Of a stretch of DNA of 64,000 bases, positions 1 to 64,000 are shown one piece after another. Positions within the stretch are counted from its first letter, which is position 1. Every line of letters begins with the position of its first letter. Made by a program: the position numbers and the translations under genes. Source of the DNA: Candidatus Saccharimonadales bacterium (GTDB taxonomy: Bacteria > Patescibacteriota > Saccharimonadia > Saccharimonadales > Saccharimonadaceae); contig JBDSSF010000001.1 of the NCBI GenBank assembly GCA_039928925.1, positions 1-64,000 of the forward strand, read 5' to 3'. The notes beneath the pieces were generated by a model. That model searched no databases. It had not been told where the DNA came from and saw nothing but the letters and a program-made list of their open reading frames with translations.

Positions 1-113
1 TAAGCAACAATAATGATCGCGGCTAAAATACCAATGACCACAATGACGATCAAGAGCTCAACGATCGTAAAGCCTTTTTCTGACTTCATTTTTTTAATAT
101 TTGCGAAACTCAT
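1..113 (-). CDS. Type IV prepilin, N-terminal part (cut by window edge)
   Basis: Only the first 37 or so codons are in the window, read from ATG at 113 down to base 1. They give a short basic leader ending in Lys-Gly, then the class III prepilin motif FTIVELLIVIVVIGILA. PilD-type prepilin peptidase would cut between Gly and Phe and N-methylate the Phe, and the hydrophobic helix would anchor the pilin and pack the fibre. The leader and the helix are almost identical to the next upstream gene (198-695), including the AGGGGG ribosome-binding site, so this is a tandem paralogue and probably the last gene of the pilin operon. Confidence 0.85.
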   Translation of the reverse strand, partial: MSFANIKKMKSEKGFTIVELLIVIVVIGILAAIIIVA

Positions 114-197
114 GCTAGGTGCCCCCTAATTAATTACTTTATGTCTGTAATATACTACGTTTAATAATTAAGCGCAAGCATTTTTAAGTGTACTCAT

Positions 198-695
198 TTA
201 AGGGGTAGCAAGAAAAGTTGATGCAGAAGTTGCGACGCCTAGATAGAAAATATTTATAGACGGCTTACTTGTCCCAAAATCCCAATACACAATCCGCCCA
301 CCTGTGCCAGTACATGTTGTTGGCCCCATGCAGTCGTACTGTATGTTTGTATCTCCGTTGGATGTATTAAGGGATGTAACTGGTGTTGCGGCGACAGGGT
401 TACCTGCGTTAGTAATTATAATAACAGTGCTAGGGACCGTAACAGAGTTGGTGTTTGCACGTAGAGCAGCTAGGGTTAGAGGGTAACTTCCATTATCTCC
501 GTTGTATGCTTCCGCTGAATCTTGAACAGCACGGGCATTAGTAAGTGCCTTTGAACTTTTGGCACGACCTTGCACCCCGTTGTAAGCAACGATAACAATT
601 GAAGCCAATATACCAATGACTACAATAACGATCAAGAGCTCAACGATCGTAAAGCCTTTTTCTGACTTCATTTTTTTAATGTTTGCAAAACTCAC
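198..695 (-). CDS. Type IV major-type prepilin
   Basis: 165 aa. The GTG start at 695 is preceded by AGGGGG. Residues 1-14 form the prepilin leader (ending EKG), followed by FTIVELLIVIVVIGILA as N-terminal transmembrane/assembly helix. The rest is a small globular pilin body with two cysteines (CMGPTTC), possibly a short disulfide loop. It closes a minus-strand series of prepilins and shares leader, helix and upstream DNA with the partial gene at 1-113. An internal ATG (MKSEKG) would also give a working leader. Type IV pili in host-attached Saccharibacteria are linked with adhesion and twitching; which role this subunit has is not visible here. Confidence 0.85.
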   Translation of the reverse strand: MSFANIKKMKSEKGFTIVELLIVIVVIGILASIVIVAYNGVQGRAKSSKALTNARAVQDSAEAYNGDNGSYPLTLAALRANTNSVTVPSTVIIITNAGNPVAATPVTSLNTSNGDTNIQYDCMGPTTCTGTGGRIVYWDFGTSKPSINIFYLGVATSASTFLATP

Positions 696-775
696 TCGTT
701 ATGCGCCCCCTAATTTAGCACTGCGTATTACTAATAATATACAACGCATGATCTGCAAGCACAAGCTTAATGAAA

Positions 776-2806
776 TTATTGCTCTGATATGAACGGACAT
801 CCAGCGAGGCTTATCCATGCTGGATCAACACCTTCTCGAAGGACGACGGTACCATCTGGATAAACATCGACACGCCCATAGTTATTTGTAGTTGGATAGG
901 TAACCATGTTGCATATAATTATCTCTTTTGGTCGTTTACCGACCGGCAATGTAAATAGGACAGTTCCACTTGTTGTTGTGCCACTTTTTATAAGACCCTT
1001 CATGAACACCATTCCATCAGCGGATTCGGTATACTGCGCGGCTGAGAAGCCGCCACCGTAATTTACCCAGCCGTTACCGAGAGTTGCTGCTGTCCATCCA
1101 AGTATAGGCGTCGGTAAGTATATTAATTGAGTAGATGTAAATCCAGCTCCCGCTTGACCTCTAGCCACTATATAACCTGATGCGCTAAGCATGATGGAAT
1201 TGGCTGAGCTACTGCTTGCATTATAGAGATCAAATCCTGCCACAGTAGATCCCGCTGGGAGTTTAAACATATTTGTGCCGTTAGTAACGGTACCGCTAGA
1301 TGGAAGACCCTGGATGTGTACGCGTCCTAGGCTATCTTTTGCAGCTTGAACGGGCGCAAACCTTGAGTCGTTCCACTTGCCCCAGCCGTTATAAGCTGTT
1401 AAATTTGTAAAATTATAGTCACCATTTGCGATAAAAGTAAGGCCTGAAAGGTTTGTCCAACTCGTACTTCCCCCGACCCAGATTATATTGCCAGCCGTAT
1501 CAATATCAATACGACCAGTAGCACCTCCGCTTACGGCTACTTCAAACAGTAGGCGGTAACTAGGCCTATATCCTGGGGGAAGTGTACATAAGACCTCGCT
1601 ACCATTACCGGTGCCGTTCTTAACAAGACCCTTGAGAACGACAACGTCTGCCGAAGTTTTAGTAAATGCTGCTGCAGCATGCGGAGCTCCGTAATTTACC
1701 CAGCTATTTTGTAGTGCACAAGCTGTCCAGTCAGGTATAAGATAACTTGATGTTCCACTCGGCGATGTACCAGTTGGATTATTGGCAGCTACACGAATTG
1801 AAACAGTATTACTACGGTATGCATTGATCGTATAAGAAGTAGATGATGTCCCACCTGGCACATCAATCCATCCAGTTCCGTTGATATTGTAGGATATAAC
1901 GTAAGATGTTGCGCTCGAAATGGCTGGCCATGTGAATGTGACTTGTGCAGGACCAGATAATCTACCTGTTACAACGGGCGCATTAGGCTGTTCAACCGCA
2001 CTGCTGTTAAGCTTCGTGACACGAGTTGATCCTGAGTAGGAGATATTCCGTCCTGATATGGTTTTTGCTAAGGTAATTGAAGCTTTCACTGAATTGGCGT
2101 TTGCTAGAGCAGAGTCACGTTGGGTAACTGTTAGTGATGTTGAAGAAGCATCCGTAATGGCTGTCGAGCTACTCGGGTCAGTATAGTAGTCAAGATTGAG
2201 ACTGGATACCCCAGTCGCAAGTATTGAGTCCTCACTAATACATGTATTTCCATTCTGTAATCCTGTTGTGCACGTTGGCTGTTGCCAGGGTGTGACGCAT
2301 GGGGCGGGTGATGGGTTATACGTCATGAGTACTCGGCGGTAAAGATTGGTATTTTTAACGAAATAAGCAATATTAACATAGTACGGTGAATTAGACGTGA
2401 CGAGTGGACTGGCACATGCATTTGGGCTATTTGTCAAAAAAACAAGATTACGTGATGTGTCGATCGGGTTTTTATCCGTTGAAATTGTTTGGAGTATAAG
2501 TGCAGTACCATTGCCTGCGCCAACGTTTGTAAAATTAGTCGTATTATCGTTAACACCTTGAGGGGAGTTCATTATTGTACGATTCTGTGCCAAGAAGCGA
2601 TTACTGAGTCTAACGTCCTGTTCAATACGATCAAGCGCACTTTGGTTATCTTTCGCTTGAACCAGTTGCTCCCGATTGATGAGTGCGTCACCAGTAAGGT
2701 TGATGAGTACAACCACAAATGAGCTAATAATAAGTAATACAATTGGCGTAACTACAAGAAGCTCGACAAGCGTAAAGCCATGTATCTTTTTATTACTGAG
2801 CTGCAT
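776..2806 (-). CDS. Prepilin-like protein with FnIII and phage-tail-like adhesin repeats
   Basis: About 676 aa, far larger than a normal pilin. I place the start at the ATG giving MQLSNKKIHG, a 10-residue prepilin leader followed by FTLVELLVVTPIVLL; an in-frame TTG-type start 51 bases upstream (2857) would give an unusual 27-residue leader. After a pseudopilin-like region (to about residue 280) comes a fibronectin-III-like domain (about 280-355). Three repeats follow (about 360-455, 470-560, 565-676) with signature NSWVNYG, LKGLVKNGT and TLPPGYRP, a type I associate with phage tail and receptor-binding proteins. The gene overlaps the preceding prepilin by 14 bases. I infer a pilus-tip adhesin built on a minor pilin. 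Confidence 0.75.
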   Translation of the reverse strand: MQLSNKKIHGFTLVELLVVTPIVLLIISSFVVVLINLTGDALINREQLVQAKDNQSALDRIEQDVRLSNRFLAQNRTIMNSPQGVNDNTTNFTNVGAGNGTALILQTISTDKNPIDTSRNLVFLTNSPNACASPLVTSNSPYYVNIAYFVKNTNLYRRVLMTYNPSPAPCVTPWQQPTCTTGLQNGNTCISEDSILATGVSSLNLDYYTDPSSSTAITDASSTSLTVTQRDSALANANSVKASITLAKTISGRNISYSGSTRVTKLNSSAVEQPNAPVVTGRLSGPAQVTFTWPAISSATSYVISYNINGTGWIDVPGGTSSTSYTINAYRSNTVSIRVAANNPTGTSPSGTSSYLIPDWTACALQNSWVNYGAPHAAAAFTKTSADVVVLKGLVKNGTGNGSEVLCTLPPGYRPSYRLLFEVAVSGGATGRIDIDTAGNIIWVGGSTSWTNLSGLTFIANGDYNFTNLTAYNGWGKWNDSRFAPVQAAKDSLGRVHIQGLPSSGTVTNGTNMFKLPAGSTVAGFDLYNASSSSANSIMLSASGYIVARGQAGAGFTSTQLIYLPTPILGWTAATLGNGWVNYGGGFSAAQYTESADGMVFMKGLIKSGTTTSGTVLFTLPVGKRPKEIIICNMVTYPTTNNYGRVDVYPDGTVVLREGVDPAWISLAGCPFISEQ

Positions 2807-3191
2807 AAATGACACTACTAACTCCCGCCTGCGGTACTGCTGAACCGTAATTAACAATAACTTCTATCCTTGATAACGTTGCTCCATCTCCATAAGGACA
2901 CGTCGTGTTCACTGTGATTGAGATATTTGGGACTCCAGAATCTGTCGGTGGAGTTGGGCTATCCGTGTTCACTGAACATGTTCCTGGAACGGCCGTTGCG
3001 TAGTTATTGAGATATTCATAAGCTATATTACCAGCTTTTGCTTGGTTTCGTGCACTCGTACCATCACTCATGACAGCAGAATAAAGTTGATAGCCCGAAA
3101 TAATAAAGACGGCCGCAATAAAAAGCGTGATTAAAAGCTCAATGGCTGTAAAACCAGATTCAGATGAGTATGTTTGACTACTACTTGTCAT
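2793..3191 (-). CDS. Minor prepilin-like protein
   Basis: 132 aa. Leader of 13 residues ending SESG, then FTAIELLITLFIAAVFIISG, which keeps Glu5 and the hydrophobic helix of class III prepilins. The body is short with a Cys pair (CSVNTD and CPYGDG). The ATG overlaps the stop of the upstream prepilin as ATGA (3188-3191), and its own 3' end overlaps the large adhesin-pilin, so the three are translationally coupled. It is likely a minor pilin (GspI/J/PilV-like position) rather than the major subunit; this rests on position and size only. Confidence 0.75.
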   Translation of the reverse strand: MTSSSQTYSSESGFTAIELLITLFIAAVFIISGYQLYSAVMSDGTSARNQAKAGNIAYEYLNNYATAVPGTCSVNTDSPTPPTDSGVPNISITVNTTCPYGDGATLSRIEVIVNYGSAVPQAGVSSVIYAAQ

Positions 3192-3715
3192 TGATTTTTA
3201 CTCTTAACTGATACAACGGTGCCGGTTGATTCGAGCATATAATATAGAATATATTGACGGCATGCATCGGCAGTAGCATTACAAAGTCCTCCATTTGTCG
3301 GCGCGTTTTTTGAGTTTGAGAGAGGCTGATACACGTACTGAGTAGGCGTAGGCTGTGGGGTGACGCCGGTTGTCGTTGTATTATTATTTGTTGCTGGGAC
3401 GAGGCTGATGGTGCCACCGGTATATCCCGGTGCCCGAAGATTCGCTGGGTTTAAGTCGCGTAGGGCAAGTAGAAAGTTTGATTCACTTGATAATTGATCA
3501 ACCCCGGGATAACTGCCTGGGGATAATGTGTCTGTTCCGGAAGTATAGAAAGTTTCCAAATTAGAGGCAATATTTGCAATATCAACCTTACGTTCATCAT
3601 CACGTGCGCTTACTTGGCTCGAGCTAAGATTAACGACAACAAGCGTCAACAAGATACCAAGAATGGCTATCACAATTAACAGCTCAACAATAGTAAAGCC
3701 AGAAGTACGCTTCAT
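3188..3715 (-). CDS. Type IV prepilin, first gene of pilin operon
   Basis: 175 aa. MKRTSG is a six-residue leader, followed by FTIVELLIVIAILGILLTLV. The following region (ARDDERKVDIANIASNLETFY) is the usual amphipathic continuation of the pilin helix, with a Ser/Thr/Pro-rich loop and Cys pair near the C-terminus (CNATADAC). It leads the operon 3715 to 1. No Shine-Dalgarno is seen; a TATGCT box ends 6 nt before the ATG, so a leaderless start is likely. Confidence 0.8.
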   Translation of the reverse strand: MKRTSGFTIVELLIVIAILGILLTLVVVNLSSSQVSARDDERKVDIANIASNLETFYTSGTDTLSPGSYPGVDQLSSESNFLLALRDLNPANLRAPGYTGGTISLVPATNNNTTTTGVTPQPTPTQYVYQPLSNSKNAPTNGGLCNATADACRQYILYYMLESTGTVVSVKSKNQ

Positions 3716-3755
3716 ACATCAAGCATAAGAGGTTTTGACTATAGGCGCAAGTGCT

Positions 3756-4775
3756 TTATATTTCGAGGGGTTCTTGTTCGATGATGATTCTGAATGTATC
3801 ACGGACACCACCAATAATCTCATCACGGGCAAGCTCTAGGTCATGGTAAGAAGTTGCAGCCTCATTAATAAGAACGAGTGCATTTTTATCATGAACACGC
3901 ATACCGTGGATAAGTTTACCCTTAAAGCCAACTTGCTCAATAAGCCATCCTGTCGGAATTTTATATGTATTATTACCAAGGTCATAAGTTGGAATGTCAG
4001 GGAAGTCTTTCTTGAGGTCTCCCAATTGCCAATCCTCAACAATAGCATTTTTGAAGAATGATCCCGTATTAGGTCGCTCAAGTGGATCGGGTAATTTATC
4101 AGTTCGAATAGCTATGACGGCATTACGAATAATATCGGGTGTAAATAGTGTTATATTATGCTCATCAAAATACTCTTGAACTGCTTTATAGAATGGCTGG
4201 GCGGGTACAGCCTTGTATAGCCTAAGGTTTACGGAAGTAATGACATAACGGCCACTTTGATCTCCACGAAAAATACTATGTCGGTATGAAAAACCACACT
4301 CTTCACTACTTAGGCTAACAAAGTCATCAGTCTTAATGTCGTATGCCTCTAGAGATACAAGAGTTTCGGCAATTTCTTGTCCATAGGCACCTACATTTTG
4401 TACTGGCGCCCCACCTGTAGTACCTGGGATAGCAGACATCGCCTCGATACCGCTAAGATTAAGATCAACAGTTCTTTTTACGACTGAATCCCAGTTTTCA
4501 CCAGCGCCAATTTTAAACGTCGTGCTAGACGCGTCATCGGCCACTATTTCAAAACCCATGATTCTATTACGAATGACGATTCCGTTAAACCCCTCATCGC
4601 GAGCTATGACATTACTGCCACCGCCGATTATAAAGACGGGAAGATTTTGTTTTCCAGCATTAACACATATTTCTTTTACTTCTTGTGGAGTGTGGGCATC
4701 TGACATAAAGCGCGCATTACCACCAAGTTTCATCGTCGTGTAATTTTTTAAAGGAATGTTAGTGTGGATTTCCAT
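3756..4775 (-). CDS. murB: UDP-N-acetylenolpyruvoylglucosamine reductase MurB
   Basis: 339 aa, the length of type I (E. coli-like) MurB. It reduces UDP-GlcNAc-enolpyruvate to UDP-MurNAc with NADPH and FAD in cytosolic peptidoglycan precursor synthesis. Visible marks: N-terminal PLKNYTTMKLGG, FAD-binding VFIIGGGSNV, IPGTTGGAPVQNVGAYGQE, the GSFFKN segment with the catalytic Ser, and the C-terminal EQEPL corresponding to the catalytic Glu (LEPEV in E. coli). It stands alone, downstream of no other mur gene. TATAAT lies 9 nt before the ATG without a clear ribosome-binding site. Presence of murB fits a cell that finishes its own wall precursors. Confidence 0.95.
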   Translation of the reverse strand: MEIHTNIPLKNYTTMKLGGNARFMSDAHTPQEVKEICVNAGKQNLPVFIIGGGSNVIARDEGFNGIVIRNRIMGFEIVADDASSTTFKIGAGENWDSVVKRTVDLNLSGIEAMSAIPGTTGGAPVQNVGAYGQEIAETLVSLEAYDIKTDDFVSLSSEECGFSYRHSIFRGDQSGRYVITSVNLRLYKAVPAQPFYKAVQEYFDEHNITLFTPDIIRNAVIAIRTDKLPDPLERPNTGSFFKNAIVEDWQLGDLKKDFPDIPTYDLGNNTYKIPTGWLIEQVGFKGKLIHGMRVHDKNALVLINEAATSYHDLELARDEIIGGVRDTFRIIIEQEPLEI

Positions 4776-4825
4776 GATATTTTTATTATAGCATTATGGA
4801 ATTTGTCGCTCATACGTCTGGTATC

Positions 4826-4834
4826 TGTTATAAT
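4826..4834 (+). promoter_or_regulatory. Extended -10 promoter of tRNA-Arg
   Basis: TGTTATAAT, an extended -10 (TGN plus consensus TATAAT), lies 11 nt before the first base of the tRNA. No good -35 hexamer is present at 16-18 bp, consistent with the extended -10 carrying the promoter. Confidence 0.6.
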
Positions 4835-4845
4835 AGCGGAGATAT

Positions 4846-4922
4846 GCACCCGTAGCTCAGTGGATTAGAGCACTGGTCTTCGGAACCAGGTGTCGCTAGT
4901 TCGAATCTAGCCGGGTGTACCA
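4846..4922 (+). tRNA. tRNA-Arg(TCG)
   Basis: A 77-nt cloverleaf with encoded CCA. The acceptor GCACCCG pairs with CGGGTGT (one G:U). D-arm TAGCTCAG, anticodon stem CTGGT/ACCAG with loop CTTCGGA giving anticodon TCG, and T-loop TTCGAAT are all present. It decodes CGA and other CGN arginine codons. Confidence 0.95.
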
Positions 4923-4959
4923 AGAAAATAGACTTATCGAAAGATAAGTCTATTTTCTT
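4922..4959. terminator. Hairpin terminator after tRNA-Arg
   Basis: A perfect 17-bp inverted repeat with a GAAA loop (4922-4938 and 4943-4959), starting at the last base of the tRNA. A-rich on the left arm and T-rich on the right, it could end transcription from either side, but no separate U-tract follows. Confidence 0.7.
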
Positions 4960-4970
4960 GCCTAAATTAA

Positions 4971-5021
4971 TTTACTAACATACCTATAAATGATATAATA
5001 CTGCAAGTATTTCATTGCAGT
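4971..5021 (+). promoter_or_regulatory. Sigma70 promoter and 5'-terminal hairpin
   Basis: TTTACT (4971-4976), a 17-bp spacer and TATAAT (4994-4999). Directly after it ACTGCAA (5000-5006) pairs with TTGCAGT (5015-5021), so the predicted transcript would begin with a stem-loop. It serves the small GC-rich gene at 5042. Confidence 0.65.
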
Positions 5022-5041
5022 AGTACTCGCCCTTCGAACGA

Positions 5042-5335
5042 TTGGATAAGAAATTGTCTGTCTCAATAGAAAAAGATGAAACCAAAGCAGTCAACCTTTC
5101 GGTTGGTGCTGGAATTGCGATCGTCGGGATGTGGGCCATTGCAGCCACAGTCACGCTCATCCTGTTCTTCACAATCTTCAAGAACATTGGTTCGCCCAGT
5201 CTCCCCGTCGAGCAGGTAACGGTACTGGCGCAGACCAAGTTGGCTGTTACGGCGATCGGGTTGATCGCAATTGTTGGATCACCGATGATCGCAGTCTATT
5301 CGCTCACCAAGCACATCATCGGCAAGAAGGACTGA
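5042..5335 (+). CDS. Small two-TM membrane protein, GC-rich islet gene
   Basis: 97 aa, unknown function. The only in-frame start is TTG at 5042 (an in-frame stop lies 21 bases upstream), and no good Shine-Dalgarno is seen, so the start is uncertain. Two hydrophobic segments (about 20-48 and 63-88) are joined by a short loop, ending in KKD. Codon third positions are G/C-rich, unlike the AT-rich neighbours. It has its own consensus promoter with a leader hairpin and its own terminator, so it is a self-contained unit. It shares these features with the genes at 15259, 16393, 40997, 48925 and 51661, though not sequence. Confidence 0.6.
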   Translation: MDKKLSVSIEKDETKAVNLSVGAGIAIVGMWAIAATVTLILFFTIFKNIGSPSLPVEQVTVLAQTKLAVTAIGLIAIVGSPMIAVYSLTKHIIGKKD

Positions 5336-5338
5336 TCT

Positions 5339-5394
5339 CCGCATCGTCGCATCGAGCAAAAGCTCTGCGTCATCGATGCGGAACTTTTGTTTTC
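5339..5394 (+). terminator. Terminator of the 5042 gene
   Basis: CCGCATCG (5339-5346) pairs with CGATGCGG (5374-5381), enclosing a second stem GAGC/GCTC with AAAA loop, followed by the T-rich stretch AACTTTTGTTTT. Confidence 0.8.
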
Positions 5395-5414
5395 TAGTCT
5401 GCCGTAAATGAGAT

Positions 5415-5822
5415 CTATTTGATGCGAATTCGGTTGCCGCGAGGGTTATGCTCAAGTTCAACGAGGCCAAGCTCTTCAAGTAATGGGGGCATATACATGC
5501 CAAATCTTCCTCTGAGGCCTTTCTTTAGGACGTACCACCCACCGATTGGATTTTTATCTGAGCGAGCCCAGGCCTCAATAGTATTTTCTCTTGCAGGTTT
5601 TTGCTCATCGGCGCTTCCGAGCTCCATCCAGCCACCATGTTCTTTTAGCATTGCACAGGCATCATCGATTGCACGTCTTTCGTATATGAGGGTTGTTTTA
5701 CCTACGATGCAGACAATAACTTCCTTGTCATATTTTGTATCGAAATACATCTGGTATTCAGAAGATAGCGGGGGAGTTTTTAGTTGCCAAGGATTTTCCT
5801 TTGTGCCACTGCCAGTAGCCAT
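5415..5822 (-). CDS. Conserved protein of unknown function (DUF6855-like)
   Basis: 135 aa. The sequence (NPWQLKTPPLSSEYQMY, VGKTTLIYERRAIDD, LGSADEQKPA, NPIGGWYVLKKGLRGRFGMY, EHNPRGNRIR) resembles a widespread bacterial family that I remember as annotated DUF6855; I could not verify this. It is soluble, with no membrane segment. Start ATG at 5822 has AGGAAAG eight nt upstream. It converges with the 5042 unit. The family function is unknown; the last third has the look of a small DNA- or nucleotide-binding fold, but that is only an impression. Confidence 0.7.
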   Translation of the reverse strand: MATGSGTKENPWQLKTPPLSSEYQMYFDTKYDKEVIVCIVGKTTLIYERRAIDDACAMLKEHGGWMELGSADEQKPARENTIEAWARSDKNPIGGWYVLKKGLRGRFGMYMPPLLEELGLVELEHNPRGNRIRIK

Positions 5823-5962
5823 AGTAGTTCTTTCCTATAGGTTATAACTTAACTATACCACTCGCATGCGACAATAAAGGCTGCTTTTTATCTCTATCGT
5901 CAAGTTTGTACAGTGTACATATAAAGAGTATATTTGGTCCATACTATGTATAAGGAGTAACT

Positions 5963-6184
5963 ATGCCAAAAGAGAATAATATAACGACATATCGAAATTT
6001 AGCTCAAACAATAACTGTAGGTTCAGCTGTCGCTACGGGAATCGTGTGGGTAGTTGCGACTATTGTAAAAGCAACTGATACTAGCTGGCTTATGATGCTT
6101 CAGGACGCTTTTGTCATTATAACTGCGGTCGGTGGTGTTACTATGGGCGTTCTTTATCTTATTAGCAGATTACAAAAAAAGTAG
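5963..6184 (+). CDS. Small two-TM membrane protein
   Basis: 73 aa with a strong ribosome-binding site (AAGGAG, 6 nt before ATG). A short polar N-terminus precedes two hydrophobic segments (about 16-36 and 44-68), and the protein ends RLQKK. The layout resembles a small two-helix (holin- or effector-sized) protein but no family is recognised. Codon use is AT-rich and matches the host. Confidence 0.6.
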   Translation: MPKENNITTYRNLAQTITVGSAVATGIVWVVATIVKATDTSWLMMLQDAFVIITAVGGVTMGVLYLISRLQKK

Positions 6185-6211
6185 ATACTAAATATTCGAT
6201 ATTGAATCCAA

Positions 6212-6248
6212 ATAAAAAACGCCGACCGGTAGCGAAAAGGACGACGTT
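6212..6248 (-). terminator. Terminator of tRNA-Lys
   Basis: On the minus strand AACGTCGTCC pairs with GGTCGGCGTT (one mismatch, one G:U) and is followed by a T-run with one interruption. It lies right behind the 3' end of the tRNA. Confidence 0.75.
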
Positions 6249-6255
6249 CTTTATT

Positions 6256-6332
6256 TGGAGGGCCAGCGGGGACTTGAACCCCGGACACCCTGCTTAAGAG
6301 GCAGGTGCTCTAACCAGCTGAGCTACTGGCCC
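6256..6332 (-). tRNA. tRNA-Lys(CTT)
   Basis: 77 nt with encoded CCA. Acceptor GGGCCAG/CTGGCCC is fully paired, D-arm TAGCTCAG, anticodon stem CCTGC/GCAGG with loop CTCTTAA giving anticodon CTT, T-arm with GTTCAAG. The discriminator base reads as T, which is unusual for tRNA-Lys; the rest is canonical. Confidence 0.93.
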
Positions 6333-6462
6333 ATATATAGTGTGTTGATGAAATGTACGACTTTACGTCAATTTAACTCTAAAAACTATAGCAAATAAAG
6401 GGTAATTTGTAAATAAGAGCCTCCGCTTTATTGTAAGCGGAGGCATATTATTTTAGTACTTA

Positions 6463-6978
6463 TTAGACAGCTGCTGGTGGAGTCGGAGGTATATTTGTTG
6501 GCGGCTGGTAAACAGGAGGCTGCATAGGGTTTGCTGCGAGATTTTGGTTCCATTTTGAATCATCAACTGCAAGCCAGATAAGCCAAACAAGTGGGAGGAA
6601 GATTGCAAATAGTACAAACCAACCTTCTTTACCAAACTTAAGTCCAATGTTATGTTCAGCAATAACATAGAAGACAAGTGCAACGATATTAACAATTGGA
6701 ACAAACATCAGGACTGACCAGTATCCTTTTTGGTCACCTAGTTCAAGCATGATCCATATGTTATAGACAGGGATCCAAGCTTTTGATGGAGCAACACCAG
6801 CTTTTTTGAAGATTCGACTAAGTAGGAATGAGTGAACGACATATGCGAGAATGAGAACTATCACATAAACGACCATCAGTGTTCCTGCTATTGCAAGAGC
6901 GGTTCCTGAATCGACACTATTGGTCGTCTCTGTTGTCGTGTAGGTATACGACTGGGCTAACTGTGTTAATAAACTCAT
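6463..6978 (-). CDS. DUF5684-type membrane protein
   Basis: 171 aa. A Thr-rich N-terminus, then about four hydrophobic segments (27-55, 88-115, 123-143 and a weaker one near 70), and a proline-rich cytoplasmic tail (PVYQPPTNIPPTPP). The block KAGVAPSKAWIPVYNIWIML with GYWSVLMFVPIVN is the hallmark of DUF5684, a family often seen near signal-peptidase-like proteins. The function is unknown. Start ATG at 6978 with AAAGGAG just upstream. It is monocistronic, between tRNA-Lys and folD. Confidence 0.7.
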   Translation of the reverse strand: MSLLTQLAQSYTYTTTETTNSVDSGTALAIAGTLMVVYVIVLILAYVVHSFLLSRIFKKAGVAPSKAWIPVYNIWIMLELGDQKGYWSVLMFVPIVNIVALVFYVIAEHNIGLKFGKEGWFVLFAIFLPLVWLIWLAVDDSKWNQNLAANPMQPPVYQPPTNIPPTPPAAV

Positions 6979-7071
6979 TTGGACTCCTTTTTATGGTTCT
7001 TCAGGTTATTATATCACGTCAAGAGATGGTGAAAATATCTTTTTGACCCCTGATATGGTAGTATAAATGAT

Positions 7072-7893
7072 ATGACAAAAATACTTAGCGGTAGTGAAAT
7101 TGCTGAATTTATTAAGGAGCGTCAGGCTCGTCAGGTACGCGCACTTCGCCAGGCTGATCATGTTGCGCCGACTCTTGCGATCGTAAAAGCCACTGACTCT
7201 TCACCCGTTATTGAAGCCTATGTGCGTATGAAACAGCGATATGCCGCTGACATACTTATAGATACAGTTATCGAGACTGTTGATGATAATGATATGCCTG
7301 CTGTACTCGAAAAGTTAAGTTCTGATCCAAGTATTCATGGCATTATTGTTCAGCTACCATTAACTGATCCAACGAAAACTGATGAGATCGTCAATTTAAT
7401 CGCACCAAGCAAAGATGTTGATGGGCTTGGCAAGGACGCAGCGTTTGATAGCGCAACTGCAGAAGCAATTAATTGGCTGTTAGTTGGTTACGGTGTGGAA
7501 CTAAAAACCAAAAAGATTGTAATTATCGGTAACGGTAGACTAGTAGGTGCTCCACTGTATAAAATATGGCAATCAGGAGGCTACAATGTCACGATCGTCG
7601 GAAGAGATGATGACCTAAAAGCAAGTCTAGTATCCGCTGACATTATAGTAACTGCAACTGGATCAGCAGGGCTTCTTACAAGCGATATGGTTGCTATTGG
7701 TGCTGTCGTTGTTGATGCGGGTACTGCAAGTGAAGACGGCGTGATCGTAGGTGATGTTGATCAGTCTGTTCGCGCCAGGGAAGATCTTACAATTACACCT
7801 GAAAAAGGCGGCGTAGGCCCGCTTACGATTACAGCGTTATTTGATCATGTGATTCGTGCAGCAACTGAATCAGCGAAAACTACACTAGATTAA
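7072..7893 (+). CDS. folD: Methylenetetrahydrofolate dehydrogenase/cyclohydrolase FolD
   Basis: 273 aa, slightly shorter than the usual 280-300. It interconverts 5,10-methylene-THF and 10-formyl-THF using NADP. Catalytic marks are kept: YVRMK (Tyr and Lys of the Y-x-x-x-K site), GIIVQLPL (Gln), KDVDGL (Asp), the nucleotide-binding segment VIIGNGRLVGAPL and the C-terminal PEKGGVGPLTITAL. Several blocks differ from standard FolD (GNGRLVG instead of GRSxxVG), typical of CPR sequences. TAGTAT ends 7 nt before the ATG and no Shine-Dalgarno is seen. The 3' end overlaps the response-regulator gene by 14 bases, tail to tail. Confidence 0.9.
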   Translation: MTKILSGSEIAEFIKERQARQVRALRQADHVAPTLAIVKATDSSPVIEAYVRMKQRYAADILIDTVIETVDDNDMPAVLEKLSSDPSIHGIIVQLPLTDPTKTDEIVNLIAPSKDVDGLGKDAAFDSATAEAINWLLVGYGVELKTKKIVIIGNGRLVGAPLYKIWQSGGYNVTIVGRDDDLKASLVSADIIVTATGSAGLLTSDMVAIGAVVVDAGTASEDGVIVGDVDQSVRAREDLTITPEKGGVGPLTITALFDHVIRAATESAKTTLD

Positions 7894-8251
7894 GCGCTTC
7901 TTTGACACGTCCAACAACTTGACGCGGCGTAAGATCGGCTTTGACGATATAACTATGAATTCCTAATGCACGCAGGCTCTTTGGTGCTTCTTCCTCGCCT
8001 AGATTTGTAAGAATAATGACAGGAATTGTTTTACCCCAACTCTTCGCACGGATATTTTCAAGTGCTTCTGCGCCACCCATGTGGGGCATTTGTAGATCAA
8101 GTAGAATAATGTCTGGCAGGAATTTTTCAACCATAGTAACGCCACGCTCGCCGTTATCTGCAAGCTGCACATCAAAGCCATCAGCTTCAAATTTCATGCG
8201 GTACATTTGGTTAATTACTGGGTCGTCTTCGATGATAGCTATTTTGGTCAT
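7880..8251 (-). CDS. Stand-alone CheY-like response regulator
   Basis: 123 aa, a single receiver domain without output domain. Acidic pair EDD (residues 8-10), phospho-acceptor Asp52 in LLDLQMP, Thr82 (ILTN) and Lys104 (YIVKAD) are all in place. It could act by protein contact or as a phosphorelay shuttle. It is divergent from the acyltransferase-like gene 8312 and 1.3 kb from the histidine kinase at 9561, its most likely phosphodonor. TATACT lies 11 nt before the ATG. Confidence 0.9.
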   Translation of the reverse strand: MTKIAIIEDDPVINQMYRMKFEADGFDVQLADNGERGVTMVEKFLPDIILLDLQMPHMGGAEALENIRAKSWGKTIPVIILTNLGEEEAPKSLRALGIHSYIVKADLTPRQVVGRVKEALNLV

Positions 8252-8311
8252 ATACTAAAAATAGTATACCACAAGCAGTACCTGGACAGGTGGTGATGGT
8301 ATGATAAGACC

Positions 8312-9520
8312 ATGACAGCAGCTGAACGCTACGGCACAGAAAGACTTTCAGAAGTACCAAAAGCACCCATGTTTCGTAGTGGCAAGCACACGATCTCGTC
8401 ACGCGATCCCACGCAGGGACAGGTTGTTCGTGAGTTTGCTCAGTCAATGCACACCCAGGTCTATCTTGATAAGCACTTTATTGAACCGGTTGATCTTGAC
8501 GAACGGGGCATGTTTACTGATGAATATAATGACAGGGCTACATATGTAGTTGCGGAAAATGGACAGCGCTACTCGGCGTGTCGATATATCGCTGCAACAA
8601 AAAAAGAAGGACTTATGTCACTCCCTACTCCAAGGCACTTTGCACTTGATGCGAAAGAAGTGCAGGACGTCGCAGGTACACGGCTGGTTGACCTAAGAGC
8701 TTCCGAAGTCGTAGAAATATCAGGACTCGTTTCAGTAAAGCGAGAAGATAAAGAGGTAGGACATTCGGGTGACCTGAACGCAACCTGGCTTCTTCACTCT
8801 GCCGCTCTTCGTGAGTCACTTGACCAGGGGCATAAGTTATGGCTTCTTAATACTCACGAGACACTTATTCGCCAACTTGAAATTATTCTAGGTCCAGATC
8901 AGATTCATAGACTCGGTGCGCCTATGGACTATATGGGATCAATGACAGTTCCAGTTGCGATTAATCCCCAATCTGTTGTAACGAGCGCGCTCAATGATGA
9001 TAGTATTCACGGAGAAGCGAAACGGCATCATCTTATGGAAGCTCTTCCCGGTGTCAATGCCGACAAATTGTCTAAAGAGACGAAGGCAGCTCTTGAACGG
9101 AGAGGAATTCCATATGTCAAAACTCCACGCCTCGAGCGGCTTGTAAAAAGTCCAAAGACTTGGGTTAATACCGCGCTCGGAGCATATGCCCTTGCAAGGG
9201 CAGCACCACTCCCAGCTATAGATCAGTTTCACGGTGATTGGCGAGTATTTTTAGCATTGGATTTAGTAACTGTTGCACCGTATACCTGGGGAATTACAAC
9301 GGCTGCGACAGGTACGACCCGCCGCCGCCGTCTCGTCGGGGCTTCGGCTGCTGTTGGGGGTTTTGCGACGCCTTATGCATATCTTATTGGAACAGGGGAT
9401 CATTATCCGCCAATTGTCGATGGAGCTATCGCTGGCTTTGTTGGGCTTGCGACACTACAAGAGGTTGCGAAAAATCGGAGGAATAAACGGATCTTTCGTG
9501 AATTAGAAGCAGTTAAATAG
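8312..9520 (+). CDS. GNAT/autoinducer-synthase-like protein with C-terminal membrane region
   Basis: 402 aa. Residues about 30-215 recall the LuxI/FeeM branch of the GNAT fold: KHFIEPVDLDERGMF, DEYNDRATYVVAENG, a CRYI strand, LPTPRHFALD and VVEISGLVSV occupy the places of the LuxI blocks. Those enzymes make N-acyl homoserine lactones or N-acyl amino acids. Residues about 300-390 hold three or four hydrophobic segments, so the enzyme would be membrane-bound. TATGAT with TGG in front ends 6 nt before ATG (leaderless). The histidine kinase follows after about 40 bases. The assignment is by pattern only; a different GNAT acyltransferase is equally possible. Confidence 0.5.
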   Translation: MTAAERYGTERLSEVPKAPMFRSGKHTISSRDPTQGQVVREFAQSMHTQVYLDKHFIEPVDLDERGMFTDEYNDRATYVVAENGQRYSACRYIAATKKEGLMSLPTPRHFALDAKEVQDVAGTRLVDLRASEVVEISGLVSVKREDKEVGHSGDLNATWLLHSAALRESLDQGHKLWLLNTHETLIRQLEIILGPDQIHRLGAPMDYMGSMTVPVAINPQSVVTSALNDDSIHGEAKRHHLMEALPGVNADKLSKETKAALERRGIPYVKTPRLERLVKSPKTWVNTALGAYALARAAPLPAIDQFHGDWRVFLALDLVTVAPYTWGITTAATGTTRRRRLVGASAAVGGFATPYAYLIGTGDHYPPIVDGAIAGFVGLATLQEVAKNRRNKRIFRELEAVK

Positions 9521-9560
9521 CCAGTATACGTATACCCACCTTTCACGCTATACTATGCTT

Positions 9561-11762
9561 ATGCTATTCGAACTCTGGCTACTGCTAACGACAAATATAA
9601 TTGTCGCCCTCGTAATATTAGTTGTTATGTTCGCGACAACAGTTCCACGAAGACTGAGGGTCACTTTAATACTTACAATTGGAAGTTTGGCTGCCTGGCA
9701 AGATACTGTGTATATTTCAAATAATACCCACGAGGCAGTGGAGTTTTGGAATAACCTTGCATTTGTATGGCCAGGCCTCGCTATTATTAGTTTCTTCATA
9801 TTTGTGCATCAACTCGGGACCCACAAAAAGTGGCTACCGGGAAATCGGCTACATACTGTGGTGAAATATTTTCCGAATGTCGTATTAACAGTTGGCTTAA
9901 CATTACAGCTTTTAGCACTTTTTAGTAATCAGATTTACGTCCAGGGAGATCAAGCCGATGTATTCGTAAGAGGAAGCCAATACATTACATATATTGTAGG
10001 GCTCCTTATGTCGCTTGCAGCAGTCGTTAGCTACGTGTTTTTAAATACACTCATCGTTCGAAAAAACTCTCGTGATCACCGGGCCATTCAAACAGTTTTC
10101 GACACGCTCATCATAGCTGTGCTATTTGGCCTTACGTTTAATGTGATTCTTCCGTTAATGACAAGTAGCCAAATGTATGCTGAATTTGGCTCTCTGACGG
10201 TTGTAATATTTGCAATCGGTTTTACGATGAGCGTCATGAGAGGACAGCTGCTCGATATTAAGTTGTATGCGGTACGTACAGTCGTCTATCTTCTCTCTAT
10301 TCTGAGCCTTGCACTTATATATGCATTAATTGCATATAGCATCTCGCAGTGGATTTTAGATTACACATCAACAGCGACGCAGGGTCTGATTAATATGGCG
10401 CTTGCACTCCTGCTTGCATTTATTTTCCAGCCAATTAAGCGATTTTTCGATCGTCTGACAAATCACTTTTTTTATCAAGACTATTACAGTAGAGGTGACT
10501 TTTTCGCACGGTTTAGCAGTCTTTTGACATCAACAACAGATCTACGTGGGCTTCTTGAGCGTGCTGCGACTGAAATTAGTAATACGCTTCATTCAGAATT
10601 TGGCTTTTTTGTCGTTTATGACGATGACGGTCATTATGTTTCAGCCGGTACTGGCAAGCACGATCATTTTTCAACAAGTGACATGCATAAAATCAATGAG
10701 TATTTGCGCACTAACGGCGATCATGCAGTGATTACTGAGTTGTTCGACGACGACTCTTCGTTTCAAAGCCGCCTTTTAAATCAGCACGATGTTGCCGTTA
10801 CATTGCCGCTATTTAGAGCACCTGGTGAGATTATAGGTTTTTTTGCGCTTGGTACGCATAAGAGTGGTCGTTACTCTAAACGAGACATACATACAATTGA
10901 AACGATTTCAGATGAGTTAGTCATTGCAATCCAGAATGCACTATCCGTCCAGGAGATAAAAGAGCTTAACGCAACCCTTGAGCATCGTATTGATGAAGCA
11001 ACAAAAGAACTACGTGAATCAAACGCTCAGTTACAGCACCTTGATGCGACAAAAGATGAGTTTATCAGTATGGCAAGTCACCAGCTGCGTACTCCGCTTA
11101 CAAGCGTCAAGGGCTATATTAGCATGGTGATTGAAGGTGACGTAGGTAAGATTAGTGGTGCACAAAAGCAGCTACTTAGTGAGGCCTTTACTAGTAGTGA
11201 GCGCATGGTGCATCTCATCAACGACTTCTTGAATGTTTCAAGGCTACAGACAGGTAAATTTATGATTGATCGTCGCGAGATCGATCTTGCAAAACTAGTG
11301 GAGCAGGAACTTGATAGTCTTCAAACAACAGCAAGGTCACACGATTTGAAGCTTCGTTATCGTCGGCCTTCACACATACCTCTTCTTTACCTTGATGAAG
11401 GAAAGCTTCGTCAGGTCATTATGAATTTTGTCGATAATGCCATTTACTACTCCCGCGAAAATAGCACGATCTCAGTGGGACTTTCAGTCGAAAATGGTGA
11501 TGTGGTATTTGTCGTGAAAGACACAGGTATCGGTGTTCCGCTTGGCGAACAAAAACATCTCTTTGGTAAGTTCTTCCGCGCTACTAACGCCAGGACTCAG
11601 CGTCCAGACGGAACTGGTGTCGGTCTATTTCTCGCAAAGAAAGTTATCATTGCCCATGGAGGCTCAATGATATTTGATTCCGTTGAAGGTCAGGGAAGTA
11701 CGTTCGGTTTCCGTTTACCGGTAAAGAAATTGTCTGAACCGCCGCTAGAAAACGCGCAGTAG
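9561..11762 (+). CDS. Membrane sensor histidine kinase (7TM-GAF-HisKA-HATPase)
   Basis: About 733 aa. Seven or eight hydrophobic segments fill the first 290 residues (7TM sensor type), followed by a GAF domain (about 320-460), a coiled linker (460-490), HisKA with phospho-His near 505 (SMASHQLRTPL) and HATPase_c with N box (NFVDNAIYYS), G1 (DTGIGVP) and G2 (GTGVGLFLAKK). An ATG at 9555 also exists; I chose 9561 because TATACT ends exactly 6 nt before it, the spacing seen at other leaderless genes here. It sits behind the GNAT-like gene, and the CheY-like protein at 7880 is the nearest partner. The 3' end overlaps the 11745 gene by 18 bases. Confidence 0.9.
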   Translation: MLFELWLLLTTNIIVALVILVVMFATTVPRRLRVTLILTIGSLAAWQDTVYISNNTHEAVEFWNNLAFVWPGLAIISFFIFVHQLGTHKKWLPGNRLHTVVKYFPNVVLTVGLTLQLLALFSNQIYVQGDQADVFVRGSQYITYIVGLLMSLAAVVSYVFLNTLIVRKNSRDHRAIQTVFDTLIIAVLFGLTFNVILPLMTSSQMYAEFGSLTVVIFAIGFTMSVMRGQLLDIKLYAVRTVVYLLSILSLALIYALIAYSISQWILDYTSTATQGLINMALALLLAFIFQPIKRFFDRLTNHFFYQDYYSRGDFFARFSSLLTSTTDLRGLLERAATEISNTLHSEFGFFVVYDDDGHYVSAGTGKHDHFSTSDMHKINEYLRTNGDHAVITELFDDDSSFQSRLLNQHDVAVTLPLFRAPGEIIGFFALGTHKSGRYSKRDIHTIETISDELVIAIQNALSVQEIKELNATLEHRIDEATKELRESNAQLQHLDATKDEFISMASHQLRTPLTSVKGYISMVIEGDVGKISGAQKQLLSEAFTSSERMVHLINDFLNVSRLQTGKFMIDRREIDLAKLVEQELDSLQTTARSHDLKLRYRRPSHIPLLYLDEGKLRQVIMNFVDNAIYYSRENSTISVGLSVENGDVVFVVKDTGIGVPLGEQKHLFGKFFRATNARTQRPDGTGVGLFLAKKVIIAHGGSMIFDSVEGQGSTFGFRLPVKKLSEPPLENAQ

Positions 11763-11957
11763 TTCCGTGATAAGCCAGATAACGACAAGCGCGACGCCAC
11801 TACCAATTAGAACTGGCTTTGCAAAACGCTTTTTCTCAAACCACCACTGACCTATCTTGCTACGGTTCGCAGCTTCAATACGAGTTATAGTAGGGCGGGT
11901 GATAGCAGCATCAACGCCTTTATAAACTTTGTTACGCTTCTTTTTTTGCTTTGCCAT
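11745..11957 (-). CDS. Small basic single-TM protein
   Basis: 70 aa. A very basic N-terminus (MAKQKKKRNKVYKG) and a long soluble part are followed by one transmembrane helix (about 47-66) at the C-terminus, so the basic tail should be cytosolic. No family is recognised. The promoter TGTTATACT sits 9 nt before ATG and overlaps the T-tract of the preceding terminator. Tail-to-tail overlap with the histidine kinase. Confidence 0.6.
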   Translation of the reverse strand: MAKQKKKRNKVYKGVDAAITRPTITRIEAANRSKIGQWWFEKKRFAKPVLIGSGVALVVIWLITELLRVF

Positions 11958-11976
11958 AATATATATAGTATAACAA

Positions 11977-12007
11977 AAATTACCCCCGCATGATACGGGG
12001 GTAATTT
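11977..12007 (-). terminator. Terminator of the surface-protein gene
   Basis: A 12-bp perfect stem (AAATTACCCCCG / CGGGGGTAATTT) with 7-nt loop, followed on the minus strand by TTTTTG. It closes the 12054-13361 gene. Confidence 0.9.
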
Positions 12008-12053
12008 GATCTGAGCGCTGATGCTTCAGTAGGTTGAGAGCGGTCAGACTCGA

Positions 12054-13361
12054 TTAACGTTGTGCAACTGCACGTCGGCTTGTTACGTAGTAGGCGATTG
12101 CTGCAATAAGTGCACCAAGACCTAGAACGCTTACGATGTTTTCTGTCATACCAGTTGTAGGTAGTTCAGTAACAGGTGCGGTAACACAGTCAGGACTGTT
12201 TACTGGCAATGTTTCTTTGCCTGGAACAGTACATAGTACTGGTGTTCCTGGTGCACATGTTTTACTAACAACGACATTTGCTGTGTCACTCTTATTACCA
12301 TTGTTAGTTACAGCAGTTGCTGTGTTAACAAGTGTATTAACGCCACACTTTGCAAGCTTATCGTTGTCAGCAATTTTAGCTGTGAACTTGACATAAGCAT
12401 TACCGGTTGGTGCGTATGCACCGATAGCAAGACCAGATGGGCTTGTAACGCCATCAATAGTCTTTGTCCATTGACCGTTAGTTTTGCTGTTTGAAACTTC
12501 AGTAGTTCCGGCAACATAACTGACGCCAGCAGGGAGTGCGTCACGGATAGCGACGTCATTTTGCTGAGTTGTACCATTATTTTTGTACTGGATTTTGTAC
12601 TGAACTTCGTCACCAGGATTAACAGTTACAGATTCACCGTAAGTGTTTGCACCGTTTTTGCTGACTTGTTTAGTTACTTCAAAGTTTGGTTGATCAACTG
12701 TAAATTTATATACAACGTATCCAGCGTACTGGTTACAACCAGGTACTGTACCGTCTAATTTGTCGTAACCAAGGGGTGTACCAGTAGTAAATAAACTGTC
12801 TGGTAGTGTCGCACCGTTTACGGCACCATTGCTGTGAATCACAGCAGAGTTTGGTACGTAGCGAAGTGCAACATCACTTGTTGCAGTCGCATAAGCTTCG
12901 TCCCAGACTTGGCTAGGGTTGCTATTACTTGCACCAACAAATGATGTGATGCGAGCTTTTTCGCCGCTTTTAACTGTTGCAGGCATCTGAGTTCGCATGA
13001 ATGCGTTCTTTGCAATACCAGCGTAGTTATGAGCTGCGTCGTTTAAGTTGCTTGCTGCATTGTTGTGGTAGAAAGAATACACATCGTATGTCTTACCTGG
13101 TTGTAACGTAACGTTCTCACCATAAGCACTCGCAGGTGCAGTATCTTCTTTGATTTGAACGAAGTTTCGTTCATCGCCCTGTGTTGGGTTGTTTGTGATC
13201 GAGTTAAACGTTACATACGAAGCAGGAACTTCCATTGTAAACGTTGGACGATCTGGTCCCCAGGCAAATAATGCTGCTGGGACAAGTACGGCCGCTGCAA
13301 TAATTGCAAGACCAGCTGTACGTTTTGGCGCACGAGAAATCGCGGCGAAAAATTTATTCAT
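12054..13361 (-). CDS. LPxTG-anchored DUF11-type surface protein
   Basis: 435 aa. An N-terminal signal/anchor (APKRTAGLAIIAAAVLVPAALFAW, about 11-34) starts the protein. A unique domain (35-230) with CNQY follows, then a DUF11-like beta domain (about 235-345: NPGDEVQYKIQYKNNG, DALPAGVSYVAGT). A Cys-containing linker leads to the sorting signal LPTTG with hydrophobic helix and RRAVAQR tail. This layout is that of a sortase-anchored surface protein; no sortase gene is in the window. AAAGGAG precedes the ATG, TTTACT-17-TATAAT lies upstream, and a strong terminator follows, so it should be an abundant cell-surface component. Confidence 0.85.
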   Translation of the reverse strand: MNKFFAAISRAPKRTAGLAIIAAAVLVPAALFAWGPDRPTFTMEVPASYVTFNSITNNPTQGDERNFVQIKEDTAPASAYGENVTLQPGKTYDVYSFYHNNAASNLNDAAHNYAGIAKNAFMRTQMPATVKSGEKARITSFVGASNSNPSQVWDEAYATATSDVALRYVPNSAVIHSNGAVNGATLPDSLFTTGTPLGYDKLDGTVPGCNQYAGYVVYKFTVDQPNFEVTKQVSKNGANTYGESVTVNPGDEVQYKIQYKNNGTTQQNDVAIRDALPAGVSYVAGTTEVSNSKTNGQWTKTIDGVTSPSGLAIGAYAPTGNAYVKFTAKIADNDKLAKCGVNTLVNTATAVTNNGNKSDTANVVVSKTCAPGTPVLCTVPGKETLPVNSPDCVTAPVTELPTTGMTENIVSVLGLGALIAAIAYYVTSRRAVAQR

Positions 13362-13375
13362 AACATTTCTCCTTT

Positions 13376-13440
13376 AGCACTCCACGTGCTAGGTTTATTG
13401 GAATTAATCGAATTATATCACAATTGTTTATAAAAGTAAA
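13376..13440 (-). promoter_or_regulatory. Promoter and leader hairpin of the surface protein
   Basis: On the minus strand TTTACT (13440-13435), a 17-bp spacer and TATAAT (13417-13412). A small stem AGCAC/GTGCT (13376-13390) lies just before the Shine-Dalgarno. It is the same promoter type as that at 4971. Confidence 0.7.
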
Positions 13441-13517
13441 TACTTATGTTCTGATATGAGCAGAATTGTTAACGAACACCTACTAGGGAACACAAATCAG
13501 ATCATTACAAAACATGG

Positions 13518-13588
13518 GTAAGCCCGGGAGCTCACCATCAACAACGTGCGTATAAATACGCGGCGTGGGAGGTGAGCCCCTGGGTTAC
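13518..13588. other. Intergenic structured element
   Basis: An imperfect 18-bp inverted repeat (arms 13518-13536 and 13571-13588) encloses a second stem GCGTAT/ATACGC with AA loop. It lies between two minus-strand genes (13377-13663 has no ORF). It may be a further terminator or a small structured RNA; the transcribed strand is not clear. Confidence 0.35.
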
Positions 13589-13615
13589 ATACTGTTATTC
13601 AACATACTACTCCCG

Positions 13616-13657
13616 CAGGGAGAGGGCAGCGCGACAAGCGCGGTTGCCCCCTCCCTG
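13616..13657 (-). terminator. GC-rich hairpin after the Pro/Thr-repeat protein
   Basis: A 13-bp stem with one mismatch (13616-13629 / 13643-13657) and a GC-rich loop, immediately past the stop at 13664. No U-tract follows, so termination efficiency is uncertain. Confidence 0.55.
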
Positions 13658-13663
13658 AGAAGT

Positions 13664-15253
13664 TTAGTGCTTCTGCGTTGCCCGAGGGCGACGCACGATA
13701 CGACTGTTCTTGCGTCGCTTCAGCATCATTCCTCCGAAGAGGAACGGGACTGCGAAGGCTCCAGCAGTGCTGCTAGGAGTCGTCGAGGTCGACGAAGAAG
13801 TCAACGCAACCTTGGCATCCGGATCGGGACTGGAAGTCCCAGGGTCGGATGTCTCGGGGGCGATTGTCGAATCGGTGGTACTCGGTGCTTCGACCGAGCT
13901 CTCCGACGGTTCCGTCGTGGCACCAGGTGCAGTGATGTTAGTCACTTCTTCTCCTGGTGTCGTTGTCGGATTTGCCGGAGACGTCTCCACCGGTGCCACC
14001 GTTTCCGGCGGTCCTGATGGAGATGGTGCGGTCGGCTTCCCCGACTCCGATGGTTCCACTCCACCAGGCTTCGGGCACAACCCATTGCTGGGTACTGGCG
14101 TCTTCGGCGGAGCCGGAGGCGGGCAGTACTCGACTGGCGGCGTCGTCGGCGTGGTAGGCGTCGTCGGCGTCGTGGGGGTGGTCGGAGTGGTAGGCGTCGT
14201 CGGCGTGGTGGGAGTCGTCGGAGTTCCCGGCGTCGTCGGCGTTGTTGGCGTCGTCGGCGTGGTGGGAGTCGTCGGAGTCGTCGGTACCGTTGATGTAGGC
14301 GGTGTCGTCAACACAGGGGGCGTCGTCGTTACCGGCGGCGTCTTTGCGGGAGGAACCGCCGGAGTGACAGGGGGGAGAACTGTGTTTCCACATCTCACCA
14401 ATGTCACAACGGTGACCTTATCCTTCTGGATGATCAGTGCACTGCGGTTACCCGAAATGCCACGCGTCCCGGTCACTCCTTCAGAGGAGTAGCCGGTGTT
14501 CATGGCATCGGCGGGGGCAAGCCCGATGAAGAGCTTACCCGTCGCGTACAGCTTCACCAGCTTGGCGTGGAGCGCCTGTCCCTCTTGCGAGATATAGACG
14601 TTGTTCTTGGTCAACAGTGGTCCGACATTGTTGGGGTCGTTCCACATGTTGGCCGCGTAGCCAAGCGTTGCGAGCGTGTAGGGATTGTGCTTCGCAGCCT
14701 CCAACAAGTTGGCGGCCTTCTGCTTCGGGGTTTCGCCCGCAATCCCATTCTCGATGAAGTTGTGATGAGCGTTGGTGGACATGTCCACCAACCACTCATT
14801 CGGGTTGGTCTTGATCACGGCTGCTGCTTTACCTGCGCCGACCGGAGTCGGCTGCTTGGTTGCAGCGGCAGCTTGTGCGGTCGAGGCCGACGATGGTGCA
14901 GTTGCCACCACCGTCGCCGGTGCAGTTGTTGCCTGACTCCCTACCACCGCATTGGCGGGAGGCGTTGCCGCCCCTCCCCATGGAAGTGAGAAGAGAATCA
15001 TAGCCACAGCAATCAAGAATCCGGTGACCACGACTCGAAAGCCGAAGTCATTGGGGATTCCAAACGCGACGATGACCAGTATGACCCAGATCACCCAAAA
15101 AAGCAGGGTGATCAAGCCGTTGACGGGGTACCCGTAGGTGGTGAACAGGAGAAATCCTGCTGCCATCCATGCGAGTACGAAGAACTGCGGCAGAACCAAT
15201 GCGAAGCTGACGATCCCGAGGACCACCAGTACCACTACGAAAATCCAGAACAT
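13664..15253 (-). CDS. Membrane protein with Pro/Thr repeats and C-terminal anchor, GC-rich
   Basis: About 529 aa. Four hydrophobic segments in residues 1-105 are followed by an Ala-rich linker. A soluble domain (about 155-300) contains NVGPLLTKNN, YISQEGQALHAKLVKLY, LFIGLAPADAM and a Cys. A Pro-Thr repeat tract (PTT units), a second Pro/Ser/Glu-rich stretch, and a final hydrophobic helix with basic tail (MMLKRRKNSRIVRRPR) complete it. A GTG at 15262 overlaps the upstream stop (GTGA), but AAGGAA is well placed only for the ATG at 15253. Base composition is clearly higher in GC than in neighbours. The rod-like repeat suggests a surface-exposed stalk; the function is unknown. Confidence 0.7.
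   Translation of the reverse strand: MFWIFVVVLVVLGIVSFALVLPQFFVLAWMAAGFLLFTTYGYPVNGLITLLFWVIWVILVIVAFGIPNDFGFRVVVTGFLIAVAMILFSLPWGGAATPPANAVVGSQATTAPATVVATAPSSASTAQAAAATKQPTPVGAGKAAAVIKTNPNEWLVDMSTNAHHNFIENGIAGETPKQKAANLLEAAKHNPYTLATLGYAANMWNDPNNVGPLLTKNNVYISQEGQALHAKLVKLYATGKLFIGLAPADAMNTGYSSEGVTGTRGISGNRSALIIQKDKVTVVTLVRCGNTVLPPVTPAVPPAKTPPVTTTPPVLTTPPTSTVPTTPTTPTTPTTPTTPTTPGTPTTPTTPTTPTTPTTPTTPTTPTTPTTPPVEYCPPPAPPKTPVPSNGLCPKPGGVEPSESGKPTAPSPSGPPETVAPVETSPANPTTTPGEEVTNITAPGATTEPSESSVEAPSTTDSTIAPETSDPGTSSPDPDAKVALTSSSTSTTPSSTAGAFAVPFLFGGMMLKRRKNSRIVRRPRATQKH
14140..14290. repeat. Tandem 9-bp repeats coding Thr-Pro-Thr
   Basis: Degenerate 9-bp units (variants of GTCGTCGGC on the plus strand) encode the Pro-Thr tract. 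Such arrays change length easily by slippage. Confidence 0.8.
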
Positions 15254-15258
15254 GGTTG

Positions 15259-15864
15259 TCACTTTCCTTCGTTGATGGTGGGGTCCTTGGGGCTGTACTT
15301 GATGCGGAAATCACGAGCAACACGCCTGAGGCGGGAAGTCGCGGTCTCCTTCTTCGGGCTGTCCGTGTCGATCGATTCTGCACTGGGCGGATTCGGTCGA
15401 CGGGTCGGACGAACAGGTCGAGCGACGGGCTTTGCTGGAGTACGGGGTGGCACGCCCATGAATGAGGCGCTGACCACGTCCTTCACTCCAGTGAGGATGT
15501 CGCTCTTGTTGTCGTCCGGACCACTGAGAAGCTGGCTGCGCAGGCTCTGCGTGAGGGAATCGGATGCAGCGGAGTACCGCTGCAGGAGTTCCCCGTAGAG
15601 CTTGTTGGCATTTGTCAGGTCGTCGTTCTTGATGAACTCCCTGACGACCACGAAGATCGACCACCACTTCTTGCCGATGAGGTTGTACGCATCGGTGAGA
15701 TTGGCAATGGTCTCGGTGGTCTTCGGGTCGCTCGCTCCGAGCTGCGTGAGCGCTTCGATCTCCGTTTTGAGGGTGACACGGAGCGCTTTGCGCGTCTCGT
15801 TGAGCCCTTCCGGGCCGCCGAGGCGAGCGTGCAGTTCGGTTTTCGTGTACTTCATTTCGGTCAT
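15259..15864 (-). CDS. Helical protein with Pro/Arg-rich tail, GC-rich
   Basis: 201 aa from ATG at 15864 (MTEMKYTKTEL), preceded by AAAGGG at good distance; the TTG at 15879 is less likely. Residues 1-115 look alpha-helical (LGGPEGLNETRKALRV, LTDAYNLIGKKWWSIF, ANKLYGELLQRYS). Then comes a basic Pro-rich linker (PAKPVARPVRPTRRPN) and a charged C-terminus. No family is recognised. It is the first gene of a two-gene unit with the repeat protein at 13664, and the stop overlaps the alternative GTG of that gene. The GC-rich codon use is shared by both. Confidence 0.65.
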   Translation of the reverse strand: MTEMKYTKTELHARLGGPEGLNETRKALRVTLKTEIEALTQLGASDPKTTETIANLTDAYNLIGKKWWSIFVVVREFIKNDDLTNANKLYGELLQRYSAASDSLTQSLRSQLLSGPDDNKSDILTGVKDVVSASFMGVPPRTPAKPVARPVRPTRRPNPPSAESIDTDSPKKETATSRLRRVARDFRIKYSPKDPTINEGK

Positions 15865-15919
15865 TTCGTACCCTTTCAAGGTGTTTGCGACGGCACGATG
15901 CCATCGGTTGCACCCAGGT

Positions 15920-16057
15920 AAGGGTCAACAGTCAATCGACAAATATCGACTGGCTGTTAACCCTTACGGGTAGAAGAGCTATAGTATATGAATAAACAGT
16001 ATGTCTTCTACGGATAAATAAATCTATCACGTAGGCGCTGCAAACTGCAGCATTATA
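15920..16057 (-). promoter_or_regulatory. Long structured leader upstream of the GC-rich operon
   Basis: The 513-bp gap 15880-16392 has no gene. Reading the minus strand: TATAAT at 16057-16052, then GCTGCA/TGCAGC (16037-16051), then an 8-bp stem with a 26-nt loop (GTAGAAGA/TCTTCTAC, 15970-16011), then a 20-bp imperfect stem (15920-15965). No good -35 is seen for this -10; another candidate -10 (TATACT) lies near 15985. A transcript from here would carry a leader of about 180 nt. Confidence 0.45.
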
Positions 16058-16299
16058 CGGGCAACTAAGTTGTACGCACGATGCTACAGGTTACAGCAGT
16101 TAGGACATGTGCTGTAATGATCTGATTTGTTAATGTTCCCACCCGCACATTTAGATTTCTCGAACGTACGAGTGATGTTACTAATCTATCATATTATTGC
16201 TAAAATGTCAATGGTCTGTGCTATTTTAAAATCATAAAAAAGTATGTCCTACTACGGGTAGCGTAGCTGTTCACTATAGGTATACTATATATGTAATAT

Positions 16300-16328
16300 T
16301 TGACATATATTGTCAATAAGCGTATAAA
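16300..16328 (+). promoter_or_regulatory. Sigma70 promoter of the 16393 gene
   Basis: Consensus TTGACA (16300-16305), 17-bp spacer, TATAAA (16323-16328). The leader contains a small stem around CTAGGGA/TCCCTTAG. Confidence 0.8.
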
Positions 16329-16392
16329 CATATATCAAGCACGTCTAGGGAAATCCCTTAGGCATAGTGCGGCACAGAGGAGTTGGTAGCGT

Positions 16393-16695
16393 ATGTCCAT
16401 CGACAACCGTTCTTCAACCGGAGAATTGTTGCAGGAGCTGTCACAACTGCTGAACGATCGTCTTTCACGAGGCGACCGGAGGCGACTTCGGTGCGAATCG
16501 TCACTCGAGCTCAAGGCGGAAACGCTTCTCGACGTGGTCATCGGAGATACGGTGACCATGGGTGTTCTCACCAAACTGGCGACCGTCAAGTCGTGCCAGC
16601 TGAGCGCAATGCGTGACGCGCTGCGGATCGTCCGTGACGGTGCGTCTGTCATCGAGTCGCAGCAGCCCGAACCCGATCTGGTCAGCCAGACCTGA
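16393..16695 (+). CDS. Small soluble protein, GC-rich islet gene
   Basis: 100 aa, unrecognised. It is predicted helical and charged (SSTGELLQELSQLLNDRLSRGDRRRLR, then LSAMRDALRIVRDG), with no membrane segment. GAGGAG lies 10 nt before the ATG. Strong G/C third-position bias, a consensus promoter and a 16-bp perfect terminator make it an isolated transcription unit next to tRNA-Glu. No mobile-element signature is visible. Confidence 0.6.
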   Translation: MSIDNRSSTGELLQELSQLLNDRLSRGDRRRLRCESSLELKAETLLDVVIGDTVTMGVLTKLATVKSCQLSAMRDALRIVRDGASVIESQQPEPDLVSQT

Positions 16696-16706
16696 TCCTC
16701 TGTCCC

Positions 16707-16748
16707 GTCGGTGAAGTGTGTGTAGATCTATCCACACACTTCACCGAC
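16707..16748 (+). terminator. Terminator of the 16393 gene
   Basis: A perfect 16-bp stem (16707-16722 / 16733-16748) with a 10-nt loop, followed by ACTGGTTTTT. Confidence 0.85.
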
Positions 16749-16765
16749 ACTGGTTTTTACTGATG

Positions 16766-16791
16766 GCCCCTTGAAAAAGGAGGCTTTTTTT
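16766..16791 (+). terminator. Second terminator upstream of tRNA-Glu
   Basis: GCCCCTT / AAGGAGGC stem with one bulge and a GAAA-type loop, followed by seven T. Confidence 0.75.
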
Positions 16792-16820
16792 GTTACAATC
16801 GCTTAGTTAATTACACGTAT

Positions 16821-16895
16821 GGTCTCATCGTCTAACGGTTAGGACACCAGGTTTTCATCCTGGCAATCGGAGTTCGATTCTCCGTGAGATCACCA
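16821..16895 (+). tRNA. tRNA-Glu(TTC), integration site
   Basis: 75 nt with encoded CCA. Acceptor GGTCTCA/TGAGATC (one G:U), anticodon stem CCAGG/CCTGG with loop TTTTCAT, anticodon TTC; T-loop TTCGATT. Its 3' half overlaps, antisense, the last codons of the serine recombinase. Confidence 0.95.
16855..16893. other. Probable attachment site (attL) inside tRNA-Glu
   Basis: The recombinase reading frame ends with MVISRRIELRLPG, which is exactly the antisense translation of tRNA-Glu bases 16893-16855. C-termini of this form are typical of integrases whose element sits at a tRNA 3' end. The crossover base is not defined and no second copy was found in the window. Confidence 0.55.
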
Positions 16896-18573
16896 TATGA
16901 GATTTTTCCATCGACAACAGTTTAAATACAGAATTCACCCCTGTGAAAAGGGGTGTTTTTTGTGTTCCATAATCTAAATCATCGTAGGTTGGTAGTGTAT
17001 CGAACAATACACCAAATAACTGGGCTTTCTTGTGTGGATCGGACTGTTTTAACAGTAGTAGATCTAAGTGTTCCAGGAGATACCGTACCCGTACCAGTAT
17101 TTGATCGATATTCATTGGTTTTTTGTTCTTCATCCCTAATTTCTCCTTCTCTAGCTTGATTATATTGTTATGAATCCGCTCTACTTCGTTCTCTAGGTAA
17201 GCTATAGCCGTTGCATTAGACAGCAGCATAATCTTACTCATTGTTGCCTCGGCCTCGTTCCTGAGCTCCTGAATATGCTTATCCAGAGCTTTTTGTCCAT
17301 CGCCAGTCAACATGTGGCGATGTTCAAACTCACTGCGTACAGTGGCAAGAAGTAAGTCTACCTGCTCCTGGTTCACTTTAATACGGCTAATAAATTGTGT
17401 GATTCGCTCGTCCATTTGGTCTTTTGGTATACGAAAGTAGTGACCCTTATTGCTACAGTGGTAGGCAGGATAATATTTCCCTGTTTTCCCCCGAGAGGCG
17501 CTGCCAAGTAAAGTACCTCTACACTCGGGGCACAGCACGAATTTCTTGTAAGGAAAATCAGGATTATTCATAACTTTCTCTACCAGGTGTTTTTTTGGGG
17601 CTTGGCGTTGAATCTCGTATTCACCATCGGCTGCGTTGTAGGCAATATACTTCTTGCCTCGATTAGCTCTGTTGAATAGGTCCGTTGTTATAAGACCGTC
17701 AAAGACACACTTCACTGGAGCGTAGTTTGTCCATTTCTCGACATTGATACCTGCATATATCGTATTTTGGATAATACGCTGCATACTTTTGACAGTGAGT
17801 ATGTTGCCACCTTTCTTTGCAATTATTCTAGTAAGGTCATCGGTATGGCAAATATAGTGTGTCCGTGTGTGATAGCCTGCGTCATTAAGCTTGTCGACTA
17901 TCTCCTGATCGTTCAATAGTCCTTCTGCACGAAGTTCAAACATCATTTTAATAAATACGGCTTCTTCAGCACGCGGTCGTAGTAACGTACGCTTTCCCTG
18001 GTTGGTGTCTACCTTCTCGCTATTGTATCCATAGGGTGGTTGGCGCATCCAGTAACCATTTTTCGTATAACGGATTTCCGCGCCTATCATACGGCTCATG
18101 ATGTCGCGAAGTTCATCTTTTGAGCGTTCAGCTTCAAGTATCTCTGACTTTTTGGTTGGGTTATAGATACTCCATTTATATTCAAAGCCAAGGTGATCAA
18201 GGGTGTTAATTTGTTGCGAGCCGATAACCCCATATATATCAACGAGTTGAACGCCACTCGACTCTAGCTGAGTCTTTAGTATATCGTAGCTGAGGGAACC
18301 ACCACGAGTGAACCGATCTATTGACTTGATTATAAACAAATCGATGCCATTTTTGGACTTCTTGCAGTAGTCGACTGCTTCTTGCATTGGCTGCTGCTCT
18401 TTGCTGGCGGACTCCATAAAGACAAAGATCTTTTTAATCGTGATGCCTTTTGTTTCGGCAAAACGCTCAATCTGCTCTTTTTGTGCCTCAGGTGAGTCTC
18501 CGTCGGTACCTTGTTTAGTGGTAGAGACACGAATCGCCGCAATGGCACCTTTACCGCTTAGATCAGAGTGCAT
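16855..18573 (-). CDS. Large serine recombinase (integrase)
   Basis: 572 aa. An N-terminal resolvase domain (1-150) has the catalytic Ser17 in AIRVSTTKQG and the motif SIDRFTRGG. It is followed by the Recombinase domain (about 190-320: PPYGYNSE, RPRAEEAVFIKMMFEL, SMQRIIQNTIYAG) and a zinc ribbon (CPECRGTLLGS, YHCSNKGH). A coiled-coil region (about 405-500) comes last. It would insert and excise an element by site-specific recombination. It runs antisense into tRNA-Glu, and the last 13 codons are tRNA sequence, so the C-terminus of the excised form would differ. A 41-codon gene lies 10 bp upstream on the same strand. Confidence 0.92.
   Translation of the reverse strand: MHSDLSGKGAIAAIRVSTTKQGTDGDSPEAQKEQIERFAETKGITIKKIFVFMESASKEQQPMQEAVDYCKKSKNGIDLFIIKSIDRFTRGGSLSYDILKTQLESSGVQLVDIYGVIGSQQINTLDHLGFEYKWSIYNPTKKSEILEAERSKDELRDIMSRMIGAEIRYTKNGYWMRQPPYGYNSEKVDTNQGKRTLLRPRAEEAVFIKMMFELRAEGLLNDQEIVDKLNDAGYHTRTHYICHTDDLTRIIAKKGGNILTVKSMQRIIQNTIYAGINVEKWTNYAPVKCVFDGLITTDLFNRANRGKKYIAYNAADGEYEIQRQAPKKHLVEKVMNNPDFPYKKFVLCPECRGTLLGSASRGKTGKYYPAYHCSNKGHYFRIPKDQMDERITQFISRIKVNQEQVDLLLATVRSEFEHRHMLTGDGQKALDKHIQELRNEAEATMSKIMLLSNATAIAYLENEVERIHNNIIKLEKEKLGMKNKKPMNIDQILVRVRYLLEHLDLLLLKQSDPHKKAQLFGVLFDTLPTYDDLDYGTQKTPLFTGVNSVFKLLSMEKSHMVISRRIELRLPG
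16936..16961 (+). terminator. Terminator of tRNA-Glu inside the recombinase 3' end
   Basis: CACCCCT/AGGGGTG stem with GTGAAA loop followed by six T. It lies 40 bp behind the tRNA and within the coding region of the antisense recombinase. Confidence 0.75.
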
Positions 18574-18583
18574 ACAGTCTCTC

Positions 18584-18709
18584 TCACAACAGCTCTTTCT
18601 CGACTATTTCAAGCAGGAGTGCTGCGAGGTAGTCAAGCCGTTCAGATGCGTCAGCGTAGACCGTTTCCGGTGGCAATTGCTTGTTTTGTGATCCTATAGG
18701 TCTACTCAT
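18584..18709 (-). CDS. 41-aa protein upstream of the serine recombinase
   Basis: ATG at 18709 after GAGGGTAGAT; the product is acidic and helical (PPETVYADASERLDYL, AALLLEIVEKELL) and ends 10 bp before the recombinase start. The position suggests co-transcription and a possible helper or directionality role, but there is no family evidence. Confidence 0.5.
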   Translation of the reverse strand: MSRPIGSQNKQLPPETVYADASERLDYLAALLLEIVEKELL

Positions 18710-18876
18710 ATCTACCCTCATAGCTTACCTTATATGGATAATTATACTACACAAATAGGGATAGTATCAACAGATAATCGTTGTATTTTATTCTAATACC
18801 GTACTTAGAAGTTTATCCATCATTCTTATCTGTTAATATTGTTTATTTATGTTCTCTCTTTTATACTACGTATACT

Positions 18877-19602
18877 ATGAGCAACAGAAAACTCAACACT
18901 AAACAAATCAACATTCTCAAAACTGCATACCTATTCAGATATCTCACAACAGATAACATCGCAAAACAAAAAAACCTAACGCAGAACTCAGCCTATAGTG
19001 CATTAAAAATATTACATAGAAATGGCTATCTCGGCATCAAATATAATAAAAACTATAGGCTGATGAATAAGTCAGCTCGCTACTTCTTAACACCACAAGC
19101 TATAAAATATCTTCGTCAAGCGGAGCTAGGGCTAAACGAGGACGTGCTGAGTGCGCGGATGAGAGAAAAAACTAAGTCAACAGTCTTCGTCGACTATCAA
19201 GTCGCTGTGCATACGGCCTACCTCGAAATCAAAGAAGCATTGGGTGATAGCGCCGTTATACAAACGGCAACTGAGCTCTCATCTATCGACGCCGTGATAA
19301 AGCCGTATCCCGCATTGTACGTACAGAACAAGAAGGAACACTTCTTTGTTGAGCTGACTGATGCTCAGCCGCTATTTCTCGTTAAAAAGCGTATTCGAAA
19401 GTATATTGAAGACTATGATTCTAACGAGTGGGACTGGGAGACGTATCCCAATGTGCGCATTGCCCGCAGACTAAAAGGAGAGAGAAAGAAGCTGATGGCG
19501 TACGTAGAAGAAAAAATGGATGACAGTTACTTTGATGAAACCGATATAACGTTTGAGGTCGTTCCGCGAGTAATTACTGTTATTGCTGAGTCAATTAGGT
19601 AA
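18877..19602 (+). CDS. Replication-relaxation-like winged-helix protein
   Basis: 241 aa from MSNRKLN, with TATACT 9 nt before the ATG. The N-terminus is a winged helix (ILKTAYLFRYLTTDNIAKQ, SAYSALKILHRNGYLGI, KSARYFLTPQAIKYL). A C-terminal part with Asp/Glu and Lys positions follows (YPALYVQNKKEHFFVELTD, KKRIRKYIEDYDSNEW). This agrees with the Replic_Relax family of plasmid and conjugative-element proteins. It is divergent from the recombinase. A paralogue is at 38236. Confidence 0.7.
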   Translation: MSNRKLNTKQINILKTAYLFRYLTTDNIAKQKNLTQNSAYSALKILHRNGYLGIKYNKNYRLMNKSARYFLTPQAIKYLRQAELGLNEDVLSARMREKTKSTVFVDYQVAVHTAYLEIKEALGDSAVIQTATELSSIDAVIKPYPALYVQNKKEHFFVELTDAQPLFLVKKRIRKYIEDYDSNEWDWETYPNVRIARRLKGERKKLMAYVEEKMDDSYFDETDITFEVVPRVITVIAESIR

Positions 19603-19725
19603 GCAGGGTATTGTAAGAGTCGCTCAGTTTGAAGTGATGCCTACTGGTGCTTGACTCCTCGCCCCAATCCCCGTATCATTAAACCAATAGCATATTCAAG
19701 TTAAAAAGGACATATATAAGCTCCT

Positions 19726-20973
19726 ATGGCAGCAAGGCTCCCAACACCTGGTCAAGATAGCGGCACTTGGGGCACTATTCTCAATGACTTTCTTGATGTT
19801 TCTCATAATCCTGATGGCACACTGATCTCGACAGCCGTTACTCAAGCAGGAGCAGGTACTTACACTAAACCAGGAAGTGGCATACCTGGAACTGACCTTG
19901 ATACTGCGACACAGACTACTCTTACGGCCGTAGCCTCCAAATACACGAAACCAGGTCCCGGTATCCCCGCGACTGATCTCACTACTGCCGTCCAAAACAG
20001 CCTCGCTGCTGCAAGCACCGCTATACAGACAGTTAACACCAAGACGCCTACGAGCGGAAACGTTACCCTCAATGTTGCCGACATCGGTGACGTTCAAGGT
20101 GGTACCGGTGCGACGAATAACCAAGTACTCGTCTATAACAGCACGACGACCAAGTGGGCGCCCGGAACTGTTTCAAGTACTACTGTGACAGACGCAACAG
20201 CCGGAGCTAAAGGTATCGTACAACTCGCGGGAGATCTTGCTGGAACAGCTGCAGCCCCTACCGTACCTGGATTAACGAGTAAAGCTCCTCTGGCTAGTCC
20301 AACCTTTACCGGCACAGTGACTATACCTACTCCAACAAACGGTACTGACGCCGCAACAAAAACATACGTAGATACCCAAGTCAGTAGCGGTACAGCAGAC
20401 GCTACAACGAACACTAAAGGTAAAGTACAACTCGCGGGAGACCTGGCGGGTACGGCGGCACTTCCAGTAGTTGCTAAAGTAAATGGAGTCACTGTAACGG
20501 GTACACCAACCACAGGGCAAGTCCTGACGGCAAGTAGCACCTCTGCTGCAGCTTGGTCTAGCCCTGCCGCTGGTGCAGGTAACGCAACCTCTAGTACGCT
20601 TGGTATTATCCAACTCGCTGGCGACCTCGGCGGGAGCGCTACAGCTCCATCGGTCGTACGAGTAAACGGTGCTGCACTGAATGTTGCAGCAGTCACTAAG
20701 ACCTCTGCCTACACTATCACAGCTAACGACACTGTTATCTTGGTAGACGCTACATCTGCTACATTTACATTAACGCTGCCAACAGCAGCTGGATACGTCG
20801 GTCGCTACACAATTGATGCCATCTCGGGAGGAAACAATCTTGTAACAGTAGCCGCTTCTGGCGGACAAACAATTGATGGTGCGGCAACTACTACCATTGG
20901 AAACCAAGCGTCTGGTGCTCCATGGAGTTCTGTCGATCTTATTTCAGATGGATCTAACTGGAGAACGGTGTAG
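19726..20973 (+). CDS. Phage tail-fibre-like protein A
   Basis: 415 aa. The N-terminal module (ARLPTPGQDSGTWGTILNDF, then LDVSHNPDG) is shared with the gene at 23226. Ser/Thr/Ala-rich repeats follow, with units like GIVQLAGDLAGTAAAPTV (three copies) and fibre motif SPTFTGTVTIPTPTNGTDAA then TKTYVD. The C-terminal beta domain (about 325-415, TITANDTVILVDATSATFTL) resembles phage fibre tips. No signal peptide is seen. It is the first gene of a plus-strand array. The function is probably receptor binding; how it leaves the cell is unknown. Confidence 0.75.
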   Translation: MAARLPTPGQDSGTWGTILNDFLDVSHNPDGTLISTAVTQAGAGTYTKPGSGIPGTDLDTATQTTLTAVASKYTKPGPGIPATDLTTAVQNSLAAASTAIQTVNTKTPTSGNVTLNVADIGDVQGGTGATNNQVLVYNSTTTKWAPGTVSSTTVTDATAGAKGIVQLAGDLAGTAAAPTVPGLTSKAPLASPTFTGTVTIPTPTNGTDAATKTYVDTQVSSGTADATTNTKGKVQLAGDLAGTAALPVVAKVNGVTVTGTPTTGQVLTASSTSAAAWSSPAAGAGNATSSTLGIIQLAGDLGGSATAPSVVRVNGAALNVAAVTKTSAYTITANDTVILVDATSATFTLTLPTAAGYVGRYTIDAISGGNNLVTVAASGGQTIDGAATTTIGNQASGAPWSSVDLISDGSNWRTV

Positions 20974-20975
20974 CT

Positions 20976-21035
20976 ATGGCTCATAAAGCAGCAAATCATT
21001 ATCGTAAACCTACTGCCCAAGGAATTATTTCATGA
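20976..21035 (+). CDS. 19-aa coupled micro-ORF
   Basis: ATG GCT CAT ... TCA TGA; the stop overlaps the start of the next gene as ATGA (21032-21035). It begins 3 bases after the previous stop. The encoded peptide (MAHKAANHYRKPTAQ, then GIIS) looks real in codon use but is tiny. It may only couple translation to the next gene. Confidence 0.4.
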   Translation: MAHKAANHYRKPTAQGIIS

Positions 21036-21077
21036 GTAAAGCAAACTTACCGTTATCGACACTTAATGCCACGTATG
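21028..21077 (+). repeat. 50-bp exact repeat, adhesin N-terminal module (copy 1)
   Basis: Identical to 28052-28101. It covers the last bases before the ATG and the codons for MSKANLPLSTLNATY. The flanks are unrelated on both sides. Confidence 0.9.
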
Positions 21078-22873
21078 CGCAGATTCCCGACGGTGCTATG
21101 CGAAATACCCCGCGTGCGCTCATTCCGGTCAACACTGGAATTGTCACTACGTTCCAACCGGGACACGGGTTCCACGATATTGGCACCACTGCCGCATCTG
21201 TCAGCGATGACACCACTGATTACCTCAGCGGTTCGCAGTCGCTTAAGGTGGTCACAAAAACCGACGGCACTACTGCGAAGGTCGACAACTCCGCCCTTAC
21301 CATCAATGCGACCGCTATGTCATTTAGGGTGTTGGTAAAGGTTGATGATGCTACTAACCTTGCGACCTGGCTATTCTATGTAGGGAACGCGGCGCTATCT
21401 TCGTCATATCAGTGGTTTATAGCCCAGACTGATCCGTCGCTTACTAAGGCGCAGCACTACGTTAAGGCTGGCGAGTGGGTATGGATCACGTTTGGATTCC
21501 AAGACGCAGGTATTGTCGGTACGCCGGACAGGTCGGCGTTGACACACATCAGGCTCGCTGCTTCTGCGGCGAATGGTAGCTCTATTACCGTTCACTTCGG
21601 TGGGATTGCGTTGGTGGATGAATCGACCGCGTTTCCGTCCGGGGTTGTTTCGTTTTGCTATGACGACTCGCTAGAGTCCACCTACACCCAGGCTAGGGTT
21701 GCGCTAGATAAGTACGGCTGGGTGGGTACTGAGTATGTGATCTGTGACCTTGTTGGTTCCGGTGGGAAATATATCAGTCTCGCTGATTTACAGACGCTGG
21801 AAGATGCTGGCTGGACTGTGGGGGCGCACTCGTACACCCTTGCCGACCATGCTACGGGCTTTACTAATCTAAATACGCAGCAACTGACTGACAACCTGCG
21901 CAATATGCGTCGTCAACTTACCGCATGGGGACTCCAGGGTGGTGACCACCTTGCCTACCCCGGTGGTGGGTACAACGCTGCCGTTTTGGCAGTAACCGAC
22001 CAATTCCATACCTCGGCGCGCACAGTGAACCACCAAACCTTGGAGACGCTCCGACCTTCGGACGCGCTGAGGATTCGATCCGCATCGTTGGTTAACACAA
22101 CAACAGTAGCGTATATCAAGAACCTAATAGACAACGCGCTGGCCAGTAAGGGCTGGCTCGTTCTCACATTCCACGATTTGGTTACGACAGCAACGTCCAG
22201 TGATCAATATGCCATTGCGGACCATCAGACGATTGTTGATTACTGCGCAACGGTAGGGATTCGGGTGAGTTCGGTCGCGGATGTCATGTCCCGGATGAAT
22301 GCACCGGTCCCGGTTAGCGGCTACACCACCGCACAGCTCGTCAACCAGACACTTGGCAACACCTCGACCCGAATCGGGTGCTACCCCTACAGGATCAGTT
22401 CACCGGTCGCTACCGCTGTAACCGCAGGTGATCTGAACCTTGTCTGTTTCACTCCGGTTGTGGATATCACAATCACCGCGATGTCAGCCATGTCAGGCTC
22501 TACTGCATTCGCCGGATCGACATTGACTAGGATAGGACTGTTCACTACTGATCCATCTACAGGTGCAATCACTCTGGTGGCTGCGACTGACAGTGACACG
22601 ACACTTTTCACTGCACCGAGCACTGTTTACCGCAAGGTACTCGGTACCACTGGCGGTCTCCCGACCGCTTACACTCTCAAGGCAGGACAGCGATACGCAG
22701 TCGGCGTCCTCGGCGTTGGTCTGAGTGCCGGATCACTGTTCATGGGTGCAATTAGTAGCGTCCTCACTGCTCGGCTCCCAAGAATGTGCGGTAAAATCGC
22801 CTCACAAACCGACCTGCCCCCGACCGCGACTATCGTGGCTACCCCGACGCCAATCTGGGCAGAAGTCGGCTAA
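21032..22873 (+). CDS. Polysaccharide-deacetylase-containing tail/adhesin-like protein
   Basis: 613 aa. The N-terminal 15 residues are the shared MSKANLPLSTLNATY module. Residues 25-205 are a beta-rich domain (carbohydrate-binding or LamG-like). Residues about 205-405 match NodB-type polysaccharide deacetylases: SFCYDDSLEST (metal Asp-Asp), WTVGAHSYTLADH (His), HLAYPGGGY and VLTFHDLV. The C-terminal domain (430-613) is of a kind I associate with actinophage minor tail proteins. Directly after the module the DNA becomes strongly GC-rich, so the body looks recently acquired. Likely target: N- or O-acetylated cell-wall or capsule glycans of a host cell. Confidence 0.75.
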   Translation: MSKANLPLSTLNATYAQIPDGAMRNTPRALIPVNTGIVTTFQPGHGFHDIGTTAASVSDDTTDYLSGSQSLKVVTKTDGTTAKVDNSALTINATAMSFRVLVKVDDATNLATWLFYVGNAALSSSYQWFIAQTDPSLTKAQHYVKAGEWVWITFGFQDAGIVGTPDRSALTHIRLAASAANGSSITVHFGGIALVDESTAFPSGVVSFCYDDSLESTYTQARVALDKYGWVGTEYVICDLVGSGGKYISLADLQTLEDAGWTVGAHSYTLADHATGFTNLNTQQLTDNLRNMRRQLTAWGLQGGDHLAYPGGGYNAAVLAVTDQFHTSARTVNHQTLETLRPSDALRIRSASLVNTTTVAYIKNLIDNALASKGWLVLTFHDLVTTATSSDQYAIADHQTIVDYCATVGIRVSSVADVMSRMNAPVPVSGYTTAQLVNQTLGNTSTRIGCYPYRISSPVATAVTAGDLNLVCFTPVVDITITAMSAMSGSTAFAGSTLTRIGLFTTDPSTGAITLVAATDSDTTLFTAPSTVYRKVLGTTGGLPTAYTLKAGQRYAVGVLGVGLSAGSLFMGAISSVLTARLPRMCGKIASQTDLPPTATIVATPTPIWAEVG

Positions 22874-23225
22874 ACAACTGGTAAGTATTAGCGACTGAGG
22901 GCTTACTATAATCTCGTAGCCATTCGCTCCACGAAGCTCACGTTCTGCGCCACTCTCAAGCACACCGCAGCTAGTCCATTAGTTGCTTAAGTCTATTTTG
23001 GTGCACCTAGCGTTCTTGTATTGAGTAATCAGCAAATATTGTAATAATCTAGTAATCGGCGTTAAATAACACATACTGAATCGTAGTTATTCATTACTAC
23101 GAACGCTCAGTTAATTAAGAGGACATCATACATTAGTACATATAGCATAAACAGTATGAGGGATACCCCTTGTGCTATAGTATTAGGTACAATAATATGA
23201 GTATAATGAGTACAAAACATATACT
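22874..23225 (+). other. Intergenic region, no gene seen
   Basis: 352 bp without a convincing ORF, RNA gene or strong hairpin. The last 60 bases are AT-rich and probably carry the promoter of the next gene (candidate -10 boxes TATAGT and TACAAT). Confidence 0.4.
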
Positions 23226-24398
23226 ATGAGTACGGCTCGTTTACCGGTACCCGGCGGAGACGATGGTGATTGGGGAAATATACTCAATGATTTTCTTACC
23301 GTCTCGCATAATGCGGATGGTGTACTTCTTCCAAGCGCCGTTACAACTGCTGCAGTCGGTAACCTTGCTCCGCTAACAGGCGGTAAAGTTCCCTCAAGTA
23401 ATCTCGGTTCTGGAACTGCCGGGAGTAGCAACTTTCTTCGCGGTGATGGCATCTGGGCAGTGCCAAGTGGTGCGGCGGCATCTGCAGCAACAACTACGAG
23501 TGTTGGTCTCATTCAGTTATCTGGGGATTTGGGAGGCAGTGGCACTATCGCTACCAATCCTGTTATCTCTGATGGTGCCATAACGAACAGTAAGCTTGCC
23601 AACGGTAGTATTAGCACCAACAAACTGGCGGCTGGTTCTGTCACTACAAACGAGATAGCTGACGCCACGATAACAGACACTGATATAGCCGCCTCTGCGG
23701 GCATAGCTCGAACCAAATTAGATACCAGTACTCAAACCAGTCTTGGAAAAGCCGATACCGCGCTCCAAACTGCACCCGTAACAAGTGTCGCGGGCAAAAC
23801 AGGTGACGTACTATTAGTAAGTTCTGACGTGGGGCTGGAAAACGTTGATAATACCAGTGACGTAACTAAAAATAGTGCTACCGCCGCCCTTACCAATAAA
23901 TCCATTTCAGGTGCTAGCAACACATTATCTGCCATTCCCGAGTCTGCGGTGACCAATTTGCCGGCTGACTTAGCCGCCAAAGCGACTGATACTACTGTAG
24001 TACATCTGGCTGGAACAGAAACGATTACGGGTGATAAAACGTTTAGCGGCGCCATAACGGTAGCGACTCCTATAAATCCTACTGACGCTTCAACGAAATC
24101 GTACGTCGACACCACCGCTATCAGTCATGCAGTTACTGTGCGCACGGGAAGCTATACCGCCTCCGCTACAGACGAAATTATACTTGCCGACACAACTACT
24201 ACTGGATTCACTATAACGTTACCATCGGGCGTAGTGAATGGTAAGACATACGACATTAAAAAAATAGATAACTCCGCTCACGCCGTTACTGTTGTACCGA
24301 GTAGTGGTCAGATTGATGGTAGTAGCTCTGCAGTAGTCAAAGTCCAATATGCAGCAGTAACCTGTATAGCGAGTGGGGGCAATTGGTATGTTATTTAA
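23226..24398 (+). CDS. Phage tail-fibre-like protein B
   Basis: 390 aa. It shares the N-terminal module with the 19726 gene (ARLPVPGGDDGDWGNILNDF). Then come TSVGLIQLSGDLGGSGT, short Ile/Thr/Asp repeats (ITNSKLANGSISTNKLAAGS) that recall triple-beta-helix fibre shafts, and VGLENVDNTSDVTKNSAT, a motif common in phage tail fibres. TKSYVDT and a beta tip (ATDEIILADTTTTGFTITL) end it. The tip is homologous to that of protein A. It probably forms trimers. Confidence 0.75.
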   Translation: MSTARLPVPGGDDGDWGNILNDFLTVSHNADGVLLPSAVTTAAVGNLAPLTGGKVPSSNLGSGTAGSSNFLRGDGIWAVPSGAAASAATTTSVGLIQLSGDLGGSGTIATNPVISDGAITNSKLANGSISTNKLAAGSVTTNEIADATITDTDIAASAGIARTKLDTSTQTSLGKADTALQTAPVTSVAGKTGDVLLVSSDVGLENVDNTSDVTKNSATAALTNKSISGASNTLSAIPESAVTNLPADLAAKATDTTVVHLAGTETITGDKTFSGAITVATPINPTDASTKSYVDTTAISHAVTVRTGSYTASATDEIILADTTTTGFTITLPSGVVNGKTYDIKKIDNSAHAVTVVPSSGQIDGSSSAVVKVQYAAVTCIASGGNWYVI

Positions 24399-24416
24399 CT
24401 ATACTAAGGTACGAGC

Positions 24417-25277
24417 ATGAGCTATAACCCTCAGAATCCGAATGGTTCGGCAATAAGCACTAATTCAGCGCCAGTTGTTATCGCAAGCGACCAATCGGCC
24501 GTCCCAATTACCGTAGGTTCGTTGCCACTGCCAACAGCTGCCGCCACTAGTGCCAAGCAGCCAGCTTTAGGTACGGCCGGTACACCTTCAGCTGACATTT
24601 TGAGTGTCCAAGGTGCAACTAGTATGACACCACTAAAAGTGGACGGCTCGGCCGTTACGCAACCCATATCTGGCAGTGTCACAACAACTCCATCCGGTAC
24701 GCAAACGGTAACCGGCACAGTAGCCTCGACCCAGTCAGGCATATGGACAGTGCAGCCTGGCAACACTGCGAATACTACGGCCTGGCTTACAGCAGATACG
24801 GGCACCAAAGCCACTAATACTGCCGTCCCAGCCAGCGCTAGCTATAGCGGCTTATTAGCCCAAACGGCAAACCCTGCGGCTGCAACTGCGGGAAACTTGG
24901 TAGGCGCGCTAGCCGACAAACTGGGCAAACAGGTCGTGGTTGGTTCTATCCGCGATCTTAAGGCAAATCAGATAACAACTATCACGGCATCAACTGCCGA
25001 GACCACAATCGTTACCGCTGTTGCTAGTTCATTTTTAGATCTATATGGTCTAATCGTTACGAACACTTCACCAACGGCAATAAATGTAGTCATAAAAGAC
25101 GCTACCGCTGGTACAACTCGTCTGACTATTGCCGTACCAGGCAATGATACTCGTGGTTTGATGCTCCCTGAAAGCGGCGCAATTAAACAATCGGCCGTTA
25201 CAAACAACTGGACCGCTACCGTATCTAACGCGGTAACTTCAGTAATCATAACTGCCCTGACGGTAGCCAATACCTAA
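24417..25277 (+). CDS. Phage structural-like protein
   Basis: 286 aa. The start MSYNPQNPNGSAISTNSAPV, then VIASDQSAVPITVG, is a recurrent N-terminus of phage baseplate or tail proteins. The middle is low-complexity Thr/Ala/Ser-rich, and a beta-sandwich-like end (about 180-286) finishes with TVSNAVTSVIITALTV. The TAA overlaps the ATG of the next gene by one base, so the two are coupled. AAGG lies 8 nt before the start. Confidence 0.65.
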   Translation: MSYNPQNPNGSAISTNSAPVVIASDQSAVPITVGSLPLPTAAATSAKQPALGTAGTPSADILSVQGATSMTPLKVDGSAVTQPISGSVTTTPSGTQTVTGTVASTQSGIWTVQPGNTANTTAWLTADTGTKATNTAVPASASYSGLLAQTANPAAATAGNLVGALADKLGKQVVVGSIRDLKANQITTITASTAETTIVTAVASSFLDLYGLIVTNTSPTAINVVIKDATAGTTRLTIAVPGNDTRGLMLPESGAIKQSAVTNNWTATVSNAVTSVIITALTVANT

Positions 25278-27493
25278 TGGCTTCGAGGTTTTGGGTTGGT
25301 GGTGTCGGGTCATGGACGGCAATTGCCACAGCGAACTGGTCGGCTACGAGTGGAGGTGCCGCTGGAGCAAGCGCTCCGACTACATCTGATGATGCGATTT
25401 TTGACACTAACTCAGGCATAATATCTGGGAGTATCATCACAATAAACGGTGGGGTTTGTTTGTCGTGGCAAGTGGCAGGCCCTGCGGTTAAATATTCTGT
25501 TTTTAGTCTTGGATCTAATTTTTCTCCAATTGGTTCAGTGATATTAAATGGTAATAGTAGCCTCAATCGTATCCAAATTGTTAGTAATATCCCAGGTACT
25601 TCTCGCACGATAACTATAGGCACACTAGCAGCAATGAGTAACATAGATTTTATGGACACTATTGGAGCTGGCGCAGCTACACCGTTTACTGGAACATCAA
25701 TTGGCGATTGCCAAGGAAACTCTGGTATTACGTTTGATGTGTCGAAAACACTGTATTGGTACGGCAACGCAGGTGTCGCCTCTGATGTAACCAAGTGGTT
25801 TCTAGCAAGTGGTGGGGCGGGAGGTGCTGGAAGAATACCTCTAGCCCAAGATGATCTCATCTTCGATGCAAATTCTTTTTCGCTCGCTTCTCAGACCATC
25901 ACCTTTGATATGCCAGCTATGGGTCGGAGTATAGATATGTCAGCTGTCAATAAGACGGTATCATGGGCTGACACGAATGCAATCGGGCAATCCTTTTACG
26001 GGAGTTTATTCATGCCACCTACAGCCCTGTCGGTCTTGAGCGGAGTATCCTATATTTTTGGTACTGTAGGACTTATCGCGAGGGGTCGAGGTAGTTATAC
26101 GCTAGGGGGTGTAGGTGGCGTTCACTATGGAGCTGGACTTATCATACTTGCTCCCGGTGGAACTTATACGCTGAGTGGTAATATCGGAACTGGTAATGCG
26201 AATTTCAGTATTACGGCTGGGACCTTGGATACGAGTGTTAATAGCTATAGTATTCGCTGTCTTGGTCTGGTATCAAGCGGTGCTTTAACTAGGTCGGTTA
26301 TCTTGAATAATAGTACTGTCAACGTGCAAGGATTGACTATCTTTTCGCTGACAGCCGTTTCTTTTACCGTAACAGGATTAACAGTCAGCGCCGGTAACAC
26401 TACTATCAATCTTGTTGACTCCCAGCCAGCTAGTAGGAGTTTTGTTGGCGCTGGGCAAAGTTTCGGAACTCTGAATTATACAAATGCTGGCTCATCAGGA
26501 AGTCTCGTAGTCACGGGGGCTAATACTTTCACTACTATCAATGTCGGCACGGGTCGCACGCTAACACTGCCGAGTAGTACAATCACAACGGTCACGAACT
26601 TTAACGCGGCGGGTACGAATAACGGCTACGAGTACTTTCCTGGAGCAACTGGTAGTCTTGTATCAACTCCGAGCGCTATAGCACTGCAAATAACGGGCGA
26701 TATCGACCTGCGCTGTTACATGGCCGCTGATAACTACACGAATAATCCAGTAGTACTAATCGCTAAAGAATCGGATACCGCCCATCGGTCCTACCGATTT
26801 GAACTAAACTTACAAAAGCTGCAACTCATGCTATCGGCTGATGGTATCGCTCAGAATCTCACTACGAGTTCAACCAACATACCGTTTGCTGCCAGCGCTG
26901 CCGGCTGGGTAAGAGCAACCTGGGTAGCTTCGACGAATATCGTGCAGTTCTTTACTTCTGCTGACCCAGTTTTTACGGCACCTAGCTCTGTTAGTTGGAC
27001 CCAGTTAGGAACGAACCAAACTAATGCTGTAGCTTCCATATTTAATTCAACCTCACCAGTCGAGATAGGCACCAGAGATGGGGGTATTATCAGCTTTTTC
27101 CCTGGCAAAATGTATAGGGCACAGATTTTGAGCGGCGTTGGTGGAACGGTTGCATTTGACGCAAACTTTACGACCAAACCCTTCGGGGCTAATAGCTTCA
27201 CTGAATCGTCTGTTAATGCTGCTACGGTGACAATAACGGGTGCTGTGGCGCAAGCGGGTGATGGCCGAACCGCTATAAATGCCTCTACGTCTGGTACGGC
27301 AGCTACGCTCTCGAAGGCTAGTGGTGTCGTCTCGGCCGATTACCTCACAGTTCAAGACTCTACCGCTAATGGGGGCGCCACATTCTATGCGGGGTCAAAT
27401 TCCAAGAATGTTTCTAACAACACTGGCTGGATATTTACTTCTCAACCCGCGACTGCTATCGGTGCAACATCACTGATGATGGGTGTTGGTTAG
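25277..27493 (+). CDS. Large tail/adhesin-like protein with LamG-like domain
   Basis: 738 aa. Two copies of a RFWVGG/NWSATSGG...DDAIFDTNSG type motif (at about 4-40 and 155-195) start the two halves of a beta-solenoid-like region. At about 460-650 a LamG/concanavalin-like domain is visible (ITGDIDLRCYMAADNY, YRFELNLQKLQLML, WVRATW, PVEIGTRDGG, FFPGKMYRAQI). It has no signal peptide. It is coupled to the preceding gene by TAATG. Such domains bind glycans in phage tails and adhesins. Confidence 0.65.
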   Translation: MASRFWVGGVGSWTAIATANWSATSGGAAGASAPTTSDDAIFDTNSGIISGSIITINGGVCLSWQVAGPAVKYSVFSLGSNFSPIGSVILNGNSSLNRIQIVSNIPGTSRTITIGTLAAMSNIDFMDTIGAGAATPFTGTSIGDCQGNSGITFDVSKTLYWYGNAGVASDVTKWFLASGGAGGAGRIPLAQDDLIFDANSFSLASQTITFDMPAMGRSIDMSAVNKTVSWADTNAIGQSFYGSLFMPPTALSVLSGVSYIFGTVGLIARGRGSYTLGGVGGVHYGAGLIILAPGGTYTLSGNIGTGNANFSITAGTLDTSVNSYSIRCLGLVSSGALTRSVILNNSTVNVQGLTIFSLTAVSFTVTGLTVSAGNTTINLVDSQPASRSFVGAGQSFGTLNYTNAGSSGSLVVTGANTFTTINVGTGRTLTLPSSTITTVTNFNAAGTNNGYEYFPGATGSLVSTPSAIALQITGDIDLRCYMAADNYTNNPVVLIAKESDTAHRSYRFELNLQKLQLMLSADGIAQNLTTSSTNIPFAASAAGWVRATWVASTNIVQFFTSADPVFTAPSSVSWTQLGTNQTNAVASIFNSTSPVEIGTRDGGIISFFPGKMYRAQILSGVGGTVAFDANFTTKPFGANSFTESSVNAATVTITGAVAQAGDGRTAINASTSGTAATLSKASGVVSADYLTVQDSTANGGATFYAGSNSKNVSNNTGWIFTSQPATAIGATSLMMGVG

Positions 27494-27960
27494 TACGCTT
27501 TCCTGTCCAATATAGCAATTATTGTACGACCGGTATGAAATGCCATTGCTTGCAGCGTAGGAGGTGATGCTTGAGATCATAAATTTTCTGGATATGCAGT
27601 AAATACTATGCAAGTACGTCTCTCAACTTCCAAAACTATTTTGATGGAATAAGACGGGTTTATGGTAGGCTTGTATGATGAATGGATCAGTTGCCAGCTC
27701 CTGCGGCTAAAGCCGCAATGCAGACTCATATGATTCAGTTGTTACTCTGACCGCTTCTTCATAGCTTATGCCACTAATAAAGTCAGGGCAGGGTCACCGC
27801 TACCTGCAACATAGCAACGCCAACTGTGTCGGGCACTTCAGGGTATGTTTCTCTAGGCGTTAATATACTGTATGGCGTTTAAAGGTAACATTATCTACTG
27901 AATCACAGCCTCCAGTAAAGCGCGAGTCAATGAAAGGAGCTTATGGTATACTATACCTAA
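27494..27960 (+). other. Intergenic region with fragments
   Basis: About 470 bp without an intact gene. It contains a perfect hairpin TGCGGC-TAAA-GCCGCA (27703-27718), an apparent pseudogene fragment (27700-27870) and TATACT 8 nt before the 27961 ORF. Confidence 0.4.
27700..27870 (+). pseudogene. Decayed C-terminal end of a tail-like protein
   Basis: Three short stretches in different frames read like one protein end: ADSYDSVVTLTASS, then AYATNKVRAGSPLPAT, then TPTVSGTSGYVSLGVNILYGV cut by frameshifts (last 20-residue part ends at TAA near 27880). The style matches the Ser/Thr/Val-rich fibre proteins nearby. Confidence 0.35.
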
Positions 27961-28059
27961 ATGAGTAAGCCTAATTTATCACTGTCTACACTCAATGCCA
28001 CACATGCGCAAAAACTAGCAGGGACTCGAAGCAATAAAAATATAGGCTATCTTTCATGA
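27961..28059 (+). CDS. 32-aa truncated copy of the adhesin N-terminal module
   Basis: ATG at 27961 gives MSKPNLSLSTLNATHAQ, a divergent copy of MSKANLPLSTLNATYAQ, then 15 further codons and TGA overlapping the ATG of the next gene (ATGA, 28056-28059). It may be a remnant of a cassette whose body was lost, now working as a coupling ORF. Confidence 0.55.
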   Translation: MSKPNLSLSTLNATHAQKLAGTRSNKNIGYLS

Positions 28060-28101
28060 GTAAAGCAAACTTACCGTTATCGACACTTAATGCCACGTAT
28101 G
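28052..28101 (+). repeat. 50-bp exact repeat, adhesin N-terminal module (copy 2)
   Basis: Identical to 21028-21077. Confidence 0.9.
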
Positions 28102-29618
28102 TAACGCATGCGGCAACATCGTCTCGTTTCGCTTTATCTTCACTTGCATGGCAAGGATTATACGCAAGAACACAGCCAGTCGTGAACGTACCAGGTGGTC
28201 ACACCGGGACATATCGTCCCGTCGCGGTGGATCCCAATTTCTCAGGTGTAAATGGTACGGGTCGTCTCTGGGGTGTATCAAATGCTCATGGCTATATAGT
28301 ATTTACTGATGATGACGGAGTTAATGGTACTGCTACTACAGCGAACCCGACCACTGATGCAGTACCATCCGGTGTAGTAGGTATGTACTTTGCAACTGAT
28401 AGCAGCGCGAATAAGTGGGTCTTTCTAGTCACCGGTACTAGTGCTTCGGTACCATCTTCAGGGGAGATATGGCGCTCACCAGCACCGAGTGCGACAGGTA
28501 CGGGTTTAGTCTGGACCTGCGTGTGGAGAGCAAACGGTCTGGCACTGGGTCCAGGTAGTAGCGCGGCATTTGCACCAGTCAACTCAACCATGCGCAATGG
28601 TTCTTTTGCAGTTGATCCATCTGGACATGCTTTTGCCCTTACCTACGGTTCGCCGAACGCAACTCAACAATTTCCTACACTATCCGATGGCATTATGCGG
28701 GCTGGCTCGAACCGCTTAACTTCACTTGGAACGAAGTTTTCGGCATCTATGATTGGACAAGTTGTCACGGTATCAGGTGCTGGTGCGGCCGGTAGTACCT
28801 ACACGGGCACAATCACGTCAATCGAATACACCTGTCAGAATATAGCCGTATTGAATACCCCAGCTGCGACTGATTCATCCGCCGCAACAATTACTTTTAC
28901 AAATACAACACTGGGGGCCGGCGTCTGCGTAGGTGGTCCGGCGATTTACCACTCGGCGAATATCTTTACTGCGACAGCTGGAAGTGTGACGTGGACATTA
29001 TCTAAGCAGTGGCCACAAGCAAAACACGGACACGCCGTTAAAATTATTGGTGGTTACCCGTGGGTATCACTCGGTGATATGGGTGGTACTGCTCAACCAT
29101 ACATCCAATTCCCTGATATTGGTATATCCCGTGCAACGTCGCTCACGTCTCCAACTGTGTGGAGCAACCCTGGCGTCGCAGGAAGTGGCGGCAGCGGGAC
29201 AACCCGAGACGTCATATCTTTCTTCCCAGTAACTTTCAATGGAAAAACGGTAATTGTTGGGGAGTCTGACGGGAGTATAAACGATGGACCACTTGTATTT
29301 CCGTCCGCTGCACCTGGAGTATCTGCTGCAGTGACGGCTCTCCATCAGATACCGTTTGTCTACGGACAAACGATGCGATCGATGGGTCTCACTCCAGAGA
29401 ATAATCTGATCTGGGCGGGCGTCTCGGAAAATGGAGCCCATGGTACTGCCGACTCCCTATGGATGAGCGCACCGCCATTTGATACGCCGCACCTCCTAGA
29501 GGACGTAAACTCAGCAACTCTCATTTCAAGCCAAATCCTGAGTGATGCGGTGATTTCAAATGGGTACTGGTGGGCGGGCACATATCGGATAGCTTACGAC
29601 AAACTTATCGGTCAGTAA
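28056..29618 (+). CDS. Beta-propeller-like adhesin with shared N-terminal module
   Basis: 520 aa. It starts with MSKANLPLSTLNATY, identical to the 21032 gene, and then a different body. Repeated blades with WxCVWRANG, GRLWGVSNAHGYIVFTDDDG, HAFALTYGS, GGYPWVSLGDMGG and NLIWAGVSENGAHG suggest a BNR/sialidase-like beta-propeller. Two cysteines occur in the middle. It is the last gene of the array. The TGA of the 32-codon ORF overlaps its ATG. Probable role: glycan or protein binding at the cell surface or in a fibre. Confidence 0.65.
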   Translation: MSKANLPLSTLNATYVTHAATSSRFALSSLAWQGLYARTQPVVNVPGGHTGTYRPVAVDPNFSGVNGTGRLWGVSNAHGYIVFTDDDGVNGTATTANPTTDAVPSGVVGMYFATDSSANKWVFLVTGTSASVPSSGEIWRSPAPSATGTGLVWTCVWRANGLALGPGSSAAFAPVNSTMRNGSFAVDPSGHAFALTYGSPNATQQFPTLSDGIMRAGSNRLTSLGTKFSASMIGQVVTVSGAGAAGSTYTGTITSIEYTCQNIAVLNTPAATDSSAATITFTNTTLGAGVCVGGPAIYHSANIFTATAGSVTWTLSKQWPQAKHGHAVKIIGGYPWVSLGDMGGTAQPYIQFPDIGISRATSLTSPTVWSNPGVAGSGGSGTTRDVISFFPVTFNGKTVIVGESDGSINDGPLVFPSAAPGVSAAVTALHQIPFVYGQTMRSMGLTPENNLIWAGVSENGAHGTADSLWMSAPPFDTPHLLEDVNSATLISSQILSDAVISNGYWWAGTYRIAYDKLIGQ

Positions 29619-29776
29619 TGTGAGAACTCTTGTTTATGTTGTTACCTAAAATCTTAAGCTTTTCTATATACTTATTGAATCATATGTGGTGTTATAAATT
29701 AGTCTCAAAAAGACTAGAAATCTAGATAATTGTCGCTTAACAGTAACGTCTGTGAGTTATTTGCTATAGTACATAT

Positions 29777-30118
29777 ATGGTATTGCATATTAAAGTCTAC
29801 GAAACCAAGAGTGGTCAGACGCCCGTAGAAACCTTCATTAAAGGCATGCAGCCACCAGCTCAAGCAAAACTAGCTCGTCTCCTCACTATGCTTGAAGAGT
29901 TTGGGGCAGAACTTAGTATGCCGCACTCTAAACCACTTGGTGATAGCCTCTACGAACTACGAATACGTGGCAAGCAAGAGGTACGTGTTTTTTATATATT
30001 CGCTGTAGCCCGACACATTTATCTTCTCCATGCCTTTCAGAAAAAAACCCAGACAACACCGAAGAAAGAGCTAACCATCGCCAGACAGCGTCAAATAGAA
30101 ATCGAGAGTATACCGTAA
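29777..30118 (+). CDS. higB: HigB/RelE-type toxin (Gp49-like)
   Basis: 113 aa of the phage Gp49-like/HigB family in the RelE superfamily: TPVETFIKGMQPPAQAKLAR, LGDSLYELRIRGKQEVRVFY, YLLHAFQKKTQTTPKKEL. Such toxins cut mRNA at the ribosome. TATAGT preceded by TGC ends 6 nt before ATG, so it is probably leaderless. The antitoxin follows 71 bp downstream, the reversed order typical for higBA. Confidence 0.85.
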   Translation: MVLHIKVYETKSGQTPVETFIKGMQPPAQAKLARLLTMLEEFGAELSMPHSKPLGDSLYELRIRGKQEVRVFYIFAVARHIYLLHAFQKKTQTTPKKELTIARQRQIEIESIP

Positions 30119-30132
30119 AAGGGATAATCCTA

Positions 30133-30164
30133 TTGACTGTATTATAACTTATAAGTTATAATAC
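30133..30164 (+). promoter_or_regulatory. Antitoxin promoter overlapped by 26-bp palindrome
   Basis: TTGACT (30133-30138), 18-bp spacer, TATAAT (30157-30162). Bases 30139-30164 form a perfect 26-bp palindrome covering spacer and -10, the expected operator for HigA autorepression. AAAGGA precedes the higA start. Confidence 0.8.
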
Positions 30165-30189
30165 AGCACAAGATAACGAAAGGACACTC

Positions 30190-30462
30190 ATGAAAGACTG
30201 GAAGACAATTAAGCAAGAATTACTCAAGAACCCTGAGGTTCGTACGGCCTACGATGAACTTGAACCGGAATATAAACTTGCACACAGTCTGATCAAGGCA
30301 CGCATCGCTCAAAAGATGACCCAAGCAGAGCTCGCAGAACGAGCAGGCGTCAGTCAGGTGATGATAGCCCGACTTGAGAGTGGCACCAACAACTCAACCG
30401 TTGGGACAGTGAGCCGAGTTGCTGCTGTACTGGGTAAAGAACTGAAACTGGTCGCTGCTTAG
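30190..30462 (+). CDS. higA: HigA-type antitoxin (XRE HTH)
   Basis: 90 aa. A helical N-terminus is followed by an XRE helix-turn-helix (about 35-88: KMTQAELAERAGVSQVMIAR, LESGTNNSTVGTVSRVAAVL). It should neutralise the 29777 toxin and repress at the palindrome just upstream. Its own promoter lets it be made in excess over the toxin. A strong terminator follows. Confidence 0.87.
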   Translation: MKDWKTIKQELLKNPEVRTAYDELEPEYKLAHSLIKARIAQKMTQAELAERAGVSQVMIARLESGTNNSTVGTVSRVAAVLGKELKLVAA

Positions 30463-30526
30463 CAGCTTCCTTAGGTACCTAGCCCTAGCCGTCAGGGCAC
30501 TGCTACCCAGATATAGTAAAATTTAA

Positions 30527-30556
30527 AAAAGAGGGCTCAAACAAGAGCCCTCTTTT
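30527..30556 (+). terminator. Terminator of higBA
   Basis: 12-bp perfect stem AAAAGAGGGCTC / GAGCCCTCTTTT with 6-nt loop, T-tract included. It is symmetric and could serve both strands. Confidence 0.9.
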
Positions 30557-30665
30557 GTATATACCAATAACCTTATAACAACAGGAGGCCGTTCGCGGTA
30601 AAACCATCATAAAACAACTCATACTAAACCCAAACCATTTCCTAACAAAACAAAAACCAGATCCC

Positions 30666-31535
30666 TTGCGACTCGCCTACATTGGCTTCTTGTCACGCTA
30701 CAACGGCTATACCCTCGCATCCTACCGGCTTCATCTGGAGCTCTGGTTCCGTTGGTGTAGTATCCACCATCTACCGCCACTGCAGGCCAAGCGAGCACAC
30801 CTTGAACTATGGCTCCGAAGCTTAGAACAAGCAGGGTTATCCTCTTCCACACGGGCACAGAAGTTCGGCATTATCCACTTGTTCTATAAATATGCTCGGA
30901 TAGATCGGATTATTCCAGAAAGCCCAACTGAACACATCACGCGCCCTCGGGTGCTTAGTGGCTCCCGCAAGCTCACCTGGTTGCCAATTCTTGACTCTGT
31001 AGCCCTGCTCAGTGTCGCCATGAAGACTGGTGAGCGCGAGCATGTCATTGTGGTCATCCTGAGTCAGATGGCACTCCGTGTCGGCGAGCTGTGTTCTTTG
31101 AACGTCAGTTCCATTCAGCGCAACCAAGGCTGGCATGTACTTCGCTTCAAGGGTAAGGGCGGCAATATCTACGAACGAGTCATACCCATCCAGGTTATCT
31201 CCGATCTAGAGAAGCTCATCGATGGGAAAGACCCAGATGAACCGTTAGTACTCAATACCCGTGGTGACCGCATGAACCGAGCATCGGTTGCTCGACTGGT
31301 GAATAAGCTGGCTGCAAGAGCTGGTATATTTCGGCCAATTACACCGCATGGCTTACGCCGCTCAGCCGCTACCAACATGCTGGCTCAAGGTATACCACTG
31401 CGAGATGTCCAATTGCAGTTACGCCATGTCGATCCAAAGATGACCATGCGCTATGACCAAGGTAAGAATAGTATAGATAGGTCCGCAGTCTTGCCGTATG
31501 CCTCGAGTCAGTATGGGATGTTATATACCAACTAG
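30666..31535 (+). CDS. Tyrosine recombinase (XerC/D-like integrase)
   Basis: 289 aa from TTG at 30666. SAM-like core-binding domain (1-85) and catalytic domain with Arg in ALRVGELC, Lys in FKGKGGN, HGLRRS, LRHVDPKMTMRYDQ giving His and the nucleophilic Tyr. The frame is open further upstream to beyond 30591 without an ATG or GTG, and AGGAGG stands at 30583 with no canonical start at the right distance, so the true start may be non-standard or lost. It is next to a VirD4-like gene, suggesting a second integrated element. Confidence 0.85.
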   Translation: MRLAYIGFLSRYNGYTLASYRLHLELWFRWCSIHHLPPLQAKRAHLELWLRSLEQAGLSSSTRAQKFGIIHLFYKYARIDRIIPESPTEHITRPRVLSGSRKLTWLPILDSVALLSVAMKTGEREHVIVVILSQMALRVGELCSLNVSSIQRNQGWHVLRFKGKGGNIYERVIPIQVISDLEKLIDGKDPDEPLVLNTRGDRMNRASVARLVNKLAARAGIFRPITPHGLRRSAATNMLAQGIPLRDVQLQLRHVDPKMTMRYDQGKNSIDRSAVLPYASSQYGMLYTN

Positions 31536-31572
31536 ACGTATGAGAAAAAGATAAAGAGACGGGGTATTTGTT

Positions 31573-33960
31573 TTAGTGAGATACTATCGTCTCGCCGCTC
31601 ATTGGCTCTTGAGCATCCACGCCTGTTATACGGCAGTAAAAGTTATAGGCCGAAAGGTTTGAGATTTCACCCTTTTCGAGGTACGGCTCGAAGAGGGGTA
31701 GCAGTAATTCTTCATCCTTCGGGCTGCCTGTTCGGAATACTATAATGGTACCGACATTCGCCAAGATGATATTCACTAGTTTTTGGTCGTTTTGCTGCTG
31801 AGTGGATTGCTCAGCCATTGTTAAGTACACCTTATACTTACGTGATTCACTGAGCATCTGCGTGAATGATAGCGTTGCGAAGTTTTGAAACTCATCGACG
31901 TAAAGATAGAATGGCTTACGGTCATCTTGTTTTTTCTCAGAACGTTTGAGAGCGGCCAATTGCAGTTTGGCGAGGATTGTTATGCCGAACAGCATAGACG
32001 TATCCTCGCCTAAGCGTCCTTTACTAAAATTACAGATCAGAATCTTGCTATCAAGTATCTCACTGAAATCGATGGTAGACTTCTCTTGCTCCAACATAGC
32101 CCGAGCACTGGCAGAGAACAAGAAGCGACCAATCTTAGCAGTGATACCGGCAGCCATTTTAACCTTCTGCATACTGCCAGCTTTGCCAAGCTCATTTTTC
32201 CAGAATGCTTTCAGATCTTCGTCCGTAAGGTTATTGATAGCATTCTTGGCAAATTTACCATCGTTTAGTAAACGAAAGATAGTAAACAAGGTTGGTTTTT
32301 CAAGAGTGAGTGCTGTCTGCGTTGCATTGCGTAGAATGTATTCAATACGGTGGCCACCACTATCATCCTCGGAAAATATCTTGCGCATGACCGAAATAAC
32401 TGACTCTGTAACACGGTCCTTTTCGCGGAGTAAATCGTTACCCGTGAGGCCGTCGGGTAGTTCAAGGAGATTGATACCAATCGGGTGATCAAGATCGTCC
32501 GGGTTGAGATAAATTAAATCTTTTTCTCGCTCTTTTGGAATGTATTCAAGTAGTTCCTCTGCAAAGTCACCATGCGGATCAATCACCGCGACACCTTTGC
32601 CGTTACGGATATCTTGTATAATCTGATACTTTAATAACGTTGTCTTACCGCTACCGGTACCGCCTACTACGTACATATGTCTTTCTCGTTCTGGTATCAT
32701 TAGCCCGATCAATGTCTCGTTGCCATGGTATTTGTTCACGCCAATAATGACATCGAGATCAAGGTGTCCGTGTAAGCTGACTGGCGCAGGTAACACTCGG
32801 CTGTGCGTGCGCATCATGCCTTCGGTGCGTATGATGCCATACGGAAAGTGGAATAACGTTGCTATCTCTGACATGCTGAGTACGGAACTATTGTATGGGA
32901 GGATAGAGCCGAGCCGACGGCTAAATAATAGACCAAGGTAGCGTTGGCGTGAAAGAGGAGATGGCCAGCGTGAGAGCTCAAGACGCTGGAACCCTTTTGT
33001 ATTGAGTGTCTCTAGTGAAGCCGTGAATTCATTTGTCAGGGCTGCTGCACGGTCTGGAGAAGAAACACTGAGACGTATGTCCGTCTGCAGTAACGGTTGT
33101 TCAAGTTTAGCGGCGACATTGTCATAGATAGTTGTTTCAAGACGCGTAAGCTCTCGCTCGGCACGTTCCTCGAATAGACTAGGTAGCCAGAGTACTAAGG
33201 CAAGAACTAACCCAATTTGCCACTGATGCGTCAGTCCTCCGACTAGGATAGCCGGTAGCCATATCCAGGCATAGGCAAGCACGCGGTAGCGCAGTTTGCC
33301 GTCAATCATAACGCTGCCTTTAGCGATTAGTACACTGTGGATCTTTTGTGCTCTGCGTGACGTATAGCGGCGAGTAACCAGTTGCAATGTAACCTCCTCT
33401 TCGTCACGTAACCGTGTCATTGAACCTGCGATAAAAGCAATGGGATCAGATTGCTCGAGACCTACATGTGGTTTTAATGGATAGGCAAAATGGCGGGACT
33501 GTCTGATGCTAGAAACGAGTACGTTCTCTCTTGGTTCTAAAGATAGCTCAACCTGGTTAAATCGGAGCTCTGTCATGTATGATGCAAAGTGCTTCTGAAT
33601 ACTAGGTAAATCCTGTCTCTCGGCAATAACGCGGTAGGTAATACCTTTCTTTTTGCTACCAATAATTTCGAACGAGACTGGACTGCCACTTGTGATTTGT
33701 TGTTGCAAAATAGCAAAGAGACTTTGGGTATTGTGGGGATGTATCGTAGATTGTTTCGGTGGGGTTATCTCAAGAGCGCCAAGCTCTCGTGGTCGTGAGA
33801 AAGCTACTATACGAGTAATGGTATCTGACACCGGTCGAAATACACGCCGCCATGTATAGTAGACAAGGCCTACGATGATGGCAGTATTGATAATCATGCT
33901 AAGGGGTCCGTCGCCAAAGATACGGGTAAATAGTGATGATGCAAATTGTATATTCATCAA
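31573..33960 (-). CDS. VirD4/TraD-like conjugation ATPase, copy 1
   Basis: 795 aa. N-terminal membrane segment (about 17-37) and another hydrophobic pair near 235-265; soluble AAA-type ATPase from about 400. Walker A GGTGSGKTTLLKYQ, then VIDPHGDFAEELL, GHRIEYILRNATQTAL, Walker B region YLYVDEFQNFAT and AEQSTQQQND. This is the coupling-protein-like ATPase of CPR and Gram-positive conjugative elements, which delivers DNA or proteins to a type IV channel. A paralogue is at 59567. It converges with the tyrosine recombinase. No relaxase is visible next to it. Confidence 0.82.
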   Translation of the reverse strand: MMNIQFASSLFTRIFGDGPLSMIINTAIIVGLVYYTWRRVFRPVSDTITRIVAFSRPRELGALEITPPKQSTIHPHNTQSLFAILQQQITSGSPVSFEIIGSKKKGITYRVIAERQDLPSIQKHFASYMTELRFNQVELSLEPRENVLVSSIRQSRHFAYPLKPHVGLEQSDPIAFIAGSMTRLRDEEEVTLQLVTRRYTSRRAQKIHSVLIAKGSVMIDGKLRYRVLAYAWIWLPAILVGGLTHQWQIGLVLALVLWLPSLFEERAERELTRLETTIYDNVAAKLEQPLLQTDIRLSVSSPDRAAALTNEFTASLETLNTKGFQRLELSRWPSPLSRQRYLGLLFSRRLGSILPYNSSVLSMSEIATLFHFPYGIIRTEGMMRTHSRVLPAPVSLHGHLDLDVIIGVNKYHGNETLIGLMIPERERHMYVVGGTGSGKTTLLKYQIIQDIRNGKGVAVIDPHGDFAEELLEYIPKEREKDLIYLNPDDLDHPIGINLLELPDGLTGNDLLREKDRVTESVISVMRKIFSEDDSGGHRIEYILRNATQTALTLEKPTLFTIFRLLNDGKFAKNAINNLTDEDLKAFWKNELGKAGSMQKVKMAAGITAKIGRFLFSASARAMLEQEKSTIDFSEILDSKILICNFSKGRLGEDTSMLFGITILAKLQLAALKRSEKKQDDRKPFYLYVDEFQNFATLSFTQMLSESRKYKVYLTMAEQSTQQQNDQKLVNIILANVGTIIVFRTGSPKDEELLLPLFEPYLEKGEISNLSAYNFYCRITGVDAQEPMSGETIVSH

Positions 33961-34168
33961 TACCTCACCATCCTATTTTTGTGGGATGTTGCTTCTATAG
34001 TAACGTAGTTATCCACAGATGCAAGAGTGGTACGTGAAAAAACTGACCAACTATTTCACAATAACAGAAATGTAATAGCAAGGAATTGCGGTAAGTGAGA
34101 CGCTACCAATGGTATATATACTTCAACATAAAACGCCAAAACTATCAGTATCTGGTATGATGAGCTGT

Positions 34169-34384
34169 ATGAGTACGGATAATTTTGCCGAAAAAATACA
34201 TGATAATCTTTCGAAGATGCGAAAGCAGCTTCGTTATACCCAGAAAGAAGTGGCTGACCTGGCGGGACTAAACCCAAACTATTACGCCAAGGTCGAACGT
34301 GGCGATGGTATACCGTCTCTTAAGACGTTACGCAAAATAGCGAAAGTCTTGAACGTTACCATCACAGACATCGTTGGCTACTAG
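34169..34384 (+). CDS. XRE-family regulator
   Basis: 71 aa from MSTDNFAEK. Helix-turn-helix: LRYTQKEVADLAGLNPNYYA, then KVERGDGIPSLKTLRKIAK. It fits a single-domain Cro/CI-type repressor. TATGAT with TGG in front ends 7 nt before this ATG, so I prefer it over the upstream in-frame starts. It converges with the 34381 gene with a 4-bp overlap. Confidence 0.82.
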   Translation: MSTDNFAEKIHDNLSKMRKQLRYTQKEVADLAGLNPNYYAKVERGDGIPSLKTLRKIAKVLNVTITDIVGY

Positions 34385-34587
34385 TTATTTTGTTCGGTAT
34401 TGAACTCTTCCATCTCTTTTCGCAGTAGTTCTTCGTCAACGCGTCCAATCTCGCGGTACATGAGCTTCATCCGAATGAGCATCTGCCGAGCAAAAGCTGG
34501 GTTTGCATTTTCAGGATCATTCTTTTCAAGATCTCGTACCATTACGGCAATATCTTCATCGGTTGGTATGTATCCAGTCATATTCAT
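34381..34587 (-). CDS. Small acidic helical protein
   Basis: 68 aa, highly charged and helical (PTDEDIAVMVRDLEKNDPEN, then FARQMLIRMKLMYREIGR). AGAGG lies upstream of the ATG. Function unknown. It lies between the XRE regulator and the Mrr-like nuclease, so it may belong to the mobile element. Confidence 0.6.
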   Translation of the reverse strand: MNMTGYIPTDEDIAVMVRDLEKNDPENANPAFARQMLIRMKLMYREIGRVDEELLRKEMEEFNTEQNN

Positions 34588-34628
34588 AGTATAACACCTC
34601 TGTTAATGTTCAATATGTATCTCATTGG

Positions 34629-35168
34629 CTAGTCGCATGTTCGCATTAATTTTGCTAACCCCGTACGATCAATAAGTACGCAATCATTACTGGCAGCCAA
34701 ACGGCGCGCCACAGAGCTATATGTACTGTTCGTAATAACCATAGATCGCTCACAGTGATAAAGCCGTAGTCCCGTTACTACTTGCCGTACGGCGTCAGCC
34801 TTCACTAAGCCAGTGTATCGTTTGACCTGGACACCCCAGCGTATACCATTCTTTTCGGCGATTATATCTACGCCATAATCGTATCGTTCAGTAAGAGAAA
34901 CTGAAGTGAAGCCACTTTTTCGTAAAAGCTTCGCAATATACTTTTCAAAGTCTAATCCATCCATATTGTCAACTCTGCGAAAGCCTGCAGAACGACGATT
35001 ACGAAAGAGTTTCCAACACAACTTCGCAAGAATTAGAAAGCCTAGTACCCCGAGTGCCACATATGCCATGTCGACGAGTTGTGCACGGTGCGTCCATGCG
35101 GCAGCACCGACCAGGATAACGATAACAAACGACACGTCATTACTCTGAGCGCGAGAATTCCTTGCCAT
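34629..35168 (-). CDS. Membrane-anchored Mrr-like restriction endonuclease
   Basis: 179 aa. Two hydrophobic segments in residues 10-55, then an Mrr_cat-type PD-(D/E)XK fold: FEKYIAKLLRKSGFTSVSLT, DYGVDIIAEKNGIRWGVQVK (catalytic Asp, Gln-Val-Lys), VRQVVTGLRLYHCERSMVIT. Mrr-type nucleases cut modified or foreign DNA; the N-terminal membrane anchor is common in this subfamily. A 31-codon ORF stands directly upstream. Confidence 0.8.
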   Translation of the reverse strand: MARNSRAQSNDVSFVIVILVGAAAWTHRAQLVDMAYVALGVLGFLILAKLCWKLFRNRRSAGFRRVDNMDGLDFEKYIAKLLRKSGFTSVSLTERYDYGVDIIAEKNGIRWGVQVKRYTGLVKADAVRQVVTGLRLYHCERSMVITNSTYSSVARRLAASNDCVLIDRTGLAKLMRTCD

Positions 35169-35169
35169 A

Positions 35170-35265
35170 CTATAGCTCCTCGTCGTTCAATTGTTCTTCG
35201 ACGGCAGCATCAATCTTTTGCATACTCTCAAGTAAAGAGTTCCATGTTTGGTCAACGTGGGTCAC
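35170..35265 (-). CDS. 31-aa ORF upstream of the Mrr-like gene
   Basis: GTG at 35265, acidic product (LLESMQKIDAAVEEQLNDEE L-end). It ends one base before the Mrr-like ATG, and GACGAGGAG within it can serve as that gene's ribosome-binding site. Reality uncertain. Confidence 0.3.
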   Translation of the reverse strand: MTHVDQTWNSLLESMQKIDAAVEEQLNDEEL

Positions 35266-35283
35266 CAAGCATATGAAATATGA

Positions 35284-35306
35284 AAGTCTCCGTCACGGAG
35301 GCTTTT
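35284..35306 (+). terminator. Short hairpin with T-run
   Basis: 9-bp stem (35284-35292 / 35296-35304, one G:T) with TCA loop, then TTTT. It isolates the next gene from upstream transcription. Confidence 0.6.
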
Positions 35307-35321
35307 GTTATACTTACTTGT

Positions 35322-35828
35322 ATGAAAGAAATTATTGGAAAGTACGAAACGTTTATCGCACGTATAGACTCAGGTTTGGCCGCTTCAGGTATTGACCGCA
35401 AAGAGCTAGCCATGATGGATCATATTTGTTACAGAGTAGAAACGCAAAATCGCTATAATGAAATGCTTGATAAGCTGAACCGAGCTGCAATTCTTTTAGG
35501 GGAATCAGTGGTTTCTGGTCGAAATATAGCTACATTTGAACTCTATAATTATCTTGAGGTTAATGGTTGGACCGTCCCTTATCTGGAATTGCCAGAACCA
35601 AAAGAAAACTCGCCATACCCCGAGGGACTAGAACACGCTGAGATGGTGGTTATAGGTGGATTAGCCAGATTCGCTAAAAAGCATTCAGACCTGAAATTTG
35701 ATACTAAAGGAATGAGTAAAGATATCAATCCCGAGCTAGGACTTAAAACGGACCTTTTGTCAGTTAAATTTCATGAGCAACCGCTCGGTGCTGTCGTGCG
35801 AATTGAGCAAAGACTTGGTAGAGCCTGA
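35322..35828 (+). CDS. VOC-superfamily protein, YecM-like
   Basis: 168 aa from MKEIIGKYETF; TATACT with TGT in front ends 7 nt before. MMDHICYRVETQNRY, VSGRNIATFELYN, VPYLELPEPKENSPYPEGLE and HAEMVVIG match the E. coli YecM group of the vicinal-oxygen-chelate fold, with His and Glu metal ligands. The function of YecM is unknown. Confidence 0.75.
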   Translation: MKEIIGKYETFIARIDSGLAASGIDRKELAMMDHICYRVETQNRYNEMLDKLNRAAILLGESVVSGRNIATFELYNYLEVNGWTVPYLELPEPKENSPYPEGLEHAEMVVIGGLARFAKKHSDLKFDTKGMSKDINPELGLKTDLLSVKFHEQPLGAVVRIEQRLGRA

Positions 35829-36061
35829 CTGGTATTTCTCTAATCTGTTCATCAAACACATGAGATTTTTTGTAGACAACTTCTTACTTATAGTACTCAC
35901 TTTTGTAAACAGCAGTATTTTTGTTCCTGAGCTACTAGCGTCATAAAGCACAGTCGCAAGATGAATGGAATGGTTTATCAAATGTATGTAGATAGCAAAA
36001 AATAAAAATTAGTAAACTTGTAGGCGACAGATCGTCAGTAAAATGAGATAATGGTTGCTTG

Positions 36062-38026
36062 ATGATACAATCTTCAATATCTTCTAGTAATGCGCCAAGT
36101 CTATCGCCAAAACTCGACGATTATCTTCGTAATCTAGAAAGGTATGTCGCTGACGGTAGAAAAGCAGATGTTTTATATGAGCATCAAAAAGCAATTATAA
36201 AAGATACAGCTGAATTTTTACGTGGTGGTAATCACCGGGGCTATATCGAAGCCCCAACGGGAACAGGTAAGACGGTACTTTTTGTGACACTCGCTGAAGC
36301 ATTTAGTTATCAGGCGGAAAAAGCACCGAAGATTCTTGTCGTGACTCCAACGAAAGATCTTGTGCGCCAGACTCTCGGCGGAAGCCGCGGGGATAAAGGC
36401 TTTGCTGGGTTTGCACCATATATGAGTGTTGGGACGTTTTATAGCGACACACCATCTGGCATGCGTGGTCTTGAGGCTCAGGTGACGATTACTACTTATG
36501 CCTCTCTTGCTAAACTAGCAGATGCGCCCTTTACCACAACAGATAAAGAGGGTATTCGTCATACCAAGTTAACCAATCTTATCAATGACCATTTTGATAT
36601 TATCTTCCTCGATGAAGGACATAAAGCACTTGGTACCTCGAGCCAGAGGATTATAAAAGATATTAACCCGGGCACGCTTATTATTGGCTTTACTGCAACA
36701 CCTGAGTATCATGCATCTCGAAGTCTTGAAAGTTTACTCCCAGCTTTAATCCACCGACTTGACCTAAAAGAAGCGATTAAACTCAATATGCTTTCATCTG
36801 TTATTCCAATGGCCATTCCAGCACCAACAACCACTGCGCAGGAATTTTCCATCGGTGCACTTGGTGAATATGAGAATAAAAGCCTGAAACAGCTAATACA
36901 TAACCCGGCACGTAACAGGATGGTTGTATCCCTTGCGACGGAACTCATTCAAGCTGGCAATACTCCAATCATTGCCTGTATTCCGGGAGATATTATGGCG
37001 CATCCTCATGTTATTGCCGAAATGCTATCTGAACAACTCATTGACGACGAACATGGCATTCCGCGACGTATACGAGTGAGCGCAATAACAAGTTCAATCT
37101 CAGCTGCAACTCGCCAAAAGATTTACGGAGAGCTTGAAAAAGGTGAGATTGACGCACTTACTTATATTGATGTCCTTACAGAAGGATGGGATAGTCAGCG
37201 TGCAAATGTCATTATTAATGCCCGTCCAACGAGATCACTTGTCTCGGCCCGTCAGCGAACAGGAAGAATTCTTAGAAATAAACATGATGGCCGTCCAGCC
37301 CTAGCGATAGACATTGTTGATGTCATTGCTTCAAATACTGCACCTCAGGTCTCAATGGCAGATATCTTTACATTAGAAAGTATCAACAATGGCTCTGCAA
37401 TAGGCGACATCGATCCAGCTCACGAAGAAGCAATGAAGCGTTCTGTTAAGCAGATCTTTAAAAAATACGGCGCCGTTGAGAAAATTATCAATCACTACAC
37501 GCTCTATAACGAGATGCTTGAAACATTACCACACTTAACCCGTGGACAGGCATCAATTAAACAAGACGGCAAAGTACGTACATTCGCCTCTGCAGGCCGG
37601 CTATTTACCAGGCTTTCACTCGATAGCTTTGCTCTTGAACATCTTAAAAAACATCAGGATATCGAGATTCGCATGGTACGAAGACACCACGAAGCAATTG
37701 AGGCATATGATGAAGCGCAAATTCAAGAAAAGATTGCCGATCTTCCAAACGCTGTTCATACAGGCCAGGGGCTTCGAGTCGGGGATACATCGTATATCAG
37801 CATTAATGAACTCATTAATATTATTCGTAGGAAATATCCTTACGTTGATGCGACCTATAAGAATGTTGAGACTATCGCGCGCGAAATCGTTAAATCAGAT
37901 AAAGATCTTTATTTTACCAAAAGGTTTCGCGCACGAACACACCGAGGGATTATGCTTTACACGGCCCAGACCATGGTAACCATAGAGATAGGTCAGTCAA
38001 TTGTTGCCGCTTGTCGAGACGAATAA
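36062..38026 (+). CDS. SF2 DEAD/DEAH-type helicase
   Basis: About 654 aa. Motif I EAPTGTGKTVLF, Ia VVTPTKDLVRQ, II FLDEGHK, III GFTATP, helicase C part with TEGWDS and ARQRTGRILRNK (motif VI). The C-terminal 180 residues are a separate helical region with no recognised domain. It could act in DNA repair or restriction-like defence. ATG at 36062 (a TTG directly before is also in frame), with GATAAT 9 nt upstream and no Shine-Dalgarno. The gap before it (35829-36061) shows nothing. Confidence 0.82.
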   Translation: MIQSSISSSNAPSLSPKLDDYLRNLERYVADGRKADVLYEHQKAIIKDTAEFLRGGNHRGYIEAPTGTGKTVLFVTLAEAFSYQAEKAPKILVVTPTKDLVRQTLGGSRGDKGFAGFAPYMSVGTFYSDTPSGMRGLEAQVTITTYASLAKLADAPFTTTDKEGIRHTKLTNLINDHFDIIFLDEGHKALGTSSQRIIKDINPGTLIIGFTATPEYHASRSLESLLPALIHRLDLKEAIKLNMLSSVIPMAIPAPTTTAQEFSIGALGEYENKSLKQLIHNPARNRMVVSLATELIQAGNTPIIACIPGDIMAHPHVIAEMLSEQLIDDEHGIPRRIRVSAITSSISAATRQKIYGELEKGEIDALTYIDVLTEGWDSQRANVIINARPTRSLVSARQRTGRILRNKHDGRPALAIDIVDVIASNTAPQVSMADIFTLESINNGSAIGDIDPAHEEAMKRSVKQIFKKYGAVEKIINHYTLYNEMLETLPHLTRGQASIKQDGKVRTFASAGRLFTRLSLDSFALEHLKKHQDIEIRMVRRHHEAIEAYDEAQIQEKIADLPNAVHTGQGLRVGDTSYISINELINIIRRKYPYVDATYKNVETIAREIVKSDKDLYFTKRFRARTHRGIMLYTAQTMVTIEIGQSIVAACRDE

Positions 38027-38079
38027 ATCTATACATTCAACAAATAATTAGAGCATTCAAAGGCTTATAACCTATCGTA

Positions 38080-38109
38080 TATATACCACCTATCGATAGG
38101 TGGTATATA
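38080..38109. promoter_or_regulatory. 30-bp perfect palindrome
   Basis: Bases 38080-38109 are self-complementary over all 30 positions, centred on ATCGAT, between the helicase and the replication-relaxation gene. It can be an operator for a dimeric regulator, a resolution or nicking site, or a terminator (a weak T-rich stretch follows). Confidence 0.6.
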
Positions 38110-38235
38110 AATTACTTTTAACAGATGATAAACTGTACAAATATTCTCCCTCTCTATATACTATGTATAGAATACACATATCAAATATCATCCTATGTAT
38201 CTTACTCAATCTAATACCTCACATCACACTAATCT

Positions 38236-38976
38236 ATGACACTATCATCCACACCAATAACAACCAATCAACTCACAACTCTTAAAATTATCTACAAATT
38301 TCGCTTTATAACCGTCGGCTTGCTTTCTCAGTATCGAGCCATATCAGTAGAAACGTCAAAAGGAACACTATCGTCAATGTTGAAACATGGTTATATTGAA
38401 CGGCATTACGATAAATCATACAAACTACTTGGTAAGCCTGCCCGATATTATCTAACAACTAAATCCATAAAACTTTTAAAAGACCAAGAAGGTGTCAGTG
38501 AAAAAGTACTACACGCTAGATATAAAGACGCATCAGTATCCGAAGATTTCATACAAAGGTCGCTAGATATTTTTAAAACAGCACTATTCATTCGTTCACA
38601 TTATCCAGATAAGAGGATTATTTTTACACGTTATGAACTAGCGAAATATGACTATTTTCCTATTCCGCATCCAGACCTATATGTTAAGAAAGTAAACGAT
38701 GATACGCTAGGACCGAAGGCATATTTCCTGGAGATGGTCGGTAATGATCATTTTTTCATTACTAAAAAACGCATTAACCAGTATATTGATCATTTGGAAA
38801 CCGGAGAATGGCCGCATCAAGAGTATCCCCAGGTTATTTTTATAGTCCAGACTAAGGGGCAGAAAAAACGGTTACGGGAATATATCGAAGATCTTGTCAT
38901 TAATGGTCACATGGATGAAAACGAACCGGAATTTAAAGTTATAGATAACTTGGACATGCTTACAAACCGAGAGTAG
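38236..38976 (+). CDS. Replication-relaxation-like protein, copy 2
   Basis: 246 aa, paralogue of the 18877 gene with the same order: winged helix (LKIIYKFRFITVGLLSQYRA, SMLKHGYIERHYDKSYKLLG, KPARYYLTTKSIKLL), then HPDLYVKKV, YFLEMVGNDHFFITKKRINQ, QYIDHLETGEWP. Replic_Relax proteins belong to plasmids and conjugative elements. The 30-bp palindrome 130 bp upstream is a candidate binding site. The 3' gap 38977-39208 shows no gene. Confidence 0.7.
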   Translation: MTLSSTPITTNQLTTLKIIYKFRFITVGLLSQYRAISVETSKGTLSSMLKHGYIERHYDKSYKLLGKPARYYLTTKSIKLLKDQEGVSEKVLHARYKDASVSEDFIQRSLDIFKTALFIRSHYPDKRIIFTRYELAKYDYFPIPHPDLYVKKVNDDTLGPKAYFLEMVGNDHFFITKKRINQYIDHLETGEWPHQEYPQVIFIVQTKGQKKRLREYIEDLVINGHMDENEPEFKVIDNLDMLTNRE

Positions 38977-39208
38977 CTCCTATGCTCTTATCGACTTTTC
39001 TATTTACTGGAGTACAATTATAGGTAGTCATGTAAGTATTCGCACTGCGTCTCCACCTACAGGCTTTATAAGCATTCTTAGTTTCCCGTCGTGTATAAAC
39101 AGATAAACGGTCTGTACGTGCCACCGGTAAGCTCCATACAATAAAATCCGTTACAGCTAAACACAAGTCGTTTTAGTTGTTTTTTATTATCTTATCGGAG
39201 CTTATATA

Positions 39209-39361
39209 ATGACACACTCACTATTACAAATATCATGGAACTGCTACATTGAAACAAATCGCTATACTTCAAAACCTGTTAAGTTAGACATCGTATTACA
39301 GCAGCGTATGAAAGTATTCATAAAAGCTCGTGAGCTGAAGTTCTCTCAACTTGAAGGATAA
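39209..39361 (+). CDS. 50-aa protein, first gene of a translesion-polymerase operon
   Basis: MTHSLLQISWNCYIETNRYT, then SKPVKLDIVLQQRMKVFIKA; it ends 3 bp before the next ATG, and GAAGGA in its last codons is that gene's ribosome-binding site. CGGAG lies 8 nt before its own ATG. The product is basic, with no family. Position suggests a small partner or regulator of the polymerase. Confidence 0.55.
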   Translation: MTHSLLQISWNCYIETNRYTSKPVKLDIVLQQRMKVFIKARELKFSQLEG

Positions 39362-39364
39362 ACG

Positions 39365-39646
39365 ATGGATCCTACAATACCTATAAATAAAAGAGTAGAC
39401 ATCGTTCCTATTTTTCGTGCCTTTGCTTCGGAGACGATGGTGTGTGTTCCATGGAAAATGAAGTTTGGAATGCAGGAGATTATTTTTACTAAGTTTGGCA
39501 TGAGACACCCAACCGCTAAAGGTAAACGTATGATACATGTATTTGAAATGAGCGACGGAGTCAACGACTACCGCTTAGAGTTTGATGCAGAAAGATTAAT
39601 TTGGACACTTGTCAGTATGGTGGAGGGAACAAATGTACGGGATTAA
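39365..39646 (+). CDS. 93-aa partner protein of the Y-family polymerase
   Basis: The product has a beta-rich look (IFRAFASETMVCVPWKMKFG, MQEIIFTKFGMRHPTAKGKR, MIHVFEMSDGVNDYRLEFDA). The last 14 bases overlap the polymerase gene. By position it recalls the YolD-like partners beside UvrX/YqjW-type polymerases, but I see no clear YolD match. SD: GAAGGA. Confidence 0.6.
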   Translation: MDPTIPINKRVDIVPIFRAFASETMVCVPWKMKFGMQEIIFTKFGMRHPTAKGKRMIHVFEMSDGVNDYRLEFDAERLIWTLVSMVEGTNVRD

Positions 39647-40883
39647 TACCGAAAAACCAATGGTCATGCATATTGACCTTAACAGTGCTTTTGCAACTGC
39701 AGAACAACAGGCTCACCCCTCGCTTAGAGGTAAGCCTATGGGTGTCACGAATAGACTCTCTAAAGAATGCTGTGTTATCGCTGCTTCGTATGAAGCTAAA
39801 GGTATAGGCATTAAAGTTGGCATGCGAAGAACGGAGGCAGTTGCCATATGCCCAAGCTTTATTCTTCTTGAAACTGATCCACCAAAATACAATGCGGTAT
39901 ACCAAAAACTAATCAAGATTATGCGCTCGTACTCCCCTAAAATTAAAATGAAAAGTATTGATGAGGGTATTATAGATTTTCACGGCATGGAGCCTATACT
40001 CGCGGGACGAACACTACAGGATATTGGGTACGAGATTAAGCAGCGGGTACGAGACGAAATTGGTGACTGGATGAAGATTAACGTTGGGATTGGTACTAAT
40101 AGATTTCTTGCAAAAGAAGCTGCCGGTTGGCATAAGCCAGACGGTCTTGACACAATCGATCATACTAATCTTCTAACGTACTATAAAGAGCGTTCACTGA
40201 CAGATCTCAGCGGTATCGCTGATCGTTATGGAGCCCGTTTGAACGCCTATGGCATTATGACACCGATGGACTTTTTAAAAGCTCCAGAATACATGCTAAA
40301 GAAGCAGGTTTTTAAAAGTATCAATGGTCTGTACTGGTATATGAGGCTTCGCGGCTTTGAGATAGACGACTATGAAACAAATCTTGGTATGGTCGGTAGG
40401 CAATGGGTCGTAAAAGACCCCTCAGATAAAGACAGTTACCTTTTGCCCTGCCTAAGCTTTTTATGCGAAACAACTGGTATGAAGTTACGCTTCAGGGAGG
40501 TTGAGGCTCGAGGGGTCTGTATATGGTTGTCATACCAGAATGGGGAATACTGGCAGTCAAAAGATAAGCAAAAATCTACGTTCTACACGAACCAGGAGAT
40601 TTACCGTCGAGCTATGGGGATTTTTAATAAACGGCCACACGGTATTGTGAGAACTATGGGAATTTACTGCTATGGTCTTGAACCTTCAAGAAGAAGTCAG
40701 CTTAGTATGTTTGATGATGTCGCAAAAAAAGATTGGCTCACAAAATCTGTTGATGAGATAAACGACTTCTACGGCACATTTACTGTCTACTCTGCTAACA
40801 GCCTCGAGGGTAAAAAAATTATAAAACAAAAGATTCCATTTGGTGGAACTGAGTACTTTGAACTACTTCTAAAAAGTGCATAG
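39633..40883 (+). CDS. Y-family (UmuC/DinB-like) DNA polymerase
   Basis: 416 aa from MYGINTEK, preceded by GGAGGG. Catalytic marks: HIDLNSAFATAEQ (first Asp) and KMKSIDEGIIDFHG (Asp-Glu pair); GKPMGV, VIAASYEAKGIGIKVGMRR as finger region; NVGIGTNRFLAKEAAGWHKP as palm; SQLSMFDD near the C-terminus could be a clamp-binding motif. Error-prone bypass of DNA lesions is the expected role. It is unlike standard DinB in its C-terminal domain. No SOS box was seen upstream of the operon. Confidence 0.88.
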   Translation: MYGINTEKPMVMHIDLNSAFATAEQQAHPSLRGKPMGVTNRLSKECCVIAASYEAKGIGIKVGMRRTEAVAICPSFILLETDPPKYNAVYQKLIKIMRSYSPKIKMKSIDEGIIDFHGMEPILAGRTLQDIGYEIKQRVRDEIGDWMKINVGIGTNRFLAKEAAGWHKPDGLDTIDHTNLLTYYKERSLTDLSGIADRYGARLNAYGIMTPMDFLKAPEYMLKKQVFKSINGLYWYMRLRGFEIDDYETNLGMVGRQWVVKDPSDKDSYLLPCLSFLCETTGMKLRFREVEARGVCIWLSYQNGEYWQSKDKQKSTFYTNQEIYRRAMGIFNKRPHGIVRTMGIYCYGLEPSRRSQLSMFDDVAKKDWLTKSVDEINDFYGTFTVYSANSLEGKKIIKQKIPFGGTEYFELLLKSA

Positions 40884-40897
40884 CAACGTACCAATTA

Positions 40898-40952
40898 TTG
40901 ACACAAACTAACTTACTTGTTATAATATAGAAACTCAAGCCCTTGCTCGAGT
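40898..40952 (+). promoter_or_regulatory. Consensus promoter and leader hairpin
   Basis: Perfect TTGACA (40898-40903), 17-bp spacer, TATAAT (40921-40926), followed 6 nt later by ACTCAAGC-CCTT-GCTCGAGT (40933-40952), an 8-bp stem-loop near the transcript 5' end. Confidence 0.85.
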
Positions 40953-40996
40953 CTGCTATGCGACAGTGTCGTATTGAACCTCGAAAGGAGTGGCGT

Positions 40997-41428
40997 ATGC
41001 CGCTCATCGATGTGACGCTCAAACCGGGAAGTGAACTGGTCCTAGTATCTTGGGGCAAGACATGTTCACAGCCGGTGATCAACAGATTCATCAGAACCAT
41101 TTTCGGGCCATCGCTGCCTCCTCTGTTCGTAGCGAACAGCGAAGCACTTGGCATGGAGGACGGAACTCCTGAAGATGCTATCCAGGTGCAGTTCCACGAC
41201 TTCGGGAAAGACGACATCAATGTCGCTAATTTCTGGGTCAAGGTCCAGTTCAGCGAAACAGCTCCCGAGGAATCATCGAGGGAGAAGATCGTCAATTCGA
41301 TCTACAGCTTGATCCATGGCGTGTTCCATGGTGAGGGCTTCGAGATGTTTTCCAGCTTCGTTCTCGACGTCCTTTGGGGCCCGACCAGCGGCTGCGGATA
41401 TGTGAACGGCACTATCTTCAAGTGGTGA
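40997..41428 (+). CDS. Soluble protein of unknown function, GC-rich islet gene
   Basis: 143 aa from MPLIDVTLKPGS with AAAGGAG 7 nt upstream. Mixed alpha/beta soluble protein (SELVLVSWGKTCSQPVINRF, FGPSLPPLFVANSEALGM, DAIQVQFHDFGKDDINVANF). No signal peptide and no recognised family. Third-position G/C preference, perfect promoter and strong terminator mark it as an independent and probably highly expressed unit. Confidence 0.65.
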   Translation: MPLIDVTLKPGSELVLVSWGKTCSQPVINRFIRTIFGPSLPPLFVANSEALGMEDGTPEDAIQVQFHDFGKDDINVANFWVKVQFSETAPEESSREKIVNSIYSLIHGVFHGEGFEMFSSFVLDVLWGPTSGCGYVNGTIFKW

Positions 41429-41440
41429 AGTCACAGCACA

Positions 41441-41495
41441 CACCCTCAACGAGAGGAGATGCACTCAGTAATGGGAGCCCCTCGAATTGAGGGTG
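41441..41495 (+). terminator. Terminator of the 40997 gene
   Basis: CACCCTCAA (41441-41449) pairs with TTGAGGGTG, extended by GAG/CTC inner pairing, followed by CTTCTAT. Confidence 0.75.
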
Positions 41496-41530
41496 CTTCT
41501 ATATCTCGTCATAATTGATATTATATAAAT

Positions 41531-42100
41531 ATGAGAAACGCCATTCTTGTTCCCGGAAGACCAGATAAAGATCAACACTATGACCCATCACTTCCAAGTA
41601 ATAGTGAAGAGTACTGGTTCAGCTGGTTGAAACGAAAGTTGATACTTCGAGACGTCCATACTATCTCTATTGAACCTCCGATGCCATTTCGGCCGCGTTA
41701 TGATGAGTGGGAAAAAGAATTTGAGCGCTGCGATATTACACCCGAAACAATTCTCGTAGGGCACAGCTGTGGCGGTGGTTTTTTAATTCGCTACCTAAGT
41801 GAACATAAAGAGCTACATGTGGGTCAAGTTGTCTTAGTTGCACCTTGGACAAATCCTTATGACAATCTAGAATCCGATACAGCAGATTTCTTTGATTTTG
41901 AAATAGATGCAAACTTTCCATCAAGAACAGCCGGTGTGACAGTTTTCTATTCCACTGACGACGACAAAAGTGTTGTCGAGACGGTCACTCAATTAACCAA
42001 AACATGTAATGATCTAACGGTTAAGAAGTACTCAGATAGAGGACATTTTAAACAATCAGAATTTGTTGAACTCATAAGTTCTATACAGATTGACGTATGA
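41531..42100 (+). CDS. RBBP9/YdeN-type serine hydrolase
   Basis: 189 aa alpha/beta-hydrolase. Nucleophile Ser in VGHSCGGGF, ILVPGRPDKDQHYDP at the N-terminus, a Asp in FYSTDDDKSV and His in SDRGHFKQSEF complete a triad. The family acts on small esters or peptides of unknown identity. TATTAT ends 6 nt before the ATG; no Shine-Dalgarno. Confidence 0.85.
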   Translation: MRNAILVPGRPDKDQHYDPSLPSNSEEYWFSWLKRKLILRDVHTISIEPPMPFRPRYDEWEKEFERCDITPETILVGHSCGGGFLIRYLSEHKELHVGQVVLVAPWTNPYDNLESDTADFFDFEIDANFPSRTAGVTVFYSTDDDKSVVETVTQLTKTCNDLTVKKYSDRGHFKQSEFVELISSIQIDV

Positions 42101-42248
42101 ACCCTGGAAATCGTTTGCAGATTTTTCAGGAGAAGCGTTGTGCAAATTTTCAACAAAACTTGTGTCTATAGGCTCTACAGCTTACATTGCCAGATTTAAA
42201 ATACATATCAATAATATGATAAATAATTTCATTTGCTATTATTAAGTT

Positions 42249-42782
42249 ATGACCGAAAATCCAGCATATACGATTGAACTACTTATACCCGATAATATTG
42301 ATGAAGCGAATAATATGCGCCTTGCATCCTGGCTTGATACATATGTAAACGATGAACTTGGCATTACACATGACTGGATATCTAAACGCAATGAAAAACA
42401 AATGTCAGATGAATATAGGAATAATAGGCTAGAAAGATTAAAAAGTGAAAAATCTACCGGCTGGGTGGTAAAAGACTCTGCAGGAACTATTATCGGAGTG
42501 GCAACACCACGCATTGACGATGAAGGTGTACAGCATGTCGGATCTTTGTATGTTGATAAGAACTGGCATGGTAAGGGTATTGCGGGTGAATTGATGCAAA
42601 GAATCATCAACTGGTTCGATGACACGAAGCCGATAATTCTCGGAGTCGTTACTTATAATGAGAGGGCCAAAGCGTTTTACCGTAAGTGGGGCTTTGTCGA
42701 GATACCAGGCTCTGAAACTCTCTACGATAATAAAATTCCTGAGATTATGATGTCTCGTTTACCGGAAAACACTTTGAACTAA
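42249..42782 (+). CDS. GNAT acetyltransferase
   Basis: 177 aa. The acetyl-CoA site is VGSLYVDKNWHGKGIAGELM (motif A, with Gly-Lys-Gly-Ile-Ala), preceded by a strand GVATPRIDDEG and followed by NERAKAFYRKWGFVEI (motif B). Substrate unknown. TATTAT with TGC in front ends 6 nt before the ATG. Tail to tail with the next gene. Confidence 0.88.
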   Translation: MTENPAYTIELLIPDNIDEANNMRLASWLDTYVNDELGITHDWISKRNEKQMSDEYRNNRLERLKSEKSTGWVVKDSAGTIIGVATPRIDDEGVQHVGSLYVDKNWHGKGIAGELMQRIINWFDDTKPIILGVVTYNERAKAFYRKWGFVEIPGSETLYDNKIPEIMMSRLPENTLN

Positions 42783-42791
42783 TTTGCCGGT

Positions 42792-44411
42792 TCAAAGAAT
42801 TTGCTTAGATTTAACAGGTTCATCACCCGCAAGAGTACTACTTATATATGCCTTTTTATTAAAAAGTCTGCGAGATATTCGTATGAGGTGAGGGAGCACG
42901 GGTACAATCAAAAGTCCGAGTCCAGTCACGATTGACCAAAACACCATAAGTATAGCTGTGCGTCCCGTGAACAGGGATGAGACGGCACCACTTAGTGCGA
43001 TAGCTCCGAGTATGAAGTGAGGCGCAAATAATGAAAGGGCCATGTCATTTGATTTAATTTTTTTACCTTTTGGCGTTACTTTGTAGCGAAGTTTTGTGGT
43101 ATTGAATAAAGCTAAAAATGCCTGAAAATATATCGGCCATGCGGCAACTCCAATGTACATGCCGTACCACATAAATCCACGTTCAGTTTTAGGCCGCGCA
43201 TTGAATCGTTGTAGCCAAAGGTCAATACAATTAAAAAGAAGAATCAGTACAATATATGAACCTAGAAATTCGAAGATAGATAAGTTAACTGAAATGATTC
43301 CAGCATAGAAATAGAGACAGAGGCTAACAATACCAAGTACCATGACAAGGCCAGAAAAATAGTGTTGTTGTATGCAGAAATAGTAAATAGACTGCCTGAA
43401 CGTCATCTTTGAAAACAGTCTGTAGCTATGTCCAAATAATATATTCATACAGCCATATGCCCATCTTTTTTGCTGGCTAAAATACGACTTCCAACTCGTT
43501 GGGCCTTCTCCAATTGCAAGTGGGTAGGGATAATAAATACTATTCCATCCATTTGAATGGAGTTTCATACCAGTAAGAAGATCTTCTGTAATATGCGCAC
43601 TGTAATGGCTAACACTTTTGAGCGCCTTTACTCTAATGACATGGTTGGCACCAATAAGCATTGAATTATTTTGACCTGACATACCACGAAGAAGCGGTCC
43701 GTAGAAACTGTAGGTTTGTTGTGCCGATCCGTGCGCAATAACTGAATCATCAATATTTCCATAAATTTGCGGAGTGCCAACAAAGGCAATCAGTGGATCA
43801 TCAAAAAACCCAAGAGTCTTCGTTAGAAAGTCTTTACGGGGTATGAAATCAGTGTCAATTTGTGCGACAAAATCATATTCATCGCCGTGGCTGTTATACC
43901 AAGAGTTGTGGTTGCCACCTTTCGTTTTTTTAGCGAATTTTCCTTTATCCTGATTATAATCTGGGATACCGTGCCGGCTAAAATGTTTTACACCATAGCG
44001 TTTACATATAATACGTACTTCCTCGTCATCACCTTCATCTAGAAGCCAGGTATCGTGCGCATAGTTTGCTCTTACCATTGCTGGAAGAGTTTTGTGTAAT
44101 AAATCCACAGATTCAGAAGCAGGCACGAATGTCGTAACAAACGCTACTTTTGATCCTGGCTTTGGGCGTGGTGATTCTTCGGGCTGGGGCTTTATATGTG
44201 ATGAAATAGTGTAGGTGACTACTTTCATAAAGATAGGGTGCCATATAACGTATGAAACCATAATAAAAATAACGATGTCGAGAAAATGCCACGGTCCGTA
44301 AAAGTTATGAGCCATGCCACCTTTAAAAAACCACAGGTACCCGAAGACTGATATCGCTGTTAATGCGACACTCATAAAGGAGGCAAATATAATCTTGTCT
44401 TTTTGGGTCAT
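42792..44411 (-). CDS. Cellulose-synthase-like glycosyltransferase (GT2), copy 1
   Basis: 539 aa. Two N-terminal membrane helices (8-30, 42-62), a GT-A domain (about 85-330) with QIDTDFIP (DxD), ITEDLLTG (TED) and QQKRW (Q-x-x-R-W), then four or five membrane helices. These are the marks of processive GT2 enzymes that build and export beta-linked glycans. It is divergent from a second GT2 gene; the 155 bp between them should hold both promoters. Confidence 0.87.
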   Translation of the reverse strand: MTQKDKIIFASFMSVALTAISVFGYLWFFKGGMAHNFYGPWHFLDIVIFIMVSYVIWHPIFMKVVTYTISSHIKPQPEESPRPKPGSKVAFVTTFVPASESVDLLHKTLPAMVRANYAHDTWLLDEGDDEEVRIICKRYGVKHFSRHGIPDYNQDKGKFAKKTKGGNHNSWYNSHGDEYDFVAQIDTDFIPRKDFLTKTLGFFDDPLIAFVGTPQIYGNIDDSVIAHGSAQQTYSFYGPLLRGMSGQNNSMLIGANHVIRVKALKSVSHYSAHITEDLLTGMKLHSNGWNSIYYPYPLAIGEGPTSWKSYFSQQKRWAYGCMNILFGHSYRLFSKMTFRQSIYYFCIQQHYFSGLVMVLGIVSLCLYFYAGIISVNLSIFEFLGSYIVLILLFNCIDLWLQRFNARPKTERGFMWYGMYIGVAAWPIYFQAFLALFNTTKLRYKVTPKGKKIKSNDMALSLFAPHFILGAIALSGAVSSLFTGRTAILMVFWSIVTGLGLLIVPVLPHLIRISRRLFNKKAYISSTLAGDEPVKSKQIL

Positions 44412-44566
44412 AGGTTAGGTTGTAAGTGAATGTTACTATTTTTTAACAACCTTTATATATTATAACGTTTACACTCCTTAGTCAAATTTTATATCTCTGT
44501 AGCCCTATGTTATTATGAAGGTATTAAGATAATAAAAAACCAGTACACCTAGGGACATTTGAACTT

Positions 44567-46282
44567 TTGCGAATTACTAAAAAAAATAATGATAAGTATT
44601 ACTATTCACTAGAACGAGATGATGCCGTCAAAGTCAGATGGCTCGGAGTTATAGGTATTTTTACAACCCTCAACCTCGTAGGGGGCTTTTATTTTTTTGC
44701 CTCACATTCACTTGTTGCCTTGATCCTTTTTACACCTTTATCAATTATTGTTATTTTGTATCAACTGATTAATGCAATCATCATGTCGCAGTATCCGGCG
44801 TTTTCGATTCGAAACCATAACGATAGGGTTCGACATTTTAAACAAATAGGTAACTCACCAAAAGTAGCAGTTATGATCCCTGCTGCAGGTGAGCCGCTAT
44901 CCGTTCTTCGTGAGACAATTGAAGCTGCTGTGCGAATCAATTATCCGAATTTTGACGTCTACGTTCTTGATGATTCTAAACCCGGTATGTACAAGGACCT
45001 GGCACTCAGCCTCGGTGTCAAATATTTCCGACGCAGCAACGTTGGCGTTCATAAAAAAGCGGGTAATATGAATGCACTTATTAAAAAAGTCGGCGAAAAA
45101 CTCGATTATATTCTTGTTCTCGACGCTGACTTCGTACCGAGTTCGGAAATACTGAGCGAGCTCGTTCCATACGCAGGTGAGGACGTCGGTATCGTCCAGT
45201 CACCACAGCATTTTCGCCTATCAAAAGAAATATATAGGCGCTCAAAGTTTGAATACGGAGCGGCTTTAATACAGAGAGACTTTTACCGTATTACGCAGCC
45301 AGCAAGGAGTAGTATGGGCGGTTCGATATGTGTCGGGACGAACGCACTATATAACGTTAGAGCACTTGAGCAGGTTGGTGGATACGAAGGTGTTGGTCCA
45401 GCTGACTGGGGACACTCCGAAGACGTTTATACAGGTCTTAAGATGTTAAATTCATATGCGCCTAATAAAAAACATTACAAGATTTCGTATGTCCCAGTCA
45501 TGCTCGCTCAAGGTACATGTCCCGACGACCATTTGTCTTTCTACAAGCAGCAAAACCGCTGGGCTACAGGAAGTATGCAGTTAATTTTTTCAAAACTAAC
45601 GCTACTATCTCCAAATCTCAGTCTCGCTCAAAAATTATGTTACTTTTCTAATTCAACGTATTACTTTTATACAATGGCACTGCTATTTAGTCCGATTCAA
45701 ATTCTTTACATCGCTCTTACGAACGTCCATGTTGATTGGTCAATCCTGCTGCTATTTATTCCGTCGCTTCTATTAAACTTTCTTGTTACACCAATTATTT
45801 TACGGCGTACTTTTAACCCAATCGCAGGATCGCTTGCCGTCATATCAAACGCCTATACATTCGTTCAAGCACTATTTCTTGTTATTATACGGCGACCACT
45901 TGGGTGGGAAGCGACAGGAGCAAAATCGACAAAAAAGAAGAATACCCATTTTATTGCATTTAAAATATTATGTTCAGTTTGTTTTGTAGGCATATATCTT
46001 GTTACACTTGGAGTAACGCTCATAAACCAGCGTCTAGAATTTAGCCCATCGATCGTACTGATAATTAGTTTTTTGATCGGTCTTGGCATACACCTCATAT
46101 ATCTGCACCACATGTTCACAAATGTGATTGTCCTTAAAAAAGCATATCGAAGTATCCATGCGTATGCTTATGTGGCACTCATTGCTCTTACTCTCGTTGT
46201 AATTTCAAGCAGTATAATTCTATCAACCAAATATGATATTTATGTTAAATCAAGAACCCTCATAATAGAGAAGGAACAATAG
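44567..46282 (+). CDS. Cellulose-synthase-like glycosyltransferase (GT2), copy 2
   Basis: 571 aa from TTG at 44567 (no ATG or GTG between here and the upstream stop). Membrane helices at about 25-45 and 52-72, the GT-A domain with VLDDSKPG, LDADFVP (DxD), GHSEDVYTG and QQNRWATGS (QxxRW), then six or more helices. First gene of a run with the GH16 enzyme and the GT-C-like protein. Likely product: a beta-glucan or similar polymer exported as it is made. Confidence 0.85.
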   Translation: MRITKKNNDKYYYSLERDDAVKVRWLGVIGIFTTLNLVGGFYFFASHSLVALILFTPLSIIVILYQLINAIIMSQYPAFSIRNHNDRVRHFKQIGNSPKVAVMIPAAGEPLSVLRETIEAAVRINYPNFDVYVLDDSKPGMYKDLALSLGVKYFRRSNVGVHKKAGNMNALIKKVGEKLDYILVLDADFVPSSEILSELVPYAGEDVGIVQSPQHFRLSKEIYRRSKFEYGAALIQRDFYRITQPARSSMGGSICVGTNALYNVRALEQVGGYEGVGPADWGHSEDVYTGLKMLNSYAPNKKHYKISYVPVMLAQGTCPDDHLSFYKQQNRWATGSMQLIFSKLTLLSPNLSLAQKLCYFSNSTYYFYTMALLFSPIQILYIALTNVHVDWSILLLFIPSLLLNFLVTPIILRRTFNPIAGSLAVISNAYTFVQALFLVIIRRPLGWEATGAKSTKKKNTHFIAFKILCSVCFVGIYLVTLGVTLINQRLEFSPSIVLIISFLIGLGIHLIYLHHMFTNVIVLKKAYRSIHAYAYVALIALTLVVISSSIILSTKYDIYVKSRTLIIEKEQ

Positions 46283-46284
46283 TA

Positions 46285-47178
46285 ATGGCACAATCAAGCA
46301 ATAAGAAAAAATACATAGTCTCAGCAGGAATTGTGGCAATAGTTATTGGCGCGCTTGTTGCAATTAATCAATTTGTTTTTACGACACCGGATACCATGAA
46401 AACACCAACCGTTGCTGCCGCATCTCAGAATGGCCGAAAGTTACTTTTTAGTGATGAGTTTAGTGGTAATAAAGTTGATGAATCGAAATGGAATTATTGC
46501 TATGACAGATACTCATATAAATATAGTGGCTGTACAAATTACGGTAATTCAGAAAATGAATGGTATTTACAGTCCCAAGTGACGCAGGGGGCGGGCAATC
46601 TAATCCTAGCAGCCGATCGTCAAAAAACAACTGGGGATAACCGCAACGGGTCAGAGCAAGACTATGCGTATAGGTCAGGTATGGTATCTACTGGCGCAAA
46701 AGATGATAAAACTTCAGCCAAATGGGACGGTCTCTATGGATACTACGAAGCTCGTATTTTAGTGCCTGCAGGACAGGCAGTTTGGCCAGCATTTTGGCTC
46801 CTTCCAACTGACCGCGATTGGCCACCCGAAATAGATATCATGGAAATCTTAGGACAAAAACCTCATGATGTACTTTATACCTACCACTGGAAAAAACCAG
46901 ACGGTACCGTTGCTCAGGATAGCAGTACGAAAACACTCGAAAAATCTACGAGTGATTCGTGGCATACCTACGCAGTTAACTGGCAACCAGGAAAACTTGA
47001 ATGGTACACCGATGGAGTACTAACGAAGACGACTGACAGCGCAAATGTTCCGTCAAAGCGTATGCAAATTATCATGAACCTTGCGGTTGGCGGAACGCTT
47101 CCGGGAGAGATTGATGATACAACTCCGAAAAAAGCCGTCATGTTAGTTGATTATGTGAGAGTCTATGATAAGAAGTAA
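46285..47178 (+). CDS. GH16 endo-beta-glucanase/transglycosylase, membrane-anchored
   Basis: 297 aa. N-terminal anchor (KKKYIVSAGIVAIVIGALVA), then a GH16 jelly-roll. Catalytic EIDIMEIL (both Glu residues, ExDxxE) after AFWLLPTDRDWPP, with FSDEFSGNKVDESKWNY at the start and MNLAVGG and VDYVRVYDKK at the end. GH16 enzymes cut or transfer beta-1,3/1,4-glucans. Two bases after the GT2 stop, it should trim or cross-link the polymer made by the neighbours, or attack the host wall. Confidence 0.9.
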   Translation: MAQSSNKKKYIVSAGIVAIVIGALVAINQFVFTTPDTMKTPTVAAASQNGRKLLFSDEFSGNKVDESKWNYCYDRYSYKYSGCTNYGNSENEWYLQSQVTQGAGNLILAADRQKTTGDNRNGSEQDYAYRSGMVSTGAKDDKTSAKWDGLYGYYEARILVPAGQAVWPAFWLLPTDRDWPPEIDIMEILGQKPHDVLYTYHWKKPDGTVAQDSSTKTLEKSTSDSWHTYAVNWQPGKLEWYTDGVLTKTTDSANVPSKRMQIIMNLAVGGTLPGEIDDTTPKKAVMLVDYVRVYDKK

Positions 47179-48817
47179 GTTCCTCGTCCGCTTACTTACA
47201 ATTTTTAATATTGGTACATTATCAATACTTGCAGTTCTTGCACTTGCGACTGCGCTTCATCCGACTGTCAATAAGTTTGGCTTGTTTCAGCCAGTCATTT
47301 TGATATTCTTTGGTGCGATATTAATCAACATTATTCTGATTGCTATTGCGAACGTACGTTTTAATTTAGGAAAACTTAGGTGGCTTATTGTTCCAACGAC
47401 TATAGTAATATTCATTGGTATTTTAGTGGCACAGCTTTTCTTTGCGCAGGCACTTTTATCTTCAGGCTACACATGGGATAGTAACACTGTCTTTCAAGCA
47501 GCTGTCATGCATGTTCAATCTGGTGTTATTGATAGTGGCAGTACAGGATACTTTCAGTCCAGCCCGAATAACCTAGCACTCTTCTTTATTCTCGATAATT
47601 TATTTTCTATCATGAAACATTTTGGTTCAACTAATTTCCTTTGGGGAGCGGTTGTTCTCAACGTCGCTGTGACATTTCTGACTCAGATCATTATATATTT
47701 CGTCGTAAAAATGCTATTTGGAAGAAGGACAGCTCTTTGCTCTCTCATTGTTAGCTTCGTGCTCATTGGGCTCAATCTCCATATCCAAACGCCATATACG
47801 GATACACTAGCTATTTTATTCCCAATTTTAATATTCCTCCTCGGTCTCTATCTTGTGAAGTTTCAAAATACCGGGCTACGGCTACTATTTGCTTTCCTTA
47901 TCGGCGCGGCGACGATAATGGGAACTCTTATTAAACCGACAGTCGTTATAGCGGCAATTGCACTTGTAGCCGTTGCAATCATTTGGGCCATTAGTGAACG
48001 TAAAACGATTAGAAAAGATAAACTTTGGCTTACCGTTATTATGTCATTCATCGTATTTTTTGCGACAGCTGCAGCTGGTTATATTGGTTACGGGTCTTAC
48101 GTTGATAGTCAGCATATTCTTCCGTATGCATACTCACAGTCTGGTAAGAACTCGTTACCCCCCGAGCACTTTATAAATATTGGTACAAAGACGAAAATTA
48201 ACGGATATTCGGTGAACTATGGTGGCTATGACGGTGATACTGCTGGTATTGTGTCAAAACTAGACGGCCATGATGCTAAAGTTGCTTACTCTGATGATGC
48301 AATTACGACTCAGCTACGATCGTATGGTATGTTAGGATATCTTGACTTTCTAAAAGATAAGCTCATGTGGATTATGTCTGACGGTACATTCTTTGCCTAT
48401 GGAGAAGGTGATCTTAATTCAATTAAGTTTGAAAATAACAGTGAGTTTAGCCAGAACGTTCGACAGTTTACGACACCACAAGGAAAGTACTATGCTTTAT
48501 TCGGTAACATCCTCCAGGCATTCTGGGTTGCAGTCTTATTCCTCATAGCGCTTCAGCTCATGATTAGCATACTATGGAAGCCGGCACGTCTTAATCTATT
48601 TCTCACTATGCTTCATTTAATGATTGTTGGCATCATCGTATTCCTATTAATCTTTGAAGGTCGCTCCCGATATATATTCCTATTTCTCCCTATCTTCATC
48701 GTAACTGCGATGTATACACTTAACTGGTTTAGAAATATAACCCGTGAAGATAAGCCTCAAAATCTTGCAAAGCCCCCAACTCATCGATCGGACTCAATGA
48801 TTGATTCAAAAGTCTAA
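47165..48817 (+). CDS. Polytopic GT-C-like membrane glycosyltransferase
   Basis: 550 aa with about 11 hydrophobic segments. An extracytoplasmic loop after the second or third helix holds SGYTWDSNTVFQAAVM (acidic residue at the place of the GT-C catalytic Asp). A large soluble loop (about 310-430) contains YGGYDGD and AYSDDAI. It ends EGRSRYIFLFLPIF, typical of lipid-phosphate-sugar-dependent transferases of the PMT/ArnT type. The start overlaps the GH16 gene by 14 bases. It may add side sugars to the glucan or to surface proteins. Confidence 0.7.
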   Translation: MIRSKFLVRLLTIFNIGTLSILAVLALATALHPTVNKFGLFQPVILIFFGAILINIILIAIANVRFNLGKLRWLIVPTTIVIFIGILVAQLFFAQALLSSGYTWDSNTVFQAAVMHVQSGVIDSGSTGYFQSSPNNLALFFILDNLFSIMKHFGSTNFLWGAVVLNVAVTFLTQIIIYFVVKMLFGRRTALCSLIVSFVLIGLNLHIQTPYTDTLAILFPILIFLLGLYLVKFQNTGLRLLFAFLIGAATIMGTLIKPTVVIAAIALVAVAIIWAISERKTIRKDKLWLTVIMSFIVFFATAAAGYIGYGSYVDSQHILPYAYSQSGKNSLPPEHFINIGTKTKINGYSVNYGGYDGDTAGIVSKLDGHDAKVAYSDDAITTQLRSYGMLGYLDFLKDKLMWIMSDGTFFAYGEGDLNSIKFENNSEFSQNVRQFTTPQGKYYALFGNILQAFWVAVLFLIALQLMISILWKPARLNLFLTMLHLMIVGIIVFLLIFEGRSRYIFLFLPIFIVTAMYTLNWFRNITREDKPQNLAKPPTHRSDSMIDSKV

Positions 48818-48853
48818 TTACTCCATTTCATAAACTATTTTTAGATCAAGAAA

Positions 48854-48920
48854 AAGAAACAGCCCTCTTTGAGGGATGAAATGACATCAATGACGTTTGA
48901 ATGTCAGAGGTCTGTTTCTT
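48854..48920 (-). terminator. Terminator of the 48925 gene
   Basis: AAGAAACAG/CTGTTTCTT arms enclose CCCTC/GAGGG; on the minus strand it is followed by TTTCTTG. It lies directly past the stop. Confidence 0.75.
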
Positions 48921-48924
48921 CCGC

Positions 48925-49194
48925 TCAGCCGAGGGCTTTGCGTGTGGCGTTTTTTTGGGACGCTGCGTACGCCACAGTCAGGACGAGCACGAGGATGAGC
49001 GTCATGAAAAGCAATCCGAAGATCAATGCTTCCTGACGAGCAACTTCTACGGTCAACTCTCGTGGTCTGTTTGGAACCGTTCCGCCGTACTTGTCGGCCG
49101 ATACGACTTCGAATACTTCGATGAACTTCACTTCTACGAAGAACAAGATCACCATTTCGATCCATGCGGCGACAGTAGCTACCGTTCGTTTCAT
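48925..49194 (-). CDS. Small two-TM membrane protein, GC-rich islet gene
   Basis: 89 aa. Helix one about 5-30 (VAAWIEMVILFFVEVKFIEV), polar loop with DKYGGTVPNRPREL, helix two about 52-76, basic tail. AAAGGAAA precedes the ATG. Consensus promoter, terminator and G/C-rich third positions as in the other islet genes. No family recognised. The helix-loop-helix layout is similar to the 5042 protein, without clear identity. Confidence 0.6.
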   Translation of the reverse strand: MKRTVATVAAWIEMVILFFVEVKFIEVFEVVSADKYGGTVPNRPRELTVEVARQEALIFGLLFMTLILVLVLTVAYAASQKNATRKALG

Positions 49195-49226
49195 GATTTC
49201 CTTTCGGTTGGTGAAACGTTAAAAAT

Positions 49227-49255
49227 ATTATAACACTTATTTAATATATTAACAA
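49227..49255 (-). promoter_or_regulatory. Promoter of the 48925 gene
   Basis: Minus strand TTGTTA (49255-49250), 17-bp spacer, TATAAT (49232-49227). Confidence 0.7.
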
Positions 49256-49309
49256 TATTTTGTTTAAAAATATTGTCATACAATTTTAGCTTTTTGCTAT
49301 GATAAGAGC

Positions 49310-50215
49310 ATGACCGAAGTAGTTCAAAAACATTCTGCCGGTGGGCTTGTTATTAAAGATAATAAAGTCCTTCTGATTCATTGGGACGCCCCGAGAGACA
49401 CCTACGATTTTCCTAAAGGAAGTATTAATCCAGATGAGACCGTAGAACAGACCTGTACTAGAGAAGTATACGAGGAGACAGGATATAAAACTGAAATAGT
49501 TAAGTTTATTGGCAAAACGCATTATGAGTATGACTGGATCGATGGCAAACATCATGCAAAAACAGTCGACTACTTTTTACTCAAGTTAGTGGACGATAAG
49601 TCACCCACGCCTGAGAGGGAAAAGCATGAGACGTTCAAAAATGTTTGGATTAACGTCAAAGATGCTGGAACAATCCTGACAAGAGAGATTGATAAAGAGA
49701 TCCTCACAAAAGCTTTAAAAATGGATAAGTCTCAACCAGACCTTGTGAGCACATTCGATTACAACGGCATCATCGATGTCGAGTGGTACGATATCTTTAA
49801 AAAAGAGGATATTCCAGATCTCCCATGGCAACACGTATATGTTATTGGGGATTATAAAGGCAAAGTGCCAGTAGTCATTTTTCCATCGGGTAATGAGAAT
49901 TTACCCGGCGGTAAAACTGAGACTGGTGAATCTATAGAACAGACGCTTGTAAGAGAAGTTGAGGAAGAAACAAATATGCGCGTTATAAGCTGGGAGCCAC
50001 TTGGCTACCAGATATGTACACGTAGGGACAACGGGGAAGTAAATAATCAGTTTAGAGCTTACGCTAAGCTTGAAAGAATAGGAAGGTTCATAAATGATCC
50101 AGGTGGAAACATAGTAGGCCATACATTGGTTGACCTAGAACATCTTAATGAGCATATAAAGTACGGTGTTGGTGGGGAAAGATTAATCTTGAACGCGAAA
50201 CAACACTTTAAGTAA
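49310..50215 (+). CDS. Tandem Nudix hydrolase
   Basis: 301 aa with two Nudix domains. Domain 1 (1-135): AGGLVIKDNKVLLIHW, Nudix box GSINPDETVEQTCTREVYEE then TGY. Domain 2 (about 165-301): VPVVIFPSGNENLPGG and box GKTETGESIEQTLVREVEEE then TNM. Both keep REVxEE, so both may be active on nucleoside diphosphate derivatives such as ApnA or oxidised NTPs. TATGAT with TGC in front ends 6 nt before the ATG. Confidence 0.87.
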   Translation: MTEVVQKHSAGGLVIKDNKVLLIHWDAPRDTYDFPKGSINPDETVEQTCTREVYEETGYKTEIVKFIGKTHYEYDWIDGKHHAKTVDYFLLKLVDDKSPTPEREKHETFKNVWINVKDAGTILTREIDKEILTKALKMDKSQPDLVSTFDYNGIIDVEWYDIFKKEDIPDLPWQHVYVIGDYKGKVPVVIFPSGNENLPGGKTETGESIEQTLVREVEEETNMRVISWEPLGYQICTRRDNGEVNNQFRAYAKLERIGRFINDPGGNIVGHTLVDLEHLNEHIKYGVGGERLILNAKQHFK

Positions 50216-50237
50216 CATTAAAATAAAAAAGTACTAT

Positions 50238-50462
50238 TTAATCCTGCATAGACTTTGGCGGTATTAAAGCGGTTTCCTCTAGTAGCTCAACTCTTGTTTT
50301 AGCGACGAGTTCATCCCACTCGCTACCAGATTCCTGCTCAATAACGTAAAGGTTATGATCAACATATCCACGCCCCTCATTAATGAGTTCTGTATAAAGT
50401 ATATCTTCTAGAAGTTTCGTATGAAGATTATCAAGTCTCTTTTTAGCTGTTTCTCTATCCAT
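50238..50462 (-). CDS. Small helical protein
   Basis: 74 aa from MDRETAKKR (an ATG two codons upstream is possible). TATAAT ends 7 nt before the chosen start. Helical and acidic: LDNLHTKLLEDILYTELINE, VIEQESGSEWDELVAKTRVE. Unknown function; converges with the Nudix gene. Confidence 0.55.
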   Translation of the reverse strand: MDRETAKKRLDNLHTKLLEDILYTELINEGRGYVDHNLYVIEQESGSEWDELVAKTRVELLEETALIPPKSMQD

Positions 50463-50654
50463 GACCATTATTATACTCTTTTGTCGTGGCCGGTGCTAAT
50501 TCATCGCTTTAGATATAGGAAAAAATATATTAACCAAGAAGTACGCAAATAATTTCACAGATAGAGATATTTTTGACAGCCTAAAGGATCCCACTTAGCT
50601 AGCCAAATACTGGCTATTGCTCTGATACGTGCTTTACTCGGAAGGCAACTACTA

Positions 50655-51413
50655 CTACTCTGAAATATATGCCTGATTGCGCTGTTGGTACCTTGCGTCG
50701 TATTCGCCACTTGCCTCAGCCGTACGCTGGAACATGACTTTTTCAACACAGACTTCCTTGATGTCAGGCTGGGTTTCTAAAATACTTCCCACTTCTTCAA
50801 TGAAATCTTTAAGTGGCATCGCATTTGGATCATGCGCCTGTTCGGGGCTAATAAGCTCCGTTTGTACGTACGGCGGTATGAGCTCAATAACTTGTAGCTT
50901 TGTGTGTGCTAGCTGTGTCCGTAATGACTGTGTGTACGAATGGATCGCAGCCTTCGTTGCGTTATACGTTGGAAATGTTGCAGTGGGGAGAAAAGCGAGC
51001 CCTGAAGACACTGTCATGATAGTACCCTCTGACTGTTTCTTAAGTAGCGGAAGAAGAGCTGAATTGAGATTAATTTGACCAATAAGGTTCGTCTCGATGA
51101 TTGCCCGTGAGATATCCCTATCGTTATTACCAATTTCTTCTGGCTTCATGATGCCAGCATTGTGTATCACTGTATTAAGCCCGGGATGTGTTTCTTCGAG
51201 CTTTGCCACAACATCTTCGATTGAATCAGAGTTACTAATATCAAGAGCGATCGTCTCGATACCATCATTTGCATGTGCGACCTCATCAAGTAACGCCTGT
51301 CTTCGACCAGCAATAATAACTTTATTACCTTTAGCATGGAACATTTCGGCAAGTGCTCTGCCGATTCCTGATCCACCACCTGTAATAAGAATTGTGTTAT
51401 TTGTCATTTTCAT
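50655..51413 (-). CDS. Short-chain dehydrogenase (DltE-like)
   Basis: 252 aa SDR. NAD(P) motif TGGGSGIG, GRR after the second strand (NADP preference), HNAGIM, active-site Ser (TVSSGLA) and YNATKAAIHSY (YxxxK). PPYVQTEL follows. Closest in look to DltE-type oxidoreductases; substrate unknown. AGGAGA lies 8 nt before the ATG. Confidence 0.88.
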   Translation of the reverse strand: MKMTNNTILITGGGSGIGRALAEMFHAKGNKVIIAGRRQALLDEVAHANDGIETIALDISNSDSIEDVVAKLEETHPGLNTVIHNAGIMKPEEIGNNDRDISRAIIETNLIGQINLNSALLPLLKKQSEGTIMTVSSGLAFLPTATFPTYNATKAAIHSYTQSLRTQLAHTKLQVIELIPPYVQTELISPEQAHDPNAMPLKDFIEEVGSILETQPDIKEVCVEKVMFQRTAEASGEYDARYQQRNQAYISE

Positions 51414-51602
51414 AATAATTTCTCCTGTATATAATTGGCCTTATTAAACGAACAAATGTACATCCCCCTCTATATAGTGTAGAACCTTATTGGGCTTTAA
51501 AACAAGGATTGACATACCTACGTATAGATCCCCAATTTGTTTATGCTTGCAATATGCATCAAGCAAAACCATACTAATACCATTCCTTAATGAGGAGGTG
51601 TA

Positions 51603-51698
51603 GTGCTTTCAGGACATCAGGTCATGGCAGCACACCCACTCTCTCATGGAAGGAAGGTACATGAAGTCTACCACGCAGCCGTCCGAAGCTTTTCTTGA
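51603..51698 (+). CDS. Possible 31-aa leader peptide
   Basis: GTG at 51603 follows GAGGAGGTG closely and runs out of frame through the start of the next gene, stopping at 51698. This strong Shine-Dalgarno has no other use. It could regulate translation of the 51661 gene; evidence is positional only. Confidence 0.25.
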   Translation: MLSGHQVMAAHPLSHGRKVHEVYHAAVRSFS

Positions 51699-52095
51699 GG
51701 TTCAGGCGCAGAGAAAAGTAATTAGCAATCAACTCTTCGAGCTGACAGTCAAGGACAACTGGTTCAAGGCGCTAGACTCATCGCTTAGGAGCTATACTGG
51801 TGGATCAACCGTCACTCATGATCGCTACTACGCCAAGCCAGAGCTCAAGGGTCTCTATGGCCGCCTTTACCTTGGGGGCAGTGAACTGACTCAGACAGCC
51901 CGCGAGTACAAGGAAGATGCGCTCGGCGAGAAGATCAACGACGATCGTCTGAAAGAACTCATCGAGGAGGTCCTTCATGATGAACTCGAGAAGTACGGTA
52001 TCGAGCTCAAATGGTATAGGCGTCGCAACTGGGACGGTACCGACCGTGTGCTGTTAATGTACTCCAAATCTGAAAATGTGCCTTCGGACACATAG
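51661..52095 (+). CDS. Soluble protein of unknown function, GC-rich islet gene
   Basis: 144 aa from MKSTTQPSEAF with GGAAGGAAGG just upstream (an ATG 15 bases earlier is possible). Helical and charged: VQAQRKVISNQLFELTVKDN, LYGRLYLGGSELTQTAREYK, EVLHDELEKYGIELKWYRRR. No family recognised. G/C-rich third positions and strong UUCG terminator. No clear -35/-10 pair was found in the 250 bp upstream. Confidence 0.6.
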   Translation: MKSTTQPSEAFLEVQAQRKVISNQLFELTVKDNWFKALDSSLRSYTGGSTVTHDRYYAKPELKGLYGRLYLGGSELTQTAREYKEDALGEKINDDRLKELIEEVLHDELEKYGIELKWYRRRNWDGTDRVLLMYSKSENVPSDT

Positions 52096-52110
52096 CCCGC
52101 ACCGAAGTAG

Positions 52111-52134
52111 AGCCTGCTCCTTCGGGAGCGGGCT
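52111..52134 (+). terminator. UUCG-loop terminator
   Basis: AGCCTGCTCC-TTCG-GGAGCGGGCT, a 10-bp stem (one G:U) with the very stable UUCG tetraloop, followed by ATACTTATT. Confidence 0.85.
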
Positions 52135-52202
52135 ATACTTATTATCGAAAGGCACACATCACGAGTTATGATATTTCCACTAATAGAAGTAAAATATATC
52201 TA

Positions 52203-52571
52203 ATGGATGACAGTCAAAATAAATCTCTTGCAGATATGCAGGTAATGATTCGTAAGTTTTGTGATGACCGAAACTGGGATCAATTTCATAATCCAAAAGA
52301 TTTATCTATCTCTCTTTCATTAGAGGCGGCTGAGCTTTTGGAGCATTTTCAGTGGAAAAATGAGGATGAGATACATATACATATGGAGAAGCATAAGGAT
52401 GAGGTCGCTGCAGAGCTAGCAGACGTATTCTATTGGGTATTATTAATGGCAAATAAATTAGAAATTAATCTTGTAGAAGCATTCGACCATAAAATGATCA
52501 AGAATGAAGAAAAGTATGCAATTGATCAGTCGAAGGGTAGCCACAAGAAGTACACTGAGCTAAATAAATGA
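52203..52571 (+). CDS. MazG-like/dCTPase nucleotide pyrophosphohydrolase
   Basis: 122 aa all-alpha NTP pyrophosphohydrolase. SLSLEAAELLEHFQW supplies the ExxE metal ligands and VAAELADVFYWVLLMANKL the ExxD ligands, as in DCTPP1/RS21-C6. It hydrolyses (d)NTPs to monophosphates. The stop overlaps the next gene's start as ATGA, so it is coupled to the DUF2075-type helicase. TAAAAT ends 7 nt before the ATG. Confidence 0.85.
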   Translation: MDDSQNKSLADMQVMIRKFCDDRNWDQFHNPKDLSISLSLEAAELLEHFQWKNEDEIHIHMEKHKDEVAAELADVFYWVLLMANKLEINLVEAFDHKMIKNEEKYAIDQSKGSHKKYTELNK

Positions 52572-54421
52572 TAGTCTATTCGTCAACGAAGCAGAAGTTT
52601 CAAAGTGACATAATGTCAAATGACATTGCTGGTATTATTCAATCTGCTTTTAAAAACGCAACTGGTCATTCTACGGGAATATCCGAAGTAGAATCTTGGC
52701 GCAACTCATTACAATATGTAGATCGCGTATTGAGCGATCCTTTGATACCTGAAGACGCTGGCGTGGCGGTTGAATACCATATTCCGCAGTCTTCGAAGCG
52801 AATCGATTTTATTCTGTCTGGTAAAAATAGCAAACATGAAGATACAGCTATACTCATAGAGCTAAAGCAGTGGCAAGAGTCTTCGCTTACTGACAAGGAC
52901 GGGGTGGTAAGCACCAGGTTTAGGCACGGAGTCAAAGAAACATCACATCCTTCTTACCAGGCCTGGTCATACAAGTGCCTGCTTGAAGATTATAATCAAA
53001 CAGTACAAGATGAAGAGATCAATCTTGTTCCGTGCGCTTATCTGCATAACTATAGTGAAGATAATGTTATCAAAAATGATTTTTACTCCAAGTACATTGA
53101 TGAAGCACCTGTGTTTTTAAAAGATGATGCGCTAAAGCTTAGGGAATTCATCAAGACGCATGTTAAATATGGCGATACATCTAATGTGATGTATCGTATA
53201 GATAACGGTAAGATCAAACCCTCTAAAAACCTAGCCGACCAATTAACCTCAATGCTGTCTGGCAATAATGAATTTGTATTAATTGATGATCAAAAGGTGG
53301 CTTATGAAACAGCCCTCAAACTTGCCGAAGAATCTCAAGCGGGTATGAAGAATGTTTTTATAGTTGAAGGTGGACCGGGGACTGGAAAGTCTGTTCTCGC
53401 AATAAATTTACTCGTTGAACTCACAAAGCGTGAAACTGTAGCGCAATATGTGACAAGAAATTCAGCCCCTCGTGAAGTCTACAAAGCTAAGCTAACAGGC
53501 ACGTTTAGTAAGTCACGTATAGATAATATGTTTAGCGGTTCAGGATCGTTTCATAGTTTAAAGAATGACACATTTGATTGTCTCATTGTCGACGAAGCTC
53601 ACCGTTTAACTGAAAAGTCAGGACTATTTAATCATCTTGGAGAAAACCAGGTGAAGGAAATTATTTCTACCAGCAAGTTTAGTATCTTTTTTGTAGATGA
53701 AGATCAAAAAGTTACTTTAAAAGATATTGGCGATAAGGATGAGATTAGTTTTTGGGCAAATAAATTAGGAGCAAAAGTGACTAATATATCTCTCGAGTCG
53801 CAATTTCGATGTAATGGATCAGATGGTTATCTATCATGGTTAGATAATACTTTACAAATTCGCGAGACTGCCAATAAATTACTTGATGGAATAGACTACG
53901 ATTTCAAGGTACTTGATAGCCCAGCTGAATTACACGAAGTTATAGTTGAAAAGAACAATTTAAAAAATAAAGCACGACTTCTTGCTGGCTATTGTTGGAA
54001 ATGGATAAGTGGGAAAGACTCGTCCTTAAAGGATATCCAAATTGATAACTACAAGGCTACATGGAACTTAAAAGCTCATGGCCAATCTTGGATAATTCAT
54101 CCAGAGTCGGTGAGTGAGGTTGGGTGTATTCATACAAGCCAGGGTCTGGAGTTAGATTACGTTGGAGTGATTATTGGCCCTGATCTTATCGTACGTAATG
54201 GCAAGATAATCACTGATGTAAGTAAGCGTGCAAGTTCGGATAAATCTGTGCAGGGATGGAAAAAAATGATGAAAGAAGATCCAAAGTCTGCTTCAGCTCG
54301 ATTTGACATGATCATAAAAAACACATACCGCACTCTCATGACTAGAAAACAAAAAGGGTGTTATATTTACTGTACGGATAAAGAAACTGCAGATTACTTT
54401 ATTAATGCATGCAAATCATGA
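52568..54421 (+). CDS. PD-(D/E)XK nuclease-like plus SF1 helicase (DUF2075-type)
   Basis: 617 aa. N-terminal part (about 55-200) with RIDFILSG and TAILIELKQWQ gives the D...ExK pattern of PD-(D/E)XK nucleases. From about 245 the DUF2075/SF1 helicase follows: Walker A VEGGPGTGKSVLAINLL, Walker B CLIVDEAHRLTE, FFVDEDQKVTLKD (Q motif III), SLESQFRCNGSDGYLSWLDN, and C-terminal CIHTSQGLELDYVGVIIGPD and TYRTLMTRKQKGCYIY. This domain order is met in phage-defence proteins. It is translationally coupled to the pyrophosphohydrolase. Confidence 0.8.
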   Translation: MIVYSSTKQKFQSDIMSNDIAGIIQSAFKNATGHSTGISEVESWRNSLQYVDRVLSDPLIPEDAGVAVEYHIPQSSKRIDFILSGKNSKHEDTAILIELKQWQESSLTDKDGVVSTRFRHGVKETSHPSYQAWSYKCLLEDYNQTVQDEEINLVPCAYLHNYSEDNVIKNDFYSKYIDEAPVFLKDDALKLREFIKTHVKYGDTSNVMYRIDNGKIKPSKNLADQLTSMLSGNNEFVLIDDQKVAYETALKLAEESQAGMKNVFIVEGGPGTGKSVLAINLLVELTKRETVAQYVTRNSAPREVYKAKLTGTFSKSRIDNMFSGSGSFHSLKNDTFDCLIVDEAHRLTEKSGLFNHLGENQVKEIISTSKFSIFFVDEDQKVTLKDIGDKDEISFWANKLGAKVTNISLESQFRCNGSDGYLSWLDNTLQIRETANKLLDGIDYDFKVLDSPAELHEVIVEKNNLKNKARLLAGYCWKWISGKDSSLKDIQIDNYKATWNLKAHGQSWIIHPESVSEVGCIHTSQGLELDYVGVIIGPDLIVRNGKIITDVSKRASSDKSVQGWKKMMKEDPKSASARFDMIIKNTYRTLMTRKQKGCYIYCTDKETADYFINACKS

Positions 54422-54477
54422 GTTAATATATATAAGTTTCGTCACATTAAGCATAAGTGGTATCCTTTAGATATACT

Positions 54478-54891
54478 ATGGCAGCAAAAACTTATATTAA
54501 TCGATGGTACCTCTATGTTCTGAGGTTAGAGGACGGTAAATTTTATGTTGGCATAACTTCAAAGACTCCTGAAATAAGAATGCAAGAACATCGAAATGGG
54601 GTTAGGTCTGCATATTGGACTGCCAAACATAAACCTTTAGAGATTATTCATCAAGAAGATCTCGGATTAATTGAAAAGTCTCACGCCGAACAGAGAGAAA
54701 ACAAGATGGTTCGTGCGCTTATGAAACAGCGAGGATTAAATAATGTGCGTGGCGGTGATCTGAGATCTGTTAAAGATTACATTTTAAGGTTCGGCTATGT
54801 ATGGGATGAGTATGAATGGTACTCTTTAACGGTAGTGGCATTCCTTATGTTGGTAATTCTTGCTCTTTTGTTAGACAAATACATTTTTTAA
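54478..54891 (+). CDS. Membrane-tethered GIY-YIG nuclease
   Basis: 137 aa from MAAKTYINRW. GIY-YIG domain (10-95): YLYVL and FYVGITSK for the two signature strands, RMQEH with Arg, and SHAEQRENKM with the metal Glu. A single transmembrane helix at the C-terminus (about 113-133) would hold it at the inner membrane with the nuclease in the cytosol. 57 bp after the helicase gene, so probably part of the same cassette. Confidence 0.8.
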   Translation: MAAKTYINRWYLYVLRLEDGKFYVGITSKTPEIRMQEHRNGVRSAYWTAKHKPLEIIHQEDLGLIEKSHAEQRENKMVRALMKQRGLNNVRGGDLRSVKDYILRFGYVWDEYEWYSLTVVAFLMLVILALLLDKYIF

Positions 54892-55012
54892 AATTCCTAA
54901 ACATGAATTGAATCTATCCATATTCAATAAGTAAGTTCTAAGAATACATTGAGCTACTATTAAACATAAATTAAATAGTAAACTCAAGCTAATGAAGGTC
55001 TATACTATAAAA

Positions 55013-55165
55013 ATGGAAAAAAAATATAAATTTCGTAAATACTTTACGAGAATATTTGCAAGTCTTAAGAATATACGAGTTAAAAATGCATTTTCAAGAA
55101 ACCGTTCCATTGATCTGTCTATTCAAGAAGGATTTGCATTACTTGAAATTCTTGGTAAATATTAA
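55013..55165 (+). CDS. 50-aa basic protein
   Basis: TATACT (55001-55006) ends 6 nt before the ATG, the leaderless spacing used elsewhere here. Product: MEKKYKFRKYFTRIFASLKN, IRVKNAFSRNRSIDLS, ending ALLEILGKY. Basic, possibly membrane- or nucleic-acid-binding. It ends one base before the next gene's ATG. Confidence 0.5.
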   Translation: MEKKYKFRKYFTRIFASLKNIRVKNAFSRNRSIDLSIQEGFALLEILGKY

Positions 55166-55166
55166 T

Positions 55167-55607
55167 ATGCCAAAATTTCCAGATGATTGGTTGGGCTGGC
55201 TTACTCTGATTGGCTCTATTGCTGGAATATTGGCAGCAATTAAGCTTTTTATAGTAAATATTTGGCTTAACTCATTTCAGATAAATGTACTCCTTGCATT
55301 GGAGCAGTCGGAACCAAAGATAATATCAGTTTTTAGGAAATTTGGTGGAGGAATTGTCTTTAGTGTAATGCCCAAGCAGGGTGATGTCGCTAATGATTAC
55401 TGGGAATACTTTATGGATGGTGGTAAAAATGGCAACTCTTATGCAAATATTATATACCTGGCGGAATTAAGGGAAAAGGGATATATTACATTTGAATATG
55501 AGATGAGCAACAGCGGTGAGAAAGTAAGCGAAGATGAAGTCTATACGATAACTGTAAAGGGTCTTCGTACTGCAAAACTATACAAATATATACACATGGT
55601 GATATGA
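55167..55607 (+). CDS. Membrane protein of unknown function
   Basis: 146 aa from MPKFPDDWLGW, directly behind the 50-aa ORF. One membrane helix (about 11-36, LTLIGSIAGILAAIKLFIVN), then a soluble part of about 105 residues with winged-helix-like look at the end (NIIYLAELREKGYITFEYEM, VYTITVKGLRTAKL). No family recognised. Confidence 0.55.
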   Translation: MPKFPDDWLGWLTLIGSIAGILAAIKLFIVNIWLNSFQINVLLALEQSEPKIISVFRKFGGGIVFSVMPKQGDVANDYWEYFMDGGKNGNSYANIIYLAELREKGYITFEYEMSNSGEKVSEDEVYTITVKGLRTAKLYKYIHMVI

Positions 55608-55927
55608 GATCTATGAGTCTAGGGCAGCAAATGGACTCTTACGAACGGTTTTCTAGCTTTAAGTAAGAAAAAGTAATTACATTAACTAAACATTATGAAT
55701 ACCACCTTCAGGTAAGTGCCAAACTTATAATAATCCATAAATATTTAAGATGTATGGATTATTATTTCCCCTATATCGAACACGTTGAGTTCCATACCTT
55801 CTACTCAGCTACTTGTAATAAAAATTTCAGTATGATATAAATTATAAGTTCTTCAGCGAGAACGTAGTTCAATCGTAAGGAAAACCTTGCGATACAGTTC
55901 ATTGACAACTCGGAAGAGGGCAACATC
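55608..55927 (+). other. Intergenic region with bidirectional hairpin
   Basis: 320 bp without a gene. AATAATCCATA (55729-55739) pairs with TATGGATTATT (55753-55763) as a likely terminator; the rest is AT-rich, then the promoter/leader of the esterase with GAAGAGGG before its ATG. Confidence 0.55.
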
Positions 55928-57403
55928 ATGAAGCGGAAATTTTCGGCTGTAATGTTTTTAATCCTAGTATTTTCATCTATGTGCCTACAAGGCACATTCG
56001 CAAACGCAAGTAGTGTATACGATAGCGTTTATGTGAAAACGAATACTTTGTACGCGGGTGATGCTAACTGCGAGTTCGAAGCTAACATAACAAACACATG
56101 GTCGTCCTACATCACCGACGAGGTGCGCTGGGGTACTGAGGTTGTTTCGATGACTGAGGATGCCAAACTGGCGTTTATCGAAGCGATGCAGAACGGTGAT
56201 GTGTCAGTCAGTCAGGTGACCTGGCAACAGACGTCAAGTAGGGTTGGTAAGTATGTAACGGTCTATTTTTCTGAAGATAAGACTTCGAACTTAGAATGGA
56301 GTGGAGCAGTATCTACGAGAGGTTACCAATATGGCCTGTTGATAGGCTGTAATGGTGGACTAGATACTGCGCACCCCACGCCGTATCTATTTTTAACACC
56401 TACGTATAATTCACCCGGCACACTTTCACAAAACAGTGGAGGTTCAAGCCCTGTCGTGACGAATTTCTTCACCACAGTGACGCAAAATCTACCCACTGGA
56501 TATGCCGGCGTGTCAATCATGACTCAGCCGACTGGAACGAAGTATGTCGCAATGGGAGATTCATTTAGCTCCGGCGAAGGGTCGTTTAACTATGATCTCC
56601 CGGGCGGGGACTGCCATCGTTCAACGGATAGCTACGCTTATTACTTGAAAAACAACTTGCCACTTGAAACTTTGGATTTTGTGGCATGTAGCGGAGCAGT
56701 AAGTGATGATTTCTTTCATCAAAATTCCGCTAATCCCATGGAAGATGCGCAATTAGATCATTTGAATCATGATACACAGGTCGTAACCCTCACGATAGGA
56801 GGAAACGACATGGGTTTCGCTAACGTGATGAACGAATGTGCAAAGTATGGAGATCATCCTGGTTACGGATGCTCTTCTGATAGCACATTGACAAATACTA
56901 TGAATGACAGGTTGGCCGCTCTCGATGGGACCGCTAGTACGGCTATGTATATCGACGGTCGTGAGATTCATTCACTATCGTCGATTATTGAAGAAATTGC
57001 AGATAATGCACCCAATGCATCGATCTATATTGCTGGTTATCCAAAACTTTTTGGATCATCAACTAGCTATTTTGATGCAGATAGTAGCGCGCCAGGTGGT
57101 TACAAGTGTGCTTCGTTTCCTGCCAGTTTTTCTTACGCGGATGCTCAGTGGATGAATGATTGGGCTGACGACATCAATTCCGCAATTAGCGGAGCAGTTG
57201 ACGATGCCGTGCTTAGCAGTATAGATGCACATTATGTTTCACCTGCGTTGTTTGATAGTCATGGACTGTGTGATAGTGGAGGGTCATGGATAAACTGGGT
57301 GTTTCTTGATAGTTTTGATCACTCAAAGTCAGAAAGTTTTCATCCGACCCCAACCGGCATGTCACTCGGTTACGGTTTGATATTTGAAACAACGATTAGC
57401 TAG
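55928..57403 (+). CDS. Secreted SGNH/GDSL esterase
   Basis: 491 aa. Signal peptide (1-27, MKRKFSAVMFLILVFSS with cleavage near ANA-SS). A N-terminal beta domain (30-185) is followed by an SGNH hydrolase domain (about 207-490): block I AMGDSFSSGEG (Ser), ACSGA (Gly), TIGGNDMGF (Asn) and SFHPTPTG (Asp/His pair replaced by His in the usual DxxH place). Paired cysteines suggest disulfides. It resembles actinobacterial secreted lipases/esterases. A role in deacylating host envelope lipids or glycans is an inference. Confidence 0.85.
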   Translation: MKRKFSAVMFLILVFSSMCLQGTFANASSVYDSVYVKTNTLYAGDANCEFEANITNTWSSYITDEVRWGTEVVSMTEDAKLAFIEAMQNGDVSVSQVTWQQTSSRVGKYVTVYFSEDKTSNLEWSGAVSTRGYQYGLLIGCNGGLDTAHPTPYLFLTPTYNSPGTLSQNSGGSSPVVTNFFTTVTQNLPTGYAGVSIMTQPTGTKYVAMGDSFSSGEGSFNYDLPGGDCHRSTDSYAYYLKNNLPLETLDFVACSGAVSDDFFHQNSANPMEDAQLDHLNHDTQVVTLTIGGNDMGFANVMNECAKYGDHPGYGCSSDSTLTNTMNDRLAALDGTASTAMYIDGREIHSLSSIIEEIADNAPNASIYIAGYPKLFGSSTSYFDADSSAPGGYKCASFPASFSYADAQWMNDWADDINSAISGAVDDAVLSSIDAHYVSPALFDSHGLCDSGGSWINWVFLDSFDHSKSESFHPTPTGMSLGYGLIFETTIS

Positions 57404-57414
57404 CTGAAGATGTA

Positions 57415-57457
57415 GGAGCGGGGCGGTTTTACTTTCGAGTAATTCCGCCCCGCTTCC
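57415..57457 (+). terminator. Terminator of the esterase gene
   Basis: GGAGCGGGGCGG (57415-57426) pairs with CCGCCCCGCTTCC (57445-57457), one bulge, then AATTAAATTTT. Confidence 0.85.
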
Positions 57458-57530
57458 AATTAAATTTTACTAATCATAAATAATTAGGTCCTTGGTTCTT
57501 TGTTGTAGATATTTTTGTTATTATAGTAGA

Positions 57531-57764
57531 ATGACAAAACTCTCAGCACAAAGAAAACAAATAGTAATAGGCATAGTAACTCTCATAGTAACTCCTTTTT
57601 TCGCATACTTTGGATCAAAATTATTAATATCTTCCACATGCGACAGTCAAGCAGTCTGGTCATTCTGTCAACTAGGTGAAATTCCAATAACAATCATTCT
57701 TTCTCTTGGCCTATTATTTATTGCCTCTATTTTCTTACTTCTGGGAACATTTCGAAAAAAATGA
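57531..57764 (+). CDS. Small two-TM protein
   Basis: 77 aa from MTKLSAQRKQ. TATTAT with TGT in front ends 6 nt before the ATG. Two hydrophobic helices (10-30, 48-70) flank a loop with Cys-36-type pair (SSTCDSQAVWSFCQ), which could be a periplasmic disulfide. Unknown. Confidence 0.6.
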   Translation: MTKLSAQRKQIVIGIVTLIVTPFFAYFGSKLLISSTCDSQAVWSFCQLGEIPITIILSLGLLFIASIFLLLGTFRKK

Positions 57765-57981
57765 TTATATTATATACATTAAACATAAGGACGAGACCTA
57801 CTTAGCCTTAATACATATTCAATATGATAATGTATTTGTAATATACATTTTAATCTCATACATAAAAGTCTGTTAAGCCGAATTATTATAAAAAGCTATC
57901 AATGCTTACGGCTATTTATATATAAGACTATCATTTTACTCATGCTTGCTTGCTAATGAAGATTAAGAGTAATATGTTCGT

Positions 57982-58656
57982 ATGAGTCCTGATGTCTTAG
58001 CAATATATTCTCAAACTGTAGTAACTGCAGCTGTCACACTCATAGTGGGCCTTGGGGTGTTTGGTGTTTACCTTTGGCAAAAGATTGATCATAAAAAAAC
58101 CATTGCAAGGATTATTTTGATTGAGATAGAAAATGCCGAAGGTCAGCTTGTAGCCATAAAAGGTAATGAGTCAGATAGTTTACCTGAAAATACTCTTTTA
58201 ATGCCTACCTCAAGTTGGGAAAAATATCGCCATCTTCTTGGGCGAGATTTCTCGTCCAGAGAGTGGGATACAGTTTCTGATTTTTATAATAGGTGTTCAC
58301 GATATGATAAAGCTATCAATTATGACGGCTCAAGTTTAGAACACGACATAGAAGCATTCCGTACAAGCGTTAACGGTGCATTAGCTTTCGGTTTAGCCGT
58401 AACGATTTTAGGAGATACATCGGTTATGTCTGATGATGAACTAGATGGCCAATATGTCGAATTTAGACGTAGGGTTACTAATACATTTATGAAACCCGAA
58501 AATCTATTTTTATATAAACCGAATAAACCACTCTATGAAGCAACCAAGGCAATCAAGGATTTGAACGGCACACTTTCACTCACTTCTGTGGGAGACAAAT
58601 TACGTAAAATTTCTAAGCCAAATATTTGGCAAAGAATTTTTAGTAAGCATAATTGA
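57982..58656 (+). CDS. Single-TM protein of unknown function
   Basis: 224 aa. One membrane helix (about 10-33), then a soluble helical domain of 190 residues (KKTIARIILIEIENAEGQLV, SSREWDTVSDFYNRCSRYDK, FRRRVTNTFMKPENL). TAATAT ends 6 nt before the ATG. The layout (N-terminal anchor plus helical domain) recalls DUF4760/abortive-infection-type membrane proteins but no match can be claimed. The 217 bp upstream show nothing. Confidence 0.55.
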   Translation: MSPDVLAIYSQTVVTAAVTLIVGLGVFGVYLWQKIDHKKTIARIILIEIENAEGQLVAIKGNESDSLPENTLLMPTSSWEKYRHLLGRDFSSREWDTVSDFYNRCSRYDKAINYDGSSLEHDIEAFRTSVNGALAFGLAVTILGDTSVMSDDELDGQYVEFRRRVTNTFMKPENLFLYKPNKPLYEATKAIKDLNGTLSLTSVGDKLRKISKPNIWQRIFSKHN

Positions 58657-58786
58657 AACAGTAAGCCTCGGTAAATCCACTAAGGTCTGTAATAAGATTA
58701 TTGATACCTGATATATATTTTAATAATCCGCCTCTTTCAGATAAAATATTTAAATTGGTAAGTTAGTAGTTTGCTACAATAGTTTA

Positions 58787-59521
58787 ATGAAACTCCTCCA
58801 AATAAATACATGGACATTAAGATTATCATTCAATCTTTCAGATATGATCATTAATGAAGCGCCGGATATTGTAGCATTTCAAGAAATAGCAGATTCAAAA
58901 ATACAAATTGGACTTTTCCCTTCGTTAACTGAGTTCATGGATAGAGTAAAATTTCATCATACATACTTTTCTCCAGTGTATAGCTTTTTATATATGTCTG
59001 GATCGATAGAATTTGGGAATGCGATAATTAGTAATTTAGAACTCCTAGACCAAAACACAGTTTTTACAAACTTGAAGTATAAAGATAACTTCTCCCTTCA
59101 AGATGATGATTATAATGTAAGAAATTTTCAACACGTTACCGCTAAGGATGAAAACGGAAATAAGTTTCACCTTATTAACCACCATGGTTATCACGTACCA
59201 GAACATAAGAAGGGTGATCAGTTTACTCTAAAAGCATGTGAGCAAATTGCAAAGTATGCAAATTCACTTGACGGTCCAGTCATTATATCTGGGGACTTTA
59301 ACTTAGAGCCGGGAAGTGAATCACTTGCTGCAATTGAAAAGTCGTTCCGCAATTTATCTACAGAATATAAACTGAAAACGACACGCAATAGTTTGACAAA
59401 AAAAACGGAAGTGTGTGACTACATATTTGTGAATGAGTCAGTACATGTTACAGATTTTTATCTGTCCAAGGTTGTTGCATCTGATCATCAAGGCCTTGTG
59501 TTAGATTTTACACTTTCTTGA
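58787..59521 (+). CDS. Endonuclease/exonuclease/phosphatase family protein
   Basis: 244 aa. EEP fold marks: LLQINTWTL (Asn), PDIVAFQEIAD (Glu, metal), HLINHHGYHVP, VIISGDFNLEPG (GDFN), CDYIFVNE and ASDHQGLVLDF (SDH). It could cut nucleic acids or phosphoesters. TACAAT with TGC in front ends 6 nt before the ATG. Confidence 0.87.
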   Translation: MKLLQINTWTLRLSFNLSDMIINEAPDIVAFQEIADSKIQIGLFPSLTEFMDRVKFHHTYFSPVYSFLYMSGSIEFGNAIISNLELLDQNTVFTNLKYKDNFSLQDDDYNVRNFQHVTAKDENGNKFHLINHHGYHVPEHKKGDQFTLKACEQIAKYANSLDGPVIISGDFNLEPGSESLAAIEKSFRNLSTEYKLKTTRNSLTKKTEVCDYIFVNESVHVTDFYLSKVVASDHQGLVLDFTLS

Positions 59522-59566
59522 TCGATTGATGATAACATCACTAATAATATTCACAGGCAAACTGGT

Positions 59567-62113
59567 TTAGACGATAGTTTTCTTGTCAATTGATCTCTTA
59601 ACACTATCCTCAATTTTCGAAAGTAATATAACAGACTTTTCAGCGGATTTTTTTATTGCAAAAATTTTTCTTGATGAAGCTACTACATTATCAAACACAG
59701 CCTCACCGGGTACAGTCTTTAATAGTAGAGTCAAACCAGATAAAGGTTTTTGTGAGTGAATTGCTGCAAGTCTTATGTAAAAACTAAATGAAGCTAAATT
59801 CATGATTTCTCCTTCATTAAGATAGGGATTAAAAAGTGGCCTTAAGATTTTTTCATCGGCTGGATTTCCAGTTCTAAAGACTACGACTGTACCGACATTG
59901 GCTAGAATGATGTTAATCATATCTTTATCAGACTGTTGCGAGGTAGATTGCTCAGCCATCGTAAGAAATAGTTTGTACTTACGAGATTCAGATAACATCT
60001 GCACGAACGACATGGTGGCAAAATTCTGGAACTCATCAACATAAAGATAAAATGGTCTCCGATCGGTATTTTTTATACGAGCACGTCGTAGTGATGCCAG
60101 TTGGAGCTTTGCGAGAACTGCTATGCCGAGTAGTTCTGAAGTATCTTCTCCAATCATTCCTTTAGAGAAGTTGCAGATTAATATCTTACCTTCATCCATT
60201 ATCATATCAAAGTCGATGGTAGATTTTGGCTGCTCTAAGATGCCTTTTGCTGTAGCTGAGAAGAGGAATCGACCTACCTTGGAGGTTATACCGGCCGCCA
60301 TTTTAACTTGTTGGAAATTGCCAGCTTTCCCAAATTCGTTTCTCCAAAACTTTTGCAAGTTTTCATCCTCTAAGGTGGCCGTAACATTCCGGCGATATCT
60401 TCCGTCATTCAGTAAGTCGTAGATAGTAAAGAGTGTAGCATTTTTAACTGTTAAGGCAGTTTGGGTAGCATTACGAAGTACATATTCAATTCGGTGTCCG
60501 CCGGTATCGTCATTCGAGAATATTTTCCTAAATATAGACACGACAGATTCAGTAATAATATCTTTCTCTCTAAGTAAGTCATCTCCTTCAAGCTCTTCGT
60601 TTAACTCAAGTAGGTTCATGCCTATAGGATAGGAAAGGTCATCAGGATTAAAGTAAATAACATCTCTTACTCTGTGCTCTGGAATTCGGCTAGCAACCTC
60701 CTTGGCCATATCACCGTGAGGATCGATAATGGCAAGGCCTTTACCATTTTCTATATCCTGCATTATCATATATTGAATCATGGTTGTCTTCCCATTGCCT
60801 GTGCCGCCAATAATATACATGTGTCGTTCCCGTTCTGCTCTGGTCATTCCGATGGGTGTTCTAGAGCCATGATGGTTATTAGTACCAATCAGTACATCGA
60901 GTTCCGTGTTACTTTTTAGCGAGAGTGGAGCGGGGAGTGTTCTGCTAAGTGAGCTGACTAAGTTCTCTGTCTGAGAGGATCCTATAAACGGAAAGTGATA
61001 AAAGTCTCCAACCTCAGATGCTGCAAAAATTGACTCCTTATATAAAAGTATGGACGGAATGCGACGACGTACAGAGCTGGACGACTTAGCTAAGAGGTTC
61101 TTAGATACAATTATCTGGTAATTGGGTACCGAAAAAGCCTTCATTGATAAAATGAGACCCTTCATTCGCTCACGAGTTTTTTGTTTCGAGTCTGCAATAA
61201 CCAACATGCGCATACTTACCTTAAATAGCGGCTGGTTTACTTTTTCATGAATCGACTCGACTAACTCTCGTTCAAAATTACTGAGAGCCCGGGCTGGCCG
61301 TAGGCCAAGTGCTACCTGCTGTTGCCGAGCGACTTCAATCGAATGTCTTTGAGTTGTTGATTGGGAGAAAATATTTATCAAACCAAATAGAAATGAATTT
61401 AAGGAAGTAATAATGCCGGTAGTTCGTAGGCGTCTTCTTGATATATGCTGAATTAAATCTTCATTTGATAGAATCTTACCTGCGATGGCCTTGGCCTCAC
61501 GGCTTTTGTGGGGACGTATAACTAGCTGAAAGATAATCTGCTCGTTATCTTCTAGTTTTGTCATCGCTCCCGTAATATAGGATATCGGATCATGTTGTTG
61601 TAATCGCTGATGACCATTAATGGGAAAGGCAAAGTGCTTTGACTGCAAAAATATGTTCGTTTGTGTTCGCATATTTTTAAAAGAGACTAGCGGATCATTT
61701 ATTTTTTTAATGAGAACATTTGGTATGTAAGAAATAAGGATTTGCTTAACTGTACTTGTGAGATTTGGGTGTGTTCCTATGATATATCGGATACCCTCTT
61801 TTCGAGAAGATACGATCTCAAGTGATGTAATCAATTCATGGCCTAAAACTCTATCTTTTAAAGATCTAGTATCTTCGATACCGTGGAGCACTCGAAAAAA
61901 CTCTTCTGTCGCAAGCGGCTCTTTAGTCATATTTTGAGGTGGGGTGAGTTCTAGGAATACGATATCTCTATGGCGTATGTAATGATTTCGTACGAACCAT
62001 ATTACTACACGCCCGATAGCTAGTAGTAGAAAAATGGTCAGGATAATAATTCCAATGCTAATAAGTAGCGTATTTGACACGCGTACCCACTGAATGAGCG
62101 AATCGATCATCAT
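59567..62113 (-). CDS. VirD4/TraD-like conjugation ATPase, copy 2
   Basis: 848 aa, paralogue of the 31573 gene along the whole length. One N-terminal helix (about 12-35), then a large soluble part. ATPase from about 430: Walker A GGTGNGKTTMIQYM, IDPHGDMAKEVASRIPEHRV, GHRIEYVLRNATQTALTV, YLYVDEFQNFATMSF and AEQSTSQQSD. It has a C-terminal extension of about 70 residues absent from copy 1. The ATG overlaps the stop of the M23 gene (ATGA). Last gene of the conjugation operon. Confidence 0.85.
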   Translation of the reverse strand: MMIDSLIQWVRVSNTLLISIGIIILTIFLLLAIGRVVIWFVRNHYIRHRDIVFLELTPPQNMTKEPLATEEFFRVLHGIEDTRSLKDRVLGHELITSLEIVSSRKEGIRYIIGTHPNLTSTVKQILISYIPNVLIKKINDPLVSFKNMRTQTNIFLQSKHFAFPINGHQRLQQHDPISYITGAMTKLEDNEQIIFQLVIRPHKSREAKAIAGKILSNEDLIQHISRRRLRTTGIITSLNSFLFGLINIFSQSTTQRHSIEVARQQQVALGLRPARALSNFERELVESIHEKVNQPLFKVSMRMLVIADSKQKTRERMKGLILSMKAFSVPNYQIIVSKNLLAKSSSSVRRRIPSILLYKESIFAASEVGDFYHFPFIGSSQTENLVSSLSRTLPAPLSLKSNTELDVLIGTNNHHGSRTPIGMTRAERERHMYIIGGTGNGKTTMIQYMIMQDIENGKGLAIIDPHGDMAKEVASRIPEHRVRDVIYFNPDDLSYPIGMNLLELNEELEGDDLLREKDIITESVVSIFRKIFSNDDTGGHRIEYVLRNATQTALTVKNATLFTIYDLLNDGRYRRNVTATLEDENLQKFWRNEFGKAGNFQQVKMAAGITSKVGRFLFSATAKGILEQPKSTIDFDMIMDEGKILICNFSKGMIGEDTSELLGIAVLAKLQLASLRRARIKNTDRRPFYLYVDEFQNFATMSFVQMLSESRKYKLFLTMAEQSTSQQSDKDMINIILANVGTVVVFRTGNPADEKILRPLFNPYLNEGEIMNLASFSFYIRLAAIHSQKPLSGLTLLLKTVPGEAVFDNVVASSRKIFAIKKSAEKSVILLSKIEDSVKRSIDKKTIV

Positions 62114-62736
62114 GGATCCAGCCTTGGATTACCACTTATAAAGTCTCGAGGATCTACCGGAATACCAAACACATCAATTTGAAAGTGGACATGTGGCCCA
62201 GTCGCTCGCCCAGTCGCACCCTCAAGTCCGATCACATCATCCGGTTTTACTTGTTGCCCGACTTTTACGAGAGCCTCAGATAGGTGCCAGTACTGTGACT
62301 GAATAGCATTGCCGTGATCTATAAAAACATATCGTCCATACTGGTTATCAACATTCATAACGACGCTTACGGTACCCGGCATGAAAGTTGTGACAGGTTG
62401 GCCAATCTTGCCGTAACTATCGGCTATATCAATACCCGTATGATGATCTTGGTATGGTGGATCAGATGCTCCAAATTCGAGCGTAACTACACCAGCAACT
62501 GGCCAGGTTGTTGTTACGTCGAGGGTCGTCACAAGATCACCTTTCGGATCATATATCTCTACCTTGTGGTTCGATGGGTTAACACCTACAAGGCTACTCG
62601 CTGCGGCTGATACACCAACATTTGCAAGTTCAACTACTGCAATAACCGGAAGAGTAATGAGAAGTAATATGACGCCTAGTACCAGCATAATTTCATTTCG
62701 AAACGTAGTGATAATCTTAGCAGTCATGAGATTCAT
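62110..62736 (-). CDS. M23 (LytM-type) peptidase, membrane-anchored
   Basis: 208 aa. One membrane helix (about 17-38), a linker, then the M23 domain (80-200): HHTGIDIAD (metal His and Asp), YGRYVFIDHG, QYWHLSE, GPHVHFQ (HxH). It cleaves peptidoglycan cross-links outside the membrane. It lies between VirB4 and VirD4-like genes, with 4-bp overlaps on both sides, and so probably opens the wall for the transfer channel. Confidence 0.9.
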   Translation of the reverse strand: MNLMTAKIITTFRNEIMLVLGVILLLITLPVIAVVELANVGVSAAASSLVGVNPSNHKVEIYDPKGDLVTTLDVTTTWPVAGVVTLEFGASDPPYQDHHTGIDIADSYGKIGQPVTTFMPGTVSVVMNVDNQYGRYVFIDHGNAIQSQYWHLSEALVKVGQQVKPDDVIGLEGATGRATGPHVHFQIDVFGIPVDPRDFISGNPRLDP

Positions 62737-64000
62737 GATGTGTATACCTCATTTGGATTTGTCGTAATAAGTGGATGCTCCTTTTCGGATGCAACTATCT
62801 GTACTGCTACATGGTTTTGATCAGCAATAATAATTCCATCACCCCTATCACAGGTAAGAAGAAAGGACTGCTCATATTCACTCAGGTTAAATTCCGACAC
62901 GACGTTTTTTATTGTTGTCGTATCTTGTCTCATAAGAATACGAAGTGAACTCTGAGATGCGATTGCTCGGCCATATTCACTTTTTAGAAAGTCATTTGCT
63001 TGTTGCGATATTATAGCTACACCAAGATAATATTTACGCGCCCTACGTACAAGCCCAGCTACAAAACGTGCACTCTCTTCATGCTCCAGTAGTAGCCAGC
63101 CTTCATCTATAACGAGTAATCGCTTTTTTGGGTAAACCTTCACTTGATTCTGGACGAAATTAGCAATGATCATCATCATGATCTGGCGCAAGCTTTCGGG
63201 TAGGTCTTTAATATCGAATATAACTAATCGGTTATCAAGTTTTATATTGGTCTGAGCATTAAAGACACCAGCTAGCGATCCGCTAATATATTTCTCGAGT
63301 CGTTCACATAACTCAAGTTGACCCATACCATGAAGCTGGGCGTATATATCTTGCAGGAGTGGCGTACCTATACTCTCATCTTTATAGACGCATAAGATAG
63401 CTCTATCAATCGCCGCTTTCTCGCGTGGGTTCAGACCCTCAGCCATAAGTGAAAGTATCTCTATTAAATCTTGCACATGTTCTGCCAGGCTATCATTTGA
63501 ATAAGAGTTAGTCGCTAGATCAAATGGATTAATTTTCTCCTGACTTCTTGCAGATAGTTTAATGTATGTGCCTTCTACTGAATTTGCTAGTTGTTTATAT
63601 TCACGTTCAGGATCAATCACAATAACACTTGTCCCTTGCATCAGTTGACGAAGAATTTCAACTTTGGCTGCGTAGCTTTTTCCACTTCCTGACTGAGCAA
63701 ACATAATACTGTTGGCATTGTTAAGACTGAAACGGTCTAATATCACAAGCGAATTGTTGGATTTATTGATGCCGTATAAAATACCCGCTTCATGCACGAG
63801 TTCAGACGAAAGAAGTGGGAAGGTAAGGGCAGCTGATGAGCTATCGAGATTTCGTTTCTGCGACAAGATGTCTTCACCTCGAGGGAGTACCGACTGCAGT
63901 CCTTCTATTTGTTGAAACCTGGCTGATTTGATATAGAATAGTCGAGCCGATAATTCAGTTTCAAGTAGCTTTGTCGTATTATCCAGAGCTTCAAGTGTCA
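62733..64000 (-). CDS. VirB4-like conjugation ATPase (5' part beyond the window)
   Basis: The frame is open to base 64000. The visible 422 codons include QSVLPRGEDILSQKRNLDSS, FPLLSSELVHEAGILYG and Walker A AQSGSGKSYAAK. IVIDPEREYKQL, MMMIANFVQNQVK and Walker B LLVIDEGWLLLEHEESARFV, then AIISQQANDFLKSEYGRAIA and ILMRQD follow. This is the conserved C-terminal ATPase domain of VirB4/TraC, the energiser of type IV secretion. A TTG at 63866 is not the real start because conserved VirB4 sequence lies upstream of it. It overlaps the M23 gene by 4 bases. Confidence 0.9.
   Translation of the reverse strand, partial: TLEALDNTTKLLETELSARLFYIKSARFQQIEGLQSVLPRGEDILSQKRNLDSSSAALTFPLLSSELVHEAGILYGINKSNNSLVILDRFSLNNANSIMFAQSGSGKSYAAKVEILRQLMQGTSVIVIDPEREYKQLANSVEGTYIKLSARSQEKINPFDLATNSYSNDSLAEHVQDLIEILSLMAEGLNPREKAAIDRAILCVYKDESIGTPLLQDIYAQLHGMGQLELCERLEKYISGSLAGVFNAQTNIKLDNRLVIFDIKDLPESLRQIMMMIIANFVQNQVKVYPKKRLLVIDEGWLLLEHEESARFVAGLVRRARKYYLGVAIISQQANDFLKSEYGRAIASQSSLRILMRQDTTTIKNVVSEFNLSEYEQSFLLTCDRGDGIIIADQNHVAVQIVASEKEHPLITTNPNEVYTS

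Follow-up and report, generated by a model that had tools for sequence, protein, structure and literature searches.

A portable N-terminal module on phage-type fibres of Saccharibacteria is genetically linked to the Tat translocase

In the Tat hitch-hiker complexes of E. coli, HybOC and PaoABC, a folded partner that lacks a signal peptide is carried across the membrane by a subunit that bears a Tat signal, and the two proteins are encoded by neighboring genes (PMC4273604). The arrangement proposed here would be alike in these respects. However, the cargoes of HybOC and PaoABC are redox enzymes with cofactors, whereas here the predicted cargo, a phage-type fibre, bears a portable tag at its N-terminus, a carrier would serve many such cargoes, and the predicted carrier is an anchor of 60-100 amino acids that looks uncleaved.

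Phage tails offer a second parallel. The Streptomyces phages Alone3 and BRock encode a homolog of the RLP module (consensus MxRLPxPGxDxGxWGxILNDFL) that is found on these fibres, and Alone3 tail proteins have YGxxxYG. The TM7 phage DolZOral124_53_65 carries a deacetylase body homologous to one encoded at our locus. In contrast to phage tails, the fibres of the genome studied here are not accompanied by capsid, terminase, portal or tube genes, and a Tat carrier appears to take the tail's place. Tailocins and extracellular contractile injection systems likewise represent the use of phage-derived fibres by a bacterium for target recognition, but our loci lack sheath, tube, baseplate and ATPase genes, and the fibres seem to be attached to the membrane rather than borne on particles.

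A display system of the kind proposed below would bear on two largely open matters in Saccharibacteria and other Patescibacteria, the choice of a host cell and the attachment to it. Surface adhesins have been reported as essential for epibiotic Patescibacteria (PMC10633639). Their role in host contact is presumably similar, and the passages found on them do not describe RLP modules, Tat or phage-type fibres. TatA and TatC, or tatBC, have been reported in Saccharibacteria and other classes (PMC6031116, PMC9166423), and four genes with TAT motifs, two of unknown function, have been listed (PMC6031116); neither account describes a fibre cargo or a link to phage-type proteins. The literature searched, which was the open part and took in few subscription papers or preprints, contains no description of an RLP/Tat display system that we could find.

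The window (the whole stretch of 64,000 nucleotides analysed, from a Candidatus Saccharimonadales bacterium, a tiny organism of epibiont type) contains an array of six plus-strand ORFs, which start at 19726, 21032, 23226, 24417, 25277 and 28056. The array and its surroundings are as follows.

16821..16895, plus strand: tRNA-Glu, with which the recombinase gene overlaps; candidate attachment site
16855..18573, minus strand: large serine recombinase (Pfam/PHROGs)
18781..19602, plus strand: HTH replication-initiator-like protein, with relatives in loci L075 and L025
19726..20973, plus strand: RLP-module fibre 1, 415 amino acids; RLP module in residues 1-40, DUF5907 repeats, C-terminal domain in common with 23226
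19726..19851, plus strand: RLP module of fibre 1, putative docking role (profile match, AlphaFold2 model)
21032..22873, plus strand: fibre-type polysaccharide deacetylase (PF01522), 613 amino acids, starting with MSKANLPLSTLNATY
23226..24398, plus strand: RLP-module fibre 2, 390 amino acids; RLP module, DUF5907, BppL_N-like segment, C-terminal domain as in fibre 1
24417..25277, plus strand: accessory ORF, 286 amino acids, N-terminus also found near RLP genes elsewhere
25277..27493, plus strand: large ORF, 738 amino acids, LamG-like by eye only, Pfam match absent
27961..28059, plus strand: decayed 70% copy of the MSKANLP start in a frame of 32 codons, overlapping the ATG of 28056
28056..29618, plus strand: large ORF, 520 amino acids, MSKANLP start, 50 nucleotides identical to the start of 21032
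30666..31535, plus strand: tyrosine recombinase on the far side of the array (Pfam/PHROGs)

An initial annotation of this DNA had read the array as exchangeable fibres with short N-terminal docking or export tags. The first of its two tags, ARLPxPGxDxGxWG-ILNDF, is indeed seen at the starts of both 19726 and 23226. Its tail-fibre and deacetylase assignments also agree with PHROGs and Pfam scans, which find fibre-type DUF5907 repeats (E 1e-20 and 3e-10) together with a PF01522 polysaccharide deacetylase domain (E 1e-12) and matches to tail-protein PHROGs. The names LamG, for 25277, and beta-propeller, for 28056, were dropped because Pfam gave no significant match.

The ARLP module stands far above chance. 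Searches of the window's own genome and of other Saccharibacteria covered 195 genomes of the class and recovered it in 58, with up to 20 copies per genome and seven in that of the window (profile E 1e-24 to 5e-26); a 47-sequence profile leaves the RLP-negative genomes negative. Eight residues are invariant over 47 cellular and viral modules. AlphaFold2 gives the module of fibre 1 a single helix at residues 13-26 (block mean pLDDT 87-91, residues 11-30). The module heads bodies that fall into at least 80 clusters, and in one relative (L039) a body homologous to the 21032 deacetylase stands behind it. This diversity of bodies, together with the tracking of TatC and carrier genes and the carrier operons described below, strongly supports the tag idea for RLP, though not for the second tag.

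The distribution of the module closely follows that of TatC. Among the 195 genomes, 58 have RLP, 58 have TatC and 57 have both (Fisher 4e-47, phi 0.975, compared to 0.40 for the control gene COX1), although these genomes are kin and such P-values overstate their independence. The four RLP genomes known from outside the class likewise each contain TatC (hypergeometric 6e-6) and carriers. At least 15 genomes have an RLP gene no more than 5 kb from tatC, compared to about two expected, and in one Levyibacteriota locus (L202) tatA, tatC, a carrier and an RLP fibre form a single operon; plasmid records held no match to the Levyibacteriota carrier-fibre pair. There are three exceptions: G146 has RLP only, G075 has RLP and TatC without a carrier or clear TatA, and G059 has TatC and a carrier without RLP. 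In the window's own genome, tatC (C1:135066-136127, PF00902 E 7e-51) and tatA (C1:136130-136351, PF02416 above cut-off) belong to a tatA-tatC-carrier-socket set at C1:134785-136661.

Carriers form a family of proteins of 60-100 amino acids that has no Pfam match and combines a putative Tat-type signal-anchor with a C-terminal YGxSxYG tail. Their N-termini read [STD]-R-K/R-x-F-L-K followed by a hydrophobic stretch. The first arginine and the phenylalanine are invariant in the seed alignment, and at the second arginine of the Tat consensus (S/T-R-R-x-F-L-K) lysine or another residue is common. Carriers are present in 58 genomes, 56 of them common to the RLP set, and in 44 of 57 genomes a carrier gene is no more than 3 kb away from tatC. 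In 24 gene pairs a carrier accompanies an RLP gene, often directly 5' of it, most with spacings between a 4-nucleotide overlap and a 20-nucleotide gap. Tail type agrees with module type (Y/F subtypes) in 23 of these 24 pairs; this covariation may simply reflect inherited operons. A second membrane protein, the socket, has an N-terminal YG motif and Sec-type features and is seen at 17 of 32 tatC loci, so that about half of these loci have no clear socket.

These associations suggest a route by which folded fibres reach the cell surface, and we consider it likely that the RLP module docks on the YGxSxYG tail of the carrier and that fibres hitch-hike through Tat. Fibres would carry no export signal and would be synthesized and folded in the cytoplasm. 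The initial annotation had noted the lack of signal peptides, and among 106 RLP proteins there is not one with a hydrophobic stretch in the first 60 residues. Once the module had bound the carrier's C-terminal tail, TatA/TatC would translocate the two proteins together, as a hitch-hiker complex. The hydrophobic segment of the carrier would stay in the membrane, and the fibre would either be kept on the carrier or be handed to a socket that bears the YG motif at its mature N-terminus. Any body placed behind an RLP module could then be displayed, so a genome could acquire fibre genes one at a time or with a mobile element, as in the window, whose fibres would use the chromosomal tatA-tatC-carrier-socket set. 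The deacetylase, beta-helix, SGNH and lectin-like bodies probably recognize and modify host envelopes. Pili have no role in this picture. A complex of 135 kDa is cited among the largest Tat cargoes (PMC4273604), and a trimer of the largest fibres (up to 1248 amino acids) would exceed it, a point against the model. The three exceptional genomes, the frequent replacement of the second Tat arginine and the tatC loci that have no clear socket also count against it.

Such a system would provide Patescibacteria with a modular, horizontally exchangeable set of receptor-binding proteins that has a clear export route, and it would explain why only about one-third of the class retains Tat. The model predicts which protein binds which, and the short peptide and its module might be usable for the display of other folded proteins.

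Viral contigs carry the same pair of elements. There, RLP modules occur on fibres encoded behind tape-measure-like genes, and in most RLP viral loci a YGxxxYG lies within 30 amino acids of a protein end beside the RLP fibre. Strict matches number 14 in 36,492 residues of RLP viral loci versus one in 49,830 residues of control tail loci, where none is terminal. The controls were taken from annotated phages, and a deacetylase search of IMG/VR for control loci gave no match. The module spans several unrelated phages and many cellular loci, rather than being part of one phage lineage, and plug and peptide probably came originally from phage tails. On balance, we favor the broader view that a plug-and-socket code of RLP and YGxSxYG, with at least two matching subtypes, is common to phages and Patescibacteria, that the bacteria have rewired it to Tat for exporting ready-folded, exchangeable host-recognition fibres and holding them on the surface, and that Tat serves mainly this purpose in Saccharibacteria.

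It is unlikely, but the strongest of the alternatives, that YGxxxYG binds something other than RLP, such as another tail or envelope protein, even though carrier and RLP are truly linked through Tat. The motif is short and glycine-rich, one control phage (L175) has it inside a tail protein, and RLP resembles no solved structure in the PDB. Against this, phages of several lineages have the motif beside RLP, at either terminus of proteins that are unrelated to one another; it is N-terminal in the baseplate-region protein gp102 of Alone3. The Y/F subtypes are also matched in cells.

Slightly less probable again is that the Tat carrier serves only as a surface anchor, and that fibres exit by lysis or an unknown exporter before being caught by the YG tails of carriers and sockets. 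The uncleaved look of carriers, the presence of the same motif on the outside in sockets, and genomes with many fibres per carrier (20 RLP copies and one carrier in G156) fit this possibility. But a plain single-span anchor needs no Tat-type signal, as the Sec-type features of the socket illustrate, and the overlap of carrier and fibre genes favors assembly before export, as in the Tat hitch-hiker model.

There is a small chance that the fibre genes are decaying pieces of prophages or satellites, or a reservoir for passing phages, and that the Tat link is indirect. Their bodies resemble phage minor tail proteins, RLP fibres do occur in viral contigs, and the array is flanked by recombinases. 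A relative of the serine recombinase (46% identical) sits directly before an RLP fibre in L075 with a relative of the HTH protein beside it, and another HTH relative occurs at an RLP locus, L025. The proposal of an integrative element is only partly supported, by this one other genome (L075), as most RLP genes stand amid housekeeping genes. Repeats marking attachment sites were not found with 12-nucleotide seeds, a search that is uninformative for serine recombinases. A complete Caudoviricetes prophage (capsid, portal, terminase, tape measure, lysis) was rejected from window scans and gene-by-gene reading of other RLP loci, and a tailocin or extracellular contractile injection system was rejected because sheath, tube, baseplate and AAA ATPase are absent from the window scans. 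As first annotated, no convincing phage structural gene other than fibre families is present among 26 window ORFs scanned with PHROGs and/or Pfam; the nearest miss, a partial terminase-like match, is a VirB4/TraD-type ATPase. The remnant reading is countered by the 106 distinct cellular RLP proteins, which are open, mostly long and without adjoining phage genes, by the near-perfect match to TatC and by the operon with tatA, tatC and carrier.

That RLP, TatC and carrier are three functionally unlinked traits of larger-genome, free-living Saccharibacteria is very improbable. The correlation of COX1, also a trait of these lineages, with RLP (phi 0.40) speaks for it. Against it stand the phi of 0.975 for TatC, the concordant presence or absence of RLP and TatC, gained or lost jointly, inside five genera, and the physical linkage, gene overlap and recurrence in other classes.

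The RLP module is missing from four ORFs of the array, so the RLP model leaves their display unexplained, a further point against it. The second tag of the initial annotation, MSKANLPLSTLNATY, heads 21032 and 28056, where 50 nucleotides are 100% identical. The supposed third gene at 27961 is a remnant, because its frame has only 32 codons and runs into the ATG of 28056. As this tag is confined to its own genome, with no convincing match in the 194 others of the set, it was rejected as a general docking tag and is a local duplication. The N-terminus of the accessory ORF at 24417 travels more widely, recurring in L033, L053 and L144, where it directly follows an RLP operon.

Fibre genes of phage type that begin with the RLP module (MxRLPxPGxDxGxWGxILNDFL) are widespread in Saccharibacteria and are not bound to phages. 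The initial annotation proposed that such N-terminal modules recur, and a search of the source genome (984,634 bases in five contigs, with Saccharibacteria MAGs as relatives) and of other members of the class bears this out. The module is present in 58 of 195 genomes, with up to 20 copies in each, but is rare outside the class (four such genomes in a set of 287 sampled across the phylum). The source genome carries seven RLP genes, at these positions:

Contig C1 (whose bases 1-64000 are the window): 19726, 23226, 122862 and 124918
Contig C3: 3687, 193399 and 204398

Those viewed in context have genes for glycosyltransferases, methyltransferases, pilin-like proteins and surface proteins as neighbours, and none from phages. 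More widely, the 20-kb surroundings of RLP genes that were inspected include look-alikes (named by eye) of dnaK/dnaJ, lepA, primase, ruvB/C and DNA polymerase I. By their bodies, the 106 distinct cellular RLP proteins form 80 clusters, and residues 1-60 are free of hydrophobic stretches in all of them.

Six large plus-strand ORFs make up the array at 19726-29618 of the window, and include the following:

19726 and 23226, plus strand: fibre proteins with MxARLPxPGxDxGxWGxILNDFL at the N-terminus
21032, plus strand: polysaccharide deacetylase (PF01522)

Both fibre proteins contain DUF5907 repeats (E-values of 1e-20 and 3e-10) and share the C-terminal domain phrog_37034. The 21032 protein is related to minor tail proteins from Gordonia and Arthrobacter phages, and to a protein with a deacetylase domain from TM7 phage DolZOral124_53_65. 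Sequence comparison indicates that RLP bodies are exchanged, as is visible in another genome (G094), where a 21032-type deacetylase body stands behind an RLP module. Several earlier assignments can be revised. The reported lack of phage structural genes holds for the window ORFs scanned against PHROGs and Pfam. No Pfam family matches 24417, 25277 or 28056 significantly, and the LamG and beta-propeller labels are not confirmed. The ARLP-type module does head 19726 and 23226, and 21032 and 28056 begin with the same 50-nt perfect repeat, but 27961-28059, which had been counted as a third instance, is a degraded copy of this start that overlaps the next one. The other four array ORFs, which lack this module, may be carried by RLP fibres or displayed in some other way.

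The first clue to how such proteins might reach the surface was the presence of tatC and small Tat-signal-like proteins in RLP gene neighbourhoods. TatC (PF00902) scores over the cut-off in 58 of the 195 genomes, 57 of which are RLP-positive (phi = 0.975, compared with 0.40 for COX1, another patchily distributed gene). The small proteins form a 'carrier' family that has no match in Pfam; an approximate [STD]RK-x-FLK pattern is followed by a hydrophobic stretch, and the tail ends in YGxSxYG. Carriers likewise occur in 58 genomes, 56 of them RLP-positive. Five genera (g2, g8, g10, g11 and g15) include listed genomes in both states; RLP and TatC shift jointly in every one, and the carrier changes with them except in G075, which has RLP and TatC without a carrier or a clear TatA. 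Two further exceptions are G146, with RLP only, and G059, with TatC and a carrier but no RLP module even by a 47-sequence profile. Each of the four RLP genomes from outside the class has both carriers and TatC, although only 15 of about 277 genomes there have TatC. RLP seems to need Tat and not the converse, because TatC is also found there without RLP.

Gene order repeats this association. The relevant features of the source genome are:

C1:136419-136661, divergent from the tat genes: 80-aa protein with YGVGVYG in its N-terminal part and a membrane segment in its C-terminal part
C1:136130-136351, minus strand: tatA, consecutive with the next two genes
C1:135066-136127, minus strand: tatC
C1:134785-135006, minus strand: carrier with tail SYGGSAYGG
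C3:204526-204738: second carrier, tail HGFGSSKFGV, directly preceding the RLP gene at C3:203813-204523

Including this last case, 24 carriers lie directly 5' of an RLP gene, mostly with an overlap of 1-4 nt or a gap of less than 20 nt. A Levyibacteriota genome unites tatA, tatC, carrier and RLP fibre in a single operon, and a Parcubacteria RLP gene has a carrier, tatC and a 'socket' nearby. Sockets, candidate surface proteins with the YG motif near the (mature) N-terminus, are found no more than 2.5 kb from tatC at 17 of 32 loci, compared with 2 of 65 background points, for a motif defined after the data had been seen. Sets of Patescibacteria type also occur in Acidithrix ferrooxidans Py-F3 (contig NZ_JXYS01000026) and an Actinomycetes MAG: L206 (5001-9124) holds socket, tatA, tatC, carrier and RLP fibre, and L204 holds socket, tatA, tatC and RLP fibre. 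Actinomycetota may have acquired these sets by transfer, or a contig may have been assigned to the wrong organism.

Modules and carrier tails fall into two matching subtypes, which occur together in several genomes. Ordinary RLP modules pair with GYGSSxYGG-like tails, and RLPxVNxDDGxWGDxLxQYLxKEHY-type modules pair with GFGxxK[FY]G tails. The types agree in 23 of the 24 pairs (Fisher, 1e-5). This covariation is compatible with direct contact, but common inheritance of whole operons can also yield it. The F-type is accompanied by Sec-type proteins with mature N-termini such as SPFGQGVFGADVPFG. Near F-type RLP genes there is a Sec-type family of about 185 aa, with mature N-terminus [SQN]P[FY]GxGx[FY]GxxVP[FY]G; the two members searched against Pfam had no match. 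It is represented at:

L015: 14251-14811
L081: 6949-7509
L136: 545-1108
L138: 5184-5741

A similar pairing is found in phages, where several IMG/VR contigs have RLP-headed fibre genes behind tape-measure-like ones. YGxxxYG occurs at the N-terminus of the gene directly after the fibre (L120, L121, L125 and L126) or three places on (L122/L123), at the C-terminus of the preceding gene (L127 and L128, with YSSGLFG in L129), at a C-terminus in L118 and internally in L124. Strict matches number 14 per 36,492 residues in RLP viral loci compared with 1 per 49,830 in the tail loci of eight controls. Of the loose matches, 13 of 16 in RLP loci and 0 of 5 in controls fall within 30 residues of a protein end; the viral loci represent about seven lineages, a modest number of independent cases. 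Streptomyces phage Alone3 has the module in gp41 and GYGVDIYGTVLYG near the N-terminus of baseplate-region gp102. Microbacterium phage Lifes has no detected RLP module; its tail protein gp42 (L175, 8273-10036) carries FGYGEGPYGSGPYGG near residue 60 and may dock another kind of fibre.

Eight residues (R4, L5, P6, D11, W15, G16, L19 and L23) are invariant across 47 cellular and viral modules. AlphaFold2 run on these modules gives a 60-residue model (mean pLDDT 72), in which the conserved residues 11-30 are predicted to form one helix (pLDDT about 90) and the remainder is loose. A PDB search found no relatives of the module.

The observed existence, distribution, linkage, operons and motif pairing suggest a mechanism in which the RLP module would bind the YG peptide and the fibre would cross the membrane riding with its carrier. 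The fibre would then stay there or pass to a socket, and once displayed could serve host contact. Tat transports folded proteins. Partners without signals can hitch-hike with a signal-bearing one, as in HybOC and PaoABC (PMC4273604). The main worries are that large fibre trimers may exceed Tat capacity and that the twin-arginine motif of carriers is often RK. Previous reports describe tatBC and TAT-motif genes of unknown function in a Saccharibacterium (PMC6031116) and TatA/TatC in several classes (PMC9166423). We found no paper linking Tat with tail fibres in Saccharibacteria or Patescibacteria in the open literature, a scope that leaves out most subscription papers and preprints.

The array is flanked by a serine recombinase overlapping tRNA-Glu and by a tyrosine recombinase. 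The proposal that it is carried on a mobile element gains partial support: the window's serine recombinase and HTH gene both have relatives next to an RLP fibre in G114 (locus L075; 46% recombinase identity), one further case in favour of RLP fibres being carried by elements of this kind. Other features of the window are:

29777-30462, adjoining the array: Gp49-like (HigB-type) and HTH (HigA-type) pair, probably a toxin-antitoxin module
31573-33960 and 59567-62113, one adjoining the array: VirB4/TraD-type ATPases (TrwB/TraG-D/HerA matches)
39365-40883: DinB-family polymerase preceded by a small partner ORF, a pair also present at RLP-bearing loci L072, L077 and L078
13664-15262, minus strand: high-GC (62%) ORF with neither Pfam nor PHROG match, in which a 9-nt unit is repeated (18 registers at 14102-14336)
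12054-13361, adjoining this ORF: DUF11 surface-type protein
42792-46282: two divergent cellulose-synthase-like glycosyltransferases, suggesting an exopolysaccharide locus
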